Made by a program: the position numbers and the translations under genes
The notes under the pieces: generated by a model
What the model was told of the DNA's origin: nothing
What the model saw: the letters and a program-made list of their open reading frames with translations, nothing else
Databases searched by the model: none
Assembly (NCBI GenBank): GCA_029210625.1
Contig: JARGFU010000022.1
Span: forward strand, 1-64,000
Length of the DNA: 64,000 bases
Source: Deltaproteobacteria bacterium
GTDB taxonomy: Bacteria > Myxococcota > Myxococcia > SLRQ01
Direction: 5' to 3'
Part shown: positions 1 through 64,000 of the stretch, piece by piece
How the letters are laid out: each line of letters starts with the position of its first letter
Position numbering within the stretch: the stretch's first letter is position 1

Positions 1-398
1 GGGGGCGCGGGCCGGGGGGCGACCGCCGCGGGCGGGTGCGCCGCGGCGGGCGGCGGCGGCTGGGTGGAGCCGGCGCCCGGCTGGTCGACGACCCCGGGCT
101 GCCAGGACTTGCTGCCGTACTGGGCGATGGTCTCGTCGTAGGCCCCCGAGATGAGGCTGCGCAGCATGTCCTTGTGCTGCTCCTCCATCATCGTGCGGAC
201 CGCGGACTCGAGGTTGTCGGCGTGGACGATGTCGGCGTAGCTCGACTTCTTCGACGCGAGGATGTTACCGCCCACGAAGAGGTGGGTGATGATGTGCGGG
301 TTGTCGACGCCGCTGTCCTCGGTCTGGACGTGGAAGATCTGGCCCTTGTGCTTGATGTTGTGGTTGAAGCCCGTGACCATCTTCTTGCTGGTTGCCAT
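1..398 (-). CDS. Conserved protein of unknown function (C-terminus beyond window)
   Basis: The reading frame starts at ATG 398 and runs off the window edge, so about 132 residues are visible. A good ribosome site (GGAAGAGG) lies 9-16 nt before the ATG. The N-terminal ~95 residues look like a compact domain (MVTGFNHNIKHKGQIFHVQT, then a stretch with THLFVGGNILASKK). The rest is a Pro/Ala-rich, probably disordered linker beginning around residue 105. There is no signal peptide or membrane helix in the visible part, so it is probably cytoplasmic. It sits 17 nt downstream of the degenerate GGDEF gene on the same strand and is likely co-transcribed with it. I do not recognise a characterised family. 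The domain plus Pro-rich linker suggests a further C-terminal domain outside the window. Confidence 0.75.
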   Translation of the reverse strand, partial: MATSKKMVTGFNHNIKHKGQIFHVQTEDSGVDNPHIITHLFVGGNILASKKSSYADIVHADNLESAVRTMMEEQHKDMLRSLISGAYDETIAQYGSKSWQPGVVDQPGAGSTQPPPPAAAHPPAAVAPRPAP

Positions 399-415
399 CG
401 TGCGCCGACCTCTTC

Positions 416-1444
416 CTAACCGATGACGACCCGATCGCGGGCGACAGGCGCGGCGGCCTCGACGCTGTCTCCCCCGGCCGACTGGGCTTCACGCAGGGCC
501 AGGGTCGCGTCCTTGATGAGCGAGGCGAAGGAGACCTTTCCCCTCCCCTCGAAGGCGGAGATGCCCACCGAGGCGGTCAGCCGCGCGCGCTCCCCGGACT
601 CGAGGTCCAGCGAGGCGCCCCGGATGGCCTCCCGCAGGCGGCCGCCGACGATCAGCGCGCCGTCGCGGGCGGTGTGGGGCATGAAGACGAGGATCCGATC
701 CTCGGCGTAGAGCACCGGCAGATCGATGTCCCGGACGACCCGGGTCACGGTGGCCAGGGTGGCGCCCACCGCCCGGGAGCGGTCGGTGACGCTCCAGTCC
801 CGGGAGAGCACCTGGAAGTCGTCCAGGGCCACCAGGGCCAGGCTGATGGGGTAGGCGTAGCGGCGGGAGCGCTTCACCTCCATCAGGAGCAGGCGCTTGA
901 AGAACTCGAAGTCGTAGACCGGGTTGGGGTCTTTCTTGCCGGCCGGGCCCTCGGCGGCCGGGGCCTCGGCCGCCGGCGCGCCCTCCTCCCCTGCCTTGCG
1001 GCGCGCCAGCTCGCTGTCGAGGCGCTCCTCGAGGTTCCTGATCTGCTGGAGCAGGTCCCCGATCCGCAGCAGATCGCGGGCGGTGGCCACCACCGTGTCC
1101 TTCTTCAGGGGGCCCAGGAGATAGGAGTCCGCGCCGGCCGCCATGCAGCGATCGGCGGCGCCGTCGGTGCCGGGATCGTAGAGGAGCAGGACGGGCAGCT
1201 CGGCCGAGACCTCGGCCTTGAGGCGGGAGGCGATGGCCTCGTGGGAGACGTCGCTCGCGCCCAGGATCACCAGCCGATGCTCGCTGGCCCGCTCCACCGC
1301 CCGATCGAGGTCGTGGAGCACCTCGACCATGCAATTCGCCTCCGAGAGGAAGCCCTCGAGGGCACCGGTCACCGCCTTTCGCGGGTCGGCCACCAGGACG
1401 CTCCCCGAGACGTAGGGATCCTGGCCATTCTCGTCCATTGGCAT
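416..1444 (-). CDS. Receiver-like plus degenerate GGDEF-like protein
   Basis: A 342-aa protein. Residues ~15-125 follow the receiver-domain pattern, but the phospho-acceptor position reads VILGAS instead of a hydrophobic run ending in Asp, and the conserved Lys-Pro near the end reads GPLKK. A charged linker (~125-175) follows. Residues ~180-330 have the GGDEF fold pattern (YAYPISLALVALDDF, then VLYAEDRILVFMPHT), but the signature GGDEF reads YAEDR. Phosphorylation and diguanylate cyclase activity are therefore both unlikely, and a scaffold or nucleotide-sensing role is an inference. ATG 1444 is preferred because a TAGAAT -10 box lies 7 nt upstream with no Shine-Dalgarno; ATG 1438 is the alternative. 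The gene is divergent from the gene at 1518. Confidence 0.8.
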   Translation of the reverse strand: MPMDENGQDPYVSGSVLVADPRKAVTGALEGFLSEANCMVEVLHDLDRAVERASEHRLVILGASDVSHEAIASRLKAEVSAELPVLLLYDPGTDGAADRCMAAGADSYLLGPLKKDTVVATARDLLRIGDLLQQIRNLEERLDSELARRKAGEEGAPAAEAPAAEGPAGKKDPNPVYDFEFFKRLLLMEVKRSRRYAYPISLALVALDDFQVLSRDWSVTDRSRAVGATLATVTRVVRDIDLPVLYAEDRILVFMPHTARDGALIVGGRLREAIRGASLDLESGERARLTASVGISAFEGRGKVSFASLIKDATLALREAQSAGGDSVEAAAPVARDRVVIG

Positions 1445-1451
1445 GCCGGCG

Positions 1452-1457
1452 ATTCTA
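1452..1457 (-). promoter_or_regulatory. -10 box TAGAAT for the 416-1444 gene (likely leaderless)
   Basis: TAGAAT on the minus strand ends 7 nt before ATG 1444. The -35 position (about GGAGTC) is weak and no Shine-Dalgarno is present. This spacing puts the transcription start at or next to the start codon. Confidence 0.45.
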
Positions 1458-1481
1458 CACGGAAGTCGGCAGCCGACTCCA

Positions 1482-1511
1482 TTGACCTTGGGCTTTGTGG
1501 GGACGTAACTT
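1482..1511 (+). promoter_or_regulatory. Sigma70-type promoter for the 1518 gene (likely leaderless)
   Basis: TTGACC (1482-1487), an 18-bp spacer, then TAACTT (1506-1511). The ATG at 1518 follows only 6 nt later and there is no Shine-Dalgarno, so the mRNA would begin at or near the start codon. Confidence 0.55.
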
Positions 1512-1517
1512 CCGCCC

Positions 1518-2111
1518 ATGCGAGCGGCGGCTTTCATCGGAATCGGACTCCAGGAAGACCACATCGGAGAGCGCCCGGCCCTCCCCCTAGAGGGCGCCGG
1601 CAAGGTGCGGGACGCGGCCAGGCGGCTGGTCTCCCACGCCCGGGGCAAGGGACTGCCCCTCCTCGTCACCGCGGACACCCACGCGGACGACGACGTGATC
1701 TTCGAGTCCTTCCCCCACCACTGCGTGCCGGGCACCTCCGGCCACGCCCTCTGGTCCGAGCTCGAGCTCGGTGAGCCGACGCGCGTCCGGAGCGAGGATC
1801 CGGCGCCCTCGCTCGACGGCGCCACGGCGGTCGTCATCGAGAGCTCGGATCACCGCAGGGGCCTCTTCCAGAACCTCCACGCGGACACGGTGGTGGCGCA
1901 GCTCGACGCCGAGCTCTACGTCGTCTTCGGCGGCCCGGTGGAGGCCGACCTGCGCGGCGCCGTCATGGGCCTGCTGGCCCGGGGCAAGAAGGTGGCGGTG
2001 GTCTCGGACGCCCTGGCCTTCCTCGACGGCGAGCGGGCCTCCTCCCACCTGGCGGCGATGTCCGCCTCCGGCGCGGGCTTCCTGACGACGGACGGGGCCC
2101 TGAAGTTGTGA
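1518..2111 (+). CDS. Isochorismatase-fold protein lacking catalytic residues
   Basis: A 197-aa protein with the layout of the isochorismatase / nicotinamidase superfamily: an N-terminal beta strand (AAFIGIGLQEDHI), a GTSGHALW segment, IESSDHRRGLF in the region that normally carries the His-rich substrate loop, and a late strand (ELYVVFGGPVEADLRGAV). The expected N-terminal Asp and the nucleophilic Cys of the usual VCGxxTDxC motif are absent (Gly positions instead), so hydrolysis by the standard triad is unlikely. The stop overlaps the nadE ATG by one base (TGATG), giving translational coupling. Because nicotinamidase and NAD synthetase lie in the same salvage pathway, a role in NAD metabolism as a pseudoenzyme or partner of NadE is plausible but inferred. 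Confidence 0.75.
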   Translation: MRAAAFIGIGLQEDHIGERPALPLEGAGKVRDAARRLVSHARGKGLPLLVTADTHADDDVIFESFPHHCVPGTSGHALWSELELGEPTRVRSEDPAPSLDGATAVVIESSDHRRGLFQNLHADTVVAQLDAELYVVFGGPVEADLRGAVMGLLARGKKVAVVSDALAFLDGERASSHLAAMSASGAGFLTTDGALKL

Positions 2112-3784
2112 TGAAGCTGGGCCTCGCCCAGATCAACACGACGGTCGGCGACTTCGAGGGCAACGCCCGCCTGGTGCGCGAGGCCTGCGAGGTTGCGCGG
2201 GCGCAGGGCGCGCAGCTGGTCGTCTTCCCGGAGATGGCGATCTGCGGCTACCCGGCCGGCGATCACCTCGACGACCCCGCCTTCCTCGACGCCGCGGAGG
2301 CCACCCTGCGCGAGCTGGCCCGGCCGGCCCTGTGGAACGAGGGCCTCACCCTGGCCGTCGGCTTCCCCGAGCGCCACCCGGGCCCGGGGATGGGCGTCTA
2401 CAACGCCGCGGCGATCCTCGCCGGGGGCAAGGTGCAGGCGATCGCCCGCAAGGGGCTCCTGCCCGACTACGAGGTCTTCGACGAGCAGCGCTGGTTCGAT
2501 CCCTACCCCGAGGTCACGGTGGTGGAGATCGGGGGCCGCAAGGTGGGCGTCACCATCTGCGAGGACGCCTGGAACGACGAGACCTTCCACGAGCGCCGCT
2601 TCCACCCGCGGGATCCGGTGGCGGAGGTGGCCGCCCGGGGCGCCGAGCTCGTCCTCAACCTGGCCGCCTCGCCCTACCACCGCGGCAAGCCCGCCTTCCG
2701 GGGAGAGATGTTCGAGCACGCCGCCCGGCGGCACGGCGCGCCGGTGGTGTCGGTGAACCTCGTCGGCGCGACGGATCATCTGCTCTTCGACGGCAGCTCG
2801 GTGGTCTGCGACGGCAAGGGGACGATCCTGCGCCTGCCCGCCTTCGAGAGCTGCGTGCGGGTGGTGGACCTCGACGACCTGCCGGCCGCGGCGGTGGCGC
2901 ACCCCGCCGAGGTGCTGCCCTGGCCGGAGGAGGTCCGCCGGGCGCTGGTGATGGGCATCCGGGACTACTTCCAGAAGTCCGGCTTCTCGGCTGGCCTCCT
3001 CGGCCTCTCGGGCGGCATGGACTCGGCCCTGGTGGCCGCGCTGGCGGCCGAGGCCCTGGGCAACGAGAAGGTCCACGCCCTGCGCCTGCCCTCGCGCTAC
3101 ACCAGCGACGCCTCCAACGACGACGCGGCCCTCGAGGCCGAGCGCCTGGGGATCCGCCTCTCCACCCTGCCCATCGAGGGGCCCTTCGCGGCCCTGATGG
3201 GGGCCCTCGGGCCGGTGCTGGCGCCGGGCCGGAGCCCCGGGCTCATGGAGGAGAACCTCCAGGCCAGGATCCGCGGCAACCTCCTGATGGCCCTCTCCAA
3301 CGAGAGCGGCGCCCTCCTCTTCGCCACCGGCAACAAGTCCGAGCTGGCGGTGGGCTACGCCACCCTCTACGGCGATCTCTGCGGCGCCCTCGCTCCCCTG
3401 GCCGATCTCACCAAGACCCGGGTCTACGAGGTCGGGCGGGCCGTGAACGCCGCCGCGGGCCGGGAGGTGATCCCCGAGGCGGTCTTCCAGAAGGCCCCCT
3501 CGGCCGAGCTGCGGCCCGACCAGACCGATCAGGACAGCCTGCCCGAGTACGCCGTGCTCGACGCGATCCTCGAGGCCCACGTCGAGCGCCGCGAGACCCT
3601 CGAGGAGATCGTCGCCTCCGGCCAGGACGAGGCCACCGTGAAGCGGGTGCTGCAGCTGATCGCCCGCGCCGAGTACAAGCGCTGGCAGACGCCGCCCATC
3701 CTCAAGGTGAGCCCGCGCTGCTTCTCGGGCGGCTGGCGGATGCCGCTCGCGGCGCGCTATCGGCCGTGGGTGCTGGATCGGTAG
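2111..3784 (+). CDS. nadE: Glutamine-dependent NAD+ synthetase
   Basis: Converts deamido-NAD+ to NAD+ with ATP and glutamine, the last step of NAD biosynthesis, in the cytoplasm. The 557-aa length fits the two-domain form. The N-terminal nitrilase-type amidase domain (about residues 1-255) has the Glu-Lys-Cys triad in FPEMAICGYP, RKGLLPDYE and GVTICEDAW. The C-terminal synthetase domain carries the ATP-pyrophosphatase loop LSGGMDSAL (about residue 300) and the KSELAVGY segment. ATG 2111 is chosen because it overlaps the upstream stop; GTG 2108 immediately before it is the alternative. It is convergent with frr, with an inverted repeat in the gap. Confidence 0.97.
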   Translation: MKLGLAQINTTVGDFEGNARLVREACEVARAQGAQLVVFPEMAICGYPAGDHLDDPAFLDAAEATLRELARPALWNEGLTLAVGFPERHPGPGMGVYNAAAILAGGKVQAIARKGLLPDYEVFDEQRWFDPYPEVTVVEIGGRKVGVTICEDAWNDETFHERRFHPRDPVAEVAARGAELVLNLAASPYHRGKPAFRGEMFEHAARRHGAPVVSVNLVGATDHLLFDGSSVVCDGKGTILRLPAFESCVRVVDLDDLPAAAVAHPAEVLPWPEEVRRALVMGIRDYFQKSGFSAGLLGLSGGMDSALVAALAAEALGNEKVHALRLPSRYTSDASNDDAALEAERLGIRLSTLPIEGPFAALMGALGPVLAPGRSPGLMEENLQARIRGNLLMALSNESGALLFATGNKSELAVGYATLYGDLCGALAPLADLTKTRVYEVGRAVNAAAGREVIPEAVFQKAPSAELRPDQTDQDSLPEYAVLDAILEAHVERRETLEEIVASGQDEATVKRVLQLIARAEYKRWQTPPILKVSPRCFSGGWRMPLAARYRPWVLDR

Positions 3785-3818
3785 AGCGGTGCAGCAAGCG
3801 TGGGCTGGTTGCTGCTGG

Positions 3819-3903
3819 CTATGCGCTACGAGCTGTGAGCTGCGAGCAACGAGGTCCACGGGCCTGGCCCCGGATCCCAGGGGTCATAGCTCGTAGCTCA
3901 TAG
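3819..3903. repeat. Inverted repeat between nadE and frr
   Basis: Arms 3819-3838 (CTATGCGCTACGAGCTGTGA) and 3884-3903 are complementary at about 18 of 20 positions, with a GC-rich loop of about 45 nt. The arms are made of GAGCTATGAGCTACGAGCT-like steps. The element fills the gap between two convergent genes and could act as a bidirectional terminator, or be a remnant of a small repeat element. There is no T-tract. Confidence 0.6.
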
Positions 3904-3912
3904 CTCACAGCA

Positions 3913-4470
3913 TCAAACGGTGAGCAGCTCTTCATCCTTGTGCTTCACGATCTCGTCGATGCGGGTGGTGCCCGCGTCGGTGATCTTCTGGATCTTCTCC
4001 AGCGCCCGCTTGGAGTCGTCCTCGGAGACCTCACCGTCCTTCTGGAGCGCCTCGATCATGTCCTTGGCGTCGCGGCGGGCGTTGCGCACGGTGACCTTGT
4101 GCTCCTCGCCCTTGTGCTTCACCTGCTTGACCATGTCCTTGCGGCGCTCCTCGGTGAGCGCGGGGATGGGCAGGCGGATCAGCTCACCGTCGTTCTGCGG
4201 GTTGATCCCCAGGTCGCTCTCCTGGATCGCCTTCTCGATCAGCTTCAGCTGGGACCGGTCCCAGGGCTTGATCGTGATCAGGCGAGCGTCGGGGACCGCC
4301 AGGGTCGCCAGGCCGTTCAGCGCGGTCGACTGCCCGTAGTAGTCGACGCGAATGCCGTCGAGCATCGAGAGGTTCGCCCGGCCCGTGCGCATCCGCGAGA
4401 GCTCCCGCTTCAGCGCGTCCACCGTCTCGTCGATCCTCAGCTGGAACTCCTCGAGAACCTCGTCGATCAT
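3913..4470 (-). CDS. frr: Ribosome recycling factor
   Basis: Splits post-termination ribosomes together with EF-G. At 185 aa it has the standard length. Family motifs are present: RMRTGRANLSMLD near residue 30, ATLAVPDARLITIKPWD in the middle, and a C-terminal alpha-helical part with LPIPALTEERRKDMVKQVK and NARRDAKD. It is the last gene of the rpsB-tsf-pyrH-frr cluster, starting 17 nt after the pyrH stop, so it is almost certainly co-transcribed. Confidence 0.98.
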   Translation of the reverse strand: MIDEVLEEFQLRIDETVDALKRELSRMRTGRANLSMLDGIRVDYYGQSTALNGLATLAVPDARLITIKPWDRSQLKLIEKAIQESDLGINPQNDGELIRLPIPALTEERRKDMVKQVKHKGEEHKVTVRNARRDAKDMIEALQKDGEVSEDDSKRALEKIQKITDAGTTRIDEIVKHKDEELLTV

Positions 4471-4487
4471 TTCTGGTCCCTCCTGGT

Positions 4488-5246
<759 letters not shown>

Positions 5247-5252
5247 TCAGGG

Positions 5253-5906
5253 TCAAGCAGTGCCGGCGGTCTTGGCGACCTCGGCCGCGAAGTCCTCGAC
5301 CTTCTTCTCGAGGCCCTCGCCGAGCTCGTAGCGCACGAAGCGGCGAACGGAGATGTTCTCGCCGATGGTGGCGATCGCCTCGGTGACGATGTCGCCGACG
5401 GTCTTCTCGGTGTCCTTCACGAAGGGCTGATCCAGGAGGCAGCTCTCCTTGATGAACTTCTCGACCTTGCCGTCGACGATCTTGTCGATGATCTTCTCGG
5501 GCTTGCCCTCCTCGAGGGCCTGGGCCTTGTAGATCTCGCGCTCCTTCTCGATCTTCGCCTGGTCCAGCTCCTCGCGCCGCACGGCCGCCGGGTTCGTCGC
5601 GGCGATGTGCATGGCGATGTCCTTCACCAGGGCCTGGAACTGCTCGTTCCGGGCGGTGAAGTCGGTCTCGCTGTTGACCTCGATCAGCACGCCGATCTTG
5701 CCGCCGGCGTGGATGTAGGCGTGGACCACGCCCTCGCTGGCGATGCGGGCCGCCTTGCCGGCCGCCTTGGCGATGCCCTTCTGGCGCAGCCAGTCCACCG
5801 CCTTCTCGACGTCGCCCTCGTTCTCCGTCAGGGCCTTCTTGCAGTCCATCATGCCGGCGCCGGTGCGCTGACGCAGGTCCTTCACCATGGCAGCAGAAAT
5901 GCTCAT
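5253..5906 (-). CDS. tsf: Elongation factor Ts
   Basis: Nucleotide exchange factor for EF-Tu. The N-terminal UBA-like domain (VKDLRQRTGAGMMDCKKAL) and the TDFTARNEQF segment that contacts EF-Tu are clear. At 217 aa it is shorter than the E. coli form and resembles the compact versions found in many other bacteria. It follows rpsB after a 109-nt gap holding a stable hairpin, and precedes pyrH. Confidence 0.98.
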   Translation of the reverse strand: MSISAAMVKDLRQRTGAGMMDCKKALTENEGDVEKAVDWLRQKGIAKAAGKAARIASEGVVHAYIHAGGKIGVLIEVNSETDFTARNEQFQALVKDIAMHIAATNPAAVRREELDQAKIEKEREIYKAQALEEGKPEKIIDKIVDGKVEKFIKESCLLDQPFVKDTEKTVGDIVTEAIATIGENISVRRFVRYELGEGLEKKVEDFAAEVAKTAGTA

Positions 5907-5948
5907 CTTGATTGCCTCTCGTAGCTCTTGATGCTCGATAGAAATGGA

Positions 5949-5973
5949 GCCTGACCCGAGAGCCGGGTCAGGC
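5949..5973 (-). terminator. Hairpin between rpsB and tsf
   Basis: A perfect 10-bp stem (GCCTGACCCG / CGGGTCAGGC) with a 5-nt loop, read on the minus strand after the rpsB stop and followed by TCCATTTCTAT. The T-run is weak, so it is likely a partial terminator or attenuator that sets the rpsB : tsf ratio. Confidence 0.6.
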
Positions 5974-6015
5974 CAAAGGGATGCGGGTTGGGCAGGCGGC
6001 CAGGCCGCCAGGGCC

Positions 6016-6924
<909 letters not shown>

Positions 6925-7077
6925 GGCGGGTGAACTCCTAGGTTCGATTGGTTGTGCCTCCGGCCCCGTCATCTGGAGGGACCCTCGCAACCGCTCTCGG
7001 GACGACCGATCGCGGCACCGTGCGAGGACTCCATCGGGGGCCGTGTGAATTCCCCCTCCGTAAAGAGGGGCCGACGT

Positions 7078-7105
7078 GTATAACACCCGGCCATGGGTGC
7101 CGCAA
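7078..7105 (-). promoter_or_regulatory. Possible promoter of the rpsB cluster
   Basis: On the minus strand, TTGCGG (7100-7105), 16-bp spacer, TTATAC (7078-7083), about 155 nt before the rpsB ATG. It overlaps the start of the divergent gene at 7093. Weak match, judged by position. Confidence 0.4.
7079..7084 (+). promoter_or_regulatory. -10 box TATAAC of the 7093 gene (likely leaderless)
   Basis: TATAAC ends 8 nt before ATG 7093. No Shine-Dalgarno lies between, and the -35 is poor. It shares bases with the opposing candidate -10 of the rpsB promoter, so the two promoters may compete. Confidence 0.4.
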
Positions 7106-7644
7106 CGCCACATCGCCCCCTCCGGGGCCCGATTCTCCTGGCCGCCCTCGCCGGCGCCCTCCTCGTCCCCCCGGCCGCCCTGGCCGAGGAGGGCGAGCTC
7201 CCCGACGACCGCCAGGCCCTCGAGGCCCCCGGGGAAAAGGCCACGGATTCCGCGGGCTTCGAGCTCCCGCCGCCCCCGGGGGAGGGGGATCCGGCCGCGG
7301 AGCCGGCCGTGGACCCGATGATCGGCTGGGAGAGCGACGACCCCCGGATCGCCCGGCGGGAGAAGCGGATGCTGACCGCGGGCTCGGCCTACGGCTTCGC
7401 CGGGGCCTTCGCCGGCTTCGCCGTCTGGACCCTGATCACCAGCAGCACCTTCACCGACGAGCGGCCCCGCCGCGACTGGCGGACGGCCTCCCTGGTCTTC
7501 GCCGGCCTCTCGGCCGTGGGCCTGACGGTGGGGACGATCGCCTGGGCGACGGCGCCGAGCCCGCCGAAGACGATGCCGGAGGGGGCCTCCCTGAGCCTGA
7601 TCGTGGCGCCCAACGGTGCGAAGCTCCGCCTCCGGTTCTTCTGA
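7093..7644 (+). CDS. Secreted or membrane protein of unknown function
   Basis: A 183-aa protein. Residues 1-31 look like a signal peptide (hydrophobic [17 protein letters not shown] then an AxA cleavage site). Residues ~32-90 are Pro/Glu/Asp-rich. Two hydrophobic helices follow ([17 protein letters not shown] at about 98-115 and [20 protein letters not shown] at about 136-155), with a short basic C-terminus. Probably an inner-membrane protein with an exported acidic N-terminus. I recognise no family. It is divergent from the rpsB cluster and convergent with argJ. Confidence 0.7.
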
Positions 7645-7661
7645 TCTGACCAGAGGAAAAC

Positions 7662-7689
7662 CCGTGTACGTGCACGTGCACGTGGACGG
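7662..7689. repeat. Dispersed NACGTN hexamer repeat, copy 1
   Basis: The pattern CCGTG, then TACGTG, CACGTG, CACGTG, then GACGG, preceded by GGAAAAC. It lies between two convergent genes. Copies 2 and 3 are at 20389-20410 and 58937-58970. The unit is palindromic, so the element can fold on either strand. Confidence 0.7.
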
Positions 7690-7694
7690 CCGGA

Positions 7695-8866
7695 TCAGCT
7701 GCGGTAGTCGGCGTTGATCCGCACGTAATCCGCGGAGAAATCACACGTCCATAACGTGCGACGTCCAGGCCCCTCCCCGACGACGAGGCGGATGCCGTAG
7801 CGCTTCTTGCGCATGGTGCGGGAGGCCCTCTTCTCGGCGGCCTTCCCCTGCCACTCCCCCGCCCGGAGGATGGCGGTCTCGCCGACCAGGAGGTCGAAGC
7901 GCGCGGGGTCGACCCTCACCCCCGCGGTGGCGGCGGCCGAGACGATCCGCCCCCAGTTGGGGTCCTGGCCGTGGAGGGCCGTCTTCACCAGGGGGCTGTT
8001 GGCGATCCGGCGCGCGATGGCGTCGGCGGCCCGATCGCTCGCGGCGCCTTCGACCTCGACGGCGACCAGGTGATGGGCACCCTCCCCGTCCTCGACGATC
8101 TGGCGGGCGAGGCTGCCCATGACCTCGGCGAGCGCCCCGGCGAGGGCCGAGCGCGAGGGGCGGCGCCGGGCCTGGCCGGAGGCCAGGAGGAAGACCGAGT
8201 CGTTGGTCGAGGGCTCCCCGTCGACGGTGATCGCGTTGAAGGAGTCCTCCACCGCCTCCCGGCCCAGCTCCCGCAACAGCTGCGGCTCGACCGGGGCGTC
8301 GGTGCAGACGAAGGCGAGCATGGTCGCCAGCTCGGGCATGATCATCCCCGAGCCCTTGGCGAAGCCCAGCACCCGCGCGCCGCCCGGCAGCGCGGCCTCG
8401 GCCCGCTTGATGCGGGTGTCCGTGGTGAGGATGGCCTCGGCGAAGGCCTTCGCCCCTCCGGCGGCCAGGCCGGCCACCAGGGGATCCCAGGCCGCGTCGA
8501 GCACCGCCATGGGAAGGGGCGCACCGATGACGCCGGTCGAGGCGACGAGGACCTCTCCCTCACGGACGCCGAGGCGGCGAGCGACCTCCCGCCCCATGGT
8601 CCTCGCGTCGGCCTCACCCCGCTCGCCGGTACAGGCGTTGGCGTTGCCGCTGTTCACGACGATGGCCCGGGCCCGACCCTTCTTCAGGCGCCGACGGCAG
8701 AGGAGGACCGGCGCCGCCGCGGCGCGCGAGGTGGTGAAGAAGCCTGCCGCGCTCGTGCCCTCGGCGGCCTCGATCAGGCCGAGGTCCCGCGCGCCACGCC
8801 GCTTCAGGCCCGCGGCCAGGCCGGCGAAGCGAAACCCCGGAAGCCCGCGCCCCCGCTGGCCCCGGC

Positions 8867-8870
<4 letters not shown>
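7695..8870 (-). CDS. argJ: Glutamate N-acetyltransferase / amino-acid acetyltransferase
   Basis: Bifunctional ornithine acetyltransferase of arginine biosynthesis, which recycles the acetyl group from N-acetylornithine to glutamate. The 391-aa length is normal. Motifs: [27 protein letters not shown], the oxyanion region STGVIG, and the self-cleavage site ...[15 protein letters not shown], where the Ala-Thr bond is cut and Thr becomes the nucleophile. The start is GTG 8870, overlapping the secA stop (GTGA). The open frame upstream of it is only secA read out of frame. Confidence 0.95.
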
Positions 8871-11629
<2,759 letters not shown>

Positions 11630-11712
11630 GCGCTACTCCAATAAGTCCTGATCCGCTCCCCGCAAGGGGGCGCCGACTCTACTCCCAAAGGGAGCCGGCC
11701 GTCAGGTCCCGC

Positions 11713-12666
11713 TCAGTCCAGGATGAACTTCCGGGGATCCTGAGGGATGCCGTTCACCCGCACCTCGTAGTGCAGATGAGGCCCCGTGGACCGGCCGGTG
11801 TTCCCGATGGCGCTGAAGACCTGGCCGCGAGTGAGCGTGTCGCCCACCTTGGCGAAGACCTCGGAGAGGTGCCCGAAGCGGGTGTTCACGCCGAAGCCAT
11901 GGTCGATGACGACCACGTTGCCGTAGGCCCCGTGGACGCCGGAGAAGACGACGGTGCCGTCAGCGGGCGCCCGGACGCGAGTGCCGTGCTCGGCGGCCAC
12001 GTCCAGGCCCTTGTGCATGGAGCGATCGCCGGTGAAGGGATCGGCGCGGGTCCCGAAGGCGCTGGTCACCCAGCCCCGGGCCGGCCAGATCGAGGGCATC
12101 GCCGCCAGCAGGGTCTTCTGATCCTCGAAGTACTCCTGGAGCTCGGCGAGGCTAGCCTCCTCGCGGCGGGCGTCCGCGGCGAGGTTCTCGAGGCGCGCGT
12201 GGAGCAGCTCGATGTCCTCGTCGGTGGCCACCTTGTCCAGGGGGAGGCGGATGCCGCTGTTCTCCGTCTCGACCAGGGGGCCGTCGGTGTCGAGGGGCGC
12301 CTTCTCGGAGCCGGAGACCGGGCCGATCGCCAGGTTGCGCTCGGGATCGCTCACCTGGGTGAGCATCCGGAGCTTGGCGTCCATCCGCTCCACCCGCTCG
12401 AGGGAGGCGGTGAAGTGAGAGACCTTCTCCTCGACGAGGCGGAGCTCGGAGCGCAGGCCGAGGTTCTCCTCCCGGAGGGCGCGGGCCTCGGCCGCCGTGT
12501 CCACCACCGTGTAGTAGTGGTAGCCGGCGCCGGAGAGGACCAGCACGAAGAGGCCGAAGGCGGTGCCCGCAGCCTTCACCCAGGCCTTGGCGATCCGGTA
12601 GCGCTTGGGCGTACCCGCGCGATCCGGCACCAGCATGATGGTGAATGTCTTCGCCTTGTTTCCCAT
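11713..12666 (-). CDS. M23 family metallopeptidase (peptidoglycan endopeptidase type)
   Basis: A 317-aa protein with a short cytoplasmic N-terminus, one membrane helix (AFGLFVLVLSGAGYHYYTVV, about residues 28-50), a coiled coil (about 50-180) and a C-terminal LytM/M23 domain. The zinc ligands are intact: HKGLDVAAEHG, then HLHYEV. The family cleaves peptide cross-links in peptidoglycan or activates amidases. ATG 12666 (MGNKAKTFTIML) is preferred over an upstream GTG at 12690. Likely periplasm-facing and involved in cell-wall remodelling. It lies between the PP2C gene and secA on the same strand. Confidence 0.9.
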   Translation of the reverse strand: MGNKAKTFTIMLVPDRAGTPKRYRIAKAWVKAAGTAFGLFVLVLSGAGYHYYTVVDTAAEARALREENLGLRSELRLVEEKVSHFTASLERVERMDAKLRMLTQVSDPERNLAIGPVSGSEKAPLDTDGPLVETENSGIRLPLDKVATDEDIELLHARLENLAADARREEASLAELQEYFEDQKTLLAAMPSIWPARGWVTSAFGTRADPFTGDRSMHKGLDVAAEHGTRVRAPADGTVVFSGVHGAYGNVVVIDHGFGVNTRFGHLSEVFAKVGDTLTRGQVFSAIGNTGRSTGPHLHYEVRVNGIPQDPRKFILD

Positions 12667-12749
12667 CGTCTCGAGGCGCGGGGGTATCACCCCAGGACCG
12701 AGGTCGTCAACCGTCGCCCCGCGCGACGGGTTGGAGCCACCACCCTACC

Positions 12750-13538
12750 CTAAGATTCCTCGACCCTGACAACGATGACGGTGATGTTGTCGTCACCGCC
12801 CCGGGCGTTGGCCACGTCGATGAAGGCCTGGGGGAGCGCCGCGATCTTCTCGGCGGGGTGCTCCCGGACCAGCTGGAAGTACTCGGCCTGGTCCAGGTAG
12901 TTGGCCAGGCCGTCCGAACAGAGCACGAAGACGTCCCCCGGCTCGGCCCAGAGGCCCATGACGTCCACCAGGACGTCCTCCTCGAAGCCCACCGATCGGG
13001 TGATGATGTTCTTGAAGCGGCTGACCTTGGCCTCCTCCTCGGTGAGGACGCCGGCCCGGATCTGCTCCGCCACCAGGGAGTGATCCTCGGAGACCTGCTG
13101 GATGAGCTCCCCCCGAACGAGGTAGATCCGCGAGTCGCCCACGTGACCGAAGAAGGCGTCCACGACGCCCTCCCGGCTGCTGGGCTTGAGGACCATGGAG
13201 CTGACGGTGGTGCCCATCCCCGCCAGGTGGGGCTCGGCCTTGGCCTTGTGGAAGATGGCGTAGCAGGCCGCCTCGACCGCCTCCCGGAGGGTGTCCGCCA
13301 GGCGGGCCTCCTCCATGGAGGCGACCTCGGTCAGGGGGTCGACCCCGTTGCCCCGGGCCTTCTCCACGATCTGGGCGATGGTCTCGACGGCCAGCTTGGA
13401 GGCGCACTCGCCTCCCGCGTGGCCTCCCATGCCATCCGCCACGACGAAGAGGTTGAGATCCTGCCGGATGAGGTAGGAGTCCTCGTTGTTCTCCCTCTTC
13501 TGCCCGACGTCCGTCTGGCCGACGACTGTGAAGCGCAT
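12750..13538 (-). CDS. PP2C-type serine/threonine phosphatase
   Basis: A 262-aa, single-domain PPM/PP2C phosphatase of the bacterial Stp/PrpC type that reverses Hanks-type kinase phosphorylation. Metal-binding motifs are complete: the N-terminal GQTDVGQKRENNEDS, FVVADGMGGHAGGE, HVGDSRIYL, LCSDGLANYL and GGDDNITVIVV. The start is ATG 13538 (MRFTVVGQTDVG). An upstream in-frame ATG would add residues unlike the family. No partner kinase is in the window. Confidence 0.95.
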   Translation of the reverse strand: MRFTVVGQTDVGQKRENNEDSYLIRQDLNLFVVADGMGGHAGGECASKLAVETIAQIVEKARGNGVDPLTEVASMEEARLADTLREAVEAACYAIFHKAKAEPHLAGMGTTVSSMVLKPSSREGVVDAFFGHVGDSRIYLVRGELIQQVSEDHSLVAEQIRAGVLTEEEAKVSRFKNIITRSVGFEEDVLVDVMGLWAEPGDVFVLCSDGLANYLDQAEYFQLVREHPAEKIAALPQAFIDVANARGGDDNITVIVVRVEES

Positions 13539-13602
13539 CGGCCAAAGAGTAGCGGCGGCCCCACCCCAGGTCAATCTAACGACCTGGCGATACTGACGAA
13601 TT

Positions 13603-15318
13603 TCAGGCGGCGGCCCGGCCGCCGCGAGCGCGGTCGAGCATCTCCTTGGCGTGGGCGCGCGCTCGCCGCGTCACCTCCAGACCGCCGAGCATCCGGGCCA
13701 GCTCCTCGGCCTGCTCCTTCGGGGAGAGGGTGTGCACCTCGACCCGGCCGGGGCGGGCCTTGCCCTCGCCGGCGGCGCGCCCCACCCGCAGGTGGCGATC
13801 GCCGTGCGCGGCGACCTGGGGCAGGTGGGTCACGCAGATGACCTGGCGTCTCCGGCCGAGGGCGGAGAGCTCGCCGCCGACCGCGTCGGCGACCGCGCCC
13901 CCCACCCCGGAGTCGACCTCGTCGAAGATGAGCGAGGGCGCGGCCACCTCGTCGGCGCGCACGGCCCGCAGCGCCAGGAGCAGGCGAGAGAGCTCGCCCC
14001 CGGAGCCCACCCGGGAGAGGGGCAGCCCGGTGCCGTCGCTCCCCTCGGCCAGGGAGAGGCGCACCTCGTCCCCACCCCGGGGGCCGAGCTGCCCGGTGGG
14101 CAGGACCTCGATGCGCAGGCGCTGCTTCTCCATCCCCAGGCGATCGAGGGTGGCCCGCGCCTCGCGCTGCAGCTTCCGGGCGGCCTTGCGGCGCAGCTCG
14201 CCGAGCTCTCCGGCGACGGTGGCCGCCCGGGAGCGGGCGAGCTCGAGGGCGCGCCGCGCGTCCTCCAGCCGCTCCTCGTGGTGCTCGAAGCCCTCGAGCT
14301 CGGCCCGCCAGCCGGCCTCGGCCTCGAGGACCTGATCGAGATCACCCCCGTGCTTGCGGACCAGGCCTCGCAGATCGGCGAGCCTCTCCTCGTGGGCCTC
14401 GAGCCGCTCGGGGTCGGCCTCCAGGCCCTCGCGGTAGCCCTGGAGATCGCGGCCGTGCTCCTCGACCAGGGTCAGCGCCTCGGAGATGCCGGGCAGGAGG
14501 GCCTGGATCCGCGGATCGTGGCGGGCGACGCCCTCGAGCAGCCCGAGCGCCCGGCCCAGGCTCTCCACCGCCGAGGCCTCGCCGGAGTAGAGCAGCTCCT
14601 CGGCCCCCCCCGCGGCCTCGCCCAGGGCCTGGGCGTGGCGCAGGACCTTCCGCTCCGCCTCCAGCCGCTCAAGCTCGCCGGGCTCGGGGGCGAGGCGGGC
14701 GACCTCCTTGATCTGGTGGGCGAGGAAGGCCTCGCGCTCGGCGCGGCGGGTCAGCCCCTCCTCCAGCTGGAGGAGCTCGGCGCGCGCCAGCTCCAGGGCC
14801 TGGTGGGCCCGGCCCCAGGCCTCCACCTGCGCCGGGAAGCCGGCGATCGCCCCGGCGGCGAAGGCGTCGAGGTAGGCGCCCTGGTGGGCCGGCTCCTTGA
14901 GGCGGGTGTGCTCGTGCTGGCCGCAGAGCTCGACGAGGGGCCCCACCACCGCCTGGAGGATGCGGGCCGTGGCCAGCGCGCCCCCGAGGTAGACCTTCCC
15001 CTTGCCCTCCCGGGGCACGACCCTCCGGATGAGCAGCTCACCCTCGGCGGGCGGCAGGCCGTGGGCCTCGAGGACGGCGTCGAGGGCCCGGGACTCGGCC
15101 TCGCTGCCCGGGACGAAGAGGGCCTCGACGACCGCCTGCTCGGCCCCCTCGCGCACCAGCTCCGAGCGGGCCCGCCCCCCCAGCAGGAGCGACATCGCGC
15201 CGACCAGGAGGGACTTGCCCGCGCCGGTCTCGCCGGTGATCACGTTCAGGCCCGGGCCGAGCTCGAGCTCGACCTCGTCGATGATGGCGAAGGAGGAGAC
15301 GCGGAGGGTGTGCAGCAT
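13603..15318 (-). CDS. recN: DNA repair protein RecN
   Basis: An SMC-like ATPase acting in double-strand-break repair. 571 aa. Walker A is GETGAGKSLLVGAM (about residue 30). The middle is coiled coil with a bend, and the C-terminal ABC half has a GSGGELSRLLLAL signature and Walker B SLIFDEVDSGVGG, then CVTHLPQVAAHGDRH. The start is ATG 15318 (MLHTLRVSSFAIIDEV) with GAGG 8 nt upstream. LexA-like GTTCAG boxes in the leader suggest SOS control. nadK, often adjacent to recN in other bacteria, lies beyond an inserted lipoprotein gene. Confidence 0.97.
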   Translation of the reverse strand: MLHTLRVSSFAIIDEVELELGPGLNVITGETGAGKSLLVGAMSLLLGGRARSELVREGAEQAVVEALFVPGSEAESRALDAVLEAHGLPPAEGELLIRRVVPREGKGKVYLGGALATARILQAVVGPLVELCGQHEHTRLKEPAHQGAYLDAFAAGAIAGFPAQVEAWGRAHQALELARAELLQLEEGLTRRAEREAFLAHQIKEVARLAPEPGELERLEAERKVLRHAQALGEAAGGAEELLYSGEASAVESLGRALGLLEGVARHDPRIQALLPGISEALTLVEEHGRDLQGYREGLEADPERLEAHEERLADLRGLVRKHGGDLDQVLEAEAGWRAELEGFEHHEERLEDARRALELARSRAATVAGELGELRRKAARKLQREARATLDRLGMEKQRLRIEVLPTGQLGPRGGDEVRLSLAEGSDGTGLPLSRVGSGGELSRLLLALRAVRADEVAAPSLIFDEVDSGVGGAVADAVGGELSALGRRRQVICVTHLPQVAAHGDRHLRVGRAAGEGKARPGRVEVHTLSPKEQAEELARMLGGLEVTRRARAHAKEMLDRARGGRAAA

Positions 15319-15636
15319 GGCGGACCTCGGGGATGAGGAGCCGGGAGACGCCGGCGCGAGAGACTGAACGGATTTCACCTGAACATCCGTACCGCACCGT
15401 ATAGCAGAGGGGTCCGACACTCGCCAGCGGGATCCGCCACCCGCCCCGGGAAGGGGGGCTCCGGGCTCCGATTTCGGCACCTTCCCGATTTTGCGTGGCC
15501 GGTGGCCGGGCCCGCCGGTCCATCGAGTGGGAGCACGCCGGCGATCGGGGTCACCACCCCACGTCGGCTCGAATGACATCAGGTCCGCTGCGGCGGACGG
15601 GCGCCCCCGTGCGCGAGGGGCAATGGAGGAAGATCG
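15319..15636. promoter_or_regulatory. Divergent control region of recN and the 15637 lipoprotein
   Basis: A 318-bp stretch without a supported gene. For recN (minus strand) there is an extended -10 (TGC-TATACG, the hexamer at 15398-15403) and, downstream of it, two GTTCAG boxes at 15378-15384 and 15363-15369, which resemble the conserved half of the deltaproteobacterial LexA operator. At the other end, GGAGGAAG at about 15625 is the ribosome site of the lipoprotein gene. I see nothing definite in the GC-rich middle. Confidence 0.45.
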
Positions 15637-17823
15637 ATGTTCAGAAACACTCACCTGCGAACCCTGACCCTGGCCCTCGCCGGCCTCTTCTCCGCCATGC
15701 TGCTGACGGGGTGCCAGGACCCCTACGTGAAGCGGATGCAGATCCGGGCCTTCCCCACCGAGCTGACGGCCGACGAGGCCTCGGTGACGGTGTGGATCGA
15801 CGCGGTCGCCCAGACCAACAAGAAGTCCACCGAGGGCCTGGTCGTCGAGCTTGCCCTCGAGGGCTACGGCCTCGAGATCGCGCCCCTGAGCGTCACCCTC
15901 GACGGCGCCGGCCAGGGTGAGGCGACCTTCGACGGGCTCACCCTCGTGGGCGCCGGTCAGATCGTCGCCACCGCGCGGGAAGCCGGCGAGAGCGGCGCCC
16001 AGGCCATGGCCCGGGAGTTCTTCTCGATCCGCCCGGGGGCGCCGGCCTCCTTCACCTTCGAGATCGATCCTGCCGCCGCGCCCTTCGCGGCCGGCGACGT
16101 GATCCCCTTCGCCTACGAGGTCCTCGACGCCCACGGCAACGTCTCCGACGCCCCGGTCATCGTGACCATCGGCGCCCCCAACGTCGCCATCTCCAACGAC
16201 GGCCAGGGCTCGGGTGAGATCCTCGGCATCACCCGCTCGGGCACCTACCTCGTCAACGCCCGGGTCGCCGGCTCCGCCCTCGAGGACAGCGAGACGGTCG
16301 TCGTCGATCCCAACCCGGGCGAGGGCTTCAACCTCGTGCTCTCGGCGAACCTCGTCCAGCAGGACAGCCGGGCGATGGCCTTCGTCTACGACGCCTTCGG
16401 CAACGCCATCCCCCTCTCGGGCGTCGAGGTCGCCGTGGACGGCGCCATCGTCACCCCCGGGGGCACCACCGGACGGGAGATCGTCTTCCCCGATCCCGGG
16501 ACCTTCACCGTCACCGCCACCCTGCTGGCCGACCCCACCCTCGCCGACAGCGAGCTGATCACCGTCCAGCCCATCGCCGATCTCCTCCCGCCCTCGGTCA
16601 CCCTCAGGGTCGTCTGGCCCAGCGCCTCCACCATCGTGGACCAGCGCGGCCACATCGAGGTCGCGGTCACCGTCGAGGATCAGAAGAGCCTGGCGGAGGG
16701 GCGGGTGATGGCCCAGTTCGGCGCCGACATCGGCTGCACCGCGACCTCGCCCCTGCTGGTCCTCGCCGGCCAGGGCACCCCGACCGCCGGCGGCAGCCTG
16801 CAGACCACCCTCAACACCTCGGTGCGGGCGCCCGGCTGCGCCTTCCCCTCGGACGTCGTCACCCTCGTGGCCAAGGCCTCCGACCAGGCGGGCAACACCG
16901 GCTTCTCGGCGACCGACACCTCGCTGACGATCTACGCCCCGCCGAACTTCGACCCCGCGGCGCCCGGCTACGAGGCGATGGTCTGGGCCTACGGCGATCG
17001 GATCGAGAACGGCAACCTCGGCAACGACACCCTCGACGTGGCCATCGACACCCTCGAGGGCGCCGCCTACCTGACCCAGTCCGGCAACGACCAGATCCTG
17101 GTGGCCTACCCGGACCGCACCCAGGTGCGCCTCGAGGACAACCAGCGCAACCGCTACGCCTTCGACGGGCAGCCCGAGGGCGTCGCGCTCTCCGCCGCAG
17201 GCTACCTCTACGTGAGCGACCCCACCGGGAATCGCTCCATCTGGCGCATCGATCCGGATCGTGATCCGAACAACCCGCGCCTCCTGAACAACCTCTTCGG
17301 TCCCGGCCGCCTGAACCTCGAGAGCGCCGGCCCGCGCGAGCTGCTCTGCTTCACCCGGGAGACCACCCAGGACGACGGGGCCTGCTACGCCATCGACGCG
17401 AACGGCGACCTCACCCGCGACTTCGGCGTGCAGAACGGCGCCGGGAGCTTCGCCCAGGCCATGGACGTCTGGCACGGCACCGACGCCGTCTCGGTGGTCT
17501 GGATGATCACCCGCGGCTGCGATCTCTACCGCTGGGATCTGGACTACGGGGCGCTGCCGCCCACCAATGAGACCCTGGTGGTCAGCGGCGTCGGCGGCGG
17601 CAACCGCTGCGAGGACCTGGTCGCCCTGCCCACCGGCGCGGTGGCCGTCGCCGTGGGCGATCAGGGCACGGTCGTGCGGGTGAACGACGCCGGCACCGAG
17701 ACCGTCATGGCCGAGAACCTCCCGGACGTCACGGGCGTGGACTTCGGGGGTGGCTCCCTCTGGGTCCTCGACCCGACGAACCGGGCGCTCTACCGGATCG
17801 ACGCCACCACTGGTTCCTTCTAG
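15637..17823 (+). CDS. Lipoprotein with Ig-like domains and a beta-propeller-like C-terminus
   Basis: A 728-aa protein with a lipoprotein signal peptide ending LLTGC (Cys26). Residues ~30-330 contain three or four beta-rich, Ig-like (invasin-type) segments with recurring patterns such as GSGEILGITRSGTYLVNAR. Residues ~335-440 form another Ig-like segment, and residues ~445-728 look like repeated propeller blades (VALSAAGYLYVSDPTGN, GVDFGGGSLWVLDPTNRALYRI). Probably an outer-membrane-anchored surface or periplasmic binding or structural protein. No enzymatic motif is seen. A strong ribosome site (GGAGGAAG) supports ATG 15637. It interrupts the recN-nadK neighbourhood on the opposite strand. 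Confidence 0.8.
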   Translation: MFRNTHLRTLTLALAGLFSAMLLTGCQDPYVKRMQIRAFPTELTADEASVTVWIDAVAQTNKKSTEGLVVELALEGYGLEIAPLSVTLDGAGQGEATFDGLTLVGAGQIVATAREAGESGAQAMAREFFSIRPGAPASFTFEIDPAAAPFAAGDVIPFAYEVLDAHGNVSDAPVIVTIGAPNVAISNDGQGSGEILGITRSGTYLVNARVAGSALEDSETVVVDPNPGEGFNLVLSANLVQQDSRAMAFVYDAFGNAIPLSGVEVAVDGAIVTPGGTTGREIVFPDPGTFTVTATLLADPTLADSELITVQPIADLLPPSVTLRVVWPSASTIVDQRGHIEVAVTVEDQKSLAEGRVMAQFGADIGCTATSPLLVLAGQGTPTAGGSLQTTLNTSVRAPGCAFPSDVVTLVAKASDQAGNTGFSATDTSLTIYAPPNFDPAAPGYEAMVWAYGDRIENGNLGNDTLDVAIDTLEGAAYLTQSGNDQILVAYPDRTQVRLEDNQRNRYAFDGQPEGVALSAAGYLYVSDPTGNRSIWRIDPDRDPNNPRLLNNLFGPGRLNLESAGPRELLCFTRETTQDDGACYAIDANGDLTRDFGVQNGAGSFAQAMDVWHGTDAVSVVWMITRGCDLYRWDLDYGALPPTNETLVVSGVGGGNRCEDLVALPTGAVAVAVGDQGTVVRVNDAGTETVMAENLPDVTGVDFGGGSLWVLDPTNRALYRIDATTGSF

Positions 17824-17848
17824 CCGCTGAAGTCAGTGGGGGCCTGGG

Positions 17849-17877
17849 GGCCCGGGGGCGAGAGTCGCTCCCGGGCC
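17849..17877. terminator. GC-rich hairpin between convergent genes
   Basis: An 8-bp stem, GGCCCGGG / CCCGGGCC, with a 13-nt loop that itself can pair (GCGA / TCGC). It lies 26 nt after the lipoprotein stop and 12 nt before the nadK stop. There is no T-run, so it is a likely bidirectional terminator by position only. Confidence 0.5.
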
Positions 17878-17888
17878 TCCTCCTGCGT

Positions 17889-18743
17889 CTAGCTCTCTAG
17901 GCCCCAGCCGAGCTTCGCCCGGAGGATGTCGAAGAAGTCGAGCTCCGGGTTGCGCACGAGGTAGGCGAAGGAGGTGGACTCCTTGATGTGCACCTCGTCG
18001 CCCTCCTCCATGGGGAGGCCGGACTGACCGTCGAGGGTGAGGTACATGTCGCCGTTGGCCTCGCTCAGGGTCACGACGAGATCGGCCTCGTGCTTCAACA
18101 CCAGCGGCCGCTGGGAGAGGGTGTGGGGGCAGATCGGCGAGACGAGGATCGCCCGCAGGGTCGGGTAGACGATCGGCCCCCCGGCCGAGAGGTTGTAGGC
18201 CGTCGAGCCGGTGGGGGTGGAGATGATCAGGCCGTCGACGCGGTACTCGGTGACCGCGTGCCCGTTCACCGCCAGCCGCAGGCGCCCGATGCGGGCCAGG
18301 GCGCTCTTGGCGACCACGGCGTCGTTGAGCACCAGCCCCTCCAGGATGGTCTCGCCGCCCCGGACCAGGGCGACCTGCAGGATCATCCGCGCCTCGACCG
18401 GCGCCTCGCCCTTCAGCGCCTGCTCGAGGAGCTCGAAGATCTCGAGGTCGGTGCCGATCTCGGTGAGGAAGCCGAGGTTCCCCACGTTGATCCCGAAGAG
18501 GGGCACCCGGGCGCCCTGCAGCTGCTTGGCCGCGTGGATCATCGTGCCGTCGCCCCCCAGGACCAGCACCAGCTCGGTGCCGGGGAGCGCCTCGTCGCCG
18601 CCGTCCTCGCGGCCGAGGGTGGCGGCGGTGGTCGAGTCGAAGACCACCTCGATCCCGCGATCGGTCAGCCAGCCCTCCAGCTCGCAGGCCAGCTCGACCG
18701 CGTCCTCCCGTGGCTTCACCACGATGCCCACGCGCCGCATCAT
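17889..18743 (-). CDS. nadK: NAD kinase
   Basis: Phosphorylates NAD+ to NADP+. A 284-aa, single-domain enzyme. The catalytic and ATP-binding GGDGT motif is in LVLVLGGDGTMIHAAK (about residue 63). It also has NVGNLGFLTE, LNDAVV and the conserved TPTGSTAYNLSAGGPIV. The start may be ATG 18743 or the next codon, ATG 18740. It is divergent from rarA with a 53-bp gap. Confidence 0.96.
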   Translation of the reverse strand: MMRRVGIVVKPREDAVELACELEGWLTDRGIEVVFDSTTAATLGREDGGDEALPGTELVLVLGGDGTMIHAAKQLQGARVPLFGINVGNLGFLTEIGTDLEIFELLEQALKGEAPVEARMILQVALVRGGETILEGLVLNDAVVAKSALARIGRLRLAVNGHAVTEYRVDGLIISTPTGSTAYNLSAGGPIVYPTLRAILVSPICPHTLSQRPLVLKHEADLVVTLSEANGDMYLTLDGQSGLPMEEGDEVHIKESTSFAYLVRNPELDFFDILRAKLGWGLES

Positions 18744-18796
18744 CGCGGGCAGCGTAGCAGCGGCCGGCCCTTCAGGGGTAGGTTGCGGGCCGAAGG

Positions 18797-19918
18797 ATGA
18801 GCGACCTCTTCCAGCACGCCGCCCAGAAGGATCAGAGCGCCGCGCCCCTGGCGGAGAGGCTGCGGCCCGCCGACCTCGACGGGGTCCTCGGGCAGCGCCA
18901 CCTCGTCGGCCCCGGCACTCTCCTGCGCAAGCTCATCGAGTCCGACCGCCTGCCCTCGATGATCCTCCACGGGCCGCCGGGCACCGGGAAGACCACCCTG
19001 GCCCGGGTCATCGCCCGGCGGACCGCCGCGGAGTTCGTCCCCTTCTCGGCGGTGCTCGGCGGCGTGAAGGAGATCCGCGAGATCGTCGCCGCGGCGAGGG
19101 ACCGCTGGGCCATGCACCGGCGACGGACCGTGCTCTTCATCGACGAGATCCACCGCTTCAACAAGGCGCAGCAGGACGCCCTGCTGCCTCACGTCGAGCG
19201 GGGCACGGTCGTGCTCATCGGCGCGACCACCGAGAACCCCAGCTTCGAGGTGAACGCCGCCCTCCTCTCCCGCTGCCGGGTCTTCACCCTGAAGTCCCTG
19301 GACGACGAGGCCCTCGGGCTGCTCGCCCGGCGGGGCGCGGCGGCCCTCGAGATCGAGCTGGACGAGGCGGCGATCGAGGAGCTCATCGGCTCCGCCGACG
19401 GCGACGCCCGGCGGGTGCTGACCACCCTGGAGGTGGCCGCCGCCGCGGGCGAGGCCGTGGACGCCACGCTGGTCCGCCAGGCCGCGGCGAGCTTCGTCCT
19501 GCGCCACGACAAGACGGGCGACCAGCACTTCGACGTCATCTCCGCCTTCATCAAGAGCATGCGCGCCGGCGAGGAGGAGGACGCGATGACCTACCTCGCC
19601 CGGATGCTCGCGGCGGGCGAGCCGCCCCGCTACATCCTGCGGCGGATGCTGATCTTCGCCGCCGAGGACGTGGGCCTGGCCGACCCCCAGGCCCTGGTGC
19701 TGACCCAGGCCGCGGCCGCGACCTTCGAGCAGGTGGGCCTCCCCGAGGGCACCATCCCCATCGCCCAGGCGGTCTGCTACCTGGCCCGGGCGCCGAAGTC
19801 CCGCGAGTCCTACGACGCCCTGCGCGCGGCGGAGGAGCGGGTGCGGAGGGAGGGGAGCGCCGAGGTGCCCCTCCACCTCACCAACCGCAAGGCCCGCCCC
19901 GGGGACGGCGAGGGATGA
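18797..19918 (+). CDS. rarA: Replication-associated recombination ATPase RarA, C-terminally short
   Basis: A clamp-loader-like AAA+ ATPase acting at stalled forks (MgsA/RarA, related to eukaryotic WRNIP1). The N-terminal half is typical: PLAERLRPADLDGVLGQ, Walker A HGPPGTGKTTLARVIA, Walker B LFIDEIHRFNKAQQDALLPH, and the sensor GATTENPSFEVNAALLSRC. At 373 aa it stops just after the VPLHL motif, whereas E. coli RarA has 447 aa, so the last ~70 residues are missing. The stop overlaps the next gene's start (ATGA), which argues that the short form is real rather than a sequencing error. Confidence 0.9.
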   Translation: MSDLFQHAAQKDQSAAPLAERLRPADLDGVLGQRHLVGPGTLLRKLIESDRLPSMILHGPPGTGKTTLARVIARRTAAEFVPFSAVLGGVKEIREIVAAARDRWAMHRRRTVLFIDEIHRFNKAQQDALLPHVERGTVVLIGATTENPSFEVNAALLSRCRVFTLKSLDDEALGLLARRGAAALEIELDEAAIEELIGSADGDARRVLTTLEVAAAAGEAVDATLVRQAAASFVLRHDKTGDQHFDVISAFIKSMRAGEEEDAMTYLARMLAAGEPPRYILRRMLIFAAEDVGLADPQALVLTQAAAATFEQVGLPEGTIPIAQAVCYLARAPKSRESYDALRAAEERVRREGSAEVPLHLTNRKARPGDGEG

Positions 19919-20394
19919 GGCACCTCCCTCTGCTGCTCGTGCTCGCCGCCCTCGCGCCGGCCGCCGCCCCCGCCGCCCCCGCCGCTTCCTTCGGCCCCTT
20001 CGGGACGGCCGCGGCGCCGGTCACCCGCGAGGCCCGCCCCGAGCGCGCCGGCGGGCGCGCCCCGGCCCCCGATCGCAGCCACTTCCTGCACCTGGGCTAC
20101 CGCTTCTACCAGGGGGTGGTCTCGCCCATCGACGGCCCCCGCTGCGCCCACCGGCCGACCTGCTCCCGCTTCGCCTATCAGGCGGTGAGGAAGAAGGGCT
20201 TCCTCCTCGGCCTCCTCCTCTCCGTCGACCGCCTCTGGAACGACGGCCGCTCCAGCGTGCTGCGCCAGCTCCCCCGCCTCGCCACCGCCGCCGGGCCCCG
20301 CTTCTGGGATCCGGTGGAGCAGCAGACCTTCTGGCTGGAGGGGCGGCTGGGGCTGGATAGCTGGCTGCTGCCGCCGGAGGAGGAGAGGCCGTGA
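19915..20394 (+). CDS. yidD: YidD-like membrane protein insertion factor with signal peptide
   Basis: A 159-aa protein. An N-terminal hydrophobic signal (residues 1-25) and an Ala/Pro-rich linker precede a YidD domain at about residues 55-125: GYRFYQGVVSPIDGPRC, HRPTCSRFAYQAV, then KKGFLLGLLLSVDRLW. The conserved cysteines are present. YidD assists insertion of membrane proteins by YidC. The exported form with an N-terminal extension is larger than the ~85-residue E. coli protein. The start overlaps the rarA stop (ATGA) and the stop overlaps the next start (GTGA). Confidence 0.85.
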   Translation: MRHLPLLLVLAALAPAAAPAAPAASFGPFGTAAAPVTREARPERAGGRAPAPDRSHFLHLGYRFYQGVVSPIDGPRCAHRPTCSRFAYQAVRKKGFLLGLLLSVDRLWNDGRSSVLRQLPRLATAAGPRFWDPVEQQTFWLEGRLGLDSWLLPPEEERP

Positions 20395-20410
20395 ACGTGT
20401 ACGTGTACGG
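20389..20410. repeat. Dispersed NACGTN hexamer repeat, copy 2
   Basis: CCGTG, AACGTG, TACGTG, TACGG. This copy overlaps the end of the YidD-like gene and supplies the GTG start codon and the first residues (N-V-Y-V-Y) of the next protein. Confidence 0.65.
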
Positions 20411-21353
20411 ACTGGCGCTGCTCCTCACGCTCGCTCCCGTGGCGGTTCGGGCCGATGTGGTGGAAGCGGTGGGGACCGAGACCACACCGATCGAGCCGGC
20501 GGAGCCCGCGGCCCCCGAGCCCGAGACGGACCCGAAGCTCGAGGCCGCGACGCTCGAGGCCGAGTTCGGGGATCACCTCCTGGAGACCGGCGACGCCTAC
20601 CGGGCCATCACCGCCTACAAGAAGGCCCGCTTCCTCGCGCCCACGCTGCGGACCGGCCTCCTCGAGTACCGCGTCGCGCTGGCCTACCTCGCCGGCGGGC
20701 AGCACCACGCGGCCTGGCGCGCCTCCCGGGAGGTCAGCGGTGAGCCCGCCCTCGAACAGGCCGCCCGGCGCCTCGGCGCGGCCGCCCTCTTCGCCGCCAG
20801 CGAGAACGACGCGGCCATCGGCGAGCTGGGCTCGGATCCCGGCGGCTGGGCGCGCTACCAGATCGGCTGGGCCCACCTGATGGCCTGGCGGACGGAGCCG
20901 GCGCGGGCGGCCTTCCTGACCGTGCCCCCCGGGGACCCCCTCCACCGGGCCGCCGCCGGGCTCGCCGAGGCCCTCGCGCCGCCGGTGCGCCTGCCCCACC
21001 GCAGCCCCGTCCTGGCCGGGATGCTCTCGATCGTCCCGGGCCTCGGCCACCTCTACCTGGGCGACGTCGGCGTCGCCGCCTCGGCCCTCCTCTGGAACGG
21101 CGCCTTCGGCTTCGGCCTCTACCAGACGATCCGGGCCGGGCTCTGGGGCCTGACCGCCCTGGTCGCGGTGCTCGAGTCGGTCTGGTACTTCGGCACCATC
21201 TACGGCGCCGTGGCCGGGGCCCACCGCTTCAACCGTGACGCCCGGCTGAACTGGGCCGATGAGCTGCGCCGCGCCTACGGGCCGCCGGGCGCCCCGCCCC
21301 AGCCCGCCCTCGAGGGGGTGCCTCCCCTCGCGGTCGAGCTCACTCTTCCGTGA
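20391..21353 (+). CDS. Exported TPR-like protein with C-terminal TM2-like membrane helices
   Basis: A 320-aa protein with a signal peptide (ALLLTLAPVAVRA, cleavage near residue 21). Residues ~50-200 are helical with a TPR-like layout (GDAYRAITAYKKARFLAP). Residues ~205-275 resemble the TM2 / DUF5683 type: LAGMLSIVPGLGHLYLGDV, then two membrane helices. Such proteins often neighbour YidD-like genes in myxobacteria, which suggests a shared envelope function, but this is unproven. The start is GTG 20391, preceded by GGAGGAGGAGAGG and overlapping the upstream stop by 4 nt. The GTG lies inside a hexamer repeat, so an error in the start is possible. Confidence 0.8.
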   Translation: MNVYVYGLALLLTLAPVAVRADVVEAVGTETTPIEPAEPAAPEPETDPKLEAATLEAEFGDHLLETGDAYRAITAYKKARFLAPTLRTGLLEYRVALAYLAGGQHHAAWRASREVSGEPALEQAARRLGAAALFAASENDAAIGELGSDPGGWARYQIGWAHLMAWRTEPARAAFLTVPPGDPLHRAAAGLAEALAPPVRLPHRSPVLAGMLSIVPGLGHLYLGDVGVAASALLWNGAFGFGLYQTIRAGLWGLTALVAVLESVWYFGTIYGAVAGAHRFNRDARLNWADELRRAYGPPGAPPQPALEGVPPLAVELTLP

Positions 21354-22674
21354 GCGGCGCGGCGAGCGCCGCCTCGACCTCGGCCAGGTAGCCGCGGGTC
21401 CGGTCGAGCTCGGGGTCCAGCTCGAGGGCGCGCTCGAAGGCGGCCTTCGCCTCCTCGAGGCGCCCGAGGTCACGCGCGGCGAGGCCGAGGAAGGCGTGGA
21501 GCCTGCCCGAGGGCTGCTCGTGCTCGGCGATGGCGCGCTCGAGCTCGACCACCGCCTCCTCGTTGAGGTCCCGGCGGTAGAGCCAGATGCCGTAGCCGGC
21601 CCGCACCTCCGGCGTGCCGTCCCGCTCCACGTAGGCCGCGTAGACCTCCCGGGCGTCCTCGAGCCGCTCCTCCTCGTCGAGGAACTCGACCAGGAGGGAG
21701 AAGACCTCCCAGTCGGTGGGGTCGCGCTCCAGCGCCGAGCGCAGGAAGGCCTCGCGCTTCTGGCGGGCGGCGGCGACCGCGGCCTCGTGGCGCTCGCGGA
21801 TCTCCTGGGCCTCCTCGAAGCGCCCGGCGATCTCGAGGGCCTCGACCAGCTCGTCCGCCACCGCGGCGCTCGCCTGGTTGGCCGAGAAGCGCCGCTGCAG
21901 CCCCTCGATCTCGAGGGCGCTGGTGTCGATGCTGCGCGGGTCGATCCCCGGCAGCTCCATCGCCATCAGGGGCGGGACGCCGACGACCACCCCCAGCAGG
22001 AGGAGCTCGGCGACCACGAAGGCTCGCAGGCGGCGCACCCGGCGCATCCTGGCCCACTCGCGGTCCAGGGGATCCTCCACCTCGGGATCGATCACCACCG
22101 GGGGCGTCCGCCGCCGCGGGGTCACCAGGGTCTTCGCCATCAGATCGGCGAGGCCCCGCCCCTGGGCGTCGGTGAGGATGTTGATGTGCCCCAGGGTGGC
22201 CAGGACGACGATGAAGGCCGCGATGGCGGCGACGAAGAGGGAGAGCCCCACCGGCAGGGTGAAGGACGCCCGCCCGGTGACCGAGCCGACGAAGCCGACG
22301 ATGAGGGTGCCCAGGTAGGCCACCGGGAACCAGCCCCGGCCGATCATCTCCCGGAAGAGGATCTCCAGGAGGTCGAGGCGGTCCCCGTCCCGGGAGGCCA
22401 GCCGGATGCCGAAGAGGGCCATCCCGGCGGTCGCGCCGAAGGCCGTCAGCGGGGCCACCGACCAGATCAGGACCGTGACGAAGATCGCCAGCAGGGGCAG
22501 GGAGCCCCCGGTCAGCACCGTCGCCCCGACGATGAAGGCCGTCGAGAGCAGGATGATGGCCGCCGTGTCGACGGTCCCCGCCAGGATGCGGGGCCCCAGG
22601 GGGGCCGGTCCGGTCGCCGGGTCGGGCGAGTGCTCGAGATCGAAGTCCTTCACGTCCAATTCAATGTGCACCAC
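21340..22674 (-). CDS. RDD-domain membrane protein with TPR repeats
   Basis: About 444 aa. Residues ~18-170 form an RDD-type domain with four hydrophobic helices (ILAGTVDTAAIILLSTAFIV near the start, GMALFGIRLAS in the middle). Another membrane helix (about 213-235) precedes a soluble helical region with TPR-like units (EDAREVYAAYVERDG, GRLEEAKAAFERALELDPEL). RDD proteins are often transporter-like or antiporter accessory proteins; the TPR part suggests a scaffold. No ATG is available, and GTG 22674 or 22671 is the best start, without a clear ribosome site. It overlaps the convergent upstream-strand gene by 14 nt. Confidence 0.75.
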   Translation of the reverse strand: MVHIELDVKDFDLEHSPDPATGPAPLGPRILAGTVDTAAIILLSTAFIVGATVLTGGSLPLLAIFVTVLIWSVAPLTAFGATAGMALFGIRLASRDGDRLDLLEILFREMIGRGWFPVAYLGTLIVGFVGSVTGRASFTLPVGLSLFVAAIAAFIVVLATLGHINILTDAQGRGLADLMAKTLVTPRRRTPPVVIDPEVEDPLDREWARMRRVRRLRAFVVAELLLLGVVVGVPPLMAMELPGIDPRSIDTSALEIEGLQRRFSANQASAAVADELVEALEIAGRFEEAQEIRERHEAAVAAARQKREAFLRSALERDPTDWEVFSLLVEFLDEEERLEDAREVYAAYVERDGTPEVRAGYGIWLYRRDLNEEAVVELERAIAEHEQPSGRLHAFLGLAARDLGRLEEAKAAFERALELDPELDRTRGYLAEVEAALAAPLTEE

Positions 22675-22716
22675 GGATCGGGCGCTGAAAAGGGCCCCCC
22701 GGGGCTCGTTACAGAA

Positions 22717-22731
22717 GGGAGACAGTCTCCC
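22717..22731 (-). terminator. Hairpin terminator of the cysteine-rich lipoprotein gene
   Basis: On the minus strand, GGGAGA-CTG-TCTCCC followed by TTCTGT, 9 nt after the stop of the 22740 gene. Confidence 0.55.
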
Positions 22732-22739
22732 CGCGTGCG

Positions 22740-24230
22740 CTACCGGCAGTAGCCGATGACGGGGCTGCAGTAGTGGGCGAAGACGAAGGGCTCGTCGTCC
22801 CCGGGCATCGTGCAGAAGTTCAGCGGCCCCGGCTCGTTCACCACCCGGTCGTAGGTGCGGCAGATCGTGCCCTCCCGGTCCTGGCAGGACTCGCCGTCCG
22901 AGAGGAAGTCGCAGCCATGGACCACGCTGCCGCAGCCCAGCCCGGAGGGGCAGTCGTCGTCTTCGTTGCAGGGCACGCCGCAGAACTCCCCCTCCCCCTC
23001 CGAGATCTGCCAGAGGCAGGTGTTGGGGTCGAAGCAGCTCGAGCAGTCCTGGCAGAACTGCCCGGCGGTCGGCGTGCACTCGCCGTTCACGCAGAACTCG
23101 AGGTAGCCGCACCAGGGGTTCGCCTCGCACTCGTCCACGCAGCGCCCACCGGCGCAGGAGAGGCGCAGCGGGCAGTCGCCGGTGGTGTTGCACCCCGCCT
23201 CGCACTCCCCGTCCACGCAGAGGTTGCCCAGCGGGCAGTGGACGTCCTGGGTGCACTGGCCGCCCGGCACGCAGACGTCGGCGACGGTGTCGCAGAAGGT
23301 GGTCTGGGGGCAGTCGTAGTTCGAGACGCAGGAGGCCACGGTCTGGCAGAAGCCGAAGCGGTTGCAGAAGCGGTTGTCCCCGCAGTCGCGATCGGTCTGG
23401 CAGGTGCAGCGCCCGGAGGCGGTGTCACAGGAGAGGCGGGAGGGGCAGGAGGCGTCGCTGGTGCAGCGGCAGACCCCGTCGGGGTCCTTCACGAAGCCCA
23501 CCGGGCAGCAGCCGATGCCGGTGCAGACGCAGGCCTGGACCTGGGGCGAGAAGACGTGGTCCTGCGGGCAGCAGGAGTTCGTCGCGCACATGCAGGCGTC
23601 GAGGACCGAGTCGTAGCGGTGCCCCGGCGGGCAGCAGGCGTCCCCTCGGCAGGCGCAGCCCTGCTGCGCCTCGTCCCACTCGGTCTCCAGCGGGCAGCAG
23701 GCGTCCCCGGCGCAGACGCAGCGCTGGGCCTCGGCGTCGAAGACGAAGTCCTCGGGGCAGCAGCCGGCGTCGGCGCAGACGCACTGGCCGAGGGCCTCGA
23801 GGGGGCCGCCGTCGCTGCCCCCGTCCGTACCGCCGTCGCTGCCCCCGTCCGTACCGCCGTCGCTGCCCCCGTCCGTACCGCCGTCGGTGCCGCCGTCCGT
23901 GCCCCCGTCGGTCGCCTCGACCTCGAAGACGAAGCCCTCCCGGCAGCACTCCTCCCCCTGGCAGACGCAGCGGCCCGGCTGGGTGGGATCGACGCGGAAG
24001 CCGGGGGGGCAGCAGACGTCGTCGGTGCAGACGCACTCGCCCTCCTGGCAGGTGTGGCCCTCGGGGCAGACGATGTCCGAGTCGCAGACGCAGTCGAGGC
24101 CGCCGTCGGTGCCCAGGTGCGCCCAGCGGTAGCCCACCGGGCACTTCTCCACGAAGTTCGAGCGCGAGCAGCCGCCGCCGGCCAGGAGGGCCAGGGCGAG
24201 GGCGGTCACGCTGGTGAGGTGGAGGCGCAT
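22740..24230 (-). CDS. Cysteine-rich lipoprotein with Cys-Cys repeats and a TDGG tether
   Basis: A 496-aa lipoprotein (signal peptide ending LLAGGGC, Cys21). The N-terminal half is a repeat of about 23-27 residues with the pattern CVCxGxxCCPxGxxxD, seen about eight times and interrupted at residues ~110-145 by a run of (S/T)DGG units. The C-terminal half has wider spaced disulfide-type repeats resembling Dickkopf/EGF-like eukaryotic modules (CDTASGRCTCQTDRDCG, LCVDGECEAGC). It is probably a disulfide-rich surface adhesin or matrix protein. It is transcribed 5 nt downstream of the vWA-like lipoprotein gene and likely works with it. Confidence 0.85.
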   Translation of the reverse strand: MRLHLTSVTALALALLAGGGCSRSNFVEKCPVGYRWAHLGTDGGLDCVCDSDIVCPEGHTCQEGECVCTDDVCCPPGFRVDPTQPGRCVCQGEECCREGFVFEVEATDGGTDGGTDGGTDGGSDGGTDGGSDGGTDGGSDGGPLEALGQCVCADAGCCPEDFVFDAEAQRCVCAGDACCPLETEWDEAQQGCACRGDACCPPGHRYDSVLDACMCATNSCCPQDHVFSPQVQACVCTGIGCCPVGFVKDPDGVCRCTSDASCPSRLSCDTASGRCTCQTDRDCGDNRFCNRFGFCQTVASCVSNYDCPQTTFCDTVADVCVPGGQCTQDVHCPLGNLCVDGECEAGCNTTGDCPLRLSCAGGRCVDECEANPWCGYLEFCVNGECTPTAGQFCQDCSSCFDPNTCLWQISEGEGEFCGVPCNEDDDCPSGLGCGSVVHGCDFLSDGESCQDREGTICRTYDRVVNEPGPLNFCTMPGDDEPFVFAHYCSPVIGYCR

Positions 24231-24235
24231 GGCTT

Positions 24236-25351
24236 CTAGACGGAGAGGTCGTAGCGGATCTCGACCACCGAGCCCGGCGGGGGCACGTAGTTCCCGAGGA
24301 ACTGGATGGAGAGGGTGGGACCGTCGTAGGTCCAGCCGGCCGCGGCGTCCCGGGGGACCGCCAGGCCGTCGACGGTGACCCGCAGGGTGGCCACCCGCGG
24401 GCTGGCCGAGAGGGGGAAGATCCGGCGCAGGCCCGAGAAGCGCAGGCCCAGCTCCTCCAGGGTGGCGCGGTAGTCGGCGGCGCAGACGCTGGCGTCGATG
24501 CCGCCGGTGAGGGCGGCGACCTGGTGGTAGCGCTCGCCGTTGTCGGCCTCGGCCCAGAGGATGCCCACGTCGTCGGGAGAGACGCAGCCGGAGGGCCGCT
24601 CACCCACGACCACCGAGACCGAGACGGTGTCCTCGTTCCCCACCCCCTTGAGGGCCTTGAAGCGGCGGGCGTAGTGATCGACGTCGCCCAGGGAGTTGTC
24701 GTCCTCGTCCGAGACGATGATGACCGCCAGGTCGGCGCCCTCCCGGAGGAAGCCGGCGTTGGCCCCGGAGATCAGGGGCTCGGTGAGGGCGGCCAGGGCC
24801 GCGGAGAAGCCCTGCTCGTCCTGCACCCGGCTGTCGGGCATCGTCACGTGGGAGCGGAAGGAGGCCACCGGATCCGGGGTGTCGGTGTCGATCACCGTGG
24901 GCGGGCCGATCAGCTCGCCCCGGAAGCCCATCCCGACCTGGATCATGTCGGTGGTGGTCACGCCGATGTGGAAGGAGAGCTGCTCCCGGGTGAGGCTGTC
25001 GATGAAGCGGGTGAAGGCCGCGGCCAGGCGATCCCGCTCGTTGTCCATCGTGCCCGAGTTGTCGATGACCCAGAGGATGTCCACCTGGGCGTCGTCCTGG
25101 AGGAAGGCGTCGATCTGGGAGGGGCCGCGCAGCTCGGGGGGCAGGAGCTCGGGCCGCAGCAGCTGGACCCGGTCCTGGTCCGCGCCGACGTGGAGGGCGG
25201 GCTCGGGCTCGATGGGGCGCACCCGGGCCTTGTAGACCGGCGCGGTGGTGGTCGGCCGGTCGCAGGCGAGGGCGGCCAGGGAGACGACGAACAGCGTCGT
25301 CACCGCCAGGGCCTCCCTCCAGGGCCCGCAGTCGTGGAGCTCCCTCCGCAT
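24236..25351 (-). CDS. Lipoprotein with von Willebrand factor A-like domain
   Basis: A 371-aa protein. The signal peptide ends in a lipobox-like AALAC (Cys30). Residues ~90-270 look like a vWA domain: the MIDAS motif starts with ILWVIDNSGTMDNER (the DxSxT-type motif with DNSGT), then the conserved VIIVSDEDDNS strand. Residues ~275-371 are a beta-rich C-terminal domain. vWA lipoproteins of this type are common in Myxococcota and are thought to mediate metal-dependent protein binding at the cell surface. It lies 5 nt upstream of the Cys-rich lipoprotein gene, so the two form an operon. Confidence 0.85.
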   Translation of the reverse strand: MRRELHDCGPWREALAVTTLFVVSLAALACDRPTTTAPVYKARVRPIEPEPALHVGADQDRVQLLRPELLPPELRGPSQIDAFLQDDAQVDILWVIDNSGTMDNERDRLAAAFTRFIDSLTREQLSFHIGVTTTDMIQVGMGFRGELIGPPTVIDTDTPDPVASFRSHVTMPDSRVQDEQGFSAALAALTEPLISGANAGFLREGADLAVIIVSDEDDNSLGDVDHYARRFKALKGVGNEDTVSVSVVVGERPSGCVSPDDVGILWAEADNGERYHQVAALTGGIDASVCAADYRATLEELGLRFSGLRRIFPLSASPRVATLRVTVDGLAVPRDAAAGWTYDGPTLSIQFLGNYVPPPGSVVEIRYDLSV

Positions 25352-25396
25352 CTTCGCCCTTCAGCCTAGCACCTTCGGGCGGGGGGGAGCGGTCCC

Positions 25397-25834
25397 CTAG
25401 ATGACCCAGGCGAGGCGCAGGCCCAGGAGGGGGCTCCGGTTCAGGACGCCCACCTCCAGGCCGATCTCGAAGGCCTTCTTGCGCAGACCGAAGCCGATGG
25501 CCCCGTGGAAGCGCAGCGTGTCGCCCCCGTCGAAGAAGATCCAGGGGCCGATGAGGCCCTCGAGGTAGACCCGCGAGCGGCCGAACTTCACCCGCAGGTT
25601 CAGATCGATGGGCACCCCGAGGCCCACGCCGGGGGCCAGCAGGGCGACGCCGAAGCGGCCGCCGACGGTGAGCTTGCGGGCCACCGGCGTGTCCACCGCC
25701 AGGGTCAGCTCGAAGATCCCGGCGGCCTCCTCGACCACCCAGTCCGCCCCCAGGCCCAACCGGACCTCGGCGGCGGCAGGGCGGGCGAGCCCGGCGGCCA
25801 GCCCCAGCACCAGCAGCAGGATGGTCTTCTTCAT
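25397..25834 (-). CDS. Small secreted beta-rich protein, probably outer-membrane
   Basis: A 145-aa protein. The first 22 residues are a signal peptide (MKKTILLLVLGLAAGLARPAAA, cleavage after AAA). The mature part alternates hydrophobic and polar residues with many Gly (GGRFGVALLAPGVGLGVPID, RLGLGADWVV), as in small outer-membrane beta barrels. The start is ATG 25834, only 4 nt downstream of the tRNA-Leu 3' end, so the G-run of the tRNA 3' end may serve as the ribosome site. No known family recognised. Confidence 0.75.
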   Translation of the reverse strand: MKKTILLLVLGLAAGLARPAAAEVRLGLGADWVVEEAAGIFELTLAVDTPVARKLTVGGRFGVALLAPGVGLGVPIDLNLRVKFGRSRVYLEGLIGPWIFFDGGDTLRFHGAIGFGLRKKAFEIGLEVGVLNRSPLLGLRLAWVI

Positions 25835-25838
25835 GGTG

Positions 25839-25921
25839 TGGCCCCCCCCGGACTCGAACCGGGATGCCCATAGGACAGCTGATTTTGAGTCAACCGCGTC
25901 TGCCAATTCCGCCAGGGGGCC
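25839..25921 (-). tRNA. tRNA-Leu (anticodon CAA)
   Basis: An 83-nt class II tRNA. Acceptor stem GGCCCCC / GGGGGCC with A73; D arm starting GCGGAATTGG; anticodon stem GTTGA / TCAGC with loop CTCAAAA (anticodon CAA, decoding UUG); long variable arm; T arm CCCGG-TTCGAGT-CCGGG. The CCA end is not encoded. The gene is followed after 4 nt by the start codon of a protein gene, so the transcript probably carries both and is cut by tRNA processing. Confidence 0.95.
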
Positions 25922-25956
25922 CTTCCCCGCCTCAATCTGGTCAGCAGGGAACCACC

Positions 25957-25984
25957 GGTATACAACGCCGCCGCGCATGATCAA
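25957..25984 (-). promoter_or_regulatory. Likely promoter of tRNA-Leu
   Basis: On the minus strand, TTGATC (25979-25984), 16-bp spacer, TATACC (25957-25962), 36 nt before the tRNA 5' end. It overlaps the start codon of the divergent gene at 25977. Confidence 0.5.
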
Positions 25985-26714
25985 CCTCCTCATTTCGCTC
26001 GGTCTCGCCGCTGCCACCACCGTCGGCCTCGGCCTCTACACGGGCTTCGGCCTCGCCTCCTTCCCGGGGGTGGTCGTCGCCATCGCCTCCTACCTGCTGC
26101 TCGCCCGGCGGACGAACAAGCAGCTCGAGGCCCTGATGCCCGAGGTGCAGAAGGCGCTGGCGGCTCGCAAGCCCGAGGAGGCGATCCGGTTGCTGAAGTC
26201 CGCCCGGGAGCTGGGCCGGTGGCAGTTCCTGGTGGCCCCGGTCCTCGACGCCCAGATCGGGATGATCCACTACACCTACCAGCAGAACTTCGAGGCGGCC
26301 CGGCCCTTCCTGGAGCAGGCCTACGTGAAGCAGTGGCAGGCCAAGCTGATGCTGGCCGCGCTCCACTTCCAGAAGAAGCGCTGGGAGGAGATGACCGCCG
26401 CTTTCGAGGAGGCCACCAAGCACAACAAGAAGGCGGGCCTGACCTGGGCCGCCTGGGCGTGGTGCGAGGCCCGGCGGGGCAACAAGACCCTGGCCATCGA
26501 GATCCTGGGCAAGGGCCTGAAGGCCCAGCCCGAGGACGAGAAGCTCAAGGCCAACCTCCTCAACCTCCAGAACGGCAAGAAGATGAAGATGAAGGCCTAC
26601 GCCGAGGAGTGGTGGGCCCTGCTGCTGGAGAAGCCTCCGGTGCAGATGGTCGGCATGGGCGGCAAGCCCGTGCGCGGCGGCATGCGCCAGAAGCGCGGCG
26701 GCCGCCGGCGCTGA
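25977..26714 (+). CDS. Membrane-anchored TPR-like protein
   Basis: A 245-aa protein. Two N-terminal hydrophobic helices (residues 1-21 and ~25-45) anchor it in the membrane. Residues ~55-215 are helical with TPR-like repeats (KPEEAIRLLKSARELGRW, QNFEAARPFLEQAYV, KRWEEMTAAFEEATKHNKKA, KTLAIEILGKGLKAQPEDEK). The C-terminus is very basic (Gly/Arg/Lys-rich). Its role is unknown; a scaffold is likely. A TATACA box at 25959 lies 12 nt upstream of the ATG. Its stop abuts the stop of the convergent tetraheme gene (TGA next to TCA). Confidence 0.75.
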   Translation: MINLLISLGLAAATTVGLGLYTGFGLASFPGVVVAIASYLLLARRTNKQLEALMPEVQKALAARKPEEAIRLLKSARELGRWQFLVAPVLDAQIGMIHYTYQQNFEAARPFLEQAYVKQWQAKLMLAALHFQKKRWEEMTAAFEEATKHNKKAGLTWAAWAWCEARRGNKTLAIEILGKGLKAQPEDEKLKANLLNLQNGKKMKMKAYAEEWWALLLEKPPVQMVGMGGKPVRGGMRQKRGGRRR

Positions 26715-27185
26715 TCAGCGCCCGCGTTCGTGCCGGCGGTGACAGGAGAGGCAGAGGGCGTCGAACTCGTCCCGCAGGGCGCTCTGCCCCTTCCTCACCC
26801 GGTGCGGATCGTGGCAGCTGTGGCAGACCACGGCGTTGCCCTCCCCCAGGGGCCGGGGTGGCTCCATGATCCGCCGCTGGATGACGCCCACCGGGTGGCT
26901 GGCGTGCTCGAAGGTGTGGCAGCGGGTGCAGACCGCGATCGGATCGTCGAGGAGGGCCTTGTCCCGGATGGGGTGACAGGCCTGGCAGACCGGCTTGCCC
27001 TCGTAGGCGTGCGGGTCGATCAGGGCGTCGAGGATCTCGGGGTCGTAGGTGACGAAGCGCAACCCGCGGTACTGCGATGGGGTGAGCGTGCCGAGGTAGA
27101 GCATCACTCCGGCGCCCACCCCCAGCAGCGGCAGGAGCGCCCAGCCCAGCCACCGGGGCCCTTCGCTGCGAGCTGACCTCCCCAC
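26715..27185 (-). CDS. Membrane-anchored tetraheme cytochrome c
   Basis: About 156 aa from GTG 27185. One N-terminal helix (LGWALLPLLGVGAGVMLYLG) would anchor the protein in the inner membrane facing the periplasm. Four c-type heme motifs follow: CQACH, CTRCH, CHSCH and CLSCH. The pattern is like small quinol-linked tetraheme proteins. GTG 27185 is 7 nt after the radical SAM stop and gives the N-terminal helix a short positive start; no ATG fits. It is the last gene of the cytochrome block and probably passes electrons to the giant cytochromes (inference). Confidence 0.8.
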   Translation of the reverse strand: MGRSARSEGPRWLGWALLPLLGVGAGVMLYLGTLTPSQYRGLRFVTYDPEILDALIDPHAYEGKPVCQACHPIRDKALLDDPIAVCTRCHTFEHASHPVGVIQRRIMEPPRPLGEGNAVVCHSCHDPHRVRKGQSALRDEFDALCLSCHRRHERGR

Positions 27186-27192
27186 GCGGCCT

Positions 27193-28707
27193 TCAGCTCC
27201 CGCGCCCGTCGGGGAGACCGCCGTGGCCCGGCGCCGCGAGGTGAGCGTTCTCCCTCTCGAGCCCCTCGAGCATCTTGCGCACCCAGTCGGGCATCTCACC
27301 TCGCAGCCGGGCCATGTCGCCGGCCAGGTAGGAGTGGTTCATCAGGATGGCCGCGACCTTCACCAGGAACTCTCGCTTGAAGGCGGAGAGCTCCCCCAGG
27401 CGCACGAACTTGTCGGCGAAGAACTCGTGGGCCGCGCTCTTCAGGGCGCGGTGCATCTCCTCGAGGGTCATCGCCTCCGGCTTCACCACTGGCTCGACCA
27501 GGTTGAAGCGGGCGTAGTCGCGCACCTCGAGGTGGGGCTCGAGCTCCGGCCAGAGCTGGGTGTAGGGCCAGGGGGTGATCGCCAGGAAGAAGGCCATGTC
27601 GGGGCCGAAGTGCTTGGCCAGCTCGACGGTGGTCCGGATGCTCTCGGGCGTCTCGTCGGGGGTGCCCAGCACGAAGGAGGTCTCCGAGACGATGTCCGCC
27701 TGGTTGATCAGCTCGATGGCCCGCCGGCCCTGCTCGACGCTCGTGTCCTTCTGGTAGAGGTCCAGCGTGTCCTGCCGGGCGGCCTCCACCCCCACGTAGA
27801 TGTGGGAGATGCCGGCCTCCTTGTAGCGAGGGAGGAGCGCCTCGTCCCGGAGGATGTCGTCGACCCGGGTCTCGAGGAGCAGCTCGACCCCCACCTCACG
27901 CTCGATGAGCAGGTCGAGGATGCGGGCCCAGCGCTCGGGATCCACGGTGGGGGTCTCGTCGGCGAGCATCGCGATGTTCACGCCGAAGCGGTCCCGCAGC
28001 ATCTCCAGCTCGGCGACGAAGGCCTCGGCCCGCCGCGGGCGCCAGGAGAGCTCCCAGAAGAGGCGCTGCGAGCAGAAGGTGCAGGCCTGAGCGCAGCCCC
28101 GCGACGAGGAGACCACGGCCAGGGTCGAGCCGGCCTTGGGCCGGTAGGTGTAGGTGGGCCAGTCGACCAGGTCCCAGGCCGCCGGCAGCGCGTCCAGATC
28201 CGAGCTGAGCCGCCGGGTGCCGGTGGTGACGGGGTGACCCCCGTCCCGGTAGGCGATCCCCTGGACCTTTCGTGGGTGGTCCCCCGCGGCCAGGCAGTCG
28301 GCCAGTTCGGCGATCGTCACCTCGCCCTCTCCCCGGACCACGTAGTCGATCTCGGCGTGGAGGTTCAGGACCTCCTCCCACATGAAGGAGGCGTGGGTGT
28401 TGCCCAGGACGGTGATCAGCCCGGGGCGCGCCTCCTTGGCCCGGCGGCAGACCTCGACACAGGCGAGGTAGGAGGCGGTGATCCCCGTGAGGCCGACGAG
28501 GTCCGGGCGCTGGCGCTCGATCTCGGCCTGGATGGTCTCGTGGTCGTCGAAGCGGGCCATCGCGTCGTGGAGGACGACCTCGTGCCCCCGCTCCCGCAGC
28601 GCTCCGGCGAGCGTCACGAAGCCCAGGTTCATCCAGACCCCGGCGGACTCCACCACGCCCGAGTGGTAGGGGGGCGTGATCAACATGATCTTCAGACGCT
28701 TGTTCAA
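27193..28707 (-). CDS. B12-binding-type radical SAM protein
   Basis: A 504-aa protein. The N-terminal ~150 residues have the cobalamin-binding fold pattern (KIMLITPPY, ALRERGHEVVLHDAMA, GLTGITASY), though the DxHxxG motif is not obvious. The radical SAM domain contains CAQACTFC (about residues 204-211), the CxxxCxxC cluster motif, preceded by VVSSSRG. Later segments fit the same class (HIYVGVEAARQDTLDLY, FVLGTPDETPESI). The start is TTG 28707, giving MNKRLKIMLITPPY; ATG 28686 is the alternative. The reaction cannot be predicted. It lies between a giant cytochrome and a tetraheme cytochrome gene, so a modification of heme or of a surface molecule is conceivable. Confidence 0.85.
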   Translation of the reverse strand: MNKRLKIMLITPPYHSGVVESAGVWMNLGFVTLAGALRERGHEVVLHDAMARFDDHETIQAEIERQRPDLVGLTGITASYLACVEVCRRAKEARPGLITVLGNTHASFMWEEVLNLHAEIDYVVRGEGEVTIAELADCLAAGDHPRKVQGIAYRDGGHPVTTGTRRLSSDLDALPAAWDLVDWPTYTYRPKAGSTLAVVSSSRGCAQACTFCSQRLFWELSWRPRRAEAFVAELEMLRDRFGVNIAMLADETPTVDPERWARILDLLIEREVGVELLLETRVDDILRDEALLPRYKEAGISHIYVGVEAARQDTLDLYQKDTSVEQGRRAIELINQADIVSETSFVLGTPDETPESIRTTVELAKHFGPDMAFFLAITPWPYTQLWPELEPHLEVRDYARFNLVEPVVKPEAMTLEEMHRALKSAAHEFFADKFVRLGELSAFKREFLVKVAAILMNHSYLAGDMARLRGEMPDWVRKMLEGLERENAHLAAPGHGGLPDGRGS

Positions 28708-28799
28708 TTCACTCGACCCGAAGTGGGTGATGTACCGTCGCCGCCGCCCACCGGTCAGGGGAGGAGGTCAAGCTACCACGACTCGCTTGCCGGTTCAGT

Positions 28800-31700
28800 C
28801 TAGCCGCAGGAGCCGATCTGGTTGTGGCAGTCGTTCTCGCTCCAGCCGTTCGTCGGCCCCCAGTTGGCCATGTTCGAGTCGGACTGCATGCCGTAGTTCG
28901 AGGTCGGGTACTCGTAGGGCGCGCCGTCCTGATCGGTAGCGATCGGATAGGGCCGCTTCCAGCCGTGGGGCACCATGCCGTGACAGGCCGCACAGGGGCG
29001 GTTGTCGTGGCGTCGGCAGTGGAGGTTGCGGCCGCCGGCCTCCCGGAAGCCCGACGCGCTTCCGTTCTCGTTGGTACAGTTGGCGCCATAGACCGTCGGG
29101 CTGTGGCAGTTGAAGCAGAGGTGGCCGGTGACGTTCCCGGTGCGCCCGGTGTTCTGGTTCCAGAGGCCCTTGAGCAAGGGAGAGACATCCGAGCCGTGCG
29201 CGCCGGCCGGATCCGTCCCGCTGGCGCTCGCGTGGCAGTCGGTGCAGGCCATGCCCGAGGCGCCGTCCCAGGGGGCGACATAGGTGCCCAGGCCGGTGGC
29301 CTTCGAGGCGCCCCAGACCGCGTGGTAGCGCGGGTTGTTGGGGTTGAAGTCACGCCCCACGTCCTGACCGGTGTAGCCGGAGCGCGCCGGCGTGTGGCAC
29401 TTGAAGCAGAGGAAGGCCTGCCGGTCGGTGGCGGCGCCGGTGAGGGTCACGGGCTGGTAGTTGGACGGTGAGGTCCACACGCCGCCCACGGTCTGGGGCA
29501 CCCTGCCCTCGCTGCCGTAGAGGACCGCGCCCGGCAGGGAGCTCTCGAGGGGGGAGAGCCCGGTGGTGGCCACGTGCACCTCGTGGCAGCTGGTGCACTC
29601 CACCTCCCAGCCGGTCTGCTCGCTGTCCACGATCGGGTGGTGGCTGGCCCGCCCGAAGGGGGTGGTGAGGTTCGTGCTCGCCACGCTGCCGTCGTGGCAG
29701 CCGTAGCAGAGGTCCTCCTCCCGGTAGACGAGCATCGTGCCCGCCGCCGAGCCGTGGCGGTCGTGGCAGCTCTCGCAGTCCAGGCCCGCCACCGAGTGCT
29801 GGCAGGGGATGCTCCAGTAGCTGCTCTTGTCCGGGGGCGTCTGGCCCTGGAAGAAGGTGCCCGCCCCGCCGTCGTGGCAGGTGCGGCAGAGCCCGGAGAG
29901 GCCGGTGGCGGCGTAGGTGAAGCCGTCGGTGGGATCCGGATCGACGATGGCCACGGTGCCCGAGGCGTGGTTGCTCACGTCGTGGCACTCCTGGCAGCTC
30001 GCGCGGATGACGAGGTCGTCGCCGGTGCTCGCCGGATCGTGGTCGTGGCTGGTGTCGAGGGTGATCCCCGGCTCGTCATGGCACTCGTTGCAGCCGATGG
30101 TGGTGTCGGTCCAGGTGGCGACGTTGTTCAGCTCGGCGACGTCACCCGGCAGCGGATCGTGGCAGCCGACCCGGCAGGTCGGGTTGGCGCTGGCGGTGTG
30201 CGAGGGCGAAAGGCCGTTGGTCGGCGTCGTGCCTCCCGGGTAGACCGGCGTCGCCCCGAAGACGACGTCGACGTTCGCCTGCAGCACGGTGCCGCCGCCC
30301 TCGTCGTGGGTGGGGCCGCTGCCGTTGTGGCCGTGGCAGGTGGCGCACCCGAAGCCGAGGGTCGTGAAGTGCAGGTCGTGGGCGCCGCCGCCGCCGGCGT
30401 AGTCCTGCGAGCCGGGCAGCGGTGGGTAGGCGTGGCAGCTCTCGCAGAGGAGATCGACGGTGCCGTCCACGTGGGTCTGGGGGTCGACCGGCGTGGTGCC
30501 GGTGAAGGGATGGCAGCCGCTGCAGTCGGTCGGGGCGACGACCGGGTGCGGCCCCGGCGGCGCGACGCCGTGACAGGTGCCGCAGGCGTCCTGCGTGCCA
30601 TCGACGGTCGTCCAGGTGGGCGTCGTGTCGCTGCCGCCCCCGAGGGTGGCGCCGTGGCAGTAGTTGCTGCAGTCGCCGCCGCTGTAGCTGGGCGACGCGC
30701 CATCGGCGCTGGCCGTGGCGCCCCAGGTGGTCTCGGCCACTCCGTCACCGTCGATGTGGCCGGCGTCGGTGTAGGAGGCGGGGACGAGGTGACACTCGGT
30801 GCAGGCGATGTCCGCCCGCCAGCTCGTGCCGGTGACGAGGTGGGCCTGGTGGGCGCCGACCTGCGGATCGTTGGTGGCGCTGTCCCCCGCGGTGTCGACC
30901 GGCGGCGCGTCGCTGGTCGGGGAGCCGTGGCAGCTGTTGCAGCTCATCGGGGAGAGCTGCACGGTTCCGTCGACGTGCTGGGCCGGGGCCGAGAAGGTCT
31001 GGCCGGGCGCCGCGTCGGGGTGGCAGCTCTCGCAGTCGGTGCGGGCGACGTGCGGCGCGGCCGGCGGCGCTCCGTGGCAGGTGCCGCAGGCCGCCTGGGT
31101 GCCGTTCACCGTGGTCCAGATCGGGGTGGTGTTGGTGCCTCCGCTCATCAGGGTCTGGCCGTGGCAGTAGTTGTCGCAGGAGGCGCCGGTCCAGCCGGGG
31201 ATCGCCCCGTCGGCGGTGGGCACCGCGTCCCAGGTGAGCTCCGCCGGCAGCGGGGTGTCGAGGTGGCCCGCGTCGGTCCAGGCGGCCGGGACCAGGTGGC
31301 AGTCGCTGCAGGGGATGGTCCGGTGCCAGGCGCTGGCCCCCAGGTGGCTCTGGTGGGCGCCCACGCCGGTCAGGGTGGTCAGGGAGGCTCCGGTGGTGTT
31401 CACCGGAGGGGCGTCGTTCGCGGCCGAGCCGTGGCAGGTGTTGCAGAGCAGGGGCACGAGCTCGACGGTGCCGTTCACGTGCTGCACCGCATTGACGATG
31501 GTCTGGCCGGCGCCCGCGTCCGGGTGGCAGGTCTCGCAGTCGCTGCGGCCCACGTGGGGGAAGGCCGGGGGAAGGCCGTGGCAGGTGCCGCAGGCGTCCT
31601 GGCTGCCGTCGACCGTGGTCCAGACCGGCGTGGTGTTGGTACCCCCGCTGATCAGGGTCTGGCCGTGGCAGTAGTTGTCGCAAGAGGCGCCGGTCCAGCC

Positions 31701-34700
31701 CGGGATGGCGCCGTCGGCCTGCGGCAACGCGCCCCAGGAGAGCTCGGCGGGCAGGTCGGTGTCCATGTGGCCGGCGTCGGTGTAGGCCGTGGGCACCTGA
31801 TGGCAGGCGTCGCAGGCGATCGGGGCGCGCCAGGTGCTGCTGCCGAGGTGGCTCTGGTGCGCACCGACCCCGGTGTCGGAGGTCAGGGTGTCCCCGGCGG
31901 TGTCGACCGGGGGCGCGTCGCTGCTCGCCGAGCCGTGGCAGGTGTTGCAGAGGAGCGGCACCAGCTGCACCGTGCCGTCCACGTGCTGCGCCGGCGTGGA
32001 GAAGGTGAGCCCGGCGGCGGCGTCCGGGTGGCAGCTCTGGCAGTCGCCGCGATCGACGTGGGGGTAGTCCGGGGGCAGGCCGTGGCAGGTGCCGCAGGCG
32101 GCCTGCGTGCCGTTCACCGTGGTCCACACGGGGGTCGTGTCCGTGCCGCCGGTCATCAGGGTCTGGCCGTGGCAGTAGTTGTCGCAGGAGCCCGCGGCCC
32201 AGGTGGCCGTGGCGCCATCACCGGTGGGCAGCGCGCCCCAGGTGAGCTCGGCCGGCAGCGGCGTGTCCATGTGGCCCGGGTCGGTCCAGGCCGAGGGGAC
32301 GAGGTGGCAGTCGGTGCAGATCACCGGGCGGTGCCAGGTGCTGGAGCCCAGGTGGCTCTGGTGAGCCCCGACGCCGGTGTCGGTGGTGAGGACGTCACCC
32401 GCGGTGTCCACCGGCGGGGCGTCACTCGTCGCCGAGCCATGGCAGGTGTTGCAGAGGAGCGGCACCAGATCGACGTCGCCGTCTACGTGCTGGGTCGAGT
32501 CCGTGATCGTCAGCCCGGGGCCCGCGTCCGGGTGACAGCTCGCGCAGTCGGGGTTCGTCGGGTGGTTCCCGCCCGGGGGCAGGCCGTGGCAGGTGCCGCA
32601 GGCGGCCTGGCTGCCATCGACCGTGGTCCAGTCGGGGGTCGTGTCCGAGCCGCCCCCGTCGGTGAGGGTCTGGCCGTGGCAGTAGTTGTCGCAGGTGCCG
32701 CCGGCGTAGCTCGGCGTCGCGCCATCGGCGCCGGCGGTCGTGCCCCAGGTGAGCTCGGCCGGCAGATCGGAGTCGATGTGACCGGCGTCGGTGTAGACCG
32801 CGGGGACCAGGTGGCACTCCTCGCAGGCGATGTCGGCCCGCCAGGCGCTGCCCGTGAGGTGGCTCTCGTGGGCGCCCACGCCGGGATCGGTGGTCACGGT
32901 CGCGCCACCGGTGTCCACCGGCGGGGCATCGCTGGTGGCGTCGCCGTGGCAGGTGTTACAGGCCAGCGGCACGAGATCGACGGTGCCATCGACGTGCTGG
33001 GCCGGCGCCGAGAAGGTCTGGCCGGGCGCGGCGTCGGGGTGGCAGCTCTCGCAGTCGCTGCGATCGACGTGCGGGAAGGCCGGGGGCAGGCCGTGGCAGG
33101 TGCCACAGGCGGCCTGGCTGCCGTCGACGGTGGTCCAGGCGGGCGTGGTGTTGGTGCCGCCCGTCAGGAGCGTCTGGCCATGGCAGTAGTTGTCGCAGGA
33201 GCCGGCGGCCCAGGTCGCGGTGGCGCCGTCGGCGGTGGGCACCGCGGCCCAGCTGAGCTCCGCCGGCAGCGGCGTGTCGACGTGGCCCGCGTCGGTCCAG
33301 GCCGCGGGGACCAGGTGGCAGTCGGCGCAGGGGATGGTGCGGTGCCAGGTGCTGGCGCCGAGGTGGCTCTGGTGGGCGCCGACGCTCGAGAGGGTGGTGG
33401 CGCTGGCGCCGCTGGTGTCCACCGGCGGCGCGTTGCTGGTCGCCGAGCCGTGGCAGGTGTTGCAGGCGAGCGGGACGAGCTGCACGGTGCCGTCCACGTG
33501 CTGGGCCGGCGCCGAGAAGGTCTGGCCGGGCGCGGCGTCGGGGTGGCAGCTCTCGCAGTCGCTGCGGGCGACGTGCGGGAAGGCCGGGGGCAGGCCGTGG
33601 CAAGTGCCGCAGGCGGCCTGGCTGCCGTCCACGGTGGTCCAGGCGGGCGTGGTGTTGGTGCCGCCGCCGAGGAGGGTCTGGCCGTGGCAGTAGTTGTCGC
33701 AGGAGCCGGCGGCCCAGGTGGCGGTGGCGCCGTCGGCGGTGGGCAAGGCGGCCCAGGTGAGCTCGGCGGGCAGCGGCGTGTCGATGTGGCCGGGGTCGGT
33801 GTACACGCCGGGGAGCAGGTGACAGTCGGTGCAGGGGATGGTGCGGTGCCAGGTGCTGGCGCCGAGGTGGCTCTGGTGAGCGCCGACACCGGAGAGGGTG
33901 GTCGCGCTGCCGTTGGTGGTGTCCACCGGCGGCGCGTTGCTGGTCGCCGAGCCGTGGCAGGAGTTGCAGGCGAAGCCGATGAGATCGACCGTGCCGTCCA
34001 CGTGGCTGGCCGGGTCGGTGAAGGTCATGCCCGGGCCGGCGTCGGGGTGACAGGCCTCGCAGTCGCTGCGGTTGGCGTGGGGGAAGGGCGGCGGGGTGCC
34101 GTGGCAGCTGCCGCAGGCGGCCTGGCTGCCGTCGACGGTGGTCCAGGTGGGCGTGGTCTCGCTGCCGCCGCCCAGGGTCTCACCGTGGCAGTAGTTGGTG
34201 CAGTCGCCGCCGGCGTAGGTGGGGCTCGCGCCGTCGGCGGTGGCCGTGCTGCCCCAGACGGTCTCGGCGGGCAGGGCCGAGTCGAGGTGGCCGGCGTCGT
34301 CGTAGGCCGCCGGGACGAGGTGACACTCCTCGCAGGCGATGGGGGCGTGCCAGGAGGTGTCGCCATCGACGTGGCTCTGGTGGGCCCCCACGCCCGGGTC
34401 GGTGGTGGCGGTGTTGCCGTTGGTGTCCGAGGGCGGGGCGTCGTTGGTCGCCGAGCCGTGGCAGGAGTTGCAGGAGAGGCTCAGGTCGACCACACCGTCG
34501 ATGTGGCTGGCCGGCGCGTCGGGGGTGGTGCCGGTGAAGGGGTGACAGCCCGAGCAGTCGGCGGGGTCGACCGCCGGGTGGGGCCCGGCCGGGGGCAGGC
34601 CGTGGCAGGTGCCGCAGGCGGCCTGGCTGCCGTCCACCGTGGTCCAGGCGGGGGTGGTGTCGCTGCCGCCGGTCAGGAGGGTCTGGCCATGGCAGTAGTT

Positions 34701-37700
34701 GTCACACGAGCCGGCCGCCCAGGTGGCGGTGGCGCCGTCGGCCGCGGCCAGGGCGCCCCAGGTCAGCTCCGCCGGCAGCGGGGTGTCCACGTGGCCGGCG
34801 TCGGTCCAGGCCGTGGGGACCTGATGGCAGTCGGCGCAGACCACCTCGCGATGCCAGCCGCTGGCGCCCAGGTGGCTCTGGTGGGCGCCCACCCCGGTGT
34901 CGCTGGTCACCGTGTCGCCCGCGGCGTCGACCGGCGGGGCGTCGCTCGAGGCCGAGCCATGGCAGGTGTTGCAGGCCAGGGGCACGAGCTGCACGGTCCC
35001 GTCCACGTGCTCGGAGGGCGTCGAGAAGGTCTGGCCGGCCGCGGCGTCGGGGTGACAGCTCTCGCAGTCGGTGCGCGGGACGTGGGGGTAGGCCGGAGGC
35101 AGACCGTGGCAGTTGCCGCAGGCGGCCTGGCTGCCATCGACGGTGGTCCAGACCGGCGTCGTGTCGGCGCCGCCGGCGATCAGGGTCTGGCCGTGGCAGT
35201 AGTTGTCGCAGGAGCCCCCGGAGTAGGTCGGCGTGGCGCCGTCGTTGACCGGGAGGGTGCCCCAGGTCAGCTCCGCCGGCAGGGGCGTGTCGAGGTGGCC
35301 GACGTCGGTCCAGGCCGCCGGGACCTGATGGCAGTCGGAGCAGACCAGCCTCCGGTGCCAGCTGTTGGTCCCGAGGTGGCTCTGGTGGGCCCCGACGCCC
35401 GCGTGGGTGGTGAGCGCGTCGCCGCCCGTGTCGACCGGCGGCGCGTTGCTGGTCGCGGAGCCGTGGCAGGTGTTACAGGCCAGCGGCACCAGATCGACGA
35501 TGCCGTCGACGTGCTGCGCCGGAGCCGAGAAGCTCAGGCCGGCGGCGGCGTCCGGGTGGCAGGTCTCGCAGTCGCTGCGGGCGACATGGGGGAAGGCCGG
35601 GGGCAGGCCGTGGCAGGTGCCGCAAGCTGCCTGGCTGCCATCGACGGTCGTCCAGCTCGGGGTGGTCTCGCTGCCGCCGGCGATCAGGGTCTGGCCGTGG
35701 CAGTAGGTGTCGCAGCTGCCGGCCACGAAGGTCGGGACCGAGCCGTCGGCCAGGGCCACGGCGCCCCAGGTCAGCTCGGCGGGGAGCGGGGTGTCGGTGT
35801 GGCCGACGTCCCCGACGGCCGCCGGGACGAGGTGGCAGTCGTCGCAGCCGACGGCCCGGTGCCAGGAGGTGTCACCCGCGACGTGGCTCTGGTGGGCCCC
35901 GACGCCGGGCGCGCTCGTCGCCAGGTTGCCCAGGGTGTCCTGGGGCGGCGCGTCGTTGGTCGCCGAGCCGTGGCAGGAGTTGCAGGAGAGGGTCAGCTGG
36001 ACGAGCCCGTCGATGTGCGTGGCGGGATCGTCGGGGGTGGTGCCGGTGAAGGGATGGCAGCCCGAGCAGTCGGTGGCGGCGACCGCCGGGTGGGGCCCCG
36101 CCGGAGGCAGCCCGTGGCAGGTGCCGCAGGCGGCCTGCGTGCCGTCCACGGTGGTCCAGTCGGGGGTCGTGTCGCTGCCGCCCGAGAGGAGGGTCTGGCC
36201 GTGGCAGTAGTTGTCGCAGGAGCCCCCGATGAAGGTCGGAGCGGCGCCGTCGGCCAGGGGCAGGCCTCCCCAGGTGAGCTCCGCGGGCAGCGGCGTGTCG
36301 ACGTGGCCCGGATCCGTCCACTGGAGGGGCACCCGGTGGCAGGCGTCGCACTGCACCTCGCGGTGCCAGGAGCTGGTGCCGAGGTGACTCTGGTGAGCGC
36401 CCACGCTCGTCAGCGCGGTGCTGGCGTTGCCGGTGGTGTCCACCGGCGGGGCGTCGCTGGTGGCGCCGCCGTGGCAGGTGTTGCACTGCAGCGGCACGAG
36501 GTCGACGACGCCATCGACGTGGCGATCCGGCTCCAGGAAGCTGAACCCCGCGCCGATGTCCGGGTGGCAGCTCTGGCAGTCGAAGCGCGCGGGATGGGGG
36601 TAGGCCGGCGGCAGCCCGTGGCAGGTGCCGCAGCTGGCCTGGCTGCCATCGACGGTGGTCCAGACGGGGGTCGTCTCACTCCCACCGGGCAGGAGAGTCT
36701 GACCGTGGCAGTAGTTGTCACAGGAGCCGGCGGTGAAGGTCGGCGCCGCCGCGTCGGCCAGGGGCACGGCGCCCCAGGTCAGCTCGGCGGGCAGCGGGGT
36801 GTCGATGTGGCCGGGGGAGTCCAGGGCGGCCGGGTAGAGGTGGCAGTCGGTGCACTTGAGGTCCCGGTGCCAGCCCGATCCGGCGGCCAGGTGGGAGGCG
36901 TGGGCGCCCACGCCGCGCAGGGAGGTGTCGACGCCGCCGGTGGTGTCGGCGGGCGGAGCCGGGCCGGTGGCGGGATCACCATGGCAGCTGGTGCAGCCCA
37001 GGGGGCCGAGGTCGACGGTTCCGTCCACGTGGCGCTGGGGCTCGAGGAAGGTGAGGCCATCGGTGTCGATCGTGGGGTGGCAGCGGGAGCAGTCGGTGTC
37101 GACCGGGTGTGGCGCCTGAGGTGGCAGCGCGTGGCAGGTGCCGCAGGCCGCCTGGCTTCCGTCGACGGTGGTCCACTCCGGGGTGGTGTTGGTGCCGCCG
37201 GGGTGGAGGGTGACCCCGTGGCAGTAGACGCCGTCGCAGCGGAGCCGATCCCAGACCGGGCTGGCCCCATCGGCGAGGGGCACGCCCCCCCAGGTCAGCT
37301 CGGCGGGCCTCGGGGTGTCGATGTGGCCGACGTCTCCCACGGCGATCGGGACCAGGTGGCAGTCCTCGCAGACCACGTCGCGGTGCCAGTCCGAGCCCTC
37401 GACCAGGTGGCTGCGGTGGGCGCCCACCTCGGTCGCGCTCGTCAGGGAGCCGCCCCGCAGGTCCAGGGGGGGAGCGCCGCTCTCCTCGTCGCCGTGACAG
37501 AGGACGGCGCAGCTGAGCTCCGTCACGCCGCCATCGGTGCCGCCGCCATCGGTGCCGCCGCCATCGGTGCCGCCACCATCGGTGCCGCCACCATCGGTGC
37601 CGCCACCATCGGTGCCGCCGCCGTCGGTGCCGCCGCCGTCGGTGCCGCCGCCGTCGGTGTCGCCGCCGTCGGTGCCGCCACCATCGGTGCCGCCGCCGTC

Positions 37701-37820
37701 GGTGTTGCCGCCGTCGGTACCGGCGTCGGGTAGGCGGCCCCCGGGGTCGGAACACTCGCAACCGGCGAAGGACAGAACCAGACAGACACCGAGAATCAGC
37801 TCGCGCGATAGTGCTCGCAA
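28800..37820 (-). CDS. Giant multiheme c-type cytochrome lipoprotein (about 83 heme motifs)
   Basis: About 3,006 aa from TTG 37820. That start has a strong ribosome site (GGAGGGGAG, 5 nt spacer) and gives a 20-residue lipoprotein signal peptide ending SFAGC. Then come 13 TDGG tether units, 14 repeats of ~168 residues with five heme motifs each (CGTCH, CESCH, CNTCH, CADCH and CDNYCH types), and a distinct C-terminal region with further motifs. I count 67 CxxCH, 15 CxxxCH and one CxxxxCH, resembling the Geobacter CxxxxCH...CxxCH family. An outer-membrane electron conduit is the likely role. The last ~205 residues are shared with the other giant. Neighbouring ResB/CcsA genes would supply heme ligation. 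A longer open frame starts at TTG 37880 without a ribosome site. Confidence 0.9.
30540..37330 (-). repeat. Fourteen tandem repeats of about 505 bp inside the giant cytochrome gene
   Basis: The segment coding for the NYCHG-type heme motif recurs near 30655, 31150, 31660, 32165, 32675, 33180, 33680, 34190, 34690, 35195, 35695, 36200, 36705 and 37215 (mean spacing about 505 bp). Units differ at many synonymous and some non-synonymous positions, so the array is old rather than freshly expanded. It could cause collapse or expansion in assembly. Confidence 0.85.
37527..37727 (-). repeat. 15-bp repeat coding for TDGG tether
   Basis: Thirteen near-identical 15-bp units (GGCACCGATGGCGGC type on the minus strand) code for GTDGG repeats just after the lipobox of the giant cytochrome. 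They form a flexible acidic spacer. Confidence 0.8.
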
Positions 37821-37914
37821 GAACGCTCCCCTCCGCGCCGCAGGGAGTGCACGAACCGAACCAGCGCTCAGCTCCGCCAAGCCCTTGAAATCTGGAACCT
37901 TGACCGCCTTCCGA

Positions 37915-37932
37915 GTGGGGCATATGCCCCAC
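37915..37932. promoter_or_regulatory. Perfect 18-bp palindrome upstream of the giant cytochrome
   Basis: GTGGGGCATATGCCCCAC lies 95 bp before TTG 37820, in the 188-bp gap between ccsA and the giant cytochrome gene. A dimeric regulator site is the likely explanation. It lacks a T-run, so a terminator for ccsA is less likely. Confidence 0.5.
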
Positions 37933-38008
37933 CCTACGCCAGGTTTGCGCAGGCGATCCGCACGGCCGGATGCGACGAAAGGATTACGTCGATCCGGTCC
38001 TCCGGACT

Positions 38009-38833
38009 TCAGTCCACCATGAACTCGGTGTGGACCGTCGCCGCCACCCGGGAGATGACGAAGAAGGCGAAGACGGAGAGGCCGAGGAGGAAGAGGATAG
38101 CCCAGGCGGAGGCCTTGCCCTTCACCCGCCAGGTGATCCGGACGTGGAGGAAGAGGCCGTAGGCGATCCAGGTCGCCAGGGCCCAGGTCTCGATGGGGTC
38201 CCAGTCCCAGTAGCGCCCCCAGGCCTCCTGGGCCCAGAGGGCGCCCGCGGCGACCATGAAGGTCACGGCGATGAAGCCGAAGGCGACGAGCCGGTAGCCC
38301 AGGTCGTCGAGGCCGGCGAGCGCCGCACCGAGCTCGGGATCCTGCGCGCCGCGGCCGCGGCGTTCACGCACGAGGTACGCGAAGGCCACCGCCGACGCGA
38401 CCAGGATCGATCCGTAGGCGACCTTGGCGAAGCCGATGTGGATCATCAGCCAGACGCTCTCGAAGGTGGCCGGCAGAGGCTCGACCTCGGGGCTCGAGAG
38501 CACGCCCCAGCCCAGCAGCAGGACCGAGAGGCCGAGCACCGGCCCGGCGGCCAGGCGCAGCGACTCTCGGCGCCAGAGCAGCGCGACCAGGATCGCCACC
38601 CCCACCCAGACGCTGGAGGAGAGCACCTCCAGGACGTTGATGTAGGGGCCGTGGCCGACCCTCACCCAGCGCAGGACGATGGAGAGGCCGAGGAGCGCGA
38701 GGCCCAGCGCGGCGGTCGAGAGCACCACCTGGCCGGGGCGCTTGCCCCCCCAGATCAGGGCGGCCCAGCCGGCGAGGGAGCCGAGGGCCAGGGCGATGGT
38801 CCCTGCCCAGAGCAGACCGATCTCGAGGCTCAC
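38009..38833 (-). CDS. ccsA: CcsA/ResC-type cytochrome c biogenesis protein
   Basis: Heme-handling half of the System II cytochrome c maturation synthase, an inner-membrane protein that exports heme and presents it for attachment to CxxCH. 274 aa with about eight hydrophobic helices. The Trp-rich periplasmic motif is intact: [20 protein letters not shown]. His residues sit in flanking segments ([32 protein letters not shown]). GTG 38833 has AAGGAG upstream and overlaps the resB-like stop (GTGA). It lies between the two giant cytochrome genes. Confidence 0.92.
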
Positions 38834-39837
38834 GCCGGGCTCCTTCCCTTCTTCCTTCCGCGCATCGTCCAGAGGTAGTGCCAGAGGAGGAAGAAGGGCA
38901 AGGCTGCGAGCAGGGTCACCACCACCGGCCAGACCGGATCGTAGGGGGCCGAGAGGCGGGCGTAGGTGGGCAGCGCCTCGAGGCGCAGGGTGCCCAGAGG
39001 CAGCTCGAGCGCCTGCCCCACCGCCAGCCGCCAGGGCTCGGTCGCACCGGGGAGGATCAGCGCGACGCGAGCCTCGGGGGGGGCCTCGAGCCGCCACCGC
39101 TCCCCCTCGCCCCGCAGGTCGGGCAGCTCGAGCTCGGCGGAGATGGCGCCGCTTCCTCCCGGCAGGTTCAGCACCTGCACCTGCTCGAGGGGTTTTCTCC
39201 GGTACTCGGGGAAGGTGATCGCCCCCTGGCTGCGAGCGCCCGAGGGCGTGGTCAGGGAGAAGAGGGCGGCGAAGCCGGCGTTGGGCCAGAGGGAGTAGCG
39301 CACCCCGCTCACGCTCACCCCCTGCCCCGGTCGCAGGACGATGGAGCGGACCGCCCCACCCTCCTCGTTCACCTGCAGCCGGGCCTCGGCCGCGAGCTGA
39401 GTGCCGCTGCGGTGGTACTCGACCTGGTAGCGCTCGAGGCGCACCCCCGCCTCCTGGAGCCAGCCGGGCGCCAGGGGCCCCCGGCTCCGCACGGTGGCGG
39501 CCAGACCCCGCTCTTGCCCCTCGATGAGGAGGAGCTCGCACTCCTGATGGACGAGGCGTCCGGCGCCGGCCACGCCGCAGAGTCCGATGAGGGCCAGGTG
39601 GAAGCCCAGGAGGCCGGGCTTGCGCAGGAAGCCCTTCCAGCGCCGCGCCACCGTGGCCACGAGGTTGAGGGCCAGGGCGAAGAGCAGGGCAACCCTGGGC
39701 CACTCGCTCTCGACGAGCTCCTGGGCGCCAAGGACGAGGATGACCATGAGGACGAGCAGCAGCCCGGCCGTGAGCCGGAGCGAGGCCAGGCCCGCGAGGC
39801 CCCGACGCCACCCACGCCCCGCCCGAGCGGCCCTCAT
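38830..39837 (-). CDS. resB: ResB-like cytochrome c biogenesis protein
   Basis: Partner of CcsA in System II heme ligation. 335 aa, a short ResB-type protein: N-terminal membrane helices (LRLTAGLLLVLMVILVLGAQE and FHLALIGLCGVAGAGRLV), a large periplasmic beta-rich domain (about residues 105-300) with SGVRYSLWPNAGFAALF, and a last helix (VVVTLLAALPFFLLWHYLWTM) before a basic tail. ATG 39837 is 10 nt after the giant fusion gene stop, with AGGGGAG as ribosome site. The stop overlaps the ccsA start. The thiol-reducing partners (ResA, CcdA) are not in the window. Confidence 0.88.
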   Translation of the reverse strand: MRAARAGRGWRRGLAGLASLRLTAGLLLVLMVILVLGAQELVESEWPRVALLFALALNLVATVARRWKGFLRKPGLLGFHLALIGLCGVAGAGRLVHQECELLLIEGQERGLAATVRSRGPLAPGWLQEAGVRLERYQVEYHRSGTQLAAEARLQVNEEGGAVRSIVLRPGQGVSVSGVRYSLWPNAGFAALFSLTTPSGARSQGAITFPEYRRKPLEQVQVLNLPGGSGAISAELELPDLRGEGERWRLEAPPEARVALILPGATEPWRLAVGQALELPLGTLRLEALPTYARLSAPYDPVWPVVVTLLAALPFFLLWHYLWTMRGRKKGRSPA

Positions 39838-39847
39838 GGGCTCTCCC

Positions 39848-42800
39848 CTAGCCGCAAGTTCCAATGTCGTTGTGGCAGTCGCTCTCGGACCAGCTGCCAC
39901 TCGGTCCCCAGTTGGCCATGTTGCTGTCGGTCGCAAATCCGTAGCCGGTGGTCGGCCTGCGGTAGGGCAGCGGATCGGTGTCGACCACGATCGGGTAGGG
40001 CCGCTGCCAGCCGTGGGGGATCATCCCGTGGCACCCCGAGCACGCCACGTTCCCCCCGTGCCGCCGGCAGTGCAGGTTGTCGCCGCCGGCCACCCGGAAG
40101 CCGGTGGCGGTCGAGTTCTGGCTGCAGTTGTTCCCACCGTAGACGCTCGGATCGTGGCAGCGGTGACAGAAGTTGTTGGCGGTGGTCCCGCCGGTGTTCT
40201 GATCCCAGACCCCCCCCACGAGCATGTAGTTCACCCCCGAACCGTGGGGGCCCTTGTCGCTCGCCGCATCATCGGTGTTGTGGCAGTCCGAACAGGTGAT
40301 CTCGGCCCCGGCGGACCAGCCGCCCACGAAGGAGCCCGTGGTCATCGTGCTGTCCCGGGTGACGGCGTGCATCCGCTGGTTGTTCGGGTTGAAGTCGAGG
40401 GCCAGGTTGGTGCGCAGGCCGCCCGAGAGGGTGTCGCCGGGCGCTCCGGTGCCCCAGGCCCAGTCGGAGTGGCACTTGAAGCAGATCTGCCACTCGGCGG
40501 TGACCGGATCGATCACGGAGTAGGCGGTACCCGCCGGCTCGGTCCAGGCCCCCAGGCCGCTCCAGTCGACGTCGACCCCGCTGACCCCCTGGAGGGGGCT
40601 GTCGCCTCCGAGGGTGCGGGTGCCCTGGGAGTGGAGGGTCGCGCCGGCCTCGTGGACGTCGTGGCAGTCCTGGCAGGCCACGTGCCGGTTCGCCCCGAAG
40701 TAGGTGCCGTCGCCGAAGGCGGCCGAGGCCTCGGCGATGCTGTCGTGGACCGTGTCCGAGAGGACCGGGTGGGCCCTGGTGTCGGCGAGAGGTGTCTGGA
40801 TGTCCTTGCCGGCGCCGGTGCCATGGCACTCGAAGCAGAGGAAGCTCGCCGCCGCGTTGTTGCCGATGGGGCTGCCGTGGAGGAGCGAATCGTAGCGGGA
40901 GTAGTGCACCGCCGCGAAGGGCAGGCCGCTCTCGGTGGGCGAGCTGTCGTCGGGATCGGCGTGGCACTTCGTGCAGTTGCGGCCGAAGCTCGAGCCGTCG
41001 TGGAAGTTGTAATAGCCCGTGACGTAGTCGTGGGCGCTGCTGGCGTAGGAGAGGGCCGAGATGGCCGGGTGCAGCTCACCGCCGATGGTCACCGGGTATT
41101 GGTGGCAGGAGGTGCAGCCGCCGCCGGTCGAGAGGGCCCCGTCGAAGTCGGTGGCCATGGCCGGGTCGGTGGCGGTGCGGCTCGCCGCGGTGCGGGCGTC
41201 CTCGTAGAGGTTGTTCTCGTGGGTGGTCAGGACTCCCTCGGTGTGGGGGTGGTCGTTGTGGCACATGTTGGTGCAGCTGCGCGCCGCAGGCGCGACCGAG
41301 TCCAGGGGGTTGGCCCAGGTGGCGTCGGGGCTGGCGGGATCGAAGCTGTCGTTGACCAGCGTGACGTTCCCGATGGCGTGGCGGCTGACGATGGTCGCCC
41401 CGCCCAGGGTCGTGGTGGTCGCGCCGTTCATCCGCACCCAGAGATCGTTGTGGCAGCCGTTGCACTCGACGCCGCCCTCCGACTCGCCGGCGGCGAAGCC
41501 TCCGGAGTGGCCGTGGCAGCTCACGCACTTGGTCGTGTAGTGCCCCGCGGTGCCCGGGGTGCTGTCCGAGTTCCGGAACTGCGGAGTGCCTCCCACGTTC
41601 TGGGTCTGGGTGTGGCAGACCTCGCAGGGGCCGGTGCCGGTGCCCGTGGCCAGGCCGTAGGGCTCTACCCCGGTCGTCATCAGCCGGAAGTCCACGGCCT
41701 TCGCGCCGCTGTTCGGGGTCTGGATGGTCTCGTTGACCAGGTAGATGTTCCGGCTGCCGTGGGGGTCGTGGCAGGTGCGGCAGGTGAAGGTCGTACCCCA
41801 GGTGCCGTAGTCGGTGGAGGTGTTGTCGCTGTTGTGGACCTTGAGGGCGTGGCAGCCGGTGCAGAGCGAATCGTCGTTGTCCCGCCGCAGGAGGTTCCCG
41901 TCGCCGGCGCCGATGGTGATCGGGCCGTCGTAGGTGACGCTGCTGGAGTCGGCGTAGTGCGGTCCGTGACAGGAGAGGCAGGTGACGTTCCCGGTGGTGT
42001 ACGAGCCGCCGCCGCTGGCCAGGACGATGTTGTTGGTGATGTTGCCGTCGGAGTCGACCTCGAAGGTGTCTCCCTTCAAGGGCGCGCTCGAGAGGGCGGT
42101 CCCCCAGGTGATCCGGGTCGCGGTGGAGGAGGTGATCTGCCGGTACTGATTCACGTTCGCGCCGCTGGTGAAGCGCACGAAGCTTCCCGTCAGGTCGGGC
42201 CAGGCCTGGGCCGCGTGGTCCAGGTAGGTCGGCGAGGGGCTGTCGCTGGCGACCGCCCCCTTGATGTAGGGCAGCTGGACGTCGAAGACGGTGTCGCCGT
42301 CGGCGTCGGCGTCGAGGGGCCGGGACCAGAAGTTCTGCGTCCGGCAGGGGCCGGCGCCGCAAGGATCGCCCAGGACGCACAAGCCGTCCGAGGGGAAGTA
42401 GCCGGCGCCGATGTCGCACTCGTCGCAGTTGGGTCCGGTGTAGCCCGTCTGGCAGGAGCAGACCGGCGCCGGGGTCAGGTCGCAGACCCCGCAGCTCGTG
42501 CCGTAGTACTGCCCGACGCAGTCGCAGATGGGCTGCTCGTTCTCGTCGACGTAGCAGGTCCCTCCGTTGAGGCAGGTGACCCCGGTGCAGGGGTTCGTGG
42601 CGCGGCACTCCCCGTTGCGGGCCTGGTAGCCGCTGGCGCACGCATCGCAGTTCGGGCCGGCGTAGCCCGCCGGGCACTGGCAGTAGTAGTTGCCCACGGG
42701 GGTGCACTGGGAGCAGGTCGCCCCGAACCACTGGCCGGTGCAGTCGCAGACCGCGCTGTCGTTCTGGTCGACGTAGCAGGTGCCCCCGTGCTCGCAGACC

Positions 42801-45800
42801 ACGCCGCTGCAGGGATCGGTGTTCACGCAGACCCCGTTGCGCAGGGTGTAGCCGGTGTCGCACTGATCGCAGGCGGCCCCGGTGTAGCCGGTGTCGCAGG
42901 TGCAGCTGTAGCCGCCGGGCACGTACTGGTTCGGACCCCAGTTCTGGCAGGTCCCTCCGGTGAAGGCGGCGTCACCTCCGCAGGTGTCGGACTCCGCCGG
43001 GACGTAGCCGGTGTTCGTCGTGAACATGATGCCGTCGAAGCCCGGCCGCTCCTGGCCGCCCTCCCCGTTGTTCACCGAGATCGTGCAGGAGAGGACGTGC
43101 CCCCCCCGATCGAGCTGGATGGCGCCGTTGGCGTTCGCGGCCGCCCAGCACCAGCGCTCGGTGAAGCCCAGGCCGGTGCAGCCCGTGCCATAGGTGCCGG
43201 CGTTCATCCCGTCCTTGGTGAGGCTGAACGCCAGCGTCCCCACGCCCGTGACGCCGGTGAGGGTGCAGTCGTAGTCCTCACCGGGCTCGATGCTGTCGTC
43301 GCCCGAGACTCGCATCCAGAGCTTGAAGCTGGTGCCGTCGGGGGACTGGGTGGTGAAGGTCTGGGTGAGGGTGATCGTCTCGGTGCCCTGGCCCTGCTGG
43401 GTGTCCAGGCTGCAGTCGGTGCCGATGGCGCCGGCGAGGTTGATCTCGTCGCCGACGCAGGAGCTCGAGACGCAGGGCTGCCCCGCCCCCTGCGCCGCGT
43501 TGTTGGCGCAGACCTGGACCTCGGTGCCGGCGGCCGGGCCACTGCAGTCGCCGTAGCCACAGCGCTGGGGCGTGCCGGTGCAGGTCAGCGCCGAGCAGGT
43601 GGCGCCTCCGCCCCCGCCCCCGGTGAAGCCCGCGGAGCAGGTGCCGCAGTCGCCTCCGGTGAAGCCCATGGGGCAGTCGCAGTCGATCTCGTCGAGGTTC
43701 GGGGTGTCCTGGCAGGCCCCGGACACGCCGTTGCAGGAGCTGGCCAGGCAGTCCTCGTCCGGGATGCAGACCTTGTCGCTGTCCCGGTGGTGCTCTCCAG
43801 CGACGCACTCGACGGTCTCGCAAGCGAGGGGTGAGCAGCCGGTGCAGTCGAGGCCGAACCACTGGCCGACGCAGTCGCAGACCGGGTTGTCCCCGGCGTC
43901 GACGAAGCAGGTGCCGCCGTTCTGGCAGGTCACGCCGCTGCAGGGATCGGTGTTCACGCAGACGCCGTTGCGCATGATGTAGCCGGCGTCGCACTGATCG
44001 CAGGCGGCGCCGGTGTAGCCGGTGTCGCAGGTGCAGGAGGGCGTGCCCGGGTCGTAGACGTTCGGTCCCCAGTTCTGGCAGGTCCCGGCGGTGAAGGCCG
44101 CGTCACCCCCGCAGGTGTTGGTGTCGTTGGGCGTCTTGGCGGTGTCGGTGGTGAAGAAGATGCCGTCGAAGCCGGCGAACTCGTTGACGTCGCTGCCGGT
44201 GATGGTGCAGGAGAGGGTGTGGGAGCCCTGCTGGAGCTGGACCGTCCCGGCGGCGCTCGGCGCCGCCGCCCAGCACCACTGCTCGGTGAAGTTGATATCG
44301 GTGCAGGCGGTCCCGTGGGTGCCGGCGCCGAGGGAGGCCTCGGAGAAGGTGAAGGAGAGGGTCCCCGAGCCGGTGACCCCGGAGAGCGTGCAGCGGTACT
44401 CCTCGGTGCCCCCGTCCCAGCTCGCGTCGGCGGCGATCCGCATCCAGAGGCGGAAGGCGGTGCCGTCGATCGACTGGGTGGTGAAGGTCTGGGAGAAGGT
44501 CAGGGTGTAGGTCCCGACGTCGGAGCAGTCGGTGCCGATGGCGCCCCCCACGGTGGTGCCGTCGCTCACGCAGGAGGTCGAGACGCAGGGCTGCCCGGCG
44601 CCCTGGTTCGCGTTGTTCGAGCAGGCCTGCTCCTCGATCGCCACCCCGCTGCCGACGCAGTCACCGAAGCCGCAGCGGTTGCCCGCCGTCACGCAGGCGT
44701 CGGCGGTGCAGGCTGCTCCCCCGCCGCCTCCCCCGGAGAAGCCCGTCACGCAGGTCGTGCAGACCTGGTCCGCGAAGCCGAGGGGGCAGTCACAGTAGTA
44801 CTCGTCGCCGTTGGGGGTGGCCTGACAGGCGCCGCTCACGTCCCCGCAGGCGCCGACTCCGCAGGCGGTGTCGGGGACGCAGACCGCATCGACGTCCCGG
44901 TGGTGCTCTCCCCCGGGGCAGTCGCTCAGGTTGCAGTCGGCGGTGAGGGTCGCGCAGGTGCCGGCGCCACAGGCGGCCCCCTGGGCGCTGCAGGTGTCGC
45001 CGACGCAGGTCCCGGCGGTGAGGGTGTACCCCGGCGAGCAGCCCGCGCAGGCCGGATCGGCGAAGCCCACCGGGCAGTCGCAGACGATCTCGTCGCCGCT
45101 GGGGTTGGTCTTGCAGGCGCCCAGGACGCTGTTGCAGCTGGTCGGCACACAGCTCTCGTCGGCGATGCAGGTGCCGTCGAGATCGGCGTGGTGGTTCGTG
45201 GGCAGGCAGGCGCTCGTCGAGCAGCCCGGGGGGTTGGAGATGCCGCAGGTGCCGAAGCCGCAGGCTGCGGCGTCGACCAGGCAGGCCTCGGCGGCGCAGG
45301 GCGTCCCCGAGAAGCCGCTGGCGCAGACCGAACAGCCGCTCCCCGAGGCGCCCACCGGGCAGGAGCCCGGCAGGGGGACGTTCACCGGGTGGGAGAGCGC
45401 GGCGCCGGTCCAGGTGCCGTGGCCGGCATCCTGGAGATCGCGAACCTGGTGACAGTTCAGGCACATCTGCCCGTAGGCGTTCTCGGAGCGGAGGAAGTGC
45501 CTGCCGGCAAAGCCCGCGGTGGCCGGCGCCCGGGCGTCGGCCGGGCGCTTCGCCTGGAGGTGCTGATCGTGACAGGTCGAGCACATCAGGGTCGCTCCCC
45601 CCTCGAGCCGGATTGCCATCTCGGGGTCGGTGGGGAAGTTCGCCGCCAGGGTCGGATTGTCCACCGCCGCGTCCCAGCGGTGGGAGGTGCCCGCCGTGCC
45701 GGGGGTCGCCTGATCCCCCAGCGAGAGGGGGAAGGCGTTGGTGTCGTGGCAGGAGAGGCAGAGGTTCACGTTGCCGCTCACGCTGGTCAGGGTGAGCCCC

Positions 45801-48800
45801 GCTGACTGGTGCCCGACGTGGCAGGCGGCGCAGCCCGAGGGGATCTCGCCGATGCCGTGAGGGGGATCGGTGGCCGCCGCCGGCCCGGCCAGGCTCCCGG
45901 CCAGGAGGAGCGCGAAGAGCCGCACGCCGGCCCGGCGCCGGGGGAGCGCCAGGAGCGCCAGGACGAGGAGCGCGAGGAGCGGCCCCCCACCCTCCCCGCT
46001 CTGCTGGCAGCCGCAGCCGGCCTGGGGATCGACCGGCGGCGTGCCGCCGTCCGCGCCGCCATCGACGGCCGGGCCCCCGTCGGGCTCGCCGCCACCGTCG
46101 GTGGAGCCACCGTCGACGCCACCGTCGGGATCGGTCCCGCCGTCCGGGGTGAGCCCGGGCACCTCGGTGGCAGAGGGGAAGACCTCGCTGCCGACGAAGA
46201 TGGGCGGCACCTCCTCGGGCGGCACCTCCAGCTCGACCAGGGCGGAGCGCCCGAGGTAGCGGCCGTCGTCGGCGGTCAGGCCGAAGCGATAGAGGCCCGG
46301 CAGCTCGGGAGCGAAGGTGGCGAGGGTCGAGCTGCGGCCGCCCAGGGCGGCCCGGGGCCCGTTGACCTGGTACCAGAGGTAGCCGGGACGATCGGCGCCG
46401 TTCGCGTCGAAGCTGCGCGTGCCGTCCAGGGTGATCGTGTCACCGATGCGACCCTCACCGGCCGAGGCCAGCACGATCGGCACCTGGGCGCCGAGAGGAT
46501 CGTGGATCGAGCCCGCGAGCTCGACCGCCGGCCCCACCAGCCGTCCGTCGTCGGCCTGGACCGCGAAGCGGTAGTGACCCACGGCGAGGGGGAAGAAGCG
46601 CACCCGCGCCGGATCGAGGCGCTCGAGGAAGACCGTGGCCCCCCCCAGCTGTTCGAAGAGGCAGGTGATGGCCTGACCGTCGGCGTCGAGGTCGGCCCCG
46701 CAGTCCAGGGTGACCGGCTTGAGGAGGTTCCCACCGAAGGTCGGCTCCGGGCTGATCCGGGGCAGGCTGTCCCCGGGCTCGTCGATCATCACCAGGACCT
46801 CCGCCGGGAGACCCTCGCCCGCCGGGTCGAAGGCCCCGAGGCGGAAGCGGTAGACGCCCGCCTCGGGCGCCGTGAAGGTGGCGACGCCCGGGGTGGGGCG
46901 CTGCAGGCTGACCACGGGGCCCTCCAGCTGATCCCAGTTCAGCGCCAGGACGTCGCCGTCGGGATCGACGCTGCCGCTTCCGTCGAGGATCACCTCTTCG
47001 CCCACGAGGGCGGCGATCCGCTCCGGCGCCACGGCCGTGGGGAGGCGAGCACCGGGACCATCGACGCGGAGCGTGGTCCGCCCGGTGGCCGAGAGGCCGT
47101 CGGCGTCGGTGACCTCCACCTCGAAGACGTAGGTGCCATTGATCGCTGGGGTCAGGGTCACCTCGGCGATGCGCGGATCGTTCAGGGCGACGGCGGGGCC
47201 GCCCAGCTGGCTCCAGCGGAAGCTCAAGGGGTCGCCGTTCGCGTCGTGGGAGAAGGCCGCCGAGAGGGTGACCGCCTCGCCGACCATGGCGTCGACGATC
47301 GGCCGCAGGTCCGGAGAGGGCGGCAGGTTCATCACCTCGATCTCGGTGACGACCTCGGGGAGGGTCGCGCTCGCGTCGGAGACCGTGAGCCCGAAGTGGT
47401 AGATGCCCGCTCGCCGCAGCGCCACGTGGTCCTTGCGCTCCTCGAGGAGCTCCACGGGCTCGGGACCGTCGATCTGTCGCCAGAGCAGCGTGAGGGGCTC
47501 GTTGGTGGGATCCCCGAGGCTCGTCGGCTGGAGCCGCAGGTAGCGGGGAGGCGTCGTCACGACCGGCTCCACGCTCACCCAGGGGAGCTGGTCGCTGGCG
47601 TCGTTCGGGTTCCGCCCGGCGTGCAGCTCCTGCCCGTCCGGCACCCCGTCCCCGTCGCCGTCGGGGTCGAAGGGGTCGGTTCCATTGAAGTACTCGTCCA
47701 GGTTGGCGAGGCCGTCGCCGTCGGGATCCGCCCAGGCATCCCGCGCGTCGTTGGGGTCCGTCCCGTTCAGCACCTCCCAGCCGTCGGGGAGACCGTCGCA
47801 GTCGGCGTCCCCGGCGCAGAGGATGGGCTGCACCCCGGTGGGGGGGAGGTAGGTCACGACCCGGCCGTTGCCGGCATCGGCGATCCAGATCCGGCCCGAG
47901 GGACCGACGGCGACGTCCTGGGGCGAGTGGAGCAACCCGCTGACGTGGCCGTGCCCCCCGATGGTCCCGAGGAAGGTCCCGTCACTGGCGAAGTCGACCA
48001 GGACGCTCTGGAAGGCATCGACGATGAGCCGCTCACCGTCGGCCTGCCGCAGGTTCCCCGCCGGCCGGACCAGCTCGCCCGGGTTGGAGCCCTGGACACC
48101 GAAGGTCCCGAGGACGAAGCCCTGGTCGTCGACCTCGAGCAGCACGCTGTAGCGCGTCTCGGAGAGCCAGACGTGCCCGTTGGTCTGGTCGACACCCGCG
48201 GCGATCGGGCGGTAGCCCGAGGGCAGCAGGCGCCTCCAGAGGCGCAGCCCGCTTGAGGCGTAGCGGGAGACCCGGGGGGGCGTCGACTCGAGGGCGAGGA
48301 GATCGCCGCCCGGGAGCCCCACCAGATCCAGGGCGCCGGAGAGCTCTCCCGCCCCCTGCCCCGCGGCCTGGACCACCCCTCCGCTCGCGTCGAGGCGGTA
48401 GAGCCACCCGCCCTCGCTATCGGCGACCCAGACTCCGCCATCGGACGTCGGCACGAGGCCGGTGGGGACCCCGCGGGCCGCGAGCACGGCGGCCAACGCT
48501 CCGCTCTCGGTGTAGCGGACGATCTGGCGGCGGCGGGGATCGGACGCCCAGACGCCCCCGGTGGGGACGTCGATGATCCGGTTGGGGAAGAAGGTGATCG
48601 ATCCCGCCGGCACCGGCAGGGAGGCGCCGAAGATCGCGGACGCCACCTCGACCTCGACGGTGCGCTCGGAGGTGACCCCCAGCGTGTCGCTCACGACCAC
48701 CGTGACCTCCTGGGCCCCGAGGACGACCGGCGCGGTCCAGGTGACCCGCTCGGGATCGGCGTCGGCCTCTCCGGTGATCGTGCCGGCCGAGGCGCTCCAG

Positions 48801-49345
48801 ACATGGCTCAGAGTGCTGCCCACCGGCGCCGAGGTGATCGCGAGGAGCTCGCTGGTCTGGCCGGGGCGGATGAGGGTGGGGGCCACCTGGATCTCCGTGA
48901 CCACCACCGGCTGCACGTCGGCCACGGCCACGCTCCGGGCGAAGACCACGCTCTGGAGAGGGGTGGGGAGGAAGCCGCCGCTGTCGAAGACCGAGCAGGC
49001 GACGGTGACCGCGGGGGTGGCGGCGGCGGGCGCGGTCCAGACCACGGTGGTGGCGGTGTGGGGGCTGGGGGGGACGAGATCCAGATCGAGGGTGGTGACG
49101 CCGCCGGGCAGGGTCCCGGCGCTCACCTCGAAGCGCACCCGGGTGACCTGACCGTCCGGATCGTGCGCCCGGCAGGTCAGCTCGATGTCGGCGCCGAGGG
49201 GAGCGGGGGCCGTGGAGAGCTGGAGGGCATCCACCAGGGGCCGGTCGTTTCCGAGGCCACCGGCCCACGCGGTGGGAGCCTGGACCACAGCCGCGCACAC
49301 CACCACGGCCGCGATCAACGAGCGAGAAATGCAAGATTTTCTCAC
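39848..49345 (-). CDS. Giant fusion: surface beta protein with MYXO-CTERM-like signal, then multiheme/EGF-like chimera
   Basis: 3,165 aa from GTG 49345 (GGAGGAG 8 nt upstream). Part 1: signal peptide; Ig-like domains (~32-248); NHL-like propeller (~250-505); Ca-binding thrombospondin-3-like Asp repeats (~508-585); four PKD/REJ-like domains (~595-1058); Asp/Gly-rich linker; a MYXO-CTERM-like end at ~1107-1138 (GCGCQQ, a Leu-rich helix, PRRR). Part 2, in the same frame with no stop: a second signal peptide from residue 1141 (VRLFALLLAGSLAGPAAA), four heme motifs (~1170-1300), EGF/laminin-like Cys-rich modules with two copies of a WCWAA-containing beta domain (~1300-2335), then 15 more heme motifs. 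19 hemes in total (18 CxxCH, one CxxxCH). The last ~210 residues match the other giant cytochrome. GTG 45925 could be an internal start. Confidence 0.85.
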   Translation of the reverse strand: MRKSCISRSLIAAVVVCAAVVQAPTAWAGGLGNDRPLVDALQLSTAPAPLGADIELTCRAHDPDGQVTRVRFEVSAGTLPGGVTTLDLDLVPPSPHTATTVVWTAPAAATPAVTVACSVFDSGGFLPTPLQSVVFARSVAVADVQPVVVTEIQVAPTLIRPGQTSELLAITSAPVGSTLSHVWSASAGTITGEADADPERVTWTAPVVLGAQEVTVVVSDTLGVTSERTVEVEVASAIFGASLPVPAGSITFFPNRIIDVPTGGVWASDPRRRQIVRYTESGALAAVLAARGVPTGLVPTSDGGVWVADSEGGWLYRLDASGGVVQAAGQGAGELSGALDLVGLPGGDLLALESTPPRVSRYASSGLRLWRRLLPSGYRPIAAGVDQTNGHVWLSETRYSVLLEVDDQGFVLGTFGVQGSNPGELVRPAGNLRQADGERLIVDAFQSVLVDFASDGTFLGTIGGHGHVSGLLHSPQDVAVGPSGRIWIADAGNGRVVTYLPPTGVQPILCAGDADCDGLPDGWEVLNGTDPNDARDAWADPDGDGLANLDEYFNGTDPFDPDGDGDGVPDGQELHAGRNPNDASDQLPWVSVEPVVTTPPRYLRLQPTSLGDPTNEPLTLLWRQIDGPEPVELLEERKDHVALRRAGIYHFGLTVSDASATLPEVVTEIEVMNLPPSPDLRPIVDAMVGEAVTLSAAFSHDANGDPLSFRWSQLGGPAVALNDPRIAEVTLTPAINGTYVFEVEVTDADGLSATGRTTLRVDGPGARLPTAVAPERIAALVGEEVILDGSGSVDPDGDVLALNWDQLEGPVVSLQRPTPGVATFTAPEAGVYRFRLGAFDPAGEGLPAEVLVMIDEPGDSLPRISPEPTFGGNLLKPVTLDCGADLDADGQAITCLFEQLGGATVFLERLDPARVRFFPLAVGHYRFAVQADDGRLVGPAVELAGSIHDPLGAQVPIVLASAGEGRIGDTITLDGTRSFDANGADRPGYLWYQVNGPRAALGGRSSTLATFAPELPGLYRFGLTADDGRYLGRSALVELEVPPEEVPPIFVGSEVFPSATEVPGLTPDGGTDPDGGVDGGSTDGGGEPDGGPAVDGGADGGTPPVDPQAGCGCQQSGEGGGPLLALLVLALLALPRRRAGVRLFALLLAGSLAGPAAATDPPHGIGEIPSGCAACHVGHQSAGLTLTSVSGNVNLCLSCHDTNAFPLSLGDQATPGTAGTSHRWDAAVDNPTLAANFPTDPEMAIRLEGGATLMCSTCHDQHLQAKRPADARAPATAGFAGRHFLRSENAYGQMCLNCHQVRDLQDAGHGTWTGAALSHPVNVPLPGSCPVGASGSGCSVCASGFSGTPCAAEACLVDAAACGFGTCGISNPPGCSTSACLPTNHHADLDGTCIADESCVPTSCNSVLGACKTNPSGDEIVCDCPVGFADPACAGCSPGYTLTAGTCVGDTCSAQGAACGAGTCATLTADCNLSDCPGGEHHRDVDAVCVPDTACGVGACGDVSGACQATPNGDEYYCDCPLGFADQVCTTCVTGFSGGGGGGAACTADACVTAGNRCGFGDCVGSGVAIEEQACSNNANQGAGQPCVSTSCVSDGTTVGGAIGTDCSDVGTYTLTFSQTFTTQSIDGTAFRLWMRIAADASWDGGTEEYRCTLSGVTGSGTLSFTFSEASLGAGTHGTACTDINFTEQWCWAAAPSAAGTVQLQQGSHTLSCTITGSDVNEFAGFDGIFFTTDTAKTPNDTNTCGGDAAFTAGTCQNWGPNVYDPGTPSCTCDTGYTGAACDQCDAGYIMRNGVCVNTDPCSGVTCQNGGTCFVDAGDNPVCDCVGQWFGLDCTGCSPLACETVECVAGEHHRDSDKVCIPDEDCLASSCNGVSGACQDTPNLDEIDCDCPMGFTGGDCGTCSAGFTGGGGGGATCSALTCTGTPQRCGYGDCSGPAAGTEVQVCANNAAQGAGQPCVSSSCVGDEINLAGAIGTDCSLDTQQGQGTETITLTQTFTTQSPDGTSFKLWMRVSGDDSIEPGEDYDCTLTGVTGVGTLAFSLTKDGMNAGTYGTGCTGLGFTERWCWAAANANGAIQLDRGGHVLSCTISVNNGEGGQERPGFDGIMFTTNTGYVPAESDTCGGDAAFTGGTCQNWGPNQYVPGGYSCTCDTGYTGAACDQCDTGYTLRNGVCVNTDPCSGVVCEHGGTCYVDQNDSAVCDCTGQWFGATCSQCTPVGNYYCQCPAGYAGPNCDACASGYQARNGECRATNPCTGVTCLNGGTCYVDENEQPICDCVGQYYGTSCGVCDLTPAPVCSCQTGYTGPNCDECDIGAGYFPSDGLCVLGDPCGAGPCRTQNFWSRPLDADADGDTVFDVQLPYIKGAVASDSPSPTYLDHAAQAWPDLTGSFVRFTSGANVNQYRQITSSTATRITWGTALSSAPLKGDTFEVDSDGNITNNIVLASGGGSYTTGNVTCLSCHGPHYADSSSVTYDGPITIGAGDGNLLRRDNDDSLCTGCHALKVHNSDNTSTDYGTWGTTFTCRTCHDPHGSRNIYLVNETIQTPNSGAKAVDFRLMTTGVEPYGLATGTGTGPCEVCHTQTQNVGGTPQFRNSDSTPGTAGHYTTKCVSCHGHSGGFAAGESEGGVECNGCHNDLWVRMNGATTTTLGGATIVSRHAIGNVTLVNDSFDPASPDATWANPLDSVAPAARSCTNMCHNDHPHTEGVLTTHENNLYEDARTAASRTATDPAMATDFDGALSTGGGCTSCHQYPVTIGGELHPAISALSYASSAHDYVTGYYNFHDGSSFGRNCTKCHADPDDSSPTESGLPFAAVHYSRYDSLLHGSPIGNNAAASFLCFECHGTGAGKDIQTPLADTRAHPVLSDTVHDSIAEASAAFGDGTYFGANRHVACQDCHDVHEAGATLHSQGTRTLGGDSPLQGVSGVDVDWSGLGAWTEPAGTAYSVIDPVTAEWQICFKCHSDWAWGTGAPGDTLSGGLRTNLALDFNPNNQRMHAVTRDSTMTTGSFVGGWSAGAEITCSDCHNTDDAASDKGPHGSGVNYMLVGGVWDQNTGGTTANNFCHRCHDPSVYGGNNCSQNSTATGFRVAGGDNLHCRRHGGNVACSGCHGMIPHGWQRPYPIVVDTDPLPYRRPTTGYGFATDSNMANWGPSGSWSESDCHNDIGTCG
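45870..46024 (-). other. Internal sorting-signal / signal-peptide junction
   Basis: Codes for GCGC, a hydrophobic helix, PRRRAG, then a second hydrophobic helix ending AAAT. Neither alternative frame offers a stop for about 40 codons, so a single indel would not restore a normal end. The basic loop between two helices predicts a membrane hairpin with both protein halves outside the cytoplasm. Confidence 0.65.
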
Positions 49346-49428
49346 GACACACTCCTCCCCCGCACGCCCGAATCAGTTCAGGAGCCAGGTCGGGAGTAGG
49401 CGCCTCGGGCCCGTCGCCTTCTACGCCA

Positions 49429-49454
49429 TAAACCACCAGAAAATCAGTGGTTTA
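49429..49454. promoter_or_regulatory. Inverted repeat TAAACCAC-N10-GTGGTTTA upstream of the fusion gene
   Basis: A perfect 8-bp inverted repeat with a 10-bp AT-rich centre, about 85 bp before GTG 49345. The layout fits a dimeric transcription-factor operator near the promoter. A hairpin in the 5' leader is the alternative. Confidence 0.5.
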
Positions 49455-49498
49455 CAACCTCCGTCTCCGGCCCGGACGGGAGCGGTCCGAGCGCCACG

Positions 49499-49510
49499 GT
49501 TTGGCCAAAC
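49499..49510. promoter_or_regulatory. 12-bp palindrome GTTTGGCCAAAC
   Basis: Upstream of the fusion gene and followed by a run of eight A (49517-49524). With the inverted repeat at 49429 it makes this 227-bp gap rich in candidate control sites. The A-run reads as a T-run on the minus strand, so part of it may end dCMP deaminase transcription. Confidence 0.35.
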
Positions 49511-49572
49511 TATCGGAAAAAAAACCTGCAAGATTGGGACCTTAAGAGGCCCTGCCTGGGTCGCCGGGCGAG

Positions 49573-50028
49573 CTACTCGCCGACCTTGTCGAGGACGATG
49601 CCGAGGGCCTCGGCCACCTCGAAGATGCGCTGGTCCCGGTAGAACTCCTGGAAGACGATCCGCTTGATGCCGGCGTTGGCGATCGTCTTGAAGCAAGGCC
49701 AGCAGGGGGAGGCGGTGGTGTAGATCGTCGCCTCGTCGATCATCACGCCGTTCTTCGCGGCCTGGATGATGGCGTTGGCCTCGGCGTGGATGGTGCGGAC
49801 GCAGTGGCCGTCCTCCATCATGTGCCCGGCCTCGCTGCAGTGGGGGCGGCCGCGGATCGAGCCGTTGTAGCCCGTCGAGAGGACCGTCTTGTTCCGCACG
49901 ATGACCGCGCCCACGTGCTTGCGGTCGCAGGTGGCCCGGGAGGAGACCACCCGGGCGATCTCCATGAAGTAGGCGTCCCAGTCCGTCCGGCCGTCCGGCT
50001 GAACGGCGCTCGCTTCACTCGTCGACAT
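49573..50028 (-). CDS. Deoxycytidylate (dCMP) deaminase
   Basis: Deaminates dCMP to dUMP, feeding dTMP synthesis, in the cytoplasm. A 151-aa, single zinc-dependent deaminase domain of the ComEB type: TIHAEANAI supplies the His-Ala-Glu catalytic motif and SPCWPCF the PCxxC zinc ligands. A typical inserted zinc region (RPHCSEAGHMMEDGHC) is present. ATG 50028 is preceded by GGGGAG. Probably its own unit downstream of prkA. Confidence 0.93.
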   Translation of the reverse strand: MSTSEASAVQPDGRTDWDAYFMEIARVVSSRATCDRKHVGAVIVRNKTVLSTGYNGSIRGRPHCSEAGHMMEDGHCVRTIHAEANAIIQAAKNGVMIDEATIYTTASPCWPCFKTIANAGIKRIVFQEFYRDQRIFEVAEALGIVLDKVGE

Positions 50029-50082
50029 CAGGCACTCCCCGCTTGGCGTTTCGTTGGTGAACGCCGCGCGGGTCGCCCCCGA

Positions 50083-52314
50083 TCAGTCCGCGTAGCGCGC
50101 TCGCATCAAAGCCAGAACGGCACCGTGCGCGCAATGCTCACAATAGCCGTGACGCTCGGTGAGCCCGGAGAGCAGGCGCTCGACGTCCTTGCGGGCCTCC
50201 GGCTCGAGGGCCGCGCGCCCCTCCTCGTCGAGGTACTGCAGGAAGTGATCGTGCACCTTCACCAGCTGGCCGCGGCGCGCCGCGTGGTGGTGATCCCGCA
50301 GCCGGCGGTAGAGCACCGGGAAGATCTTCGGGTAGTCGAGGGGGCCGTCCTCCCCCGGGTGCTCCAGGCGGTAGGCGCCCACCCGGCCGATGAGGTCCTT
50401 GCGGAAGCGCTCCCGGTCCTCGTCCTTGGCGGCGAAGATCCCCTCGAGCTCCTGCATCATCCGCTCGTCCGGCGGCTCGTCCTTGCCCGTGACCTTGTTG
50501 TGCTGGGTCTCTCCCTTCACCCAGGCCGAGAGGGTCACGATGTAGCGCTCGAAGGACTCCCGGAACTGCGCCTCGGCCACGAAGCCGAGGGCCTCGCGCA
50601 CCTCCTCGTCGACCGCGTCCAGCCAGAGCTCCCGCACCTGCTCCAGGAAGGCCGCGTGGTCGTGGTAGCCACCCCGGGGCTCCATCTGGAGGAAGGCGTA
50701 GACGCTCTTGTCCTGGAGGATCTCCTCGATCTGCTCGAGCACCGCGGGCACCTCGAGGCAGAGGTGCCCGGGATCCTGCGCCGCGTTCATCAGGGCCCCG
50801 CCCACCTCCCGGGGGCTGGGCCCGAAGCGGCCCTCGTAGACCGGCGCCCCCTCGGACTCGCCGAAGAGGGCGGGCACCAGGGCCGCCAGCATCTTCTGCT
50901 CCTCCAGGGAGAGGCGCTCGGGGGGCTCGCCGTGCTCGTAGAGCTCCATCTTCTCCACCGGCGTCAGGGCGGCCACCAGCGGCCGGACGGCCTCCGGGAA
51001 GGCCTCCGGCTCGGGCTGCCAGAGCCGGCCGAGGATGGCCCAGCGCACCGCGGTCTGCAGGGCGTGGGGGGCGACGTGCTTGCCCGCCGCCGCCTCGGCG
51101 ACCCGGCGCTCGTAGATCGCCCGCTCGTCCGAGAGCCGGCGCAGGTAGGGCACCCGCACCAGCTCCATCCTCCCCTTGAAGGAGCCGAAGTCGGGGATCT
51201 CCTTGAAGGCGCCCAGGTGGGCCTCGTTGGTGCTGGCGATCAGCACCGCGTCGAGCTGCAGGACGAGGTGCTCCATCCGCACCTCGCCGGTCTCGCTGGT
51301 CCCCAGCAGGTACTTGAAGGCCTCGAGGGGCCGCTTGAGGAGATCGGCGTACTCGATGATGCCCCGGTTGCCGCTGACCAGGGGGCCCGCCGCCTCGAGG
51401 ATGTTCACGGTCTGCAGGGCCGGGGGCAGGGAGGAGGCGCTGCGGTCGAGGGCCAGCGCCCGCAGGGCGGCGTCCACCGACATCTGGGGCTCGACGGTGA
51501 CCGCCCCCTCGACGTAGCGGCGCGAGTAGGTGAAGCGCTCCACCTGCACGTGGGCCATGACCCGGGCGTAGTTGCCCCGGTAGGCGTTCATCAGGGCGTC
51601 GAAGATCGTGCGGCACTTGCGGCAGGGGCCGCCGTGGGCGAGGTGCGCCGAGGGCACGAAGGAGGGGTCGGCCTCGCGGGCCACTGCCAGCAGGCGCTGC
51701 CGGTCGGCCACCGGCACCAGCAGCAGGGGGTGGTCCTTCATCTCGCAGCCGAGGCGGGCGTCGATCTCCCCCGCCTCGAGGTGCGCGAAGCTCACGACGG
51801 GGCCGCTGCCGCCGCCGAAGCCACCGAAGCCCACCGGGCCCTTCACGAACTCGGTCTTGGGGAAGACCCAGCCGAAGCGGTAGGCCGCGCCCTCCTGGGT
51901 GCGGGAGTAGGCCTCGAGGGCGTCCATCATCACCGCCACGATGCTCGACTTGGCCGAGCCGTTGGGGCCGTGCAGGACGATGAGGCGGTCCACCCTCCCC
52001 TGGCGGGCGAAGTTCTCCAGGATCCGCAGCAGGCGCCGGGCCACCGCGTCCTGCCCCGCCACCGCGCCCCGTCCGTCGGCGAAGGGGGCGTCGAAGAGGC
52101 GGTGTCGGCGGAAGGCCCCGGTGGGGACCCGCCGCTCCTCGCTCCCGAAGTGCTCGAAGGCCCCCAGGAGCATCTGGGGGGCGCTGCGGGCCCAGGCCGC
52201 AGGCGACCTCAGGTAGCCCTCGAGGTAGGCGTCGAAGGAGAGCAGGCTGCGCCCCTCCTCGAAGCGGCGGGTGACCGCCGTGGCGACCTCTTCCAGGAAA
52301 TGACCGGCGTCCAT
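50083..52314 (-). CDS. prkA: PrkA-type serine protein kinase
   Basis: A 743-aa PrkA/YeaG-like protein with an N-terminal AAA+ type ATPase domain (Walker A LHGPNGSAKSSIVAVMMD, about residue 112) and a C-terminal kinase-like region. It contains a CRKC pair at ~225 and a CEHC pair near the C-terminus (YCEHCAHG), which could bind metal. PrkA proteins act in stress and stationary-phase signalling in other bacteria. Here the frequent partners (YeaH, SpoVR) are absent. It is somewhat longer than the common ~640-690 aa. It is divergent from the Hsp70 gene. Confidence 0.9.
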   Translation of the reverse strand: MDAGHFLEEVATAVTRRFEEGRSLLSFDAYLEGYLRSPAAWARSAPQMLLGAFEHFGSEERRVPTGAFRRHRLFDAPFADGRGAVAGQDAVARRLLRILENFARQGRVDRLIVLHGPNGSAKSSIVAVMMDALEAYSRTQEGAAYRFGWVFPKTEFVKGPVGFGGFGGGSGPVVSFAHLEAGEIDARLGCEMKDHPLLLVPVADRQRLLAVAREADPSFVPSAHLAHGGPCRKCRTIFDALMNAYRGNYARVMAHVQVERFTYSRRYVEGAVTVEPQMSVDAALRALALDRSASSLPPALQTVNILEAAGPLVSGNRGIIEYADLLKRPLEAFKYLLGTSETGEVRMEHLVLQLDAVLIASTNEAHLGAFKEIPDFGSFKGRMELVRVPYLRRLSDERAIYERRVAEAAAGKHVAPHALQTAVRWAILGRLWQPEPEAFPEAVRPLVAALTPVEKMELYEHGEPPERLSLEEQKMLAALVPALFGESEGAPVYEGRFGPSPREVGGALMNAAQDPGHLCLEVPAVLEQIEEILQDKSVYAFLQMEPRGGYHDHAAFLEQVRELWLDAVDEEVREALGFVAEAQFRESFERYIVTLSAWVKGETQHNKVTGKDEPPDERMMQELEGIFAAKDEDRERFRKDLIGRVGAYRLEHPGEDGPLDYPKIFPVLYRRLRDHHHAARRGQLVKVHDHFLQYLDEEGRAALEPEARKDVERLLSGLTERHGYCEHCAHGAVLALMRARYAD

Positions 52315-52457
52315 GGGACCCTCCCTCCGTAGACCACTCTAGGCCCAAATCGCCCCTGGCAGGCAGCGAAGTGGCCCGGGCGGGCCCGGCTGGCCTCCCG
52401 ACCGACGCCGCGCGTCAATTGTGGACTCGAAGGCTCCCCCCTCCTCCGACCTTTGGT

Positions 52458-52463
52458 TACAAT
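52458..52463 (+). promoter_or_regulatory. -10 box TACAAT of the Hsp70 gene (likely leaderless)
   Basis: TACAAT ends 8 nt before GTG 52472. There is no Shine-Dalgarno, and the -35 region is GC-rich and poor. Confidence 0.45.
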
Positions 52464-52471
52464 CCCCAACC

Positions 52472-53992
52472 GTGAGCGTCATCATCGGAATCGACCTGGG
52501 GACCACCAACTCCTGCGCGGCCTTCATGGACCCGTCGGGGAAGGTGAAGCTCATTCCCTACAAGGATGGCACCCACACGATCCCCTCCATCTTCGCGGTG
52601 GACGACAAGGGGAACGAGCTGGTGGGGCACGACGCCAAGCGTCAGTGGCAGCTCAACCCACGCAACACGATCTACGCCTCGAAGCGGTTGATCGGCCGGA
52701 ACTACAAGTCCGACGTCGTCGACACGATGGCCAACGTCGTGGCGTACGAGATGCACGAGGGCACCGAGGAGAACGAGGTGCTCATCCGGGTCGGCGGCCG
52801 GGACTTCCACATGTCCGAGATCGCCGCTCGCATCCTGGAGAAGGTGCGGGGCGTGGCCCAGGACTTCCTCCAGATGCCGGTCACCCAGGCCGTGGTCACC
52901 GTCCCGGCCTACTTCACCGACCGGCAGCGGCAGGCGGTGAAGGACGCGGGCAAGAAGATCGACCTCGAGGTGGTGCGGATCATCAACGAGCCCACCGCCG
53001 CGGCCCTCGCCTACGGCGTCGGCAAGCAGATGAACGAGACCGTGCTGGTCTTCGACCTGGGCGGCGGCACCTTCGACGTCTCGGTGATCGAGATCCGGGA
53101 CCGGGTCTTCGAGGTGAAGTCCACCGGCGGCGACATCTTCCTGGGCGGCATCGACTTCGACAACGCGCTGATCTCCTTCATCCTGGGCGAGTTCCGCTCC
53201 GAGCACGACATCGACCTCTCCACCGACCCGGTGGCGATGCAGCGGATCAAGGACCTGGCCGAGCGCACCAAGATCGATCTCTCCGAGCGCGAGTCGGTGC
53301 CCTTCTCGATCCCCTTCGTGACGATGACCCCCCAGGGGCTCCCCCTGAACATCGACGTGACCATCGACCGGGAGCTCTTCCAGGCCCTCACCTCGCCGCT
53401 CCTCGAGCGCTGCGTCGCGAAGGTCGACGAGGTCCTCTCCGAGGCGGGCTTGACCGCCGACCAGATCGACGAGGTCATGCTGGTGGGCGGCCAGTCCCGG
53501 ATGCCGCTCATCCACCAGCAGCTGACCGAGTACTTCGGCCAGGCGCCCTCCAAGGCCGTGCACCCGGACGAGGCCGTGGCGATCGGCGCCGCCCTCTACG
53601 CCCACAGCCTCGAGGACGACACCGAGCTGCGCATCCAGCTCCTCGACGTCATCCCCATGGCCATCGGGCTCGAGCGGGCCGGCGGGAAGTTCCACAAGAT
53701 CTTCGACCGCAACGCCCCCCTCCCCAACGCCAAGGCCATCACCGCCACCACCAGCTTCGACGGCCAGAGCTCCCTGGCGATGCGCATCTACCAGGGCGAC
53801 GCCGACGAGGCCACGGAGAACGAGCTCCTCGGCGACTTCCTCTTCGAGGGCATCAAGTCGGCGGCCGCGGGCTCGGCGCGGGTCGAGGTCACCTTCGATC
53901 TGAACATCGAGGGCATCCTCACCATGTCGGCCAAGGATCCCGACTCCGGACGCGAGATGAAGACCACCGTCCGGGTGAAGGCCAGCAGCTGA
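52472..53992 (+). CDS. Hsp70/DnaK-type chaperone lacking the C-terminal lid
   Basis: 506 aa from GTG 52472 (MSVIIGIDLGTTNSCAAF). The actin-like ATPase domain (about 1-365) is complete, with VTVPAYFTDRQRQAVKDAG, INEPTAAALAYG, LVFDLGGGTFDVSV and VMLVGGQSRMP. The substrate-binding beta domain follows (about 375-506), ending KTTVRVKASS. DnaK is usually about 610-640 aa; the missing ~110-130 residues are the helical lid, which changes how tightly substrate is held. Myxobacteria carry such shortened paralogs. No DnaJ or GrpE gene is next to it, so it is probably a paralog of the housekeeping DnaK. It is convergent with clpX. Confidence 0.93.
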   Translation: MSVIIGIDLGTTNSCAAFMDPSGKVKLIPYKDGTHTIPSIFAVDDKGNELVGHDAKRQWQLNPRNTIYASKRLIGRNYKSDVVDTMANVVAYEMHEGTEENEVLIRVGGRDFHMSEIAARILEKVRGVAQDFLQMPVTQAVVTVPAYFTDRQRQAVKDAGKKIDLEVVRIINEPTAAALAYGVGKQMNETVLVFDLGGGTFDVSVIEIRDRVFEVKSTGGDIFLGGIDFDNALISFILGEFRSEHDIDLSTDPVAMQRIKDLAERTKIDLSERESVPFSIPFVTMTPQGLPLNIDVTIDRELFQALTSPLLERCVAKVDEVLSEAGLTADQIDEVMLVGGQSRMPLIHQQLTEYFGQAPSKAVHPDEAVAIGAALYAHSLEDDTELRIQLLDVIPMAIGLERAGGKFHKIFDRNAPLPNAKAITATTSFDGQSSLAMRIYQGDADEATENELLGDFLFEGIKSAAAGSARVEVTFDLNIEGILTMSAKDPDSGREMKTTVRVKASS

Positions 53993-53997
53993 TCCAC

Positions 53998-54016
53998 GGG
54001 GGTGCCGCGCACCCCC
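53998..54016. terminator. Hairpin between Hsp70 and clpX
   Basis: A perfect 7-bp stem, GGGGGTG / CACCCCC, with a 5-nt loop, placed between the convergent stops of the two genes. There is no strong T-run on either side. Confidence 0.6.
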
Positions 54017-54022
54017 GCCCGA

Positions 54023-55309
54023 TCACCCAGCTTTCTTCTCGAGCGCGAGCACCGGCTCCTCGCCGCGCTCGATCACGCCCTTGGTGATCTTCACTTCCTT
54101 GACCCCCTCCTGGAAGGGGGTGTCGTACATGATGTCGAGCATGGCGTTCTCCATGATCGACCGCAGACCGCGGGCGCCGGAGGAGCGCTCGACGGCCTCG
54201 CGGGCCACCGCCCGCAGGGCGCCGTCGGTGAAGTGGAGCTTCACGCCCTCCATCTCGAAGAGCTTCTGGTACTGCTTCACCAGCGCGTTCTTCGGACCGG
54301 AGAGGATGGTCACCAGGTCGGACTCGGAGAGCTCGTCCAGGGTCGCGATGACCGGCAGCCGGCCGACGAACTCGGGGATCAGGCCGAACTTCACCAGATC
54401 CTCGGGCTCGATGGCGGCCAGGAGCTCGCCCACGGTGTTGTCGGCCTTGGTGGCGATCTTCGCGCCGAAGCCCAGGCCCTTCACGCCGACCCGGCGGCGG
54501 ATCGTGTCCTCGATGCCGCCGAAGGCGCCGCCGCAGATGAAGAGCACGTCGCTGGTGTCGACCTGCACGTACTCCTGCTGGTTGTACTTCTTGCCGCCCC
54601 GGGGGGTGACGTTGGCGCGGCTGCCCTCGACGATCTTCAGGAGGGCCTGCTGCACGCCCTCGCCAGAGACGTCCCGGGTCACCGAGGGGGTGTCGCCCTT
54701 GCGAGCGATCTTGTCGATCTCGTCGATGTAGACGATGCCGCGAGAGGCCCGGTCCACGTCGTAGTCGGCGGCGTGGAGGAGGTTCTGGATGATGTTCTCC
54801 ACGTCCTCGCCCACGTAGCCGGCCTCGGTGAGGCTGGTGGCGTCGGCGATCGTGAAGGGCACCTCGAGCATCCGGGCCAGGGACTGGGCCAGCAGGGTCT
54901 TGCCGGAGCCCGTGGGGCCCAGGAGCATGATGTTGCTCTTCTGGAGCTCGACCGGCTCCTCACCGGCCGGCCGGCTGCCCGCGGTGGCGGTGCCGCTGCG
55001 GCGGTTGGTGCGCTTGGAGTGGATCCGCTTGTAGTGGTTGTAGACCGCGACCGCGAGGACCTTCTTGGCGCGCTGCTGGCCGACGACGTAGTCGTCGAGG
55101 AAGGTCTTGATCTCCTCCGGGGTGGGGAGGTTCATGCTCGAGGCTTCGTCCTCGCGCTCGGCCTCCTCGGCCACGATGTCGTTGCAGAGCCGGATGCACT
55201 CGTCGCAGATGTAGACCGTGGGGCCGGCGATGAGCTTGCGCACCTCGCGCTGGCCCTTGCCACAGAAGGAGCAGGACAGATTTCCGGGTTGATGATCGCG
55301 ACGACTCAT
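54023..55309 (-). CDS. clpX: ATP-dependent Clp protease ATP-binding subunit ClpX
   Basis: An unfoldase that feeds substrates to ClpP. 428 aa. An N-terminal C4 zinc finger (CSFCGKGQ, then CDECIRLC), the linker [20 protein letters not shown], Walker [19 protein letters not shown], Walker [13 protein letters not shown], and the IGF-like ClpP loop region are recognisable; the sensor-2 end [18 protein letters not shown] is typical. The start is ATG 55309 ([15 protein letters not shown]). No clpP or tig gene lies next to it in the window. Confidence 0.97.
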
Positions 55310-55386
55310 GAGGCTCGTTTCGAGAGTACCACCATTTTGGGCCCGTACTTCCTTTTGTACAGCGTTTCGAGGGTCTGTGGGGCGCC

Positions 55387-56034
55387 CTAGGCCGCCCGCT
55401 CGGCGGCCAGGGCCTCGAGGTCGGCGGCCAGGGCTCCGGCCCGATCCTTGAGCTCGGGGGGCACGATGGCCAGGCTCTCGGTCGCCTCGGCCAGCTTGGC
55501 GGCCGCCCGGGCCAGCTTCTTGAGCCGCACGTGGACCGGGGGCTCCGGAGGGGGCGGGGTCGGCCAGCGGGTCTTGAGCATCTTCTGGACCTTGGCCGCG
55601 GTGGGCGGGCTGCCCTCGAAGACCTCTCCCCGGAAGGTGGCGTACTCCTGATCGCCGATCTGCCCCTTGTCCTCGGCCTCGGTGAGGACCCGCAGGACCT
55701 CGAAGTCGGGGAGCTTGGCCCGGGCCTCCGGGCGCTCCCGGGCCTCGGCCAGGAGGCTGGGCTCCCGCCGCTCCATGAAGCCGTAGGTGGCGGTGAGCTT
55801 GTGGGCGGTCGCCTTCTTGATGTGCAGCTCGCGCTCGCAGTAGCGCTCGAAGTCGTCGAAGCCCCACTCCTTGTAGACGGCGGCGTCCCGCACCTGGGTC
55901 AGGAGCTGGCCCAGCTCCACCCAGGCGTGCTTGAAGTCCAGCGCGCTGGCCAGCACCTGAAATCGCAGGGAGCCGGGCGCCAGCTGGGCCAGGCGCTCCT
56001 CGATCGCGATCATCGACTTGGTCTTCTTCGTCAT
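55387..56034 (-). CDS. Protein of unknown function with a possible helix-turn-helix
   Basis: 215 aa from ATG 56034. It is helical throughout. A segment ([20 protein letters not shown], then [10 protein letters not shown]) has a helix-turn-helix look, and the C-terminal half is Lys/Ala/Glu-rich and probably coiled coil. There is no signal peptide, so it is cytoplasmic. It lies 77 nt upstream of clpX on the same strand and may be co-transcribed with it. I recognise no named family. Confidence 0.75.
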
Positions 56035-56455
56035 GGGCCGGATCTCATACCCGACCCCCCGGCCCCTTGCCACCCGATCGCCTCCACCGCGGCGCTTGCG
56101 GGCCCCAGGGACGGGCCCTCCCGGGGGACGCTCACCTCCCGCCGGGCCCGTGCCGGCTCGCCACACCGCCGCTAGGCCCGGCTCCGGCTCGCTCGGCAGC
56201 GGCACCGCCCGGATCGGAGGTGCGCGAGCGGCCGGGCGGTACCGCCGACGCCCCCGAGAGGGCCCGTCCCTGGGGCCCGCGCGCCGCTCTCGAGAGACCG
56301 CGCGCAGGCCGCGCTATCGGGAGACCGGCCCCCGTTCTTCGATGGTAGCCCGGGAAACCAGGCTCGCGGAGGGACCACTCGGTGCTGAGAGGCGAGCGTC
56401 CCCCGGCCAGGTTGCTCCCCCTCAGCCCGCGAAGGCCGCAACGGAAGCACGCGCG
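56035..56455. repeat. Gene-free GC-rich region with long inverted repeats
   Basis: No supported gene. The strongest feature is an inverted repeat: GGGCCCCAGGGACGGGCCCTC at 56100-56120 recurs in reverse complement within 56258-56279 (GAGGGCCCGTCCCTGGGGCC), with flanking similarity on both sides over about 40 bp. A further copy of CGGGGGACGCTC (56122-56133) occurs inverted at about 56391-56405. It could form a large cruciform or structured RNA, or be a degenerate repeat element. Confidence 0.55.
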
Positions 56456-56476
56456 TTTTCGGGCGAAGCCCGAAAA
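56456..56476. terminator. Bidirectional intrinsic terminator
   Basis: A perfect 9-bp stem, TTTTCGGGC / GCCCGAAAA, with a 3-nt loop. T-runs are present in both directions (TTTT on each strand). It ends the 56502-57479 gene. Confidence 0.85.
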
Positions 56477-56482
56477 GGTGCC

Positions 56483-56499
56483 CGAACCCGAAGGGTTCG
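56483..56499. terminator. Second hairpin in tandem
   Basis: A perfect 7-bp stem CGAACCC / GGGTTCG with loop GAA, adjacent to the stop at 56502. It likely strengthens the termination or protects the mRNA 3' end. Confidence 0.55.
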
Positions 56500-56501
56500 C
56501 G

Positions 56502-57479
56502 TCAGCGGATGGTGAAGGACTGGCTGACGGTCGGGCGCTCGCCGTCGAAGGGCTTGAAGCGCCACTTGGCCATCTCGCGCTGGAAGCACTTCTCCATCGG
56601 CGTCCCACGCAGCTGCCGGTTGTCGATCCAGATCTTGCCGACCTTGCCGGCGTTGGTGACCACGAACTCGAAGGGGATGCTGCCCTTGAAGCCGGTCCGC
56701 TGGACCTCCTCCTTGATGCAGGGGAAGAGGGTCGAGGACTGCTTCTTCAGCACGCTCTGGATGTGGCCCATGTCGTACTGGGGCTTGCCCATCGCCAGCC
56801 CGTCGGAGTCGGCCGGCCCGGTCTCTCCGCCGGGGGCCTGGGTCCCGGCCGCGCCCGCGGAGGCCACGGCGGTGCCCTCGGGCTTCTTCTCGGTGCCGCT
56901 GGGCTTCTTGCCGGTGGAGCCGGGCTTCCTCCCGGAGGTGGCCGGCTTCCTGCCGCTGGTGGAGGTGGCGCCCGGGCGCCGCTCGCCCTCGGGCAGGTCC
57001 ACGTCGAGGTAGTCCTCCCCGGCCTCGCCGGAGAGGTGGGTGGAGAGGGAGGCCAGCGCGATCACCGGCGGGCTGACGGTGATGCCGATCTCGGCGAGCT
57101 CGGCGGAGCTCTCACCGATCCGCCGGGAGGTCACGTAGTACCAGGCCCCGCCGGCGACCATGGCCACCAGGATCACCGCCGAGACGGCGATGACGGCCAG
57201 CTTCACCCGGCGGGAGCGCCGGCGGGCGGCCTCGTCGCTCTTCTTCTCCCGCATGACCCGGGAGCGGGCCTGCGCCTTGGCCACGTGGACCCGGAAGAAC
57301 TCGAACTCCCGCAGGTGCCTCCACTCGCCCTCGTCCTCGTTGGCCACCATGGACTCGGGGGTGATCTCACCCGAACCGAGCTTGTCGATGATCGTCGAGG
57401 CCGGGACGGGCCCCATCAGGAGGTCCCTGTCCTTGAACAGCCACTGTCCGCCACTCGTGCCCAGATCCATGCTCGTCAT
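56502..57479 (-). CDS. GYF-domain and AgmX/PglI-type C-terminal domain protein
   Basis: A 325-aa protein. The N-terminal part (about residues 10-60) resembles a GYF_2 domain (QWLFKDRDLLMGPVPASTI). A membrane helix (LAVIAVSAVILVAMVAGGAW, about 94-114) follows, then a Gly/Ser/Lys/Thr-rich periplasmic linker (about 150-205), and a C-terminal AgmX/PglI-like domain (IQSVLKKQSSTLFPCIKEE, EKCFQREMAKWRFKPFDGE), related to the TonB C-terminal fold. In Myxococcus AgmX-type proteins are linked to gliding motility and envelope energy coupling. The start may be ATG 57479 or 57470. It is divergent from truA, with two hairpins at its 3' end. Confidence 0.85.
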   Translation of the reverse strand: MTSMDLGTSGGQWLFKDRDLLMGPVPASTIIDKLGSGEITPESMVANEDEGEWRHLREFEFFRVHVAKAQARSRVMREKKSDEAARRRSRRVKLAVIAVSAVILVAMVAGGAWYYVTSRRIGESSAELAEIGITVSPPVIALASLSTHLSGEAGEDYLDVDLPEGERRPGATSTSGRKPATSGRKPGSTGKKPSGTEKKPEGTAVASAGAAGTQAPGGETGPADSDGLAMGKPQYDMGHIQSVLKKQSSTLFPCIKEEVQRTGFKGSIPFEFVVTNAGKVGKIWIDNRQLRGTPMEKCFQREMAKWRFKPFDGERPTVSQSFTIR

Positions 57480-57556
57480 TCGGGGTGCCCATCTTGAAGT
57501 TCCGGGCGGCCTCTCTGCCGCCTTGCCCTCGCTTCCCCGATGCGACGCAGTCTAGC

Positions 57557-58390
57557 ATGAACCCGATGCGATACGCGCTTCGGTTGGCCTACGACGGAGG
57601 GGCCTTCGTGGGCTGGCAGCGCCACCCCGGGCAACGCACCGTGCAGGGGGTGGTGGAGGAGGCCCTCGCCGAGCTGGGCTGCCCCACCACGGTGCAGTGC
57701 GCCTCCCGCACCGACGCCGGCGTGCACGCCCTCGGGCAGATCGCCCACTTCAAGGCCGAGGAGGCCCTGCCCCCCGACCTGGCGCCCCGGCTCGCCGCCC
57801 GGCTCCCGGCCGACCTGCGCCTCCACGGCCTGGTGGAGGCCCCGCCCCGCTTCCACGCCCGCTTCTCGGCGCGGGGGAAGATCTACACCTACCTCGTCTG
57901 CCTCCCGGCCGCGCCGGAGCGGATCGAGGCGGACGCCTTCCTCCGGGAGCGGGTCTGGACCCTCCCCGATCCCCGCTCCTTCCCCGAGCGGCCGGCCGGG
58001 GGCGGCCTCGATCTGCCGGCCATGCAGGCCGCGGCCGACGCCCTGCGGGGCCGGCGGGACTTGAGTGGCCTGGCCACGATTCGCCGGCCGGTGCACGACC
58101 GGCGGAAGACCCGCCGCAAGATGGGGGTCCTGCGCTGGCGCTCCCTGCCCTACCCCGGCGAGGCCGGCGGCGTGCTCCACGCGCTCACGGTGAGCGGCGA
58201 CGCCTTCCTGAAGCACCAGATCCGCAACCTGGTCGGCCTCCTCGTCGAGGTCGGCTACGGCCGGATCGCGCCGGCCGAGGTCGCGGGGCTGGTGGCTTCG
58301 CGGCGGACCCACCAGGGTCCGCGGGCACCCGGCCGGGGCTTGATGCTCCAGCGGGTGCGCTACCCGAAGGGACTGGATCCCTTCGGGTAG
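57557..58390 (+). CDS. truA: tRNA pseudouridine synthase A
   Basis: Forms pseudouridine at positions 38-40 of tRNA anticodon stem-loops. 277 aa from ATG 57557 (MNPMRYALRLAYDG). The catalytic Asp is in CASRTDAGVHALGQ (about residue 57). Later conserved segments are FHARFSARGKIYTYLV and FLKHQIRNLVGLLVEVG. ATG 57566 is an alternative start. It is divergent from the AgmX-like gene. Confidence 0.95.
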   Translation: MNPMRYALRLAYDGGAFVGWQRHPGQRTVQGVVEEALAELGCPTTVQCASRTDAGVHALGQIAHFKAEEALPPDLAPRLAARLPADLRLHGLVEAPPRFHARFSARGKIYTYLVCLPAAPERIEADAFLRERVWTLPDPRSFPERPAGGGLDLPAMQAAADALRGRRDLSGLATIRRPVHDRRKTRRKMGVLRWRSLPYPGEAGGVLHALTVSGDAFLKHQIRNLVGLLVEVGYGRIAPAEVAGLVASRRTHQGPRAPGRGLMLQRVRYPKGLDPFG

Positions 58391-58399
58391 GCGAGCGGA

Positions 58400-58552
58400 C
58401 TAATCCAGCAGGGCGCGACGGACCCGACGCAGCTCGTCGGAGAACTCGCGGTCGATGAGGGTGGTGACCAGGGCGTCGAGCTCGTCGTAGGCGGTCTCGA
58501 GGCGCTTCTGGTCGGCGTCCAGGGGGAGGCTTCCACGGATGGTGGCGTTCAT
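58400..58552 (-). CDS. Small protein of a three-gene cluster (50 aa)
   Basis: 50 aa from ATG 58552, which directly follows the stop of the 35-aa gene. It starts MNATIRGSLPLDADQKRLET and is mainly helical and highly charged, with Asp/Glu and Arg runs. It is possibly a partner protein of the ribbon-helix-helix gene. Codon usage matches the neighbours (GC-rich third positions), which supports expression. Confidence 0.6.
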   Translation of the reverse strand: MNATIRGSLPLDADQKRLETAYDELDALVTTLIDREFSDELRRVRRALLD

Positions 58553-58660
58553 CTAGCGATTCCTCTCATGCTCGACCGCCTCCTTGTAGAAGCGGGCGAA
58601 AGGCAGCTCGTTGACGTTCTTCTCGGCGACGATCCGGTACCAGCGAAGCTCGGTGCTCAT
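58553..58660 (-). CDS. Small protein of a three-gene cluster (35 aa)
   Basis: 35 aa from ATG 58660 with GGGACGAAGG just upstream. The sequence begins MSTELRWYRIVAEKNVNELP and is probably one or two helices. It lies 11 nt after the ribbon-helix-helix gene and abuts the 50-aa gene without a gap. No family recognised; it is too short for annotation by similarity. Confidence 0.55.
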   Translation of the reverse strand: MSTELRWYRIVAEKNVNELPFARFYKEAVEHERNR

Positions 58661-58671
58661 CCTTCGTCCCT

Positions 58672-58842
58672 TCAGATCAGGTGGGCGTACTTGCCCAGCA
58701 GGTCGGAGATGGCCTCACGGAGGTACTCGCTCTGACGCACGCGGGTGTGGACCGAGAGGTCGCGGAGGCGCTCGTAGTCCTCGCGGGGGAGGCGAATCAC
58801 GAGTCCAGTGAGGCGGCGGGTCTTCGGCGATGCGTCGTACAC
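58672..58842 (-). CDS. Ribbon-helix-helix DNA-binding protein (small)
   Basis: 56 aa from GTG 58842 (GGAGGA just upstream). The pattern TGLVIRLPREDYERLRDLS (beta strand, helix) then a second helix with VRQSEYLREAISDLLGKYA fits the CopG/Arc ribbon-helix-helix fold, in which the strand contacts DNA. Such proteins often repress their own operon, including antitoxin genes. It is first of three tightly packed small genes and has a matching operator upstream (58891-58920). Confidence 0.75.
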   Translation of the reverse strand: MYDASPKTRRLTGLVIRLPREDYERLRDLSVHTRVRQSEYLREAISDLLGKYAHLI

Positions 58843-58880
58843 GGGTCCTCCGGGGCGGGGGTTGTCCTACATCCACCTCC

Positions 58881-58920
58881 ACCGTAGCAGCGGGTAAGAC
58901 ACGGTCAAAAAAGTTACCCG
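58881..58920 (-). promoter_or_regulatory. Promoter and operator of the three-gene cluster
   Basis: On the minus strand: TTGACC (58903-58908), 16-bp spacer, TACGGT (58881-58886). The -35 lies between the arms of a perfect inverted repeat, CGGGTAA (58891-58897) and TTACCCG (58914-58920), spaced 16 bp. It would suit an autoregulating dimer such as the ribbon-helix-helix protein. Confidence 0.6.
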
Positions 58921-58936
58921 TCTCACCGTGGAAAAG

Positions 58937-58970
58937 CCGTGCACGTCCACGTGCACGTTCACGTTCACGG
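58937..58970. repeat. Dispersed NACGTN hexamer repeat, copy 3
   Basis: CCGTG, then CACGTC, CACGTG, CACGTT, CACGTT, CACGG, preceded by GGAAAAG. It lies just after the 3' end of the 58978 gene, as copy 1 lies after argJ. Confidence 0.7.
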
Positions 58971-58977
58971 CCTTTCC

Positions 58978-59538
58978 CTAGAACCGAAGTTGAAGCGCGG
59001 CTCTCGCCTCGGCCCAGCCGAACATCGCGGCGCCGGCGGTGCCCAGCGCGCCGAGCTCGAGGACCAGCCCGGCGTCGGGCCCGAGCTCGTAGATCATGCC
59101 CCCCGCCGCCCGCAGCCCCGCCTGCGGTCCCCCGTGGTAGGCGAGCGCCAGCTCGATCTCGAGGAAGGTCTTCCAGCGCTCCCGCCCGAAGTAGGTGCGG
59201 TAGCCACCGGAGAGCATCACCCCGGGCCAGGCGGCGAGGTAGCTGCCGCGCAGGCGCAGGCCCACCTCGTCGCCGGAGCCCTCGAGGCCGCGGGCGAGGC
59301 GCAGCTCGAGCCCGATCCCGGGGCCGTCCTCGGCCTGGCCCCGCAGCACCGAGCGCATGGCGTAGAGGAAGACCGGCGCCACCTCGAGGACCGTCCGGCC
59401 CGCGTGATCGAGCCCCCGCAGCGGCGGGTCGAGGTAGCGCGCGCTCCCCTGCCCCGCCGGTGCCGCCGCGGCGCCCAGCGGCACGAGCAGGAGGAGGGCG
59501 AGCAGCAGCCCGCCCACCCGCGAGGGAGCTGTCGTCAT
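58978..59538 (-). CDS. Exported beta-rich protein of unknown function
   Basis: 186 aa from ATG 59538. The signal peptide spans about residues 1-26 (GGLLLALLLLVPLGAAAAP). The mature part contains alternating beta-type segments (GLELRLARGLEGSGDEVGLR, LRLRGSYLAAWPGVMLSGGY) and ends with Phe (ALQLRF), as in outer-membrane beta barrels. Its start is 11 nt after the stop of the 838-aa lipoprotein gene, so both are likely one transcript. Confidence 0.75.
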   Translation of the reverse strand: MTTAPSRVGGLLLALLLLVPLGAAAAPAGQGSARYLDPPLRGLDHAGRTVLEVAPVFLYAMRSVLRGQAEDGPGIGLELRLARGLEGSGDEVGLRLRGSYLAAWPGVMLSGGYRTYFGRERWKTFLEIELALAYHGGPQAGLRAAGGMIYELGPDAGLVLELGALGTAGAAMFGWAEARAALQLRF

Positions 59539-59548
59539 GGCCCCGGGT

Positions 59549-62065
59549 CTAGCGGCGCCGGCGAAGCCCGAGGAGCGCCAGGCCCGCGAGGAGGAGCGAG
59601 AGCCCGAGCCCCGTGGGCCCGCGGGCGCTCTCGCAGCCACCGGCGGGCTGCAGGGCCGAGCGCAGCTCGGGGATCGAGCTCTGCCAGACCAGGGTCTTCA
59701 CGTTGCCGGCCTCGTCCCGCACCCTCGCCTCGAGGCTGCGATCGTCGACGCCGAGGGTCGTCTCGGCCTCCGGCCCGAAGGAGGTGAAGGCCCCGCCGTC
59801 CCGGGCGAAGGCGTACTCCAGCCGCCCGGCCGGGGTGACGTCGTCCCGGGCCTCGACCCGCACCACGCCGCTCTCGGGCTCGACCAGCAGCCGCGCCGTG
59901 GGGGCGGCCCAGTCGATGATCACCTCGGCCGCGGCCGGGGTGGGATCGAGGGTGTGGTAGTCGTCCAGCGCCCGCGCGCGCACCTCGATGCGGTGCCGCC
60001 CGGGCAGCAGCAGCTGCCGGGCCCGCACGGTGATCTGCCGGGCGGTCGAGAAGGGCGACCAGAAGCCGCCGTCGATCCGGTACTGCCACTCGAGGCCGGG
60101 GGAGCCCTTGCGCGCGTCGTGGCCGCTCAGGGCGAGCCGGACCTCGGGCCGGGGCAGCGGGACGCCGACGACGGGCCGCATGGCCTCCTCGAGGGGCGTG
60201 CGCACGTCGAGGACGGTCACGCCCGTCTCGACCACGAAGGGCGCCGGGGTGGCCGGGTTGAAGAGGAGGTCGGCCAGGATGCCCATGTGCTCGAAGTGAC
60301 CGGGCTCGCTGGGGCGCGCCACCATGCCGCCGATCTTCTTCACGTCGAGGCCGAAGCCCTGCAGATCCGGCAGGGCGATGGGGCCGAGGGCGTCGGCCAG
60401 CATCGGCTCGATGAGGCCGATGATCGCCGGGATCAGGTCCTCGAGGACGGCCGGATCCTCGGCGAGGATCTCCGAGTTCATGGCCTGGATGTTGGTGACC
60501 AGGCTGCCGAGGTCGCCCAGGATCGGCACCAGCTCGTTCTGGGCGGTGAACTCCAGCGCCAGCGGCAGGGCCAGGTCCATCTTCAGGGTGAAGAGGCGGA
60601 CCATCCGCTCCTCGATCTGCGCGTAGAAGTCGAGGTGCAGGTCGGGGAGGTTCACCGTCAGCAGGGGCTCGTCGATCACCTTGACGCCGTTCTCGTCGTG
60701 CCAGGTGCCCGCCCCGATGTCGACCGTGGGCCGGTCCTTGGGCCGCAGGCCGATGAACATCGGCGCGTTGCGGCCCTCGGTGAGGCTGTCGAGGCTGGGC
60801 AGGAAGGTCTTGAAGAGCCCGGCGGAGATGAGATCGAGGGTGTCGCTGCCGATGTTCAGGCAGAGGCCGCCGCCCCGGTAGAGGTCGTAGAGGAACTTGT
60901 CGAGGAAGCGGTCGGAGACCCCGACCCCCGCGTGGAAGCTGTTGACGCCGGCGTTGGTGGCCTCGATGGGGAAGTCGATCCGCGGCGGCGGGTCGGTGGC
61001 GGGCAGGCTGCTCGCGTCGGGCACGCAGGCGTGGGGCTGGGCGTAGGAGCCGGTGATCACGCGCAGGTCGAGGGGCGCGCCGTTGACCCGCACGTAGGGG
61101 TCGGCCACGGGCTGGGCCTCCTGGCCGGGGGCGACGAAGACGTCGATCGGGGCCGAGGCGCCGCCGGTGAGGGCGCCGAGGAGCTGGCCGACGTCGAGGT
61201 TGCCCACCATGCCCATCGGGGAGCGCACGCAGGAGGAGGTGGTGGGGTTCATGCACCAGCCGGTGGAGCCGTCGCAGGTGGCGCCGCCGCCCACGCCCGT
61301 CGCGCAGCCCGCGGTGAAGTAGTCGCAGGGCATGCAGGTCATGTCGTCGATGGTGCCCTGCACCTGGCCGTTGATCTGGTCCTGCAGCATGCCGTTGGCG
61401 AAGCCGGCGATGAGGTCCCGGATGAAGCCCCAGTCGGCCATGTCGCAGAGCAGACCGCCCTCGACCCGGAAGTCGTTGCACGAGAGGGAGACGTCGAGGT
61501 TCTCGAGGTCGAAGGTCGTCACCTTCATCAGGGGGTCGACGCCAAGGACGACGTCCGCGCTGATGGGCTTGTTGGTGACCGTGATCGCCAGATCGAAGTT
61601 GATCTCGGCGCAGACGAAAAGGTTCTGGCAGATGCCCAGGGGGATGTTCGGCGCGGTGACGTCGAGGTTGGCCGAGAGGTGGAGGCGATCGGCCGCGACG
61701 GTGGAGAGGGCGATGTCGTGGATGTCCGCCGTGATCGGGCAGGGGCTGCCGCCCTCGCAGATCACCTGCTGGCTGTTGCAGCCGAAGGTCGGGCAGCTCA
61801 TGTTGCCGCCGGCCGGCATGTCGAAGGCCAGCCCGCCGGCCATGAAGCTCTCGACGATCGGGGTGAAGTTGGCCTCGACGTAGTTGAGGCCCTCGGGGGT
61901 CACCTGCAGGAGCATGCCGTCGTAGATCTTCTCGGCCTCGTCCATGTCGGTGGCCAGCGGCGTCTCACCGCAGCCGCAGCCGCTCCCTCCACTGGAGGAG
62001 CACCCCATCGCGACGAGGACGAGGGCGGAATAGGTGAGGCTCTTCGGCAGGCGGCGGCGACGCAT
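59549..62065 (-). CDS. Lipoprotein with MYXO-CTERM-like C-terminus
   Basis: 838 aa. The signal peptide ends VAMGC (Cys22), so it is a lipoprotein, and the C-terminus has GGC, then a hydrophobic helix (SLLLAGLALLGLRRRR), which is a MYXO-CTERM-type sorting signal. ATG 62065 is chosen because GGGAGGGACCCG precedes it. The body is alpha/beta with Cys pairs (TCMPCDYFTAGC, CDGSTGWC), and after residue ~600 Ig-like beta domains (ARPSEPGHFEHMG, SPFSTARQITVRAR). Function unknown; surface display is likely. It is transcribed from a strong promoter at 62092-62121. Confidence 0.8.
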   Translation of the reverse strand: MRRRRLPKSLTYSALVLVAMGCSSSGGSGCGCGETPLATDMDEAEKIYDGMLLQVTPEGLNYVEANFTPIVESFMAGGLAFDMPAGGNMSCPTFGCNSQQVICEGGSPCPITADIHDIALSTVAADRLHLSANLDVTAPNIPLGICQNLFVCAEINFDLAITVTNKPISADVVLGVDPLMKVTTFDLENLDVSLSCNDFRVEGGLLCDMADWGFIRDLIAGFANGMLQDQINGQVQGTIDDMTCMPCDYFTAGCATGVGGGATCDGSTGWCMNPTTSSCVRSPMGMVGNLDVGQLLGALTGGASAPIDVFVAPGQEAQPVADPYVRVNGAPLDLRVITGSYAQPHACVPDASSLPATDPPPRIDFPIEATNAGVNSFHAGVGVSDRFLDKFLYDLYRGGGLCLNIGSDTLDLISAGLFKTFLPSLDSLTEGRNAPMFIGLRPKDRPTVDIGAGTWHDENGVKVIDEPLLTVNLPDLHLDFYAQIEERMVRLFTLKMDLALPLALEFTAQNELVPILGDLGSLVTNIQAMNSEILAEDPAVLEDLIPAIIGLIEPMLADALGPIALPDLQGFGLDVKKIGGMVARPSEPGHFEHMGILADLLFNPATPAPFVVETGVTVLDVRTPLEEAMRPVVGVPLPRPEVRLALSGHDARKGSPGLEWQYRIDGGFWSPFSTARQITVRARQLLLPGRHRIEVRARALDDYHTLDPTPAAAEVIIDWAAPTARLLVEPESGVVRVEARDDVTPAGRLEYAFARDGGAFTSFGPEAETTLGVDDRSLEARVRDEAGNVKTLVWQSSIPELRSALQPAGGCESARGPTGLGLSLLLAGLALLGLRRRR

Positions 62066-62091
62066 ACGGGTCCCTCCCAAGGTGACCTCTC

Positions 62092-62121
62092 ATTCTACAG
62101 AGTGCCTGGAAGACCGGTCAA
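62092..62121 (-). promoter_or_regulatory. Strong sigma70-type promoter
   Basis: On the minus strand, TTGACC (62116-62121), 18-bp spacer, TAGAAT (62092-62097), then a ribosome site (GGGAGG) and ATG 62065. The best promoter match in the window. Confidence 0.7.
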
Positions 62122-62143
62122 ACAGAGCTTTGCCGGCCCCGGA

Positions 62144-62965
62144 TCAGAGCAGCTCGTTCAGGGCCCCGAGGCGGTAGCCCTCGAGGTCGAGGGCGACGTA
62201 GGGGAAGCCCGCCTCGCGGACCGCCTCCAGGACCTGCGCCCGCACCCCGGGCTCGAGGAGGCGGGGGATCTCGTCGACCCCGAGCTCGAGCCGGGCCACC
62301 GGGTGGTGGTCCCGCACCCGCAGGACCCGGAAGCCCAGCGCCGCCAGGGCCGCCTCGGCCTTCCCCACCCGGGAGAGGCGCAGCTCGGTCACCTCGGTGC
62401 CGTAGGGGATGCGGCTGGCCAGGCAGGCGGCGGCGGGCTTGTCCCAGATCTCCAGGCCCAGCGCCCGGGCGCCCTCCCGGATCGCCTCCTTGCCCAGGCC
62501 CGCCTCGTCGAGGGGCGAGCGGACCCCCTGCTCCCGGGCGGCCTCCCGGCCGGGCCGGTGATCCCCCCGGTCGTCCCGGTTGAAGCCATCGACGATCGCC
62601 GCGAGGCCCAGGCGCCCGGCCTCGCGGTGGGCGATGGAGTAGAGCTCGCTCTTGCAGTGGAAGCAGCGATCCGCGTCGTTCTTCCGGTAGTCGGGCAGCG
62701 CCCCCTCGTGGGAGTCGACCTCCAGGTGGCGCACCCCGAGCGCGGCCGCGATCCGGGCGGCGGCCTCGCGCTCTCCCGGCGCCAGGGAGGCCGAGATCGC
62801 GGTGAGGGCCACGGCCCGATCGCCGAGGACGGCGTGGGCCTCGGCCAGGAGGTAGGCCGAGTCGACGCCCCCCGAGAAGCAGACCAGGACGCTCTCGAGG
62901 GACTCGAGGATCTGGCGCAGCTCGGAGGACCCGGAGCTGCCGTGCTCTCTGCTAGCGACGGCCAC
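62144..62965 (-). CDS. larE: LarE-like sulfur transferase
   Basis: An ATP-dependent sacrificial sulfur transferase that adds sulfur to the nicotinic-acid-derived cofactor of the lactate-racemase-type NPN (nickel pincer) family. 273 aa. The PP-loop motif is LVCFSGGVDSAYLLAEA (about residue 30), with CFHC in the middle and the AACLASRIPYG segment that holds the sacrificial Cys. The start is GTG 62965, overlapping the upstream gene by 14 nt (no ATG option). No larB/larC is in the window. Its overlap with a sulfate-activation gene may reflect sulfur metabolism. Confidence 0.88.
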   Translation of the reverse strand: MAVASREHGSSGSSELRQILESLESVLVCFSGGVDSAYLLAEAHAVLGDRAVALTAISASLAPGEREAAARIAAALGVRHLEVDSHEGALPDYRKNDADRCFHCKSELYSIAHREAGRLGLAAIVDGFNRDDRGDHRPGREAAREQGVRSPLDEAGLGKEAIREGARALGLEIWDKPAAACLASRIPYGTEVTELRLSRVGKAEAALAALGFRVLRVRDHHPVARLELGVDEIPRLLEPGVRAQVLEAVREAGFPYVALDLEGYRLGALNELL

Positions 62966-64000
62966 GCTTCTTGGCCACCTTCTTCTTCGTGGTCTTCTTG
63001 GTCGGCTGCTTCTTGGCGACCTTCTTCTTCGTCGCCTTCTTGGCGGTCTTCTTCGAGCCGGCCCGCTGGCCGGCCGTCTTCTTCTTGGTCGCCTTCTTGG
63101 CCGTCTTCTTCTTGGCGGGCTTCTTGGCGGCCTTCTTCTTGGCGGCCTGCTTCTTGGCCTCGGCGGCCTTCTGGGCGGCGGCCTTCTTCTTCGCCGCGGC
63201 CTGGCGCGCCTGCTCCCGCTTCTTCGCCTCGGCGAGCTTGCGAGCCTCGATCTTCTTGCGGGCAGCCTCCTTCTTGCGGGCGGCGGCCTCCTTGGCCTTC
63301 TGGCGCCGGGCAGCCTCGCGCTCGGCCTTCAGGCGGCGCTTCTCGGCCTCCTTCGCCTTCTTGGCGGCGACCTTCTCCCGGGCCTCGGCCCGCTTGCGCT
63401 CGCGCTCCTCGACGACGCGGCGGCGCGCCTCTTCCTTCTGCTGCCGCTCGGCCTCCTTGCGCTGGAGCTCGGCCTCCTTCTTCTGGCGCTCGGCCTCCTT
63501 CTTGGCCTGCTCCTCCTCCTTCTCCCGGCGCTTCTCGTCGATGAGGCGCTGGCGGGCGTCCTTCTTGGTGAGCTCCTCGCGGCGCTTGGCAACGTCGGTC
63601 TTCGCCGCCTTGGCCTCCTTGGCGGCGGCGGCGGCCGTGGCCCGGGCCAGCTTCTGGGCGGAGGGGCCGTGCCCGAAGAGCGCGACCTTCTGCTCCTGCT
63701 TGGTGAGGAAGCCGTTGCGGTGCAGGGCCTGCAGGACGGTCGCCGCGCAGGCCTCCACCGTCTCGTTGCCGGTGTCGAGGACCACCTCGGCCGCGACCGG
63801 CGGCTCGTAGGGCTCGGTGATGCCGGTGAAGTGCGGCAGCTCACCGGCCAGGGCCTTCTTGTAGAGCCCCTTCACGTCCCGCTTCACCAGCACGTCCACC
63901 GGGCAGTCGGTGAAGATCTCCACGAAGTGGCCGATGTCCCGGCGCAGCTCCTCCCGGACGACCCGGTAGGGGCTCACCGCCGCGGCGATGGTCACCACGT
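62952..64000 (-). CDS. Adenylylsulfate kinase domain with histone-H1-like tail (N-terminus beyond window)
   Basis: The visible frame covers the last ~349 residues. The first ~110 match the C-terminal half of APS kinase (CysC): AVSPYRVVREELRRDIGHF, FVEIFTDCPVDVLVKRDVKG, LYKKALAGELPHFTGITEPY. This enzyme makes PAPS from APS and ATP. The P-loop is outside the window. After residue ~120 comes a long Lys/Ala/Glu-rich segment (~230 residues) of coiled-coil type, ending in KKKTAKKATKKK-type repeats and KKRGRR. Such tails resemble bacterial histone-H1-like, DNA- or RNA-binding tails. The same gene cannot be judged fully without the N-terminus. Confidence 0.85.
   Translation of the reverse strand, partial: VVTIAAAVSPYRVVREELRRDIGHFVEIFTDCPVDVLVKRDVKGLYKKALAGELPHFTGITEPYEPPVAAEVVLDTGNETVEACAATVLQALHRNGFLTKQEQKVALFGHGPSAQKLARATAAAAAKEAKAAKTDVAKRREELTKKDARQRLIDEKRREKEEEQAKKEAERQKKEAELQRKEAERQQKEEARRRVVEERERKRAEAREKVAAKKAKEAEKRRLKAEREAARRQKAKEAAARKKEAARKKIEARKLAEAKKREQARQAAAKKKAAAQKAAEAKKQAAKKKAAKKPAKKKTAKKATKKKTAGQRAGSKKTAKKATKKKVAKKQPTKKTTKKKVAKKRGRR

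Follow-up and report, generated by a model that had tools for sequence, protein, structure and literature searches.

The best-studied long heme chains of bacteria are polymers of small cytochromes, and in the Geobacter filament cytochrome OmcS the heme spacing is about 0.8 nm per heme. Large multiheme proteins have also been described. A 40-heme protein was published for Anaeromyxobacter dehalogenans 2CP-C (PMC2330069), a giant ANME-2c protein carries 86 motifs (PMC9012536), and a Paludibaculum protein carries 112, and Saprospiraceae have many large proteins of this kind (PMC11495043). In the window, that is, the whole 64,000-nucleotide stretch of a Myxococcia bacterium analysed here, a minus-strand gene encodes a predicted cytochrome with 83 heme c motifs. 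By description, not by sequence, this protein can be likened to the ANME-2c and Paludibaculum/Saprospiraceae giants, which have a comparable heme number and a probable extracellular electron role; unlike it, the ANME-2c giant bears an S-layer domain. The unusual size claimed for it in an earlier sequence-only reading holds against typical cytochromes but is not exceptional, given the two larger published counts, which also rule out 83 as a record, and relatives with 80 to 83 motifs. The features of the locus are as follows.

26715..27299, minus strand: predicted membrane-anchored tetraheme cytochrome (four CxxCH, a hydrophobic segment, paired_CXXCH TIGR01905)
27193..28707, minus strand: predicted B12-binding radical SAM protein, BchE-like, with intact CxxxCxxC (PF02310, PF04055; TIGR02026 378.7 bits)
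28800..37820, minus strand: giant cytochrome gene, 83 heme c motifs (motif count; TIGR01904 312 bits in 14 stretches; GC3 0.95)
28803..30446, minus strand: C-terminal 548-aa domain with 13 heme motifs (motif count, partner alignment)
30447..37511, minus strand: 14 pentaheme repeats, from R1 (residues 124-295) to R14 (residues 2314-2478) (motif spacing, His conservation)
37512..37757, minus strand: mature N-terminus up to the first heme motif, with a Thr-Asp-Gly-Gly tandem linker (sequence, TRF)
37758..37820, minus strand: putative lipoprotein signal peptide with lipobox FAGC at its end (sequence; similar lipoboxes in most large homologs)
38009..38863, minus strand: predicted CcsA/CcsB-type heme lyase, System II (PF01578 E 2.5e-28; TIGR03144 145.6 bits, under the cut-off of 187.6)
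38830..39936, minus strand: predicted ResB-like protein of System II cytochrome c maturation (Pfam PF05140 E 4.6e-7)
39848..49345, minus strand: partner protein, 3,165 aa, 19 heme motifs (domain matches, motif count)

The cytochrome frame (28800-37880, minus strand) is stop-free over 9 kb. A regular-expression count returned 67 CxxCH, 15 CxxxCH and 1 CxxxxCH motif in it, or 83 distinct CH sites, figures identical to those that the sequence-only reading had given. Composition shuffles of the protein yielded a mean of 1.8 motifs and a maximum of 8, and 166 of its 174 cysteines sit in heme motifs. The likely start is TTG 37820 with AGGGGAG ahead of it, and the resulting 3,006-aa product is the one proposed in that reading; the most upstream start, TTG 37880, from which residue numbers are counted here, would give 3,026 aa. 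Likewise, the lipoprotein signal and the TDGG tether that were said to precede the first heme are both present, the linker being encoded by 13.1 copies of a 15-bp unit at 37526-37722 (TRF). The signal peptide, as judged by eye, ends in a lipobox cysteine, and lipobox-like signals are found in most homologs with at least 30 motifs, so the product is predicted to be a bacterial lipoprotein. With motifs far above chance and this signal, it classifies by sequence as a c-type multiheme cytochrome. An antisense frame of 2,719 aa (29574-37733, plus strand) was rejected as a real gene, since it is the minus strand that has the GC3 of 0.95, the TIGR01904 matches and the homologs; we attribute this frame to high GC combined with in-frame repetition.

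Residues 124 to 2478 consist of 14 complete pentaheme repeats of 165 to 172 aa (about 168), which account for 70 motifs, while the remaining 13 all lie within the C-terminal 548 aa. Thus, the 14 repeats of five described earlier are confirmed and so are extra motifs at the C-terminal end, but there are none at the N-terminal end, where extras had also been claimed. The repeats are 52 to 90% identical in protein sequence. Heme 2 and heme 3 are 44 residues apart in every one of them, and heme 4 and heme 5 are 18 residues apart except in three repeats, where the distance is 20. At the third heme, repeats 2 to 14 have a CxxxCH motif and repeat 1 has the single CxxxxCH; the other two CxxxCH motifs are located in repeat 1 and in the C-terminal tail, and motifs of this type may not all carry heme. 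In addition to its five motif histidines, each repeat has exactly five non-motif histidines that are invariant in 14/14 repeats (contexts GAHxxH, GH, PH or NH, and HVDG/HIDG-type), and a sixth (WH) is variable. When 107 three-repeat segments were aligned, 106 of which come from other genomes, these ten histidines again showed complete or nearly complete conservation. This 5:5 match fits bis-His ligation of all five hemes, without proving it, and we infer that the hemes of each repeat are coordinated in this way.

By its curated cut-off, NCBIfam TIGR01904 places the protein among the CxxxxCH/CxxCH domain cytochromes (312.5 bits over 14 stretches versus a cut-off of 27). The TIGR01904/PF09698 (GSu_C4xC__C2xCH) cytochromes are named after Geobacter sulfurreducens; the likeness consists in the 14 TIGR01904 stretches, whereas here a fixed pentaheme repeat recurs 14 times and the third heme is CxxxCH, not CxxxxCH, in 13 of them. 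All 14 repeats and the 107 segments fall by sequence within what we define as a Myxococcota pentaheme-module family. A repeat profile search of named genomes retrieved 75 loci, mostly from Myxococcota or unclassified Deltaproteobacteria, with weaker matches in KSB1 and Ignavibacteria-like MAGs, and the profile matches 52 of the 147 genomes of the window's class. Relatives with 58 to 83 motifs occur in several Myxococcota, 83 being the largest number reached, and at least three further, smaller members are encoded in the same genome (contigs C1, C2 and C16). The family is widespread and apparently unstudied. In Anaeromyxobacter sp. PSR-1, a 1,344-aa protein with 40 motifs (L057) belongs to it, and the module recurs in 1,343- to 1,344-aa proteins from three related genomes; judging from the heme number, this type of protein probably corresponds to the published 2CP-C gene. 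These proteins share the module of the giant cytochrome, but they are half its size and its 13-heme tail was not detected in them. On a 150-repeat tree, most repeats sit closest to others of their own protein, as do 12 of the 14 examined here, a pattern that points to tandem expansion of modules within lineages. With one or two blocks in the smallest relatives and about 15 in the largest, the family offers natural variation in the length of a single module array and would allow heme-chain length to be compared with conduction or storage with all else fixed.

The neighboring genes on the same strand are, in order, the partner gene, the ResB-like gene, ccsA, the 83-heme gene, the B12/radical SAM gene and the membrane tetraheme gene. 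The ResB-like and CcsA genes lie directly upstream of the giant cytochrome gene and, with PF05140 and PF01578 over their cut-offs and TIGR03144 below, are predicted to form a System II cytochrome c maturation pair. The genome carries seven Cytochrom_C_asm matches, of which the adjoining CcsA is one. The tetraheme gene overlaps the radical SAM gene, and its true start is uncertain. Further along, the putative product of 24236-25351 (minus strand) would be exported and weakly matches models for a MIDAS-family adhesin and for the gliding lipoprotein CglD.

We modeled three repeats (531 aa, 107 sequences), with a mean pLDDT of 79.4, a pTM of 0.61 and little regular secondary structure, as is common in multiheme cytochromes. 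Foldseek, which is weak on folds of this kind, found no match for the model in the PDB, and phmmer and hmmsearch detected no PDB relative by sequence. The C-terminal domain, with 12 sequences, was modeled at a pLDDT of 31. Thus, these searches of the PDB revealed no similarity to solved filament cytochromes that would mark an OmcS-like polymerizing nanowire. A continuous heme chain may be shared with OmcS, OmcE and OmcZ, but those cytochromes polymerize small subunits, whereas the giant cytochrome would be one covalent chain. As for the outer-membrane-anchored heme wire envisaged in the sequence-only reading, the lipobox, TIGR01904, the adjoining System II pair and the 5:5 ratio of hemes to spare histidines make a lipid-anchored giant multiheme cytochrome well supported; the lipobox is the one feature that points to the outer membrane, and a wire is a plausible possibility.

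Tandem repeats are a known hazard of assembly and this genome is a draft in 64 contigs, so that collapse or false expansion could in principle account for the repeat number, an error that the earlier reading had itself named as a threat to its count. Nonetheless, the longest exact DNA repeat inside the gene is 70 to 71 bp, shorter than ordinary short reads; most repeats are only 65 to 84% identical in DNA; and the 9 kb contain neither a stop nor a frameshift. Moreover, large arrays of the same module, with 80, 81 and 83 motifs, are present in independent assemblies, and the single-contig genome G018 encodes family proteins with 58, 51 and 44 motifs. Collapse was therefore rejected, and an assembly error of either kind is largely refuted and highly improbable.

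The protein is probably a giant lipoprotein cytochrome of the outer surface, or of the periplasmic face of the outer membrane, built from a tandem-amplified pentaheme module and serving as a modular electron conduit or store. The sequence shows the motifs, the repeat layout, the conserved histidines, the lipobox, the family assignment and the gene neighborhood; we infer that heme occupies the motifs, where the protein sits, that the chain is unbroken, which way electrons run and to what partner. In this explanation, one pentaheme module would have been amplified in tandem to give a protein that is exported by Sec and lipidated at Cys41. System II would attach the hemes, with the adjoining ResB/CcsA pair as a plausible candidate for this role, giving five bis-His c hemes per module. 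The 14 modules and the 13-heme terminal domain could then provide an unbroken route for electrons, kept at a distance from the membrane by the flexible TDGG linker. Periplasmic cytochromes, such as the tetraheme protein encoded in this cluster, might supply the electrons, which might be stored or handed to a partner protein or an acceptor outside the cell. A protein that is mainly a capacitor, letting substrate oxidation continue without an acceptor while directional conduction is secondary, is a less likely but reasonable possibility. Storage has been proposed as the role of the 40-heme A. dehalogenans protein (PMC2330069) and of giant heme proteins from sludge (PMC11495043), and the Anaeromyxobacter protein L057 has the same module. 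Capacity alone requires neither strict spacing nor exact 5:5 histidine conservation, yet both are compatible with it, and storage and conduction are not mutually exclusive. We consider it rather unlikely that the protein is periplasmic, bridging the periplasm from the inner leaflet of the outer membrane or from the inner membrane without reaching outside. A search of the genome (G000) for the MtrB/PioB porin (PF11854) gave no match, so no MtrCAB-type porin-cytochrome conduit was found there, a result that also counts against the surface reading; a lipobox does not tell the membrane face; and the seven Cytochrom_C_asm matches point toward a large general c-type cytochrome effort. On the other hand, known heme spacing implies that 83 hemes in a line would greatly exceed the width of the periplasm.

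The partner protein combines NHL, TSP3 and PKD domains, an internal MYXO-CTERM signal, a second signal peptide, an EGF-like Cys-rich region, the 19 heme motifs and a C-terminal domain; over its last ~300 aa, it shares 40% identity with the end of the 83-heme protein. At about 45881-46015, a MYXO-CTERM-like signal (a Cys-containing stretch, a hydrophobic segment and an Arg cluster) closes the NHL/PKD region, and the same frame continues into a second signal-peptide-like segment, which is followed by the 19-heme region. The identical fused order occurs in G157 (two genes, L112 and L128) and G192 (L122), indicating that the fusion is not a one-off missing stop, elsewhere the genes are split, and in G111, G068 and G016 the heme part appears to start with its own signal peptide. 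The partner may be exported as a polyprotein that myxosortase and signal peptidase cleave. A second PKD/NHL gene beside a multiheme gene is located on contig C39 of the same genome (L226, 1020-5593), with a further Cytochrom_C_asm match nearby at C39:6469-6969.

The most unexpected part of the locus is the neighborhood formed by System II and the BchE-like gene. The radical SAM protein scored below the equivalog cut-off of TIGR02026 (481.35) and is described as BchE-like, not assigned as BchE. Many Myxococcota retain a BchE-like B12/radical SAM gene in the vicinity of CcsA and multiheme genes. We compared the surroundings of close orthologs (46 to 58% identity) with those of distant paralogs (about 33 to 43% identity), a boundary set after the scores were seen. 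Up to 10 kb was viewed on each side where the contig allowed, with unequal flank lengths, and the ortholog counts exclude the window's own ortholog and loci on very short contigs. A CcsA relative was found within 10 kb in 11/14 ortholog loci versus 0/14 paralog loci (Fisher p about 3e-5), and a CcsA or multiheme gene was nearby in 13/14 versus 4/14 (p about 0.001); the genomes are related, and both p values overstate independence. This conserved neighborhood raises the question of heme or protein modification in giant cytochromes. It is conceivable, though doubtful, that the BchE-like enzyme, CcsA/ResB and the small tetraheme protein constitute a dedicated maturation cassette that alters heme c or the polypeptide of the cytochrome family; if so, the giant arrays would contain either a modified residue or a heme of non-standard type. 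Our literature search found no paper tying a BchE-like enzyme to multiheme cytochromes. Elsewhere in the same genome, a distant radical SAM/B12 paralog with 41% identity (L209, contig C7, 8971-12996) lies about 730 bp from a gene with 9 heme motifs.
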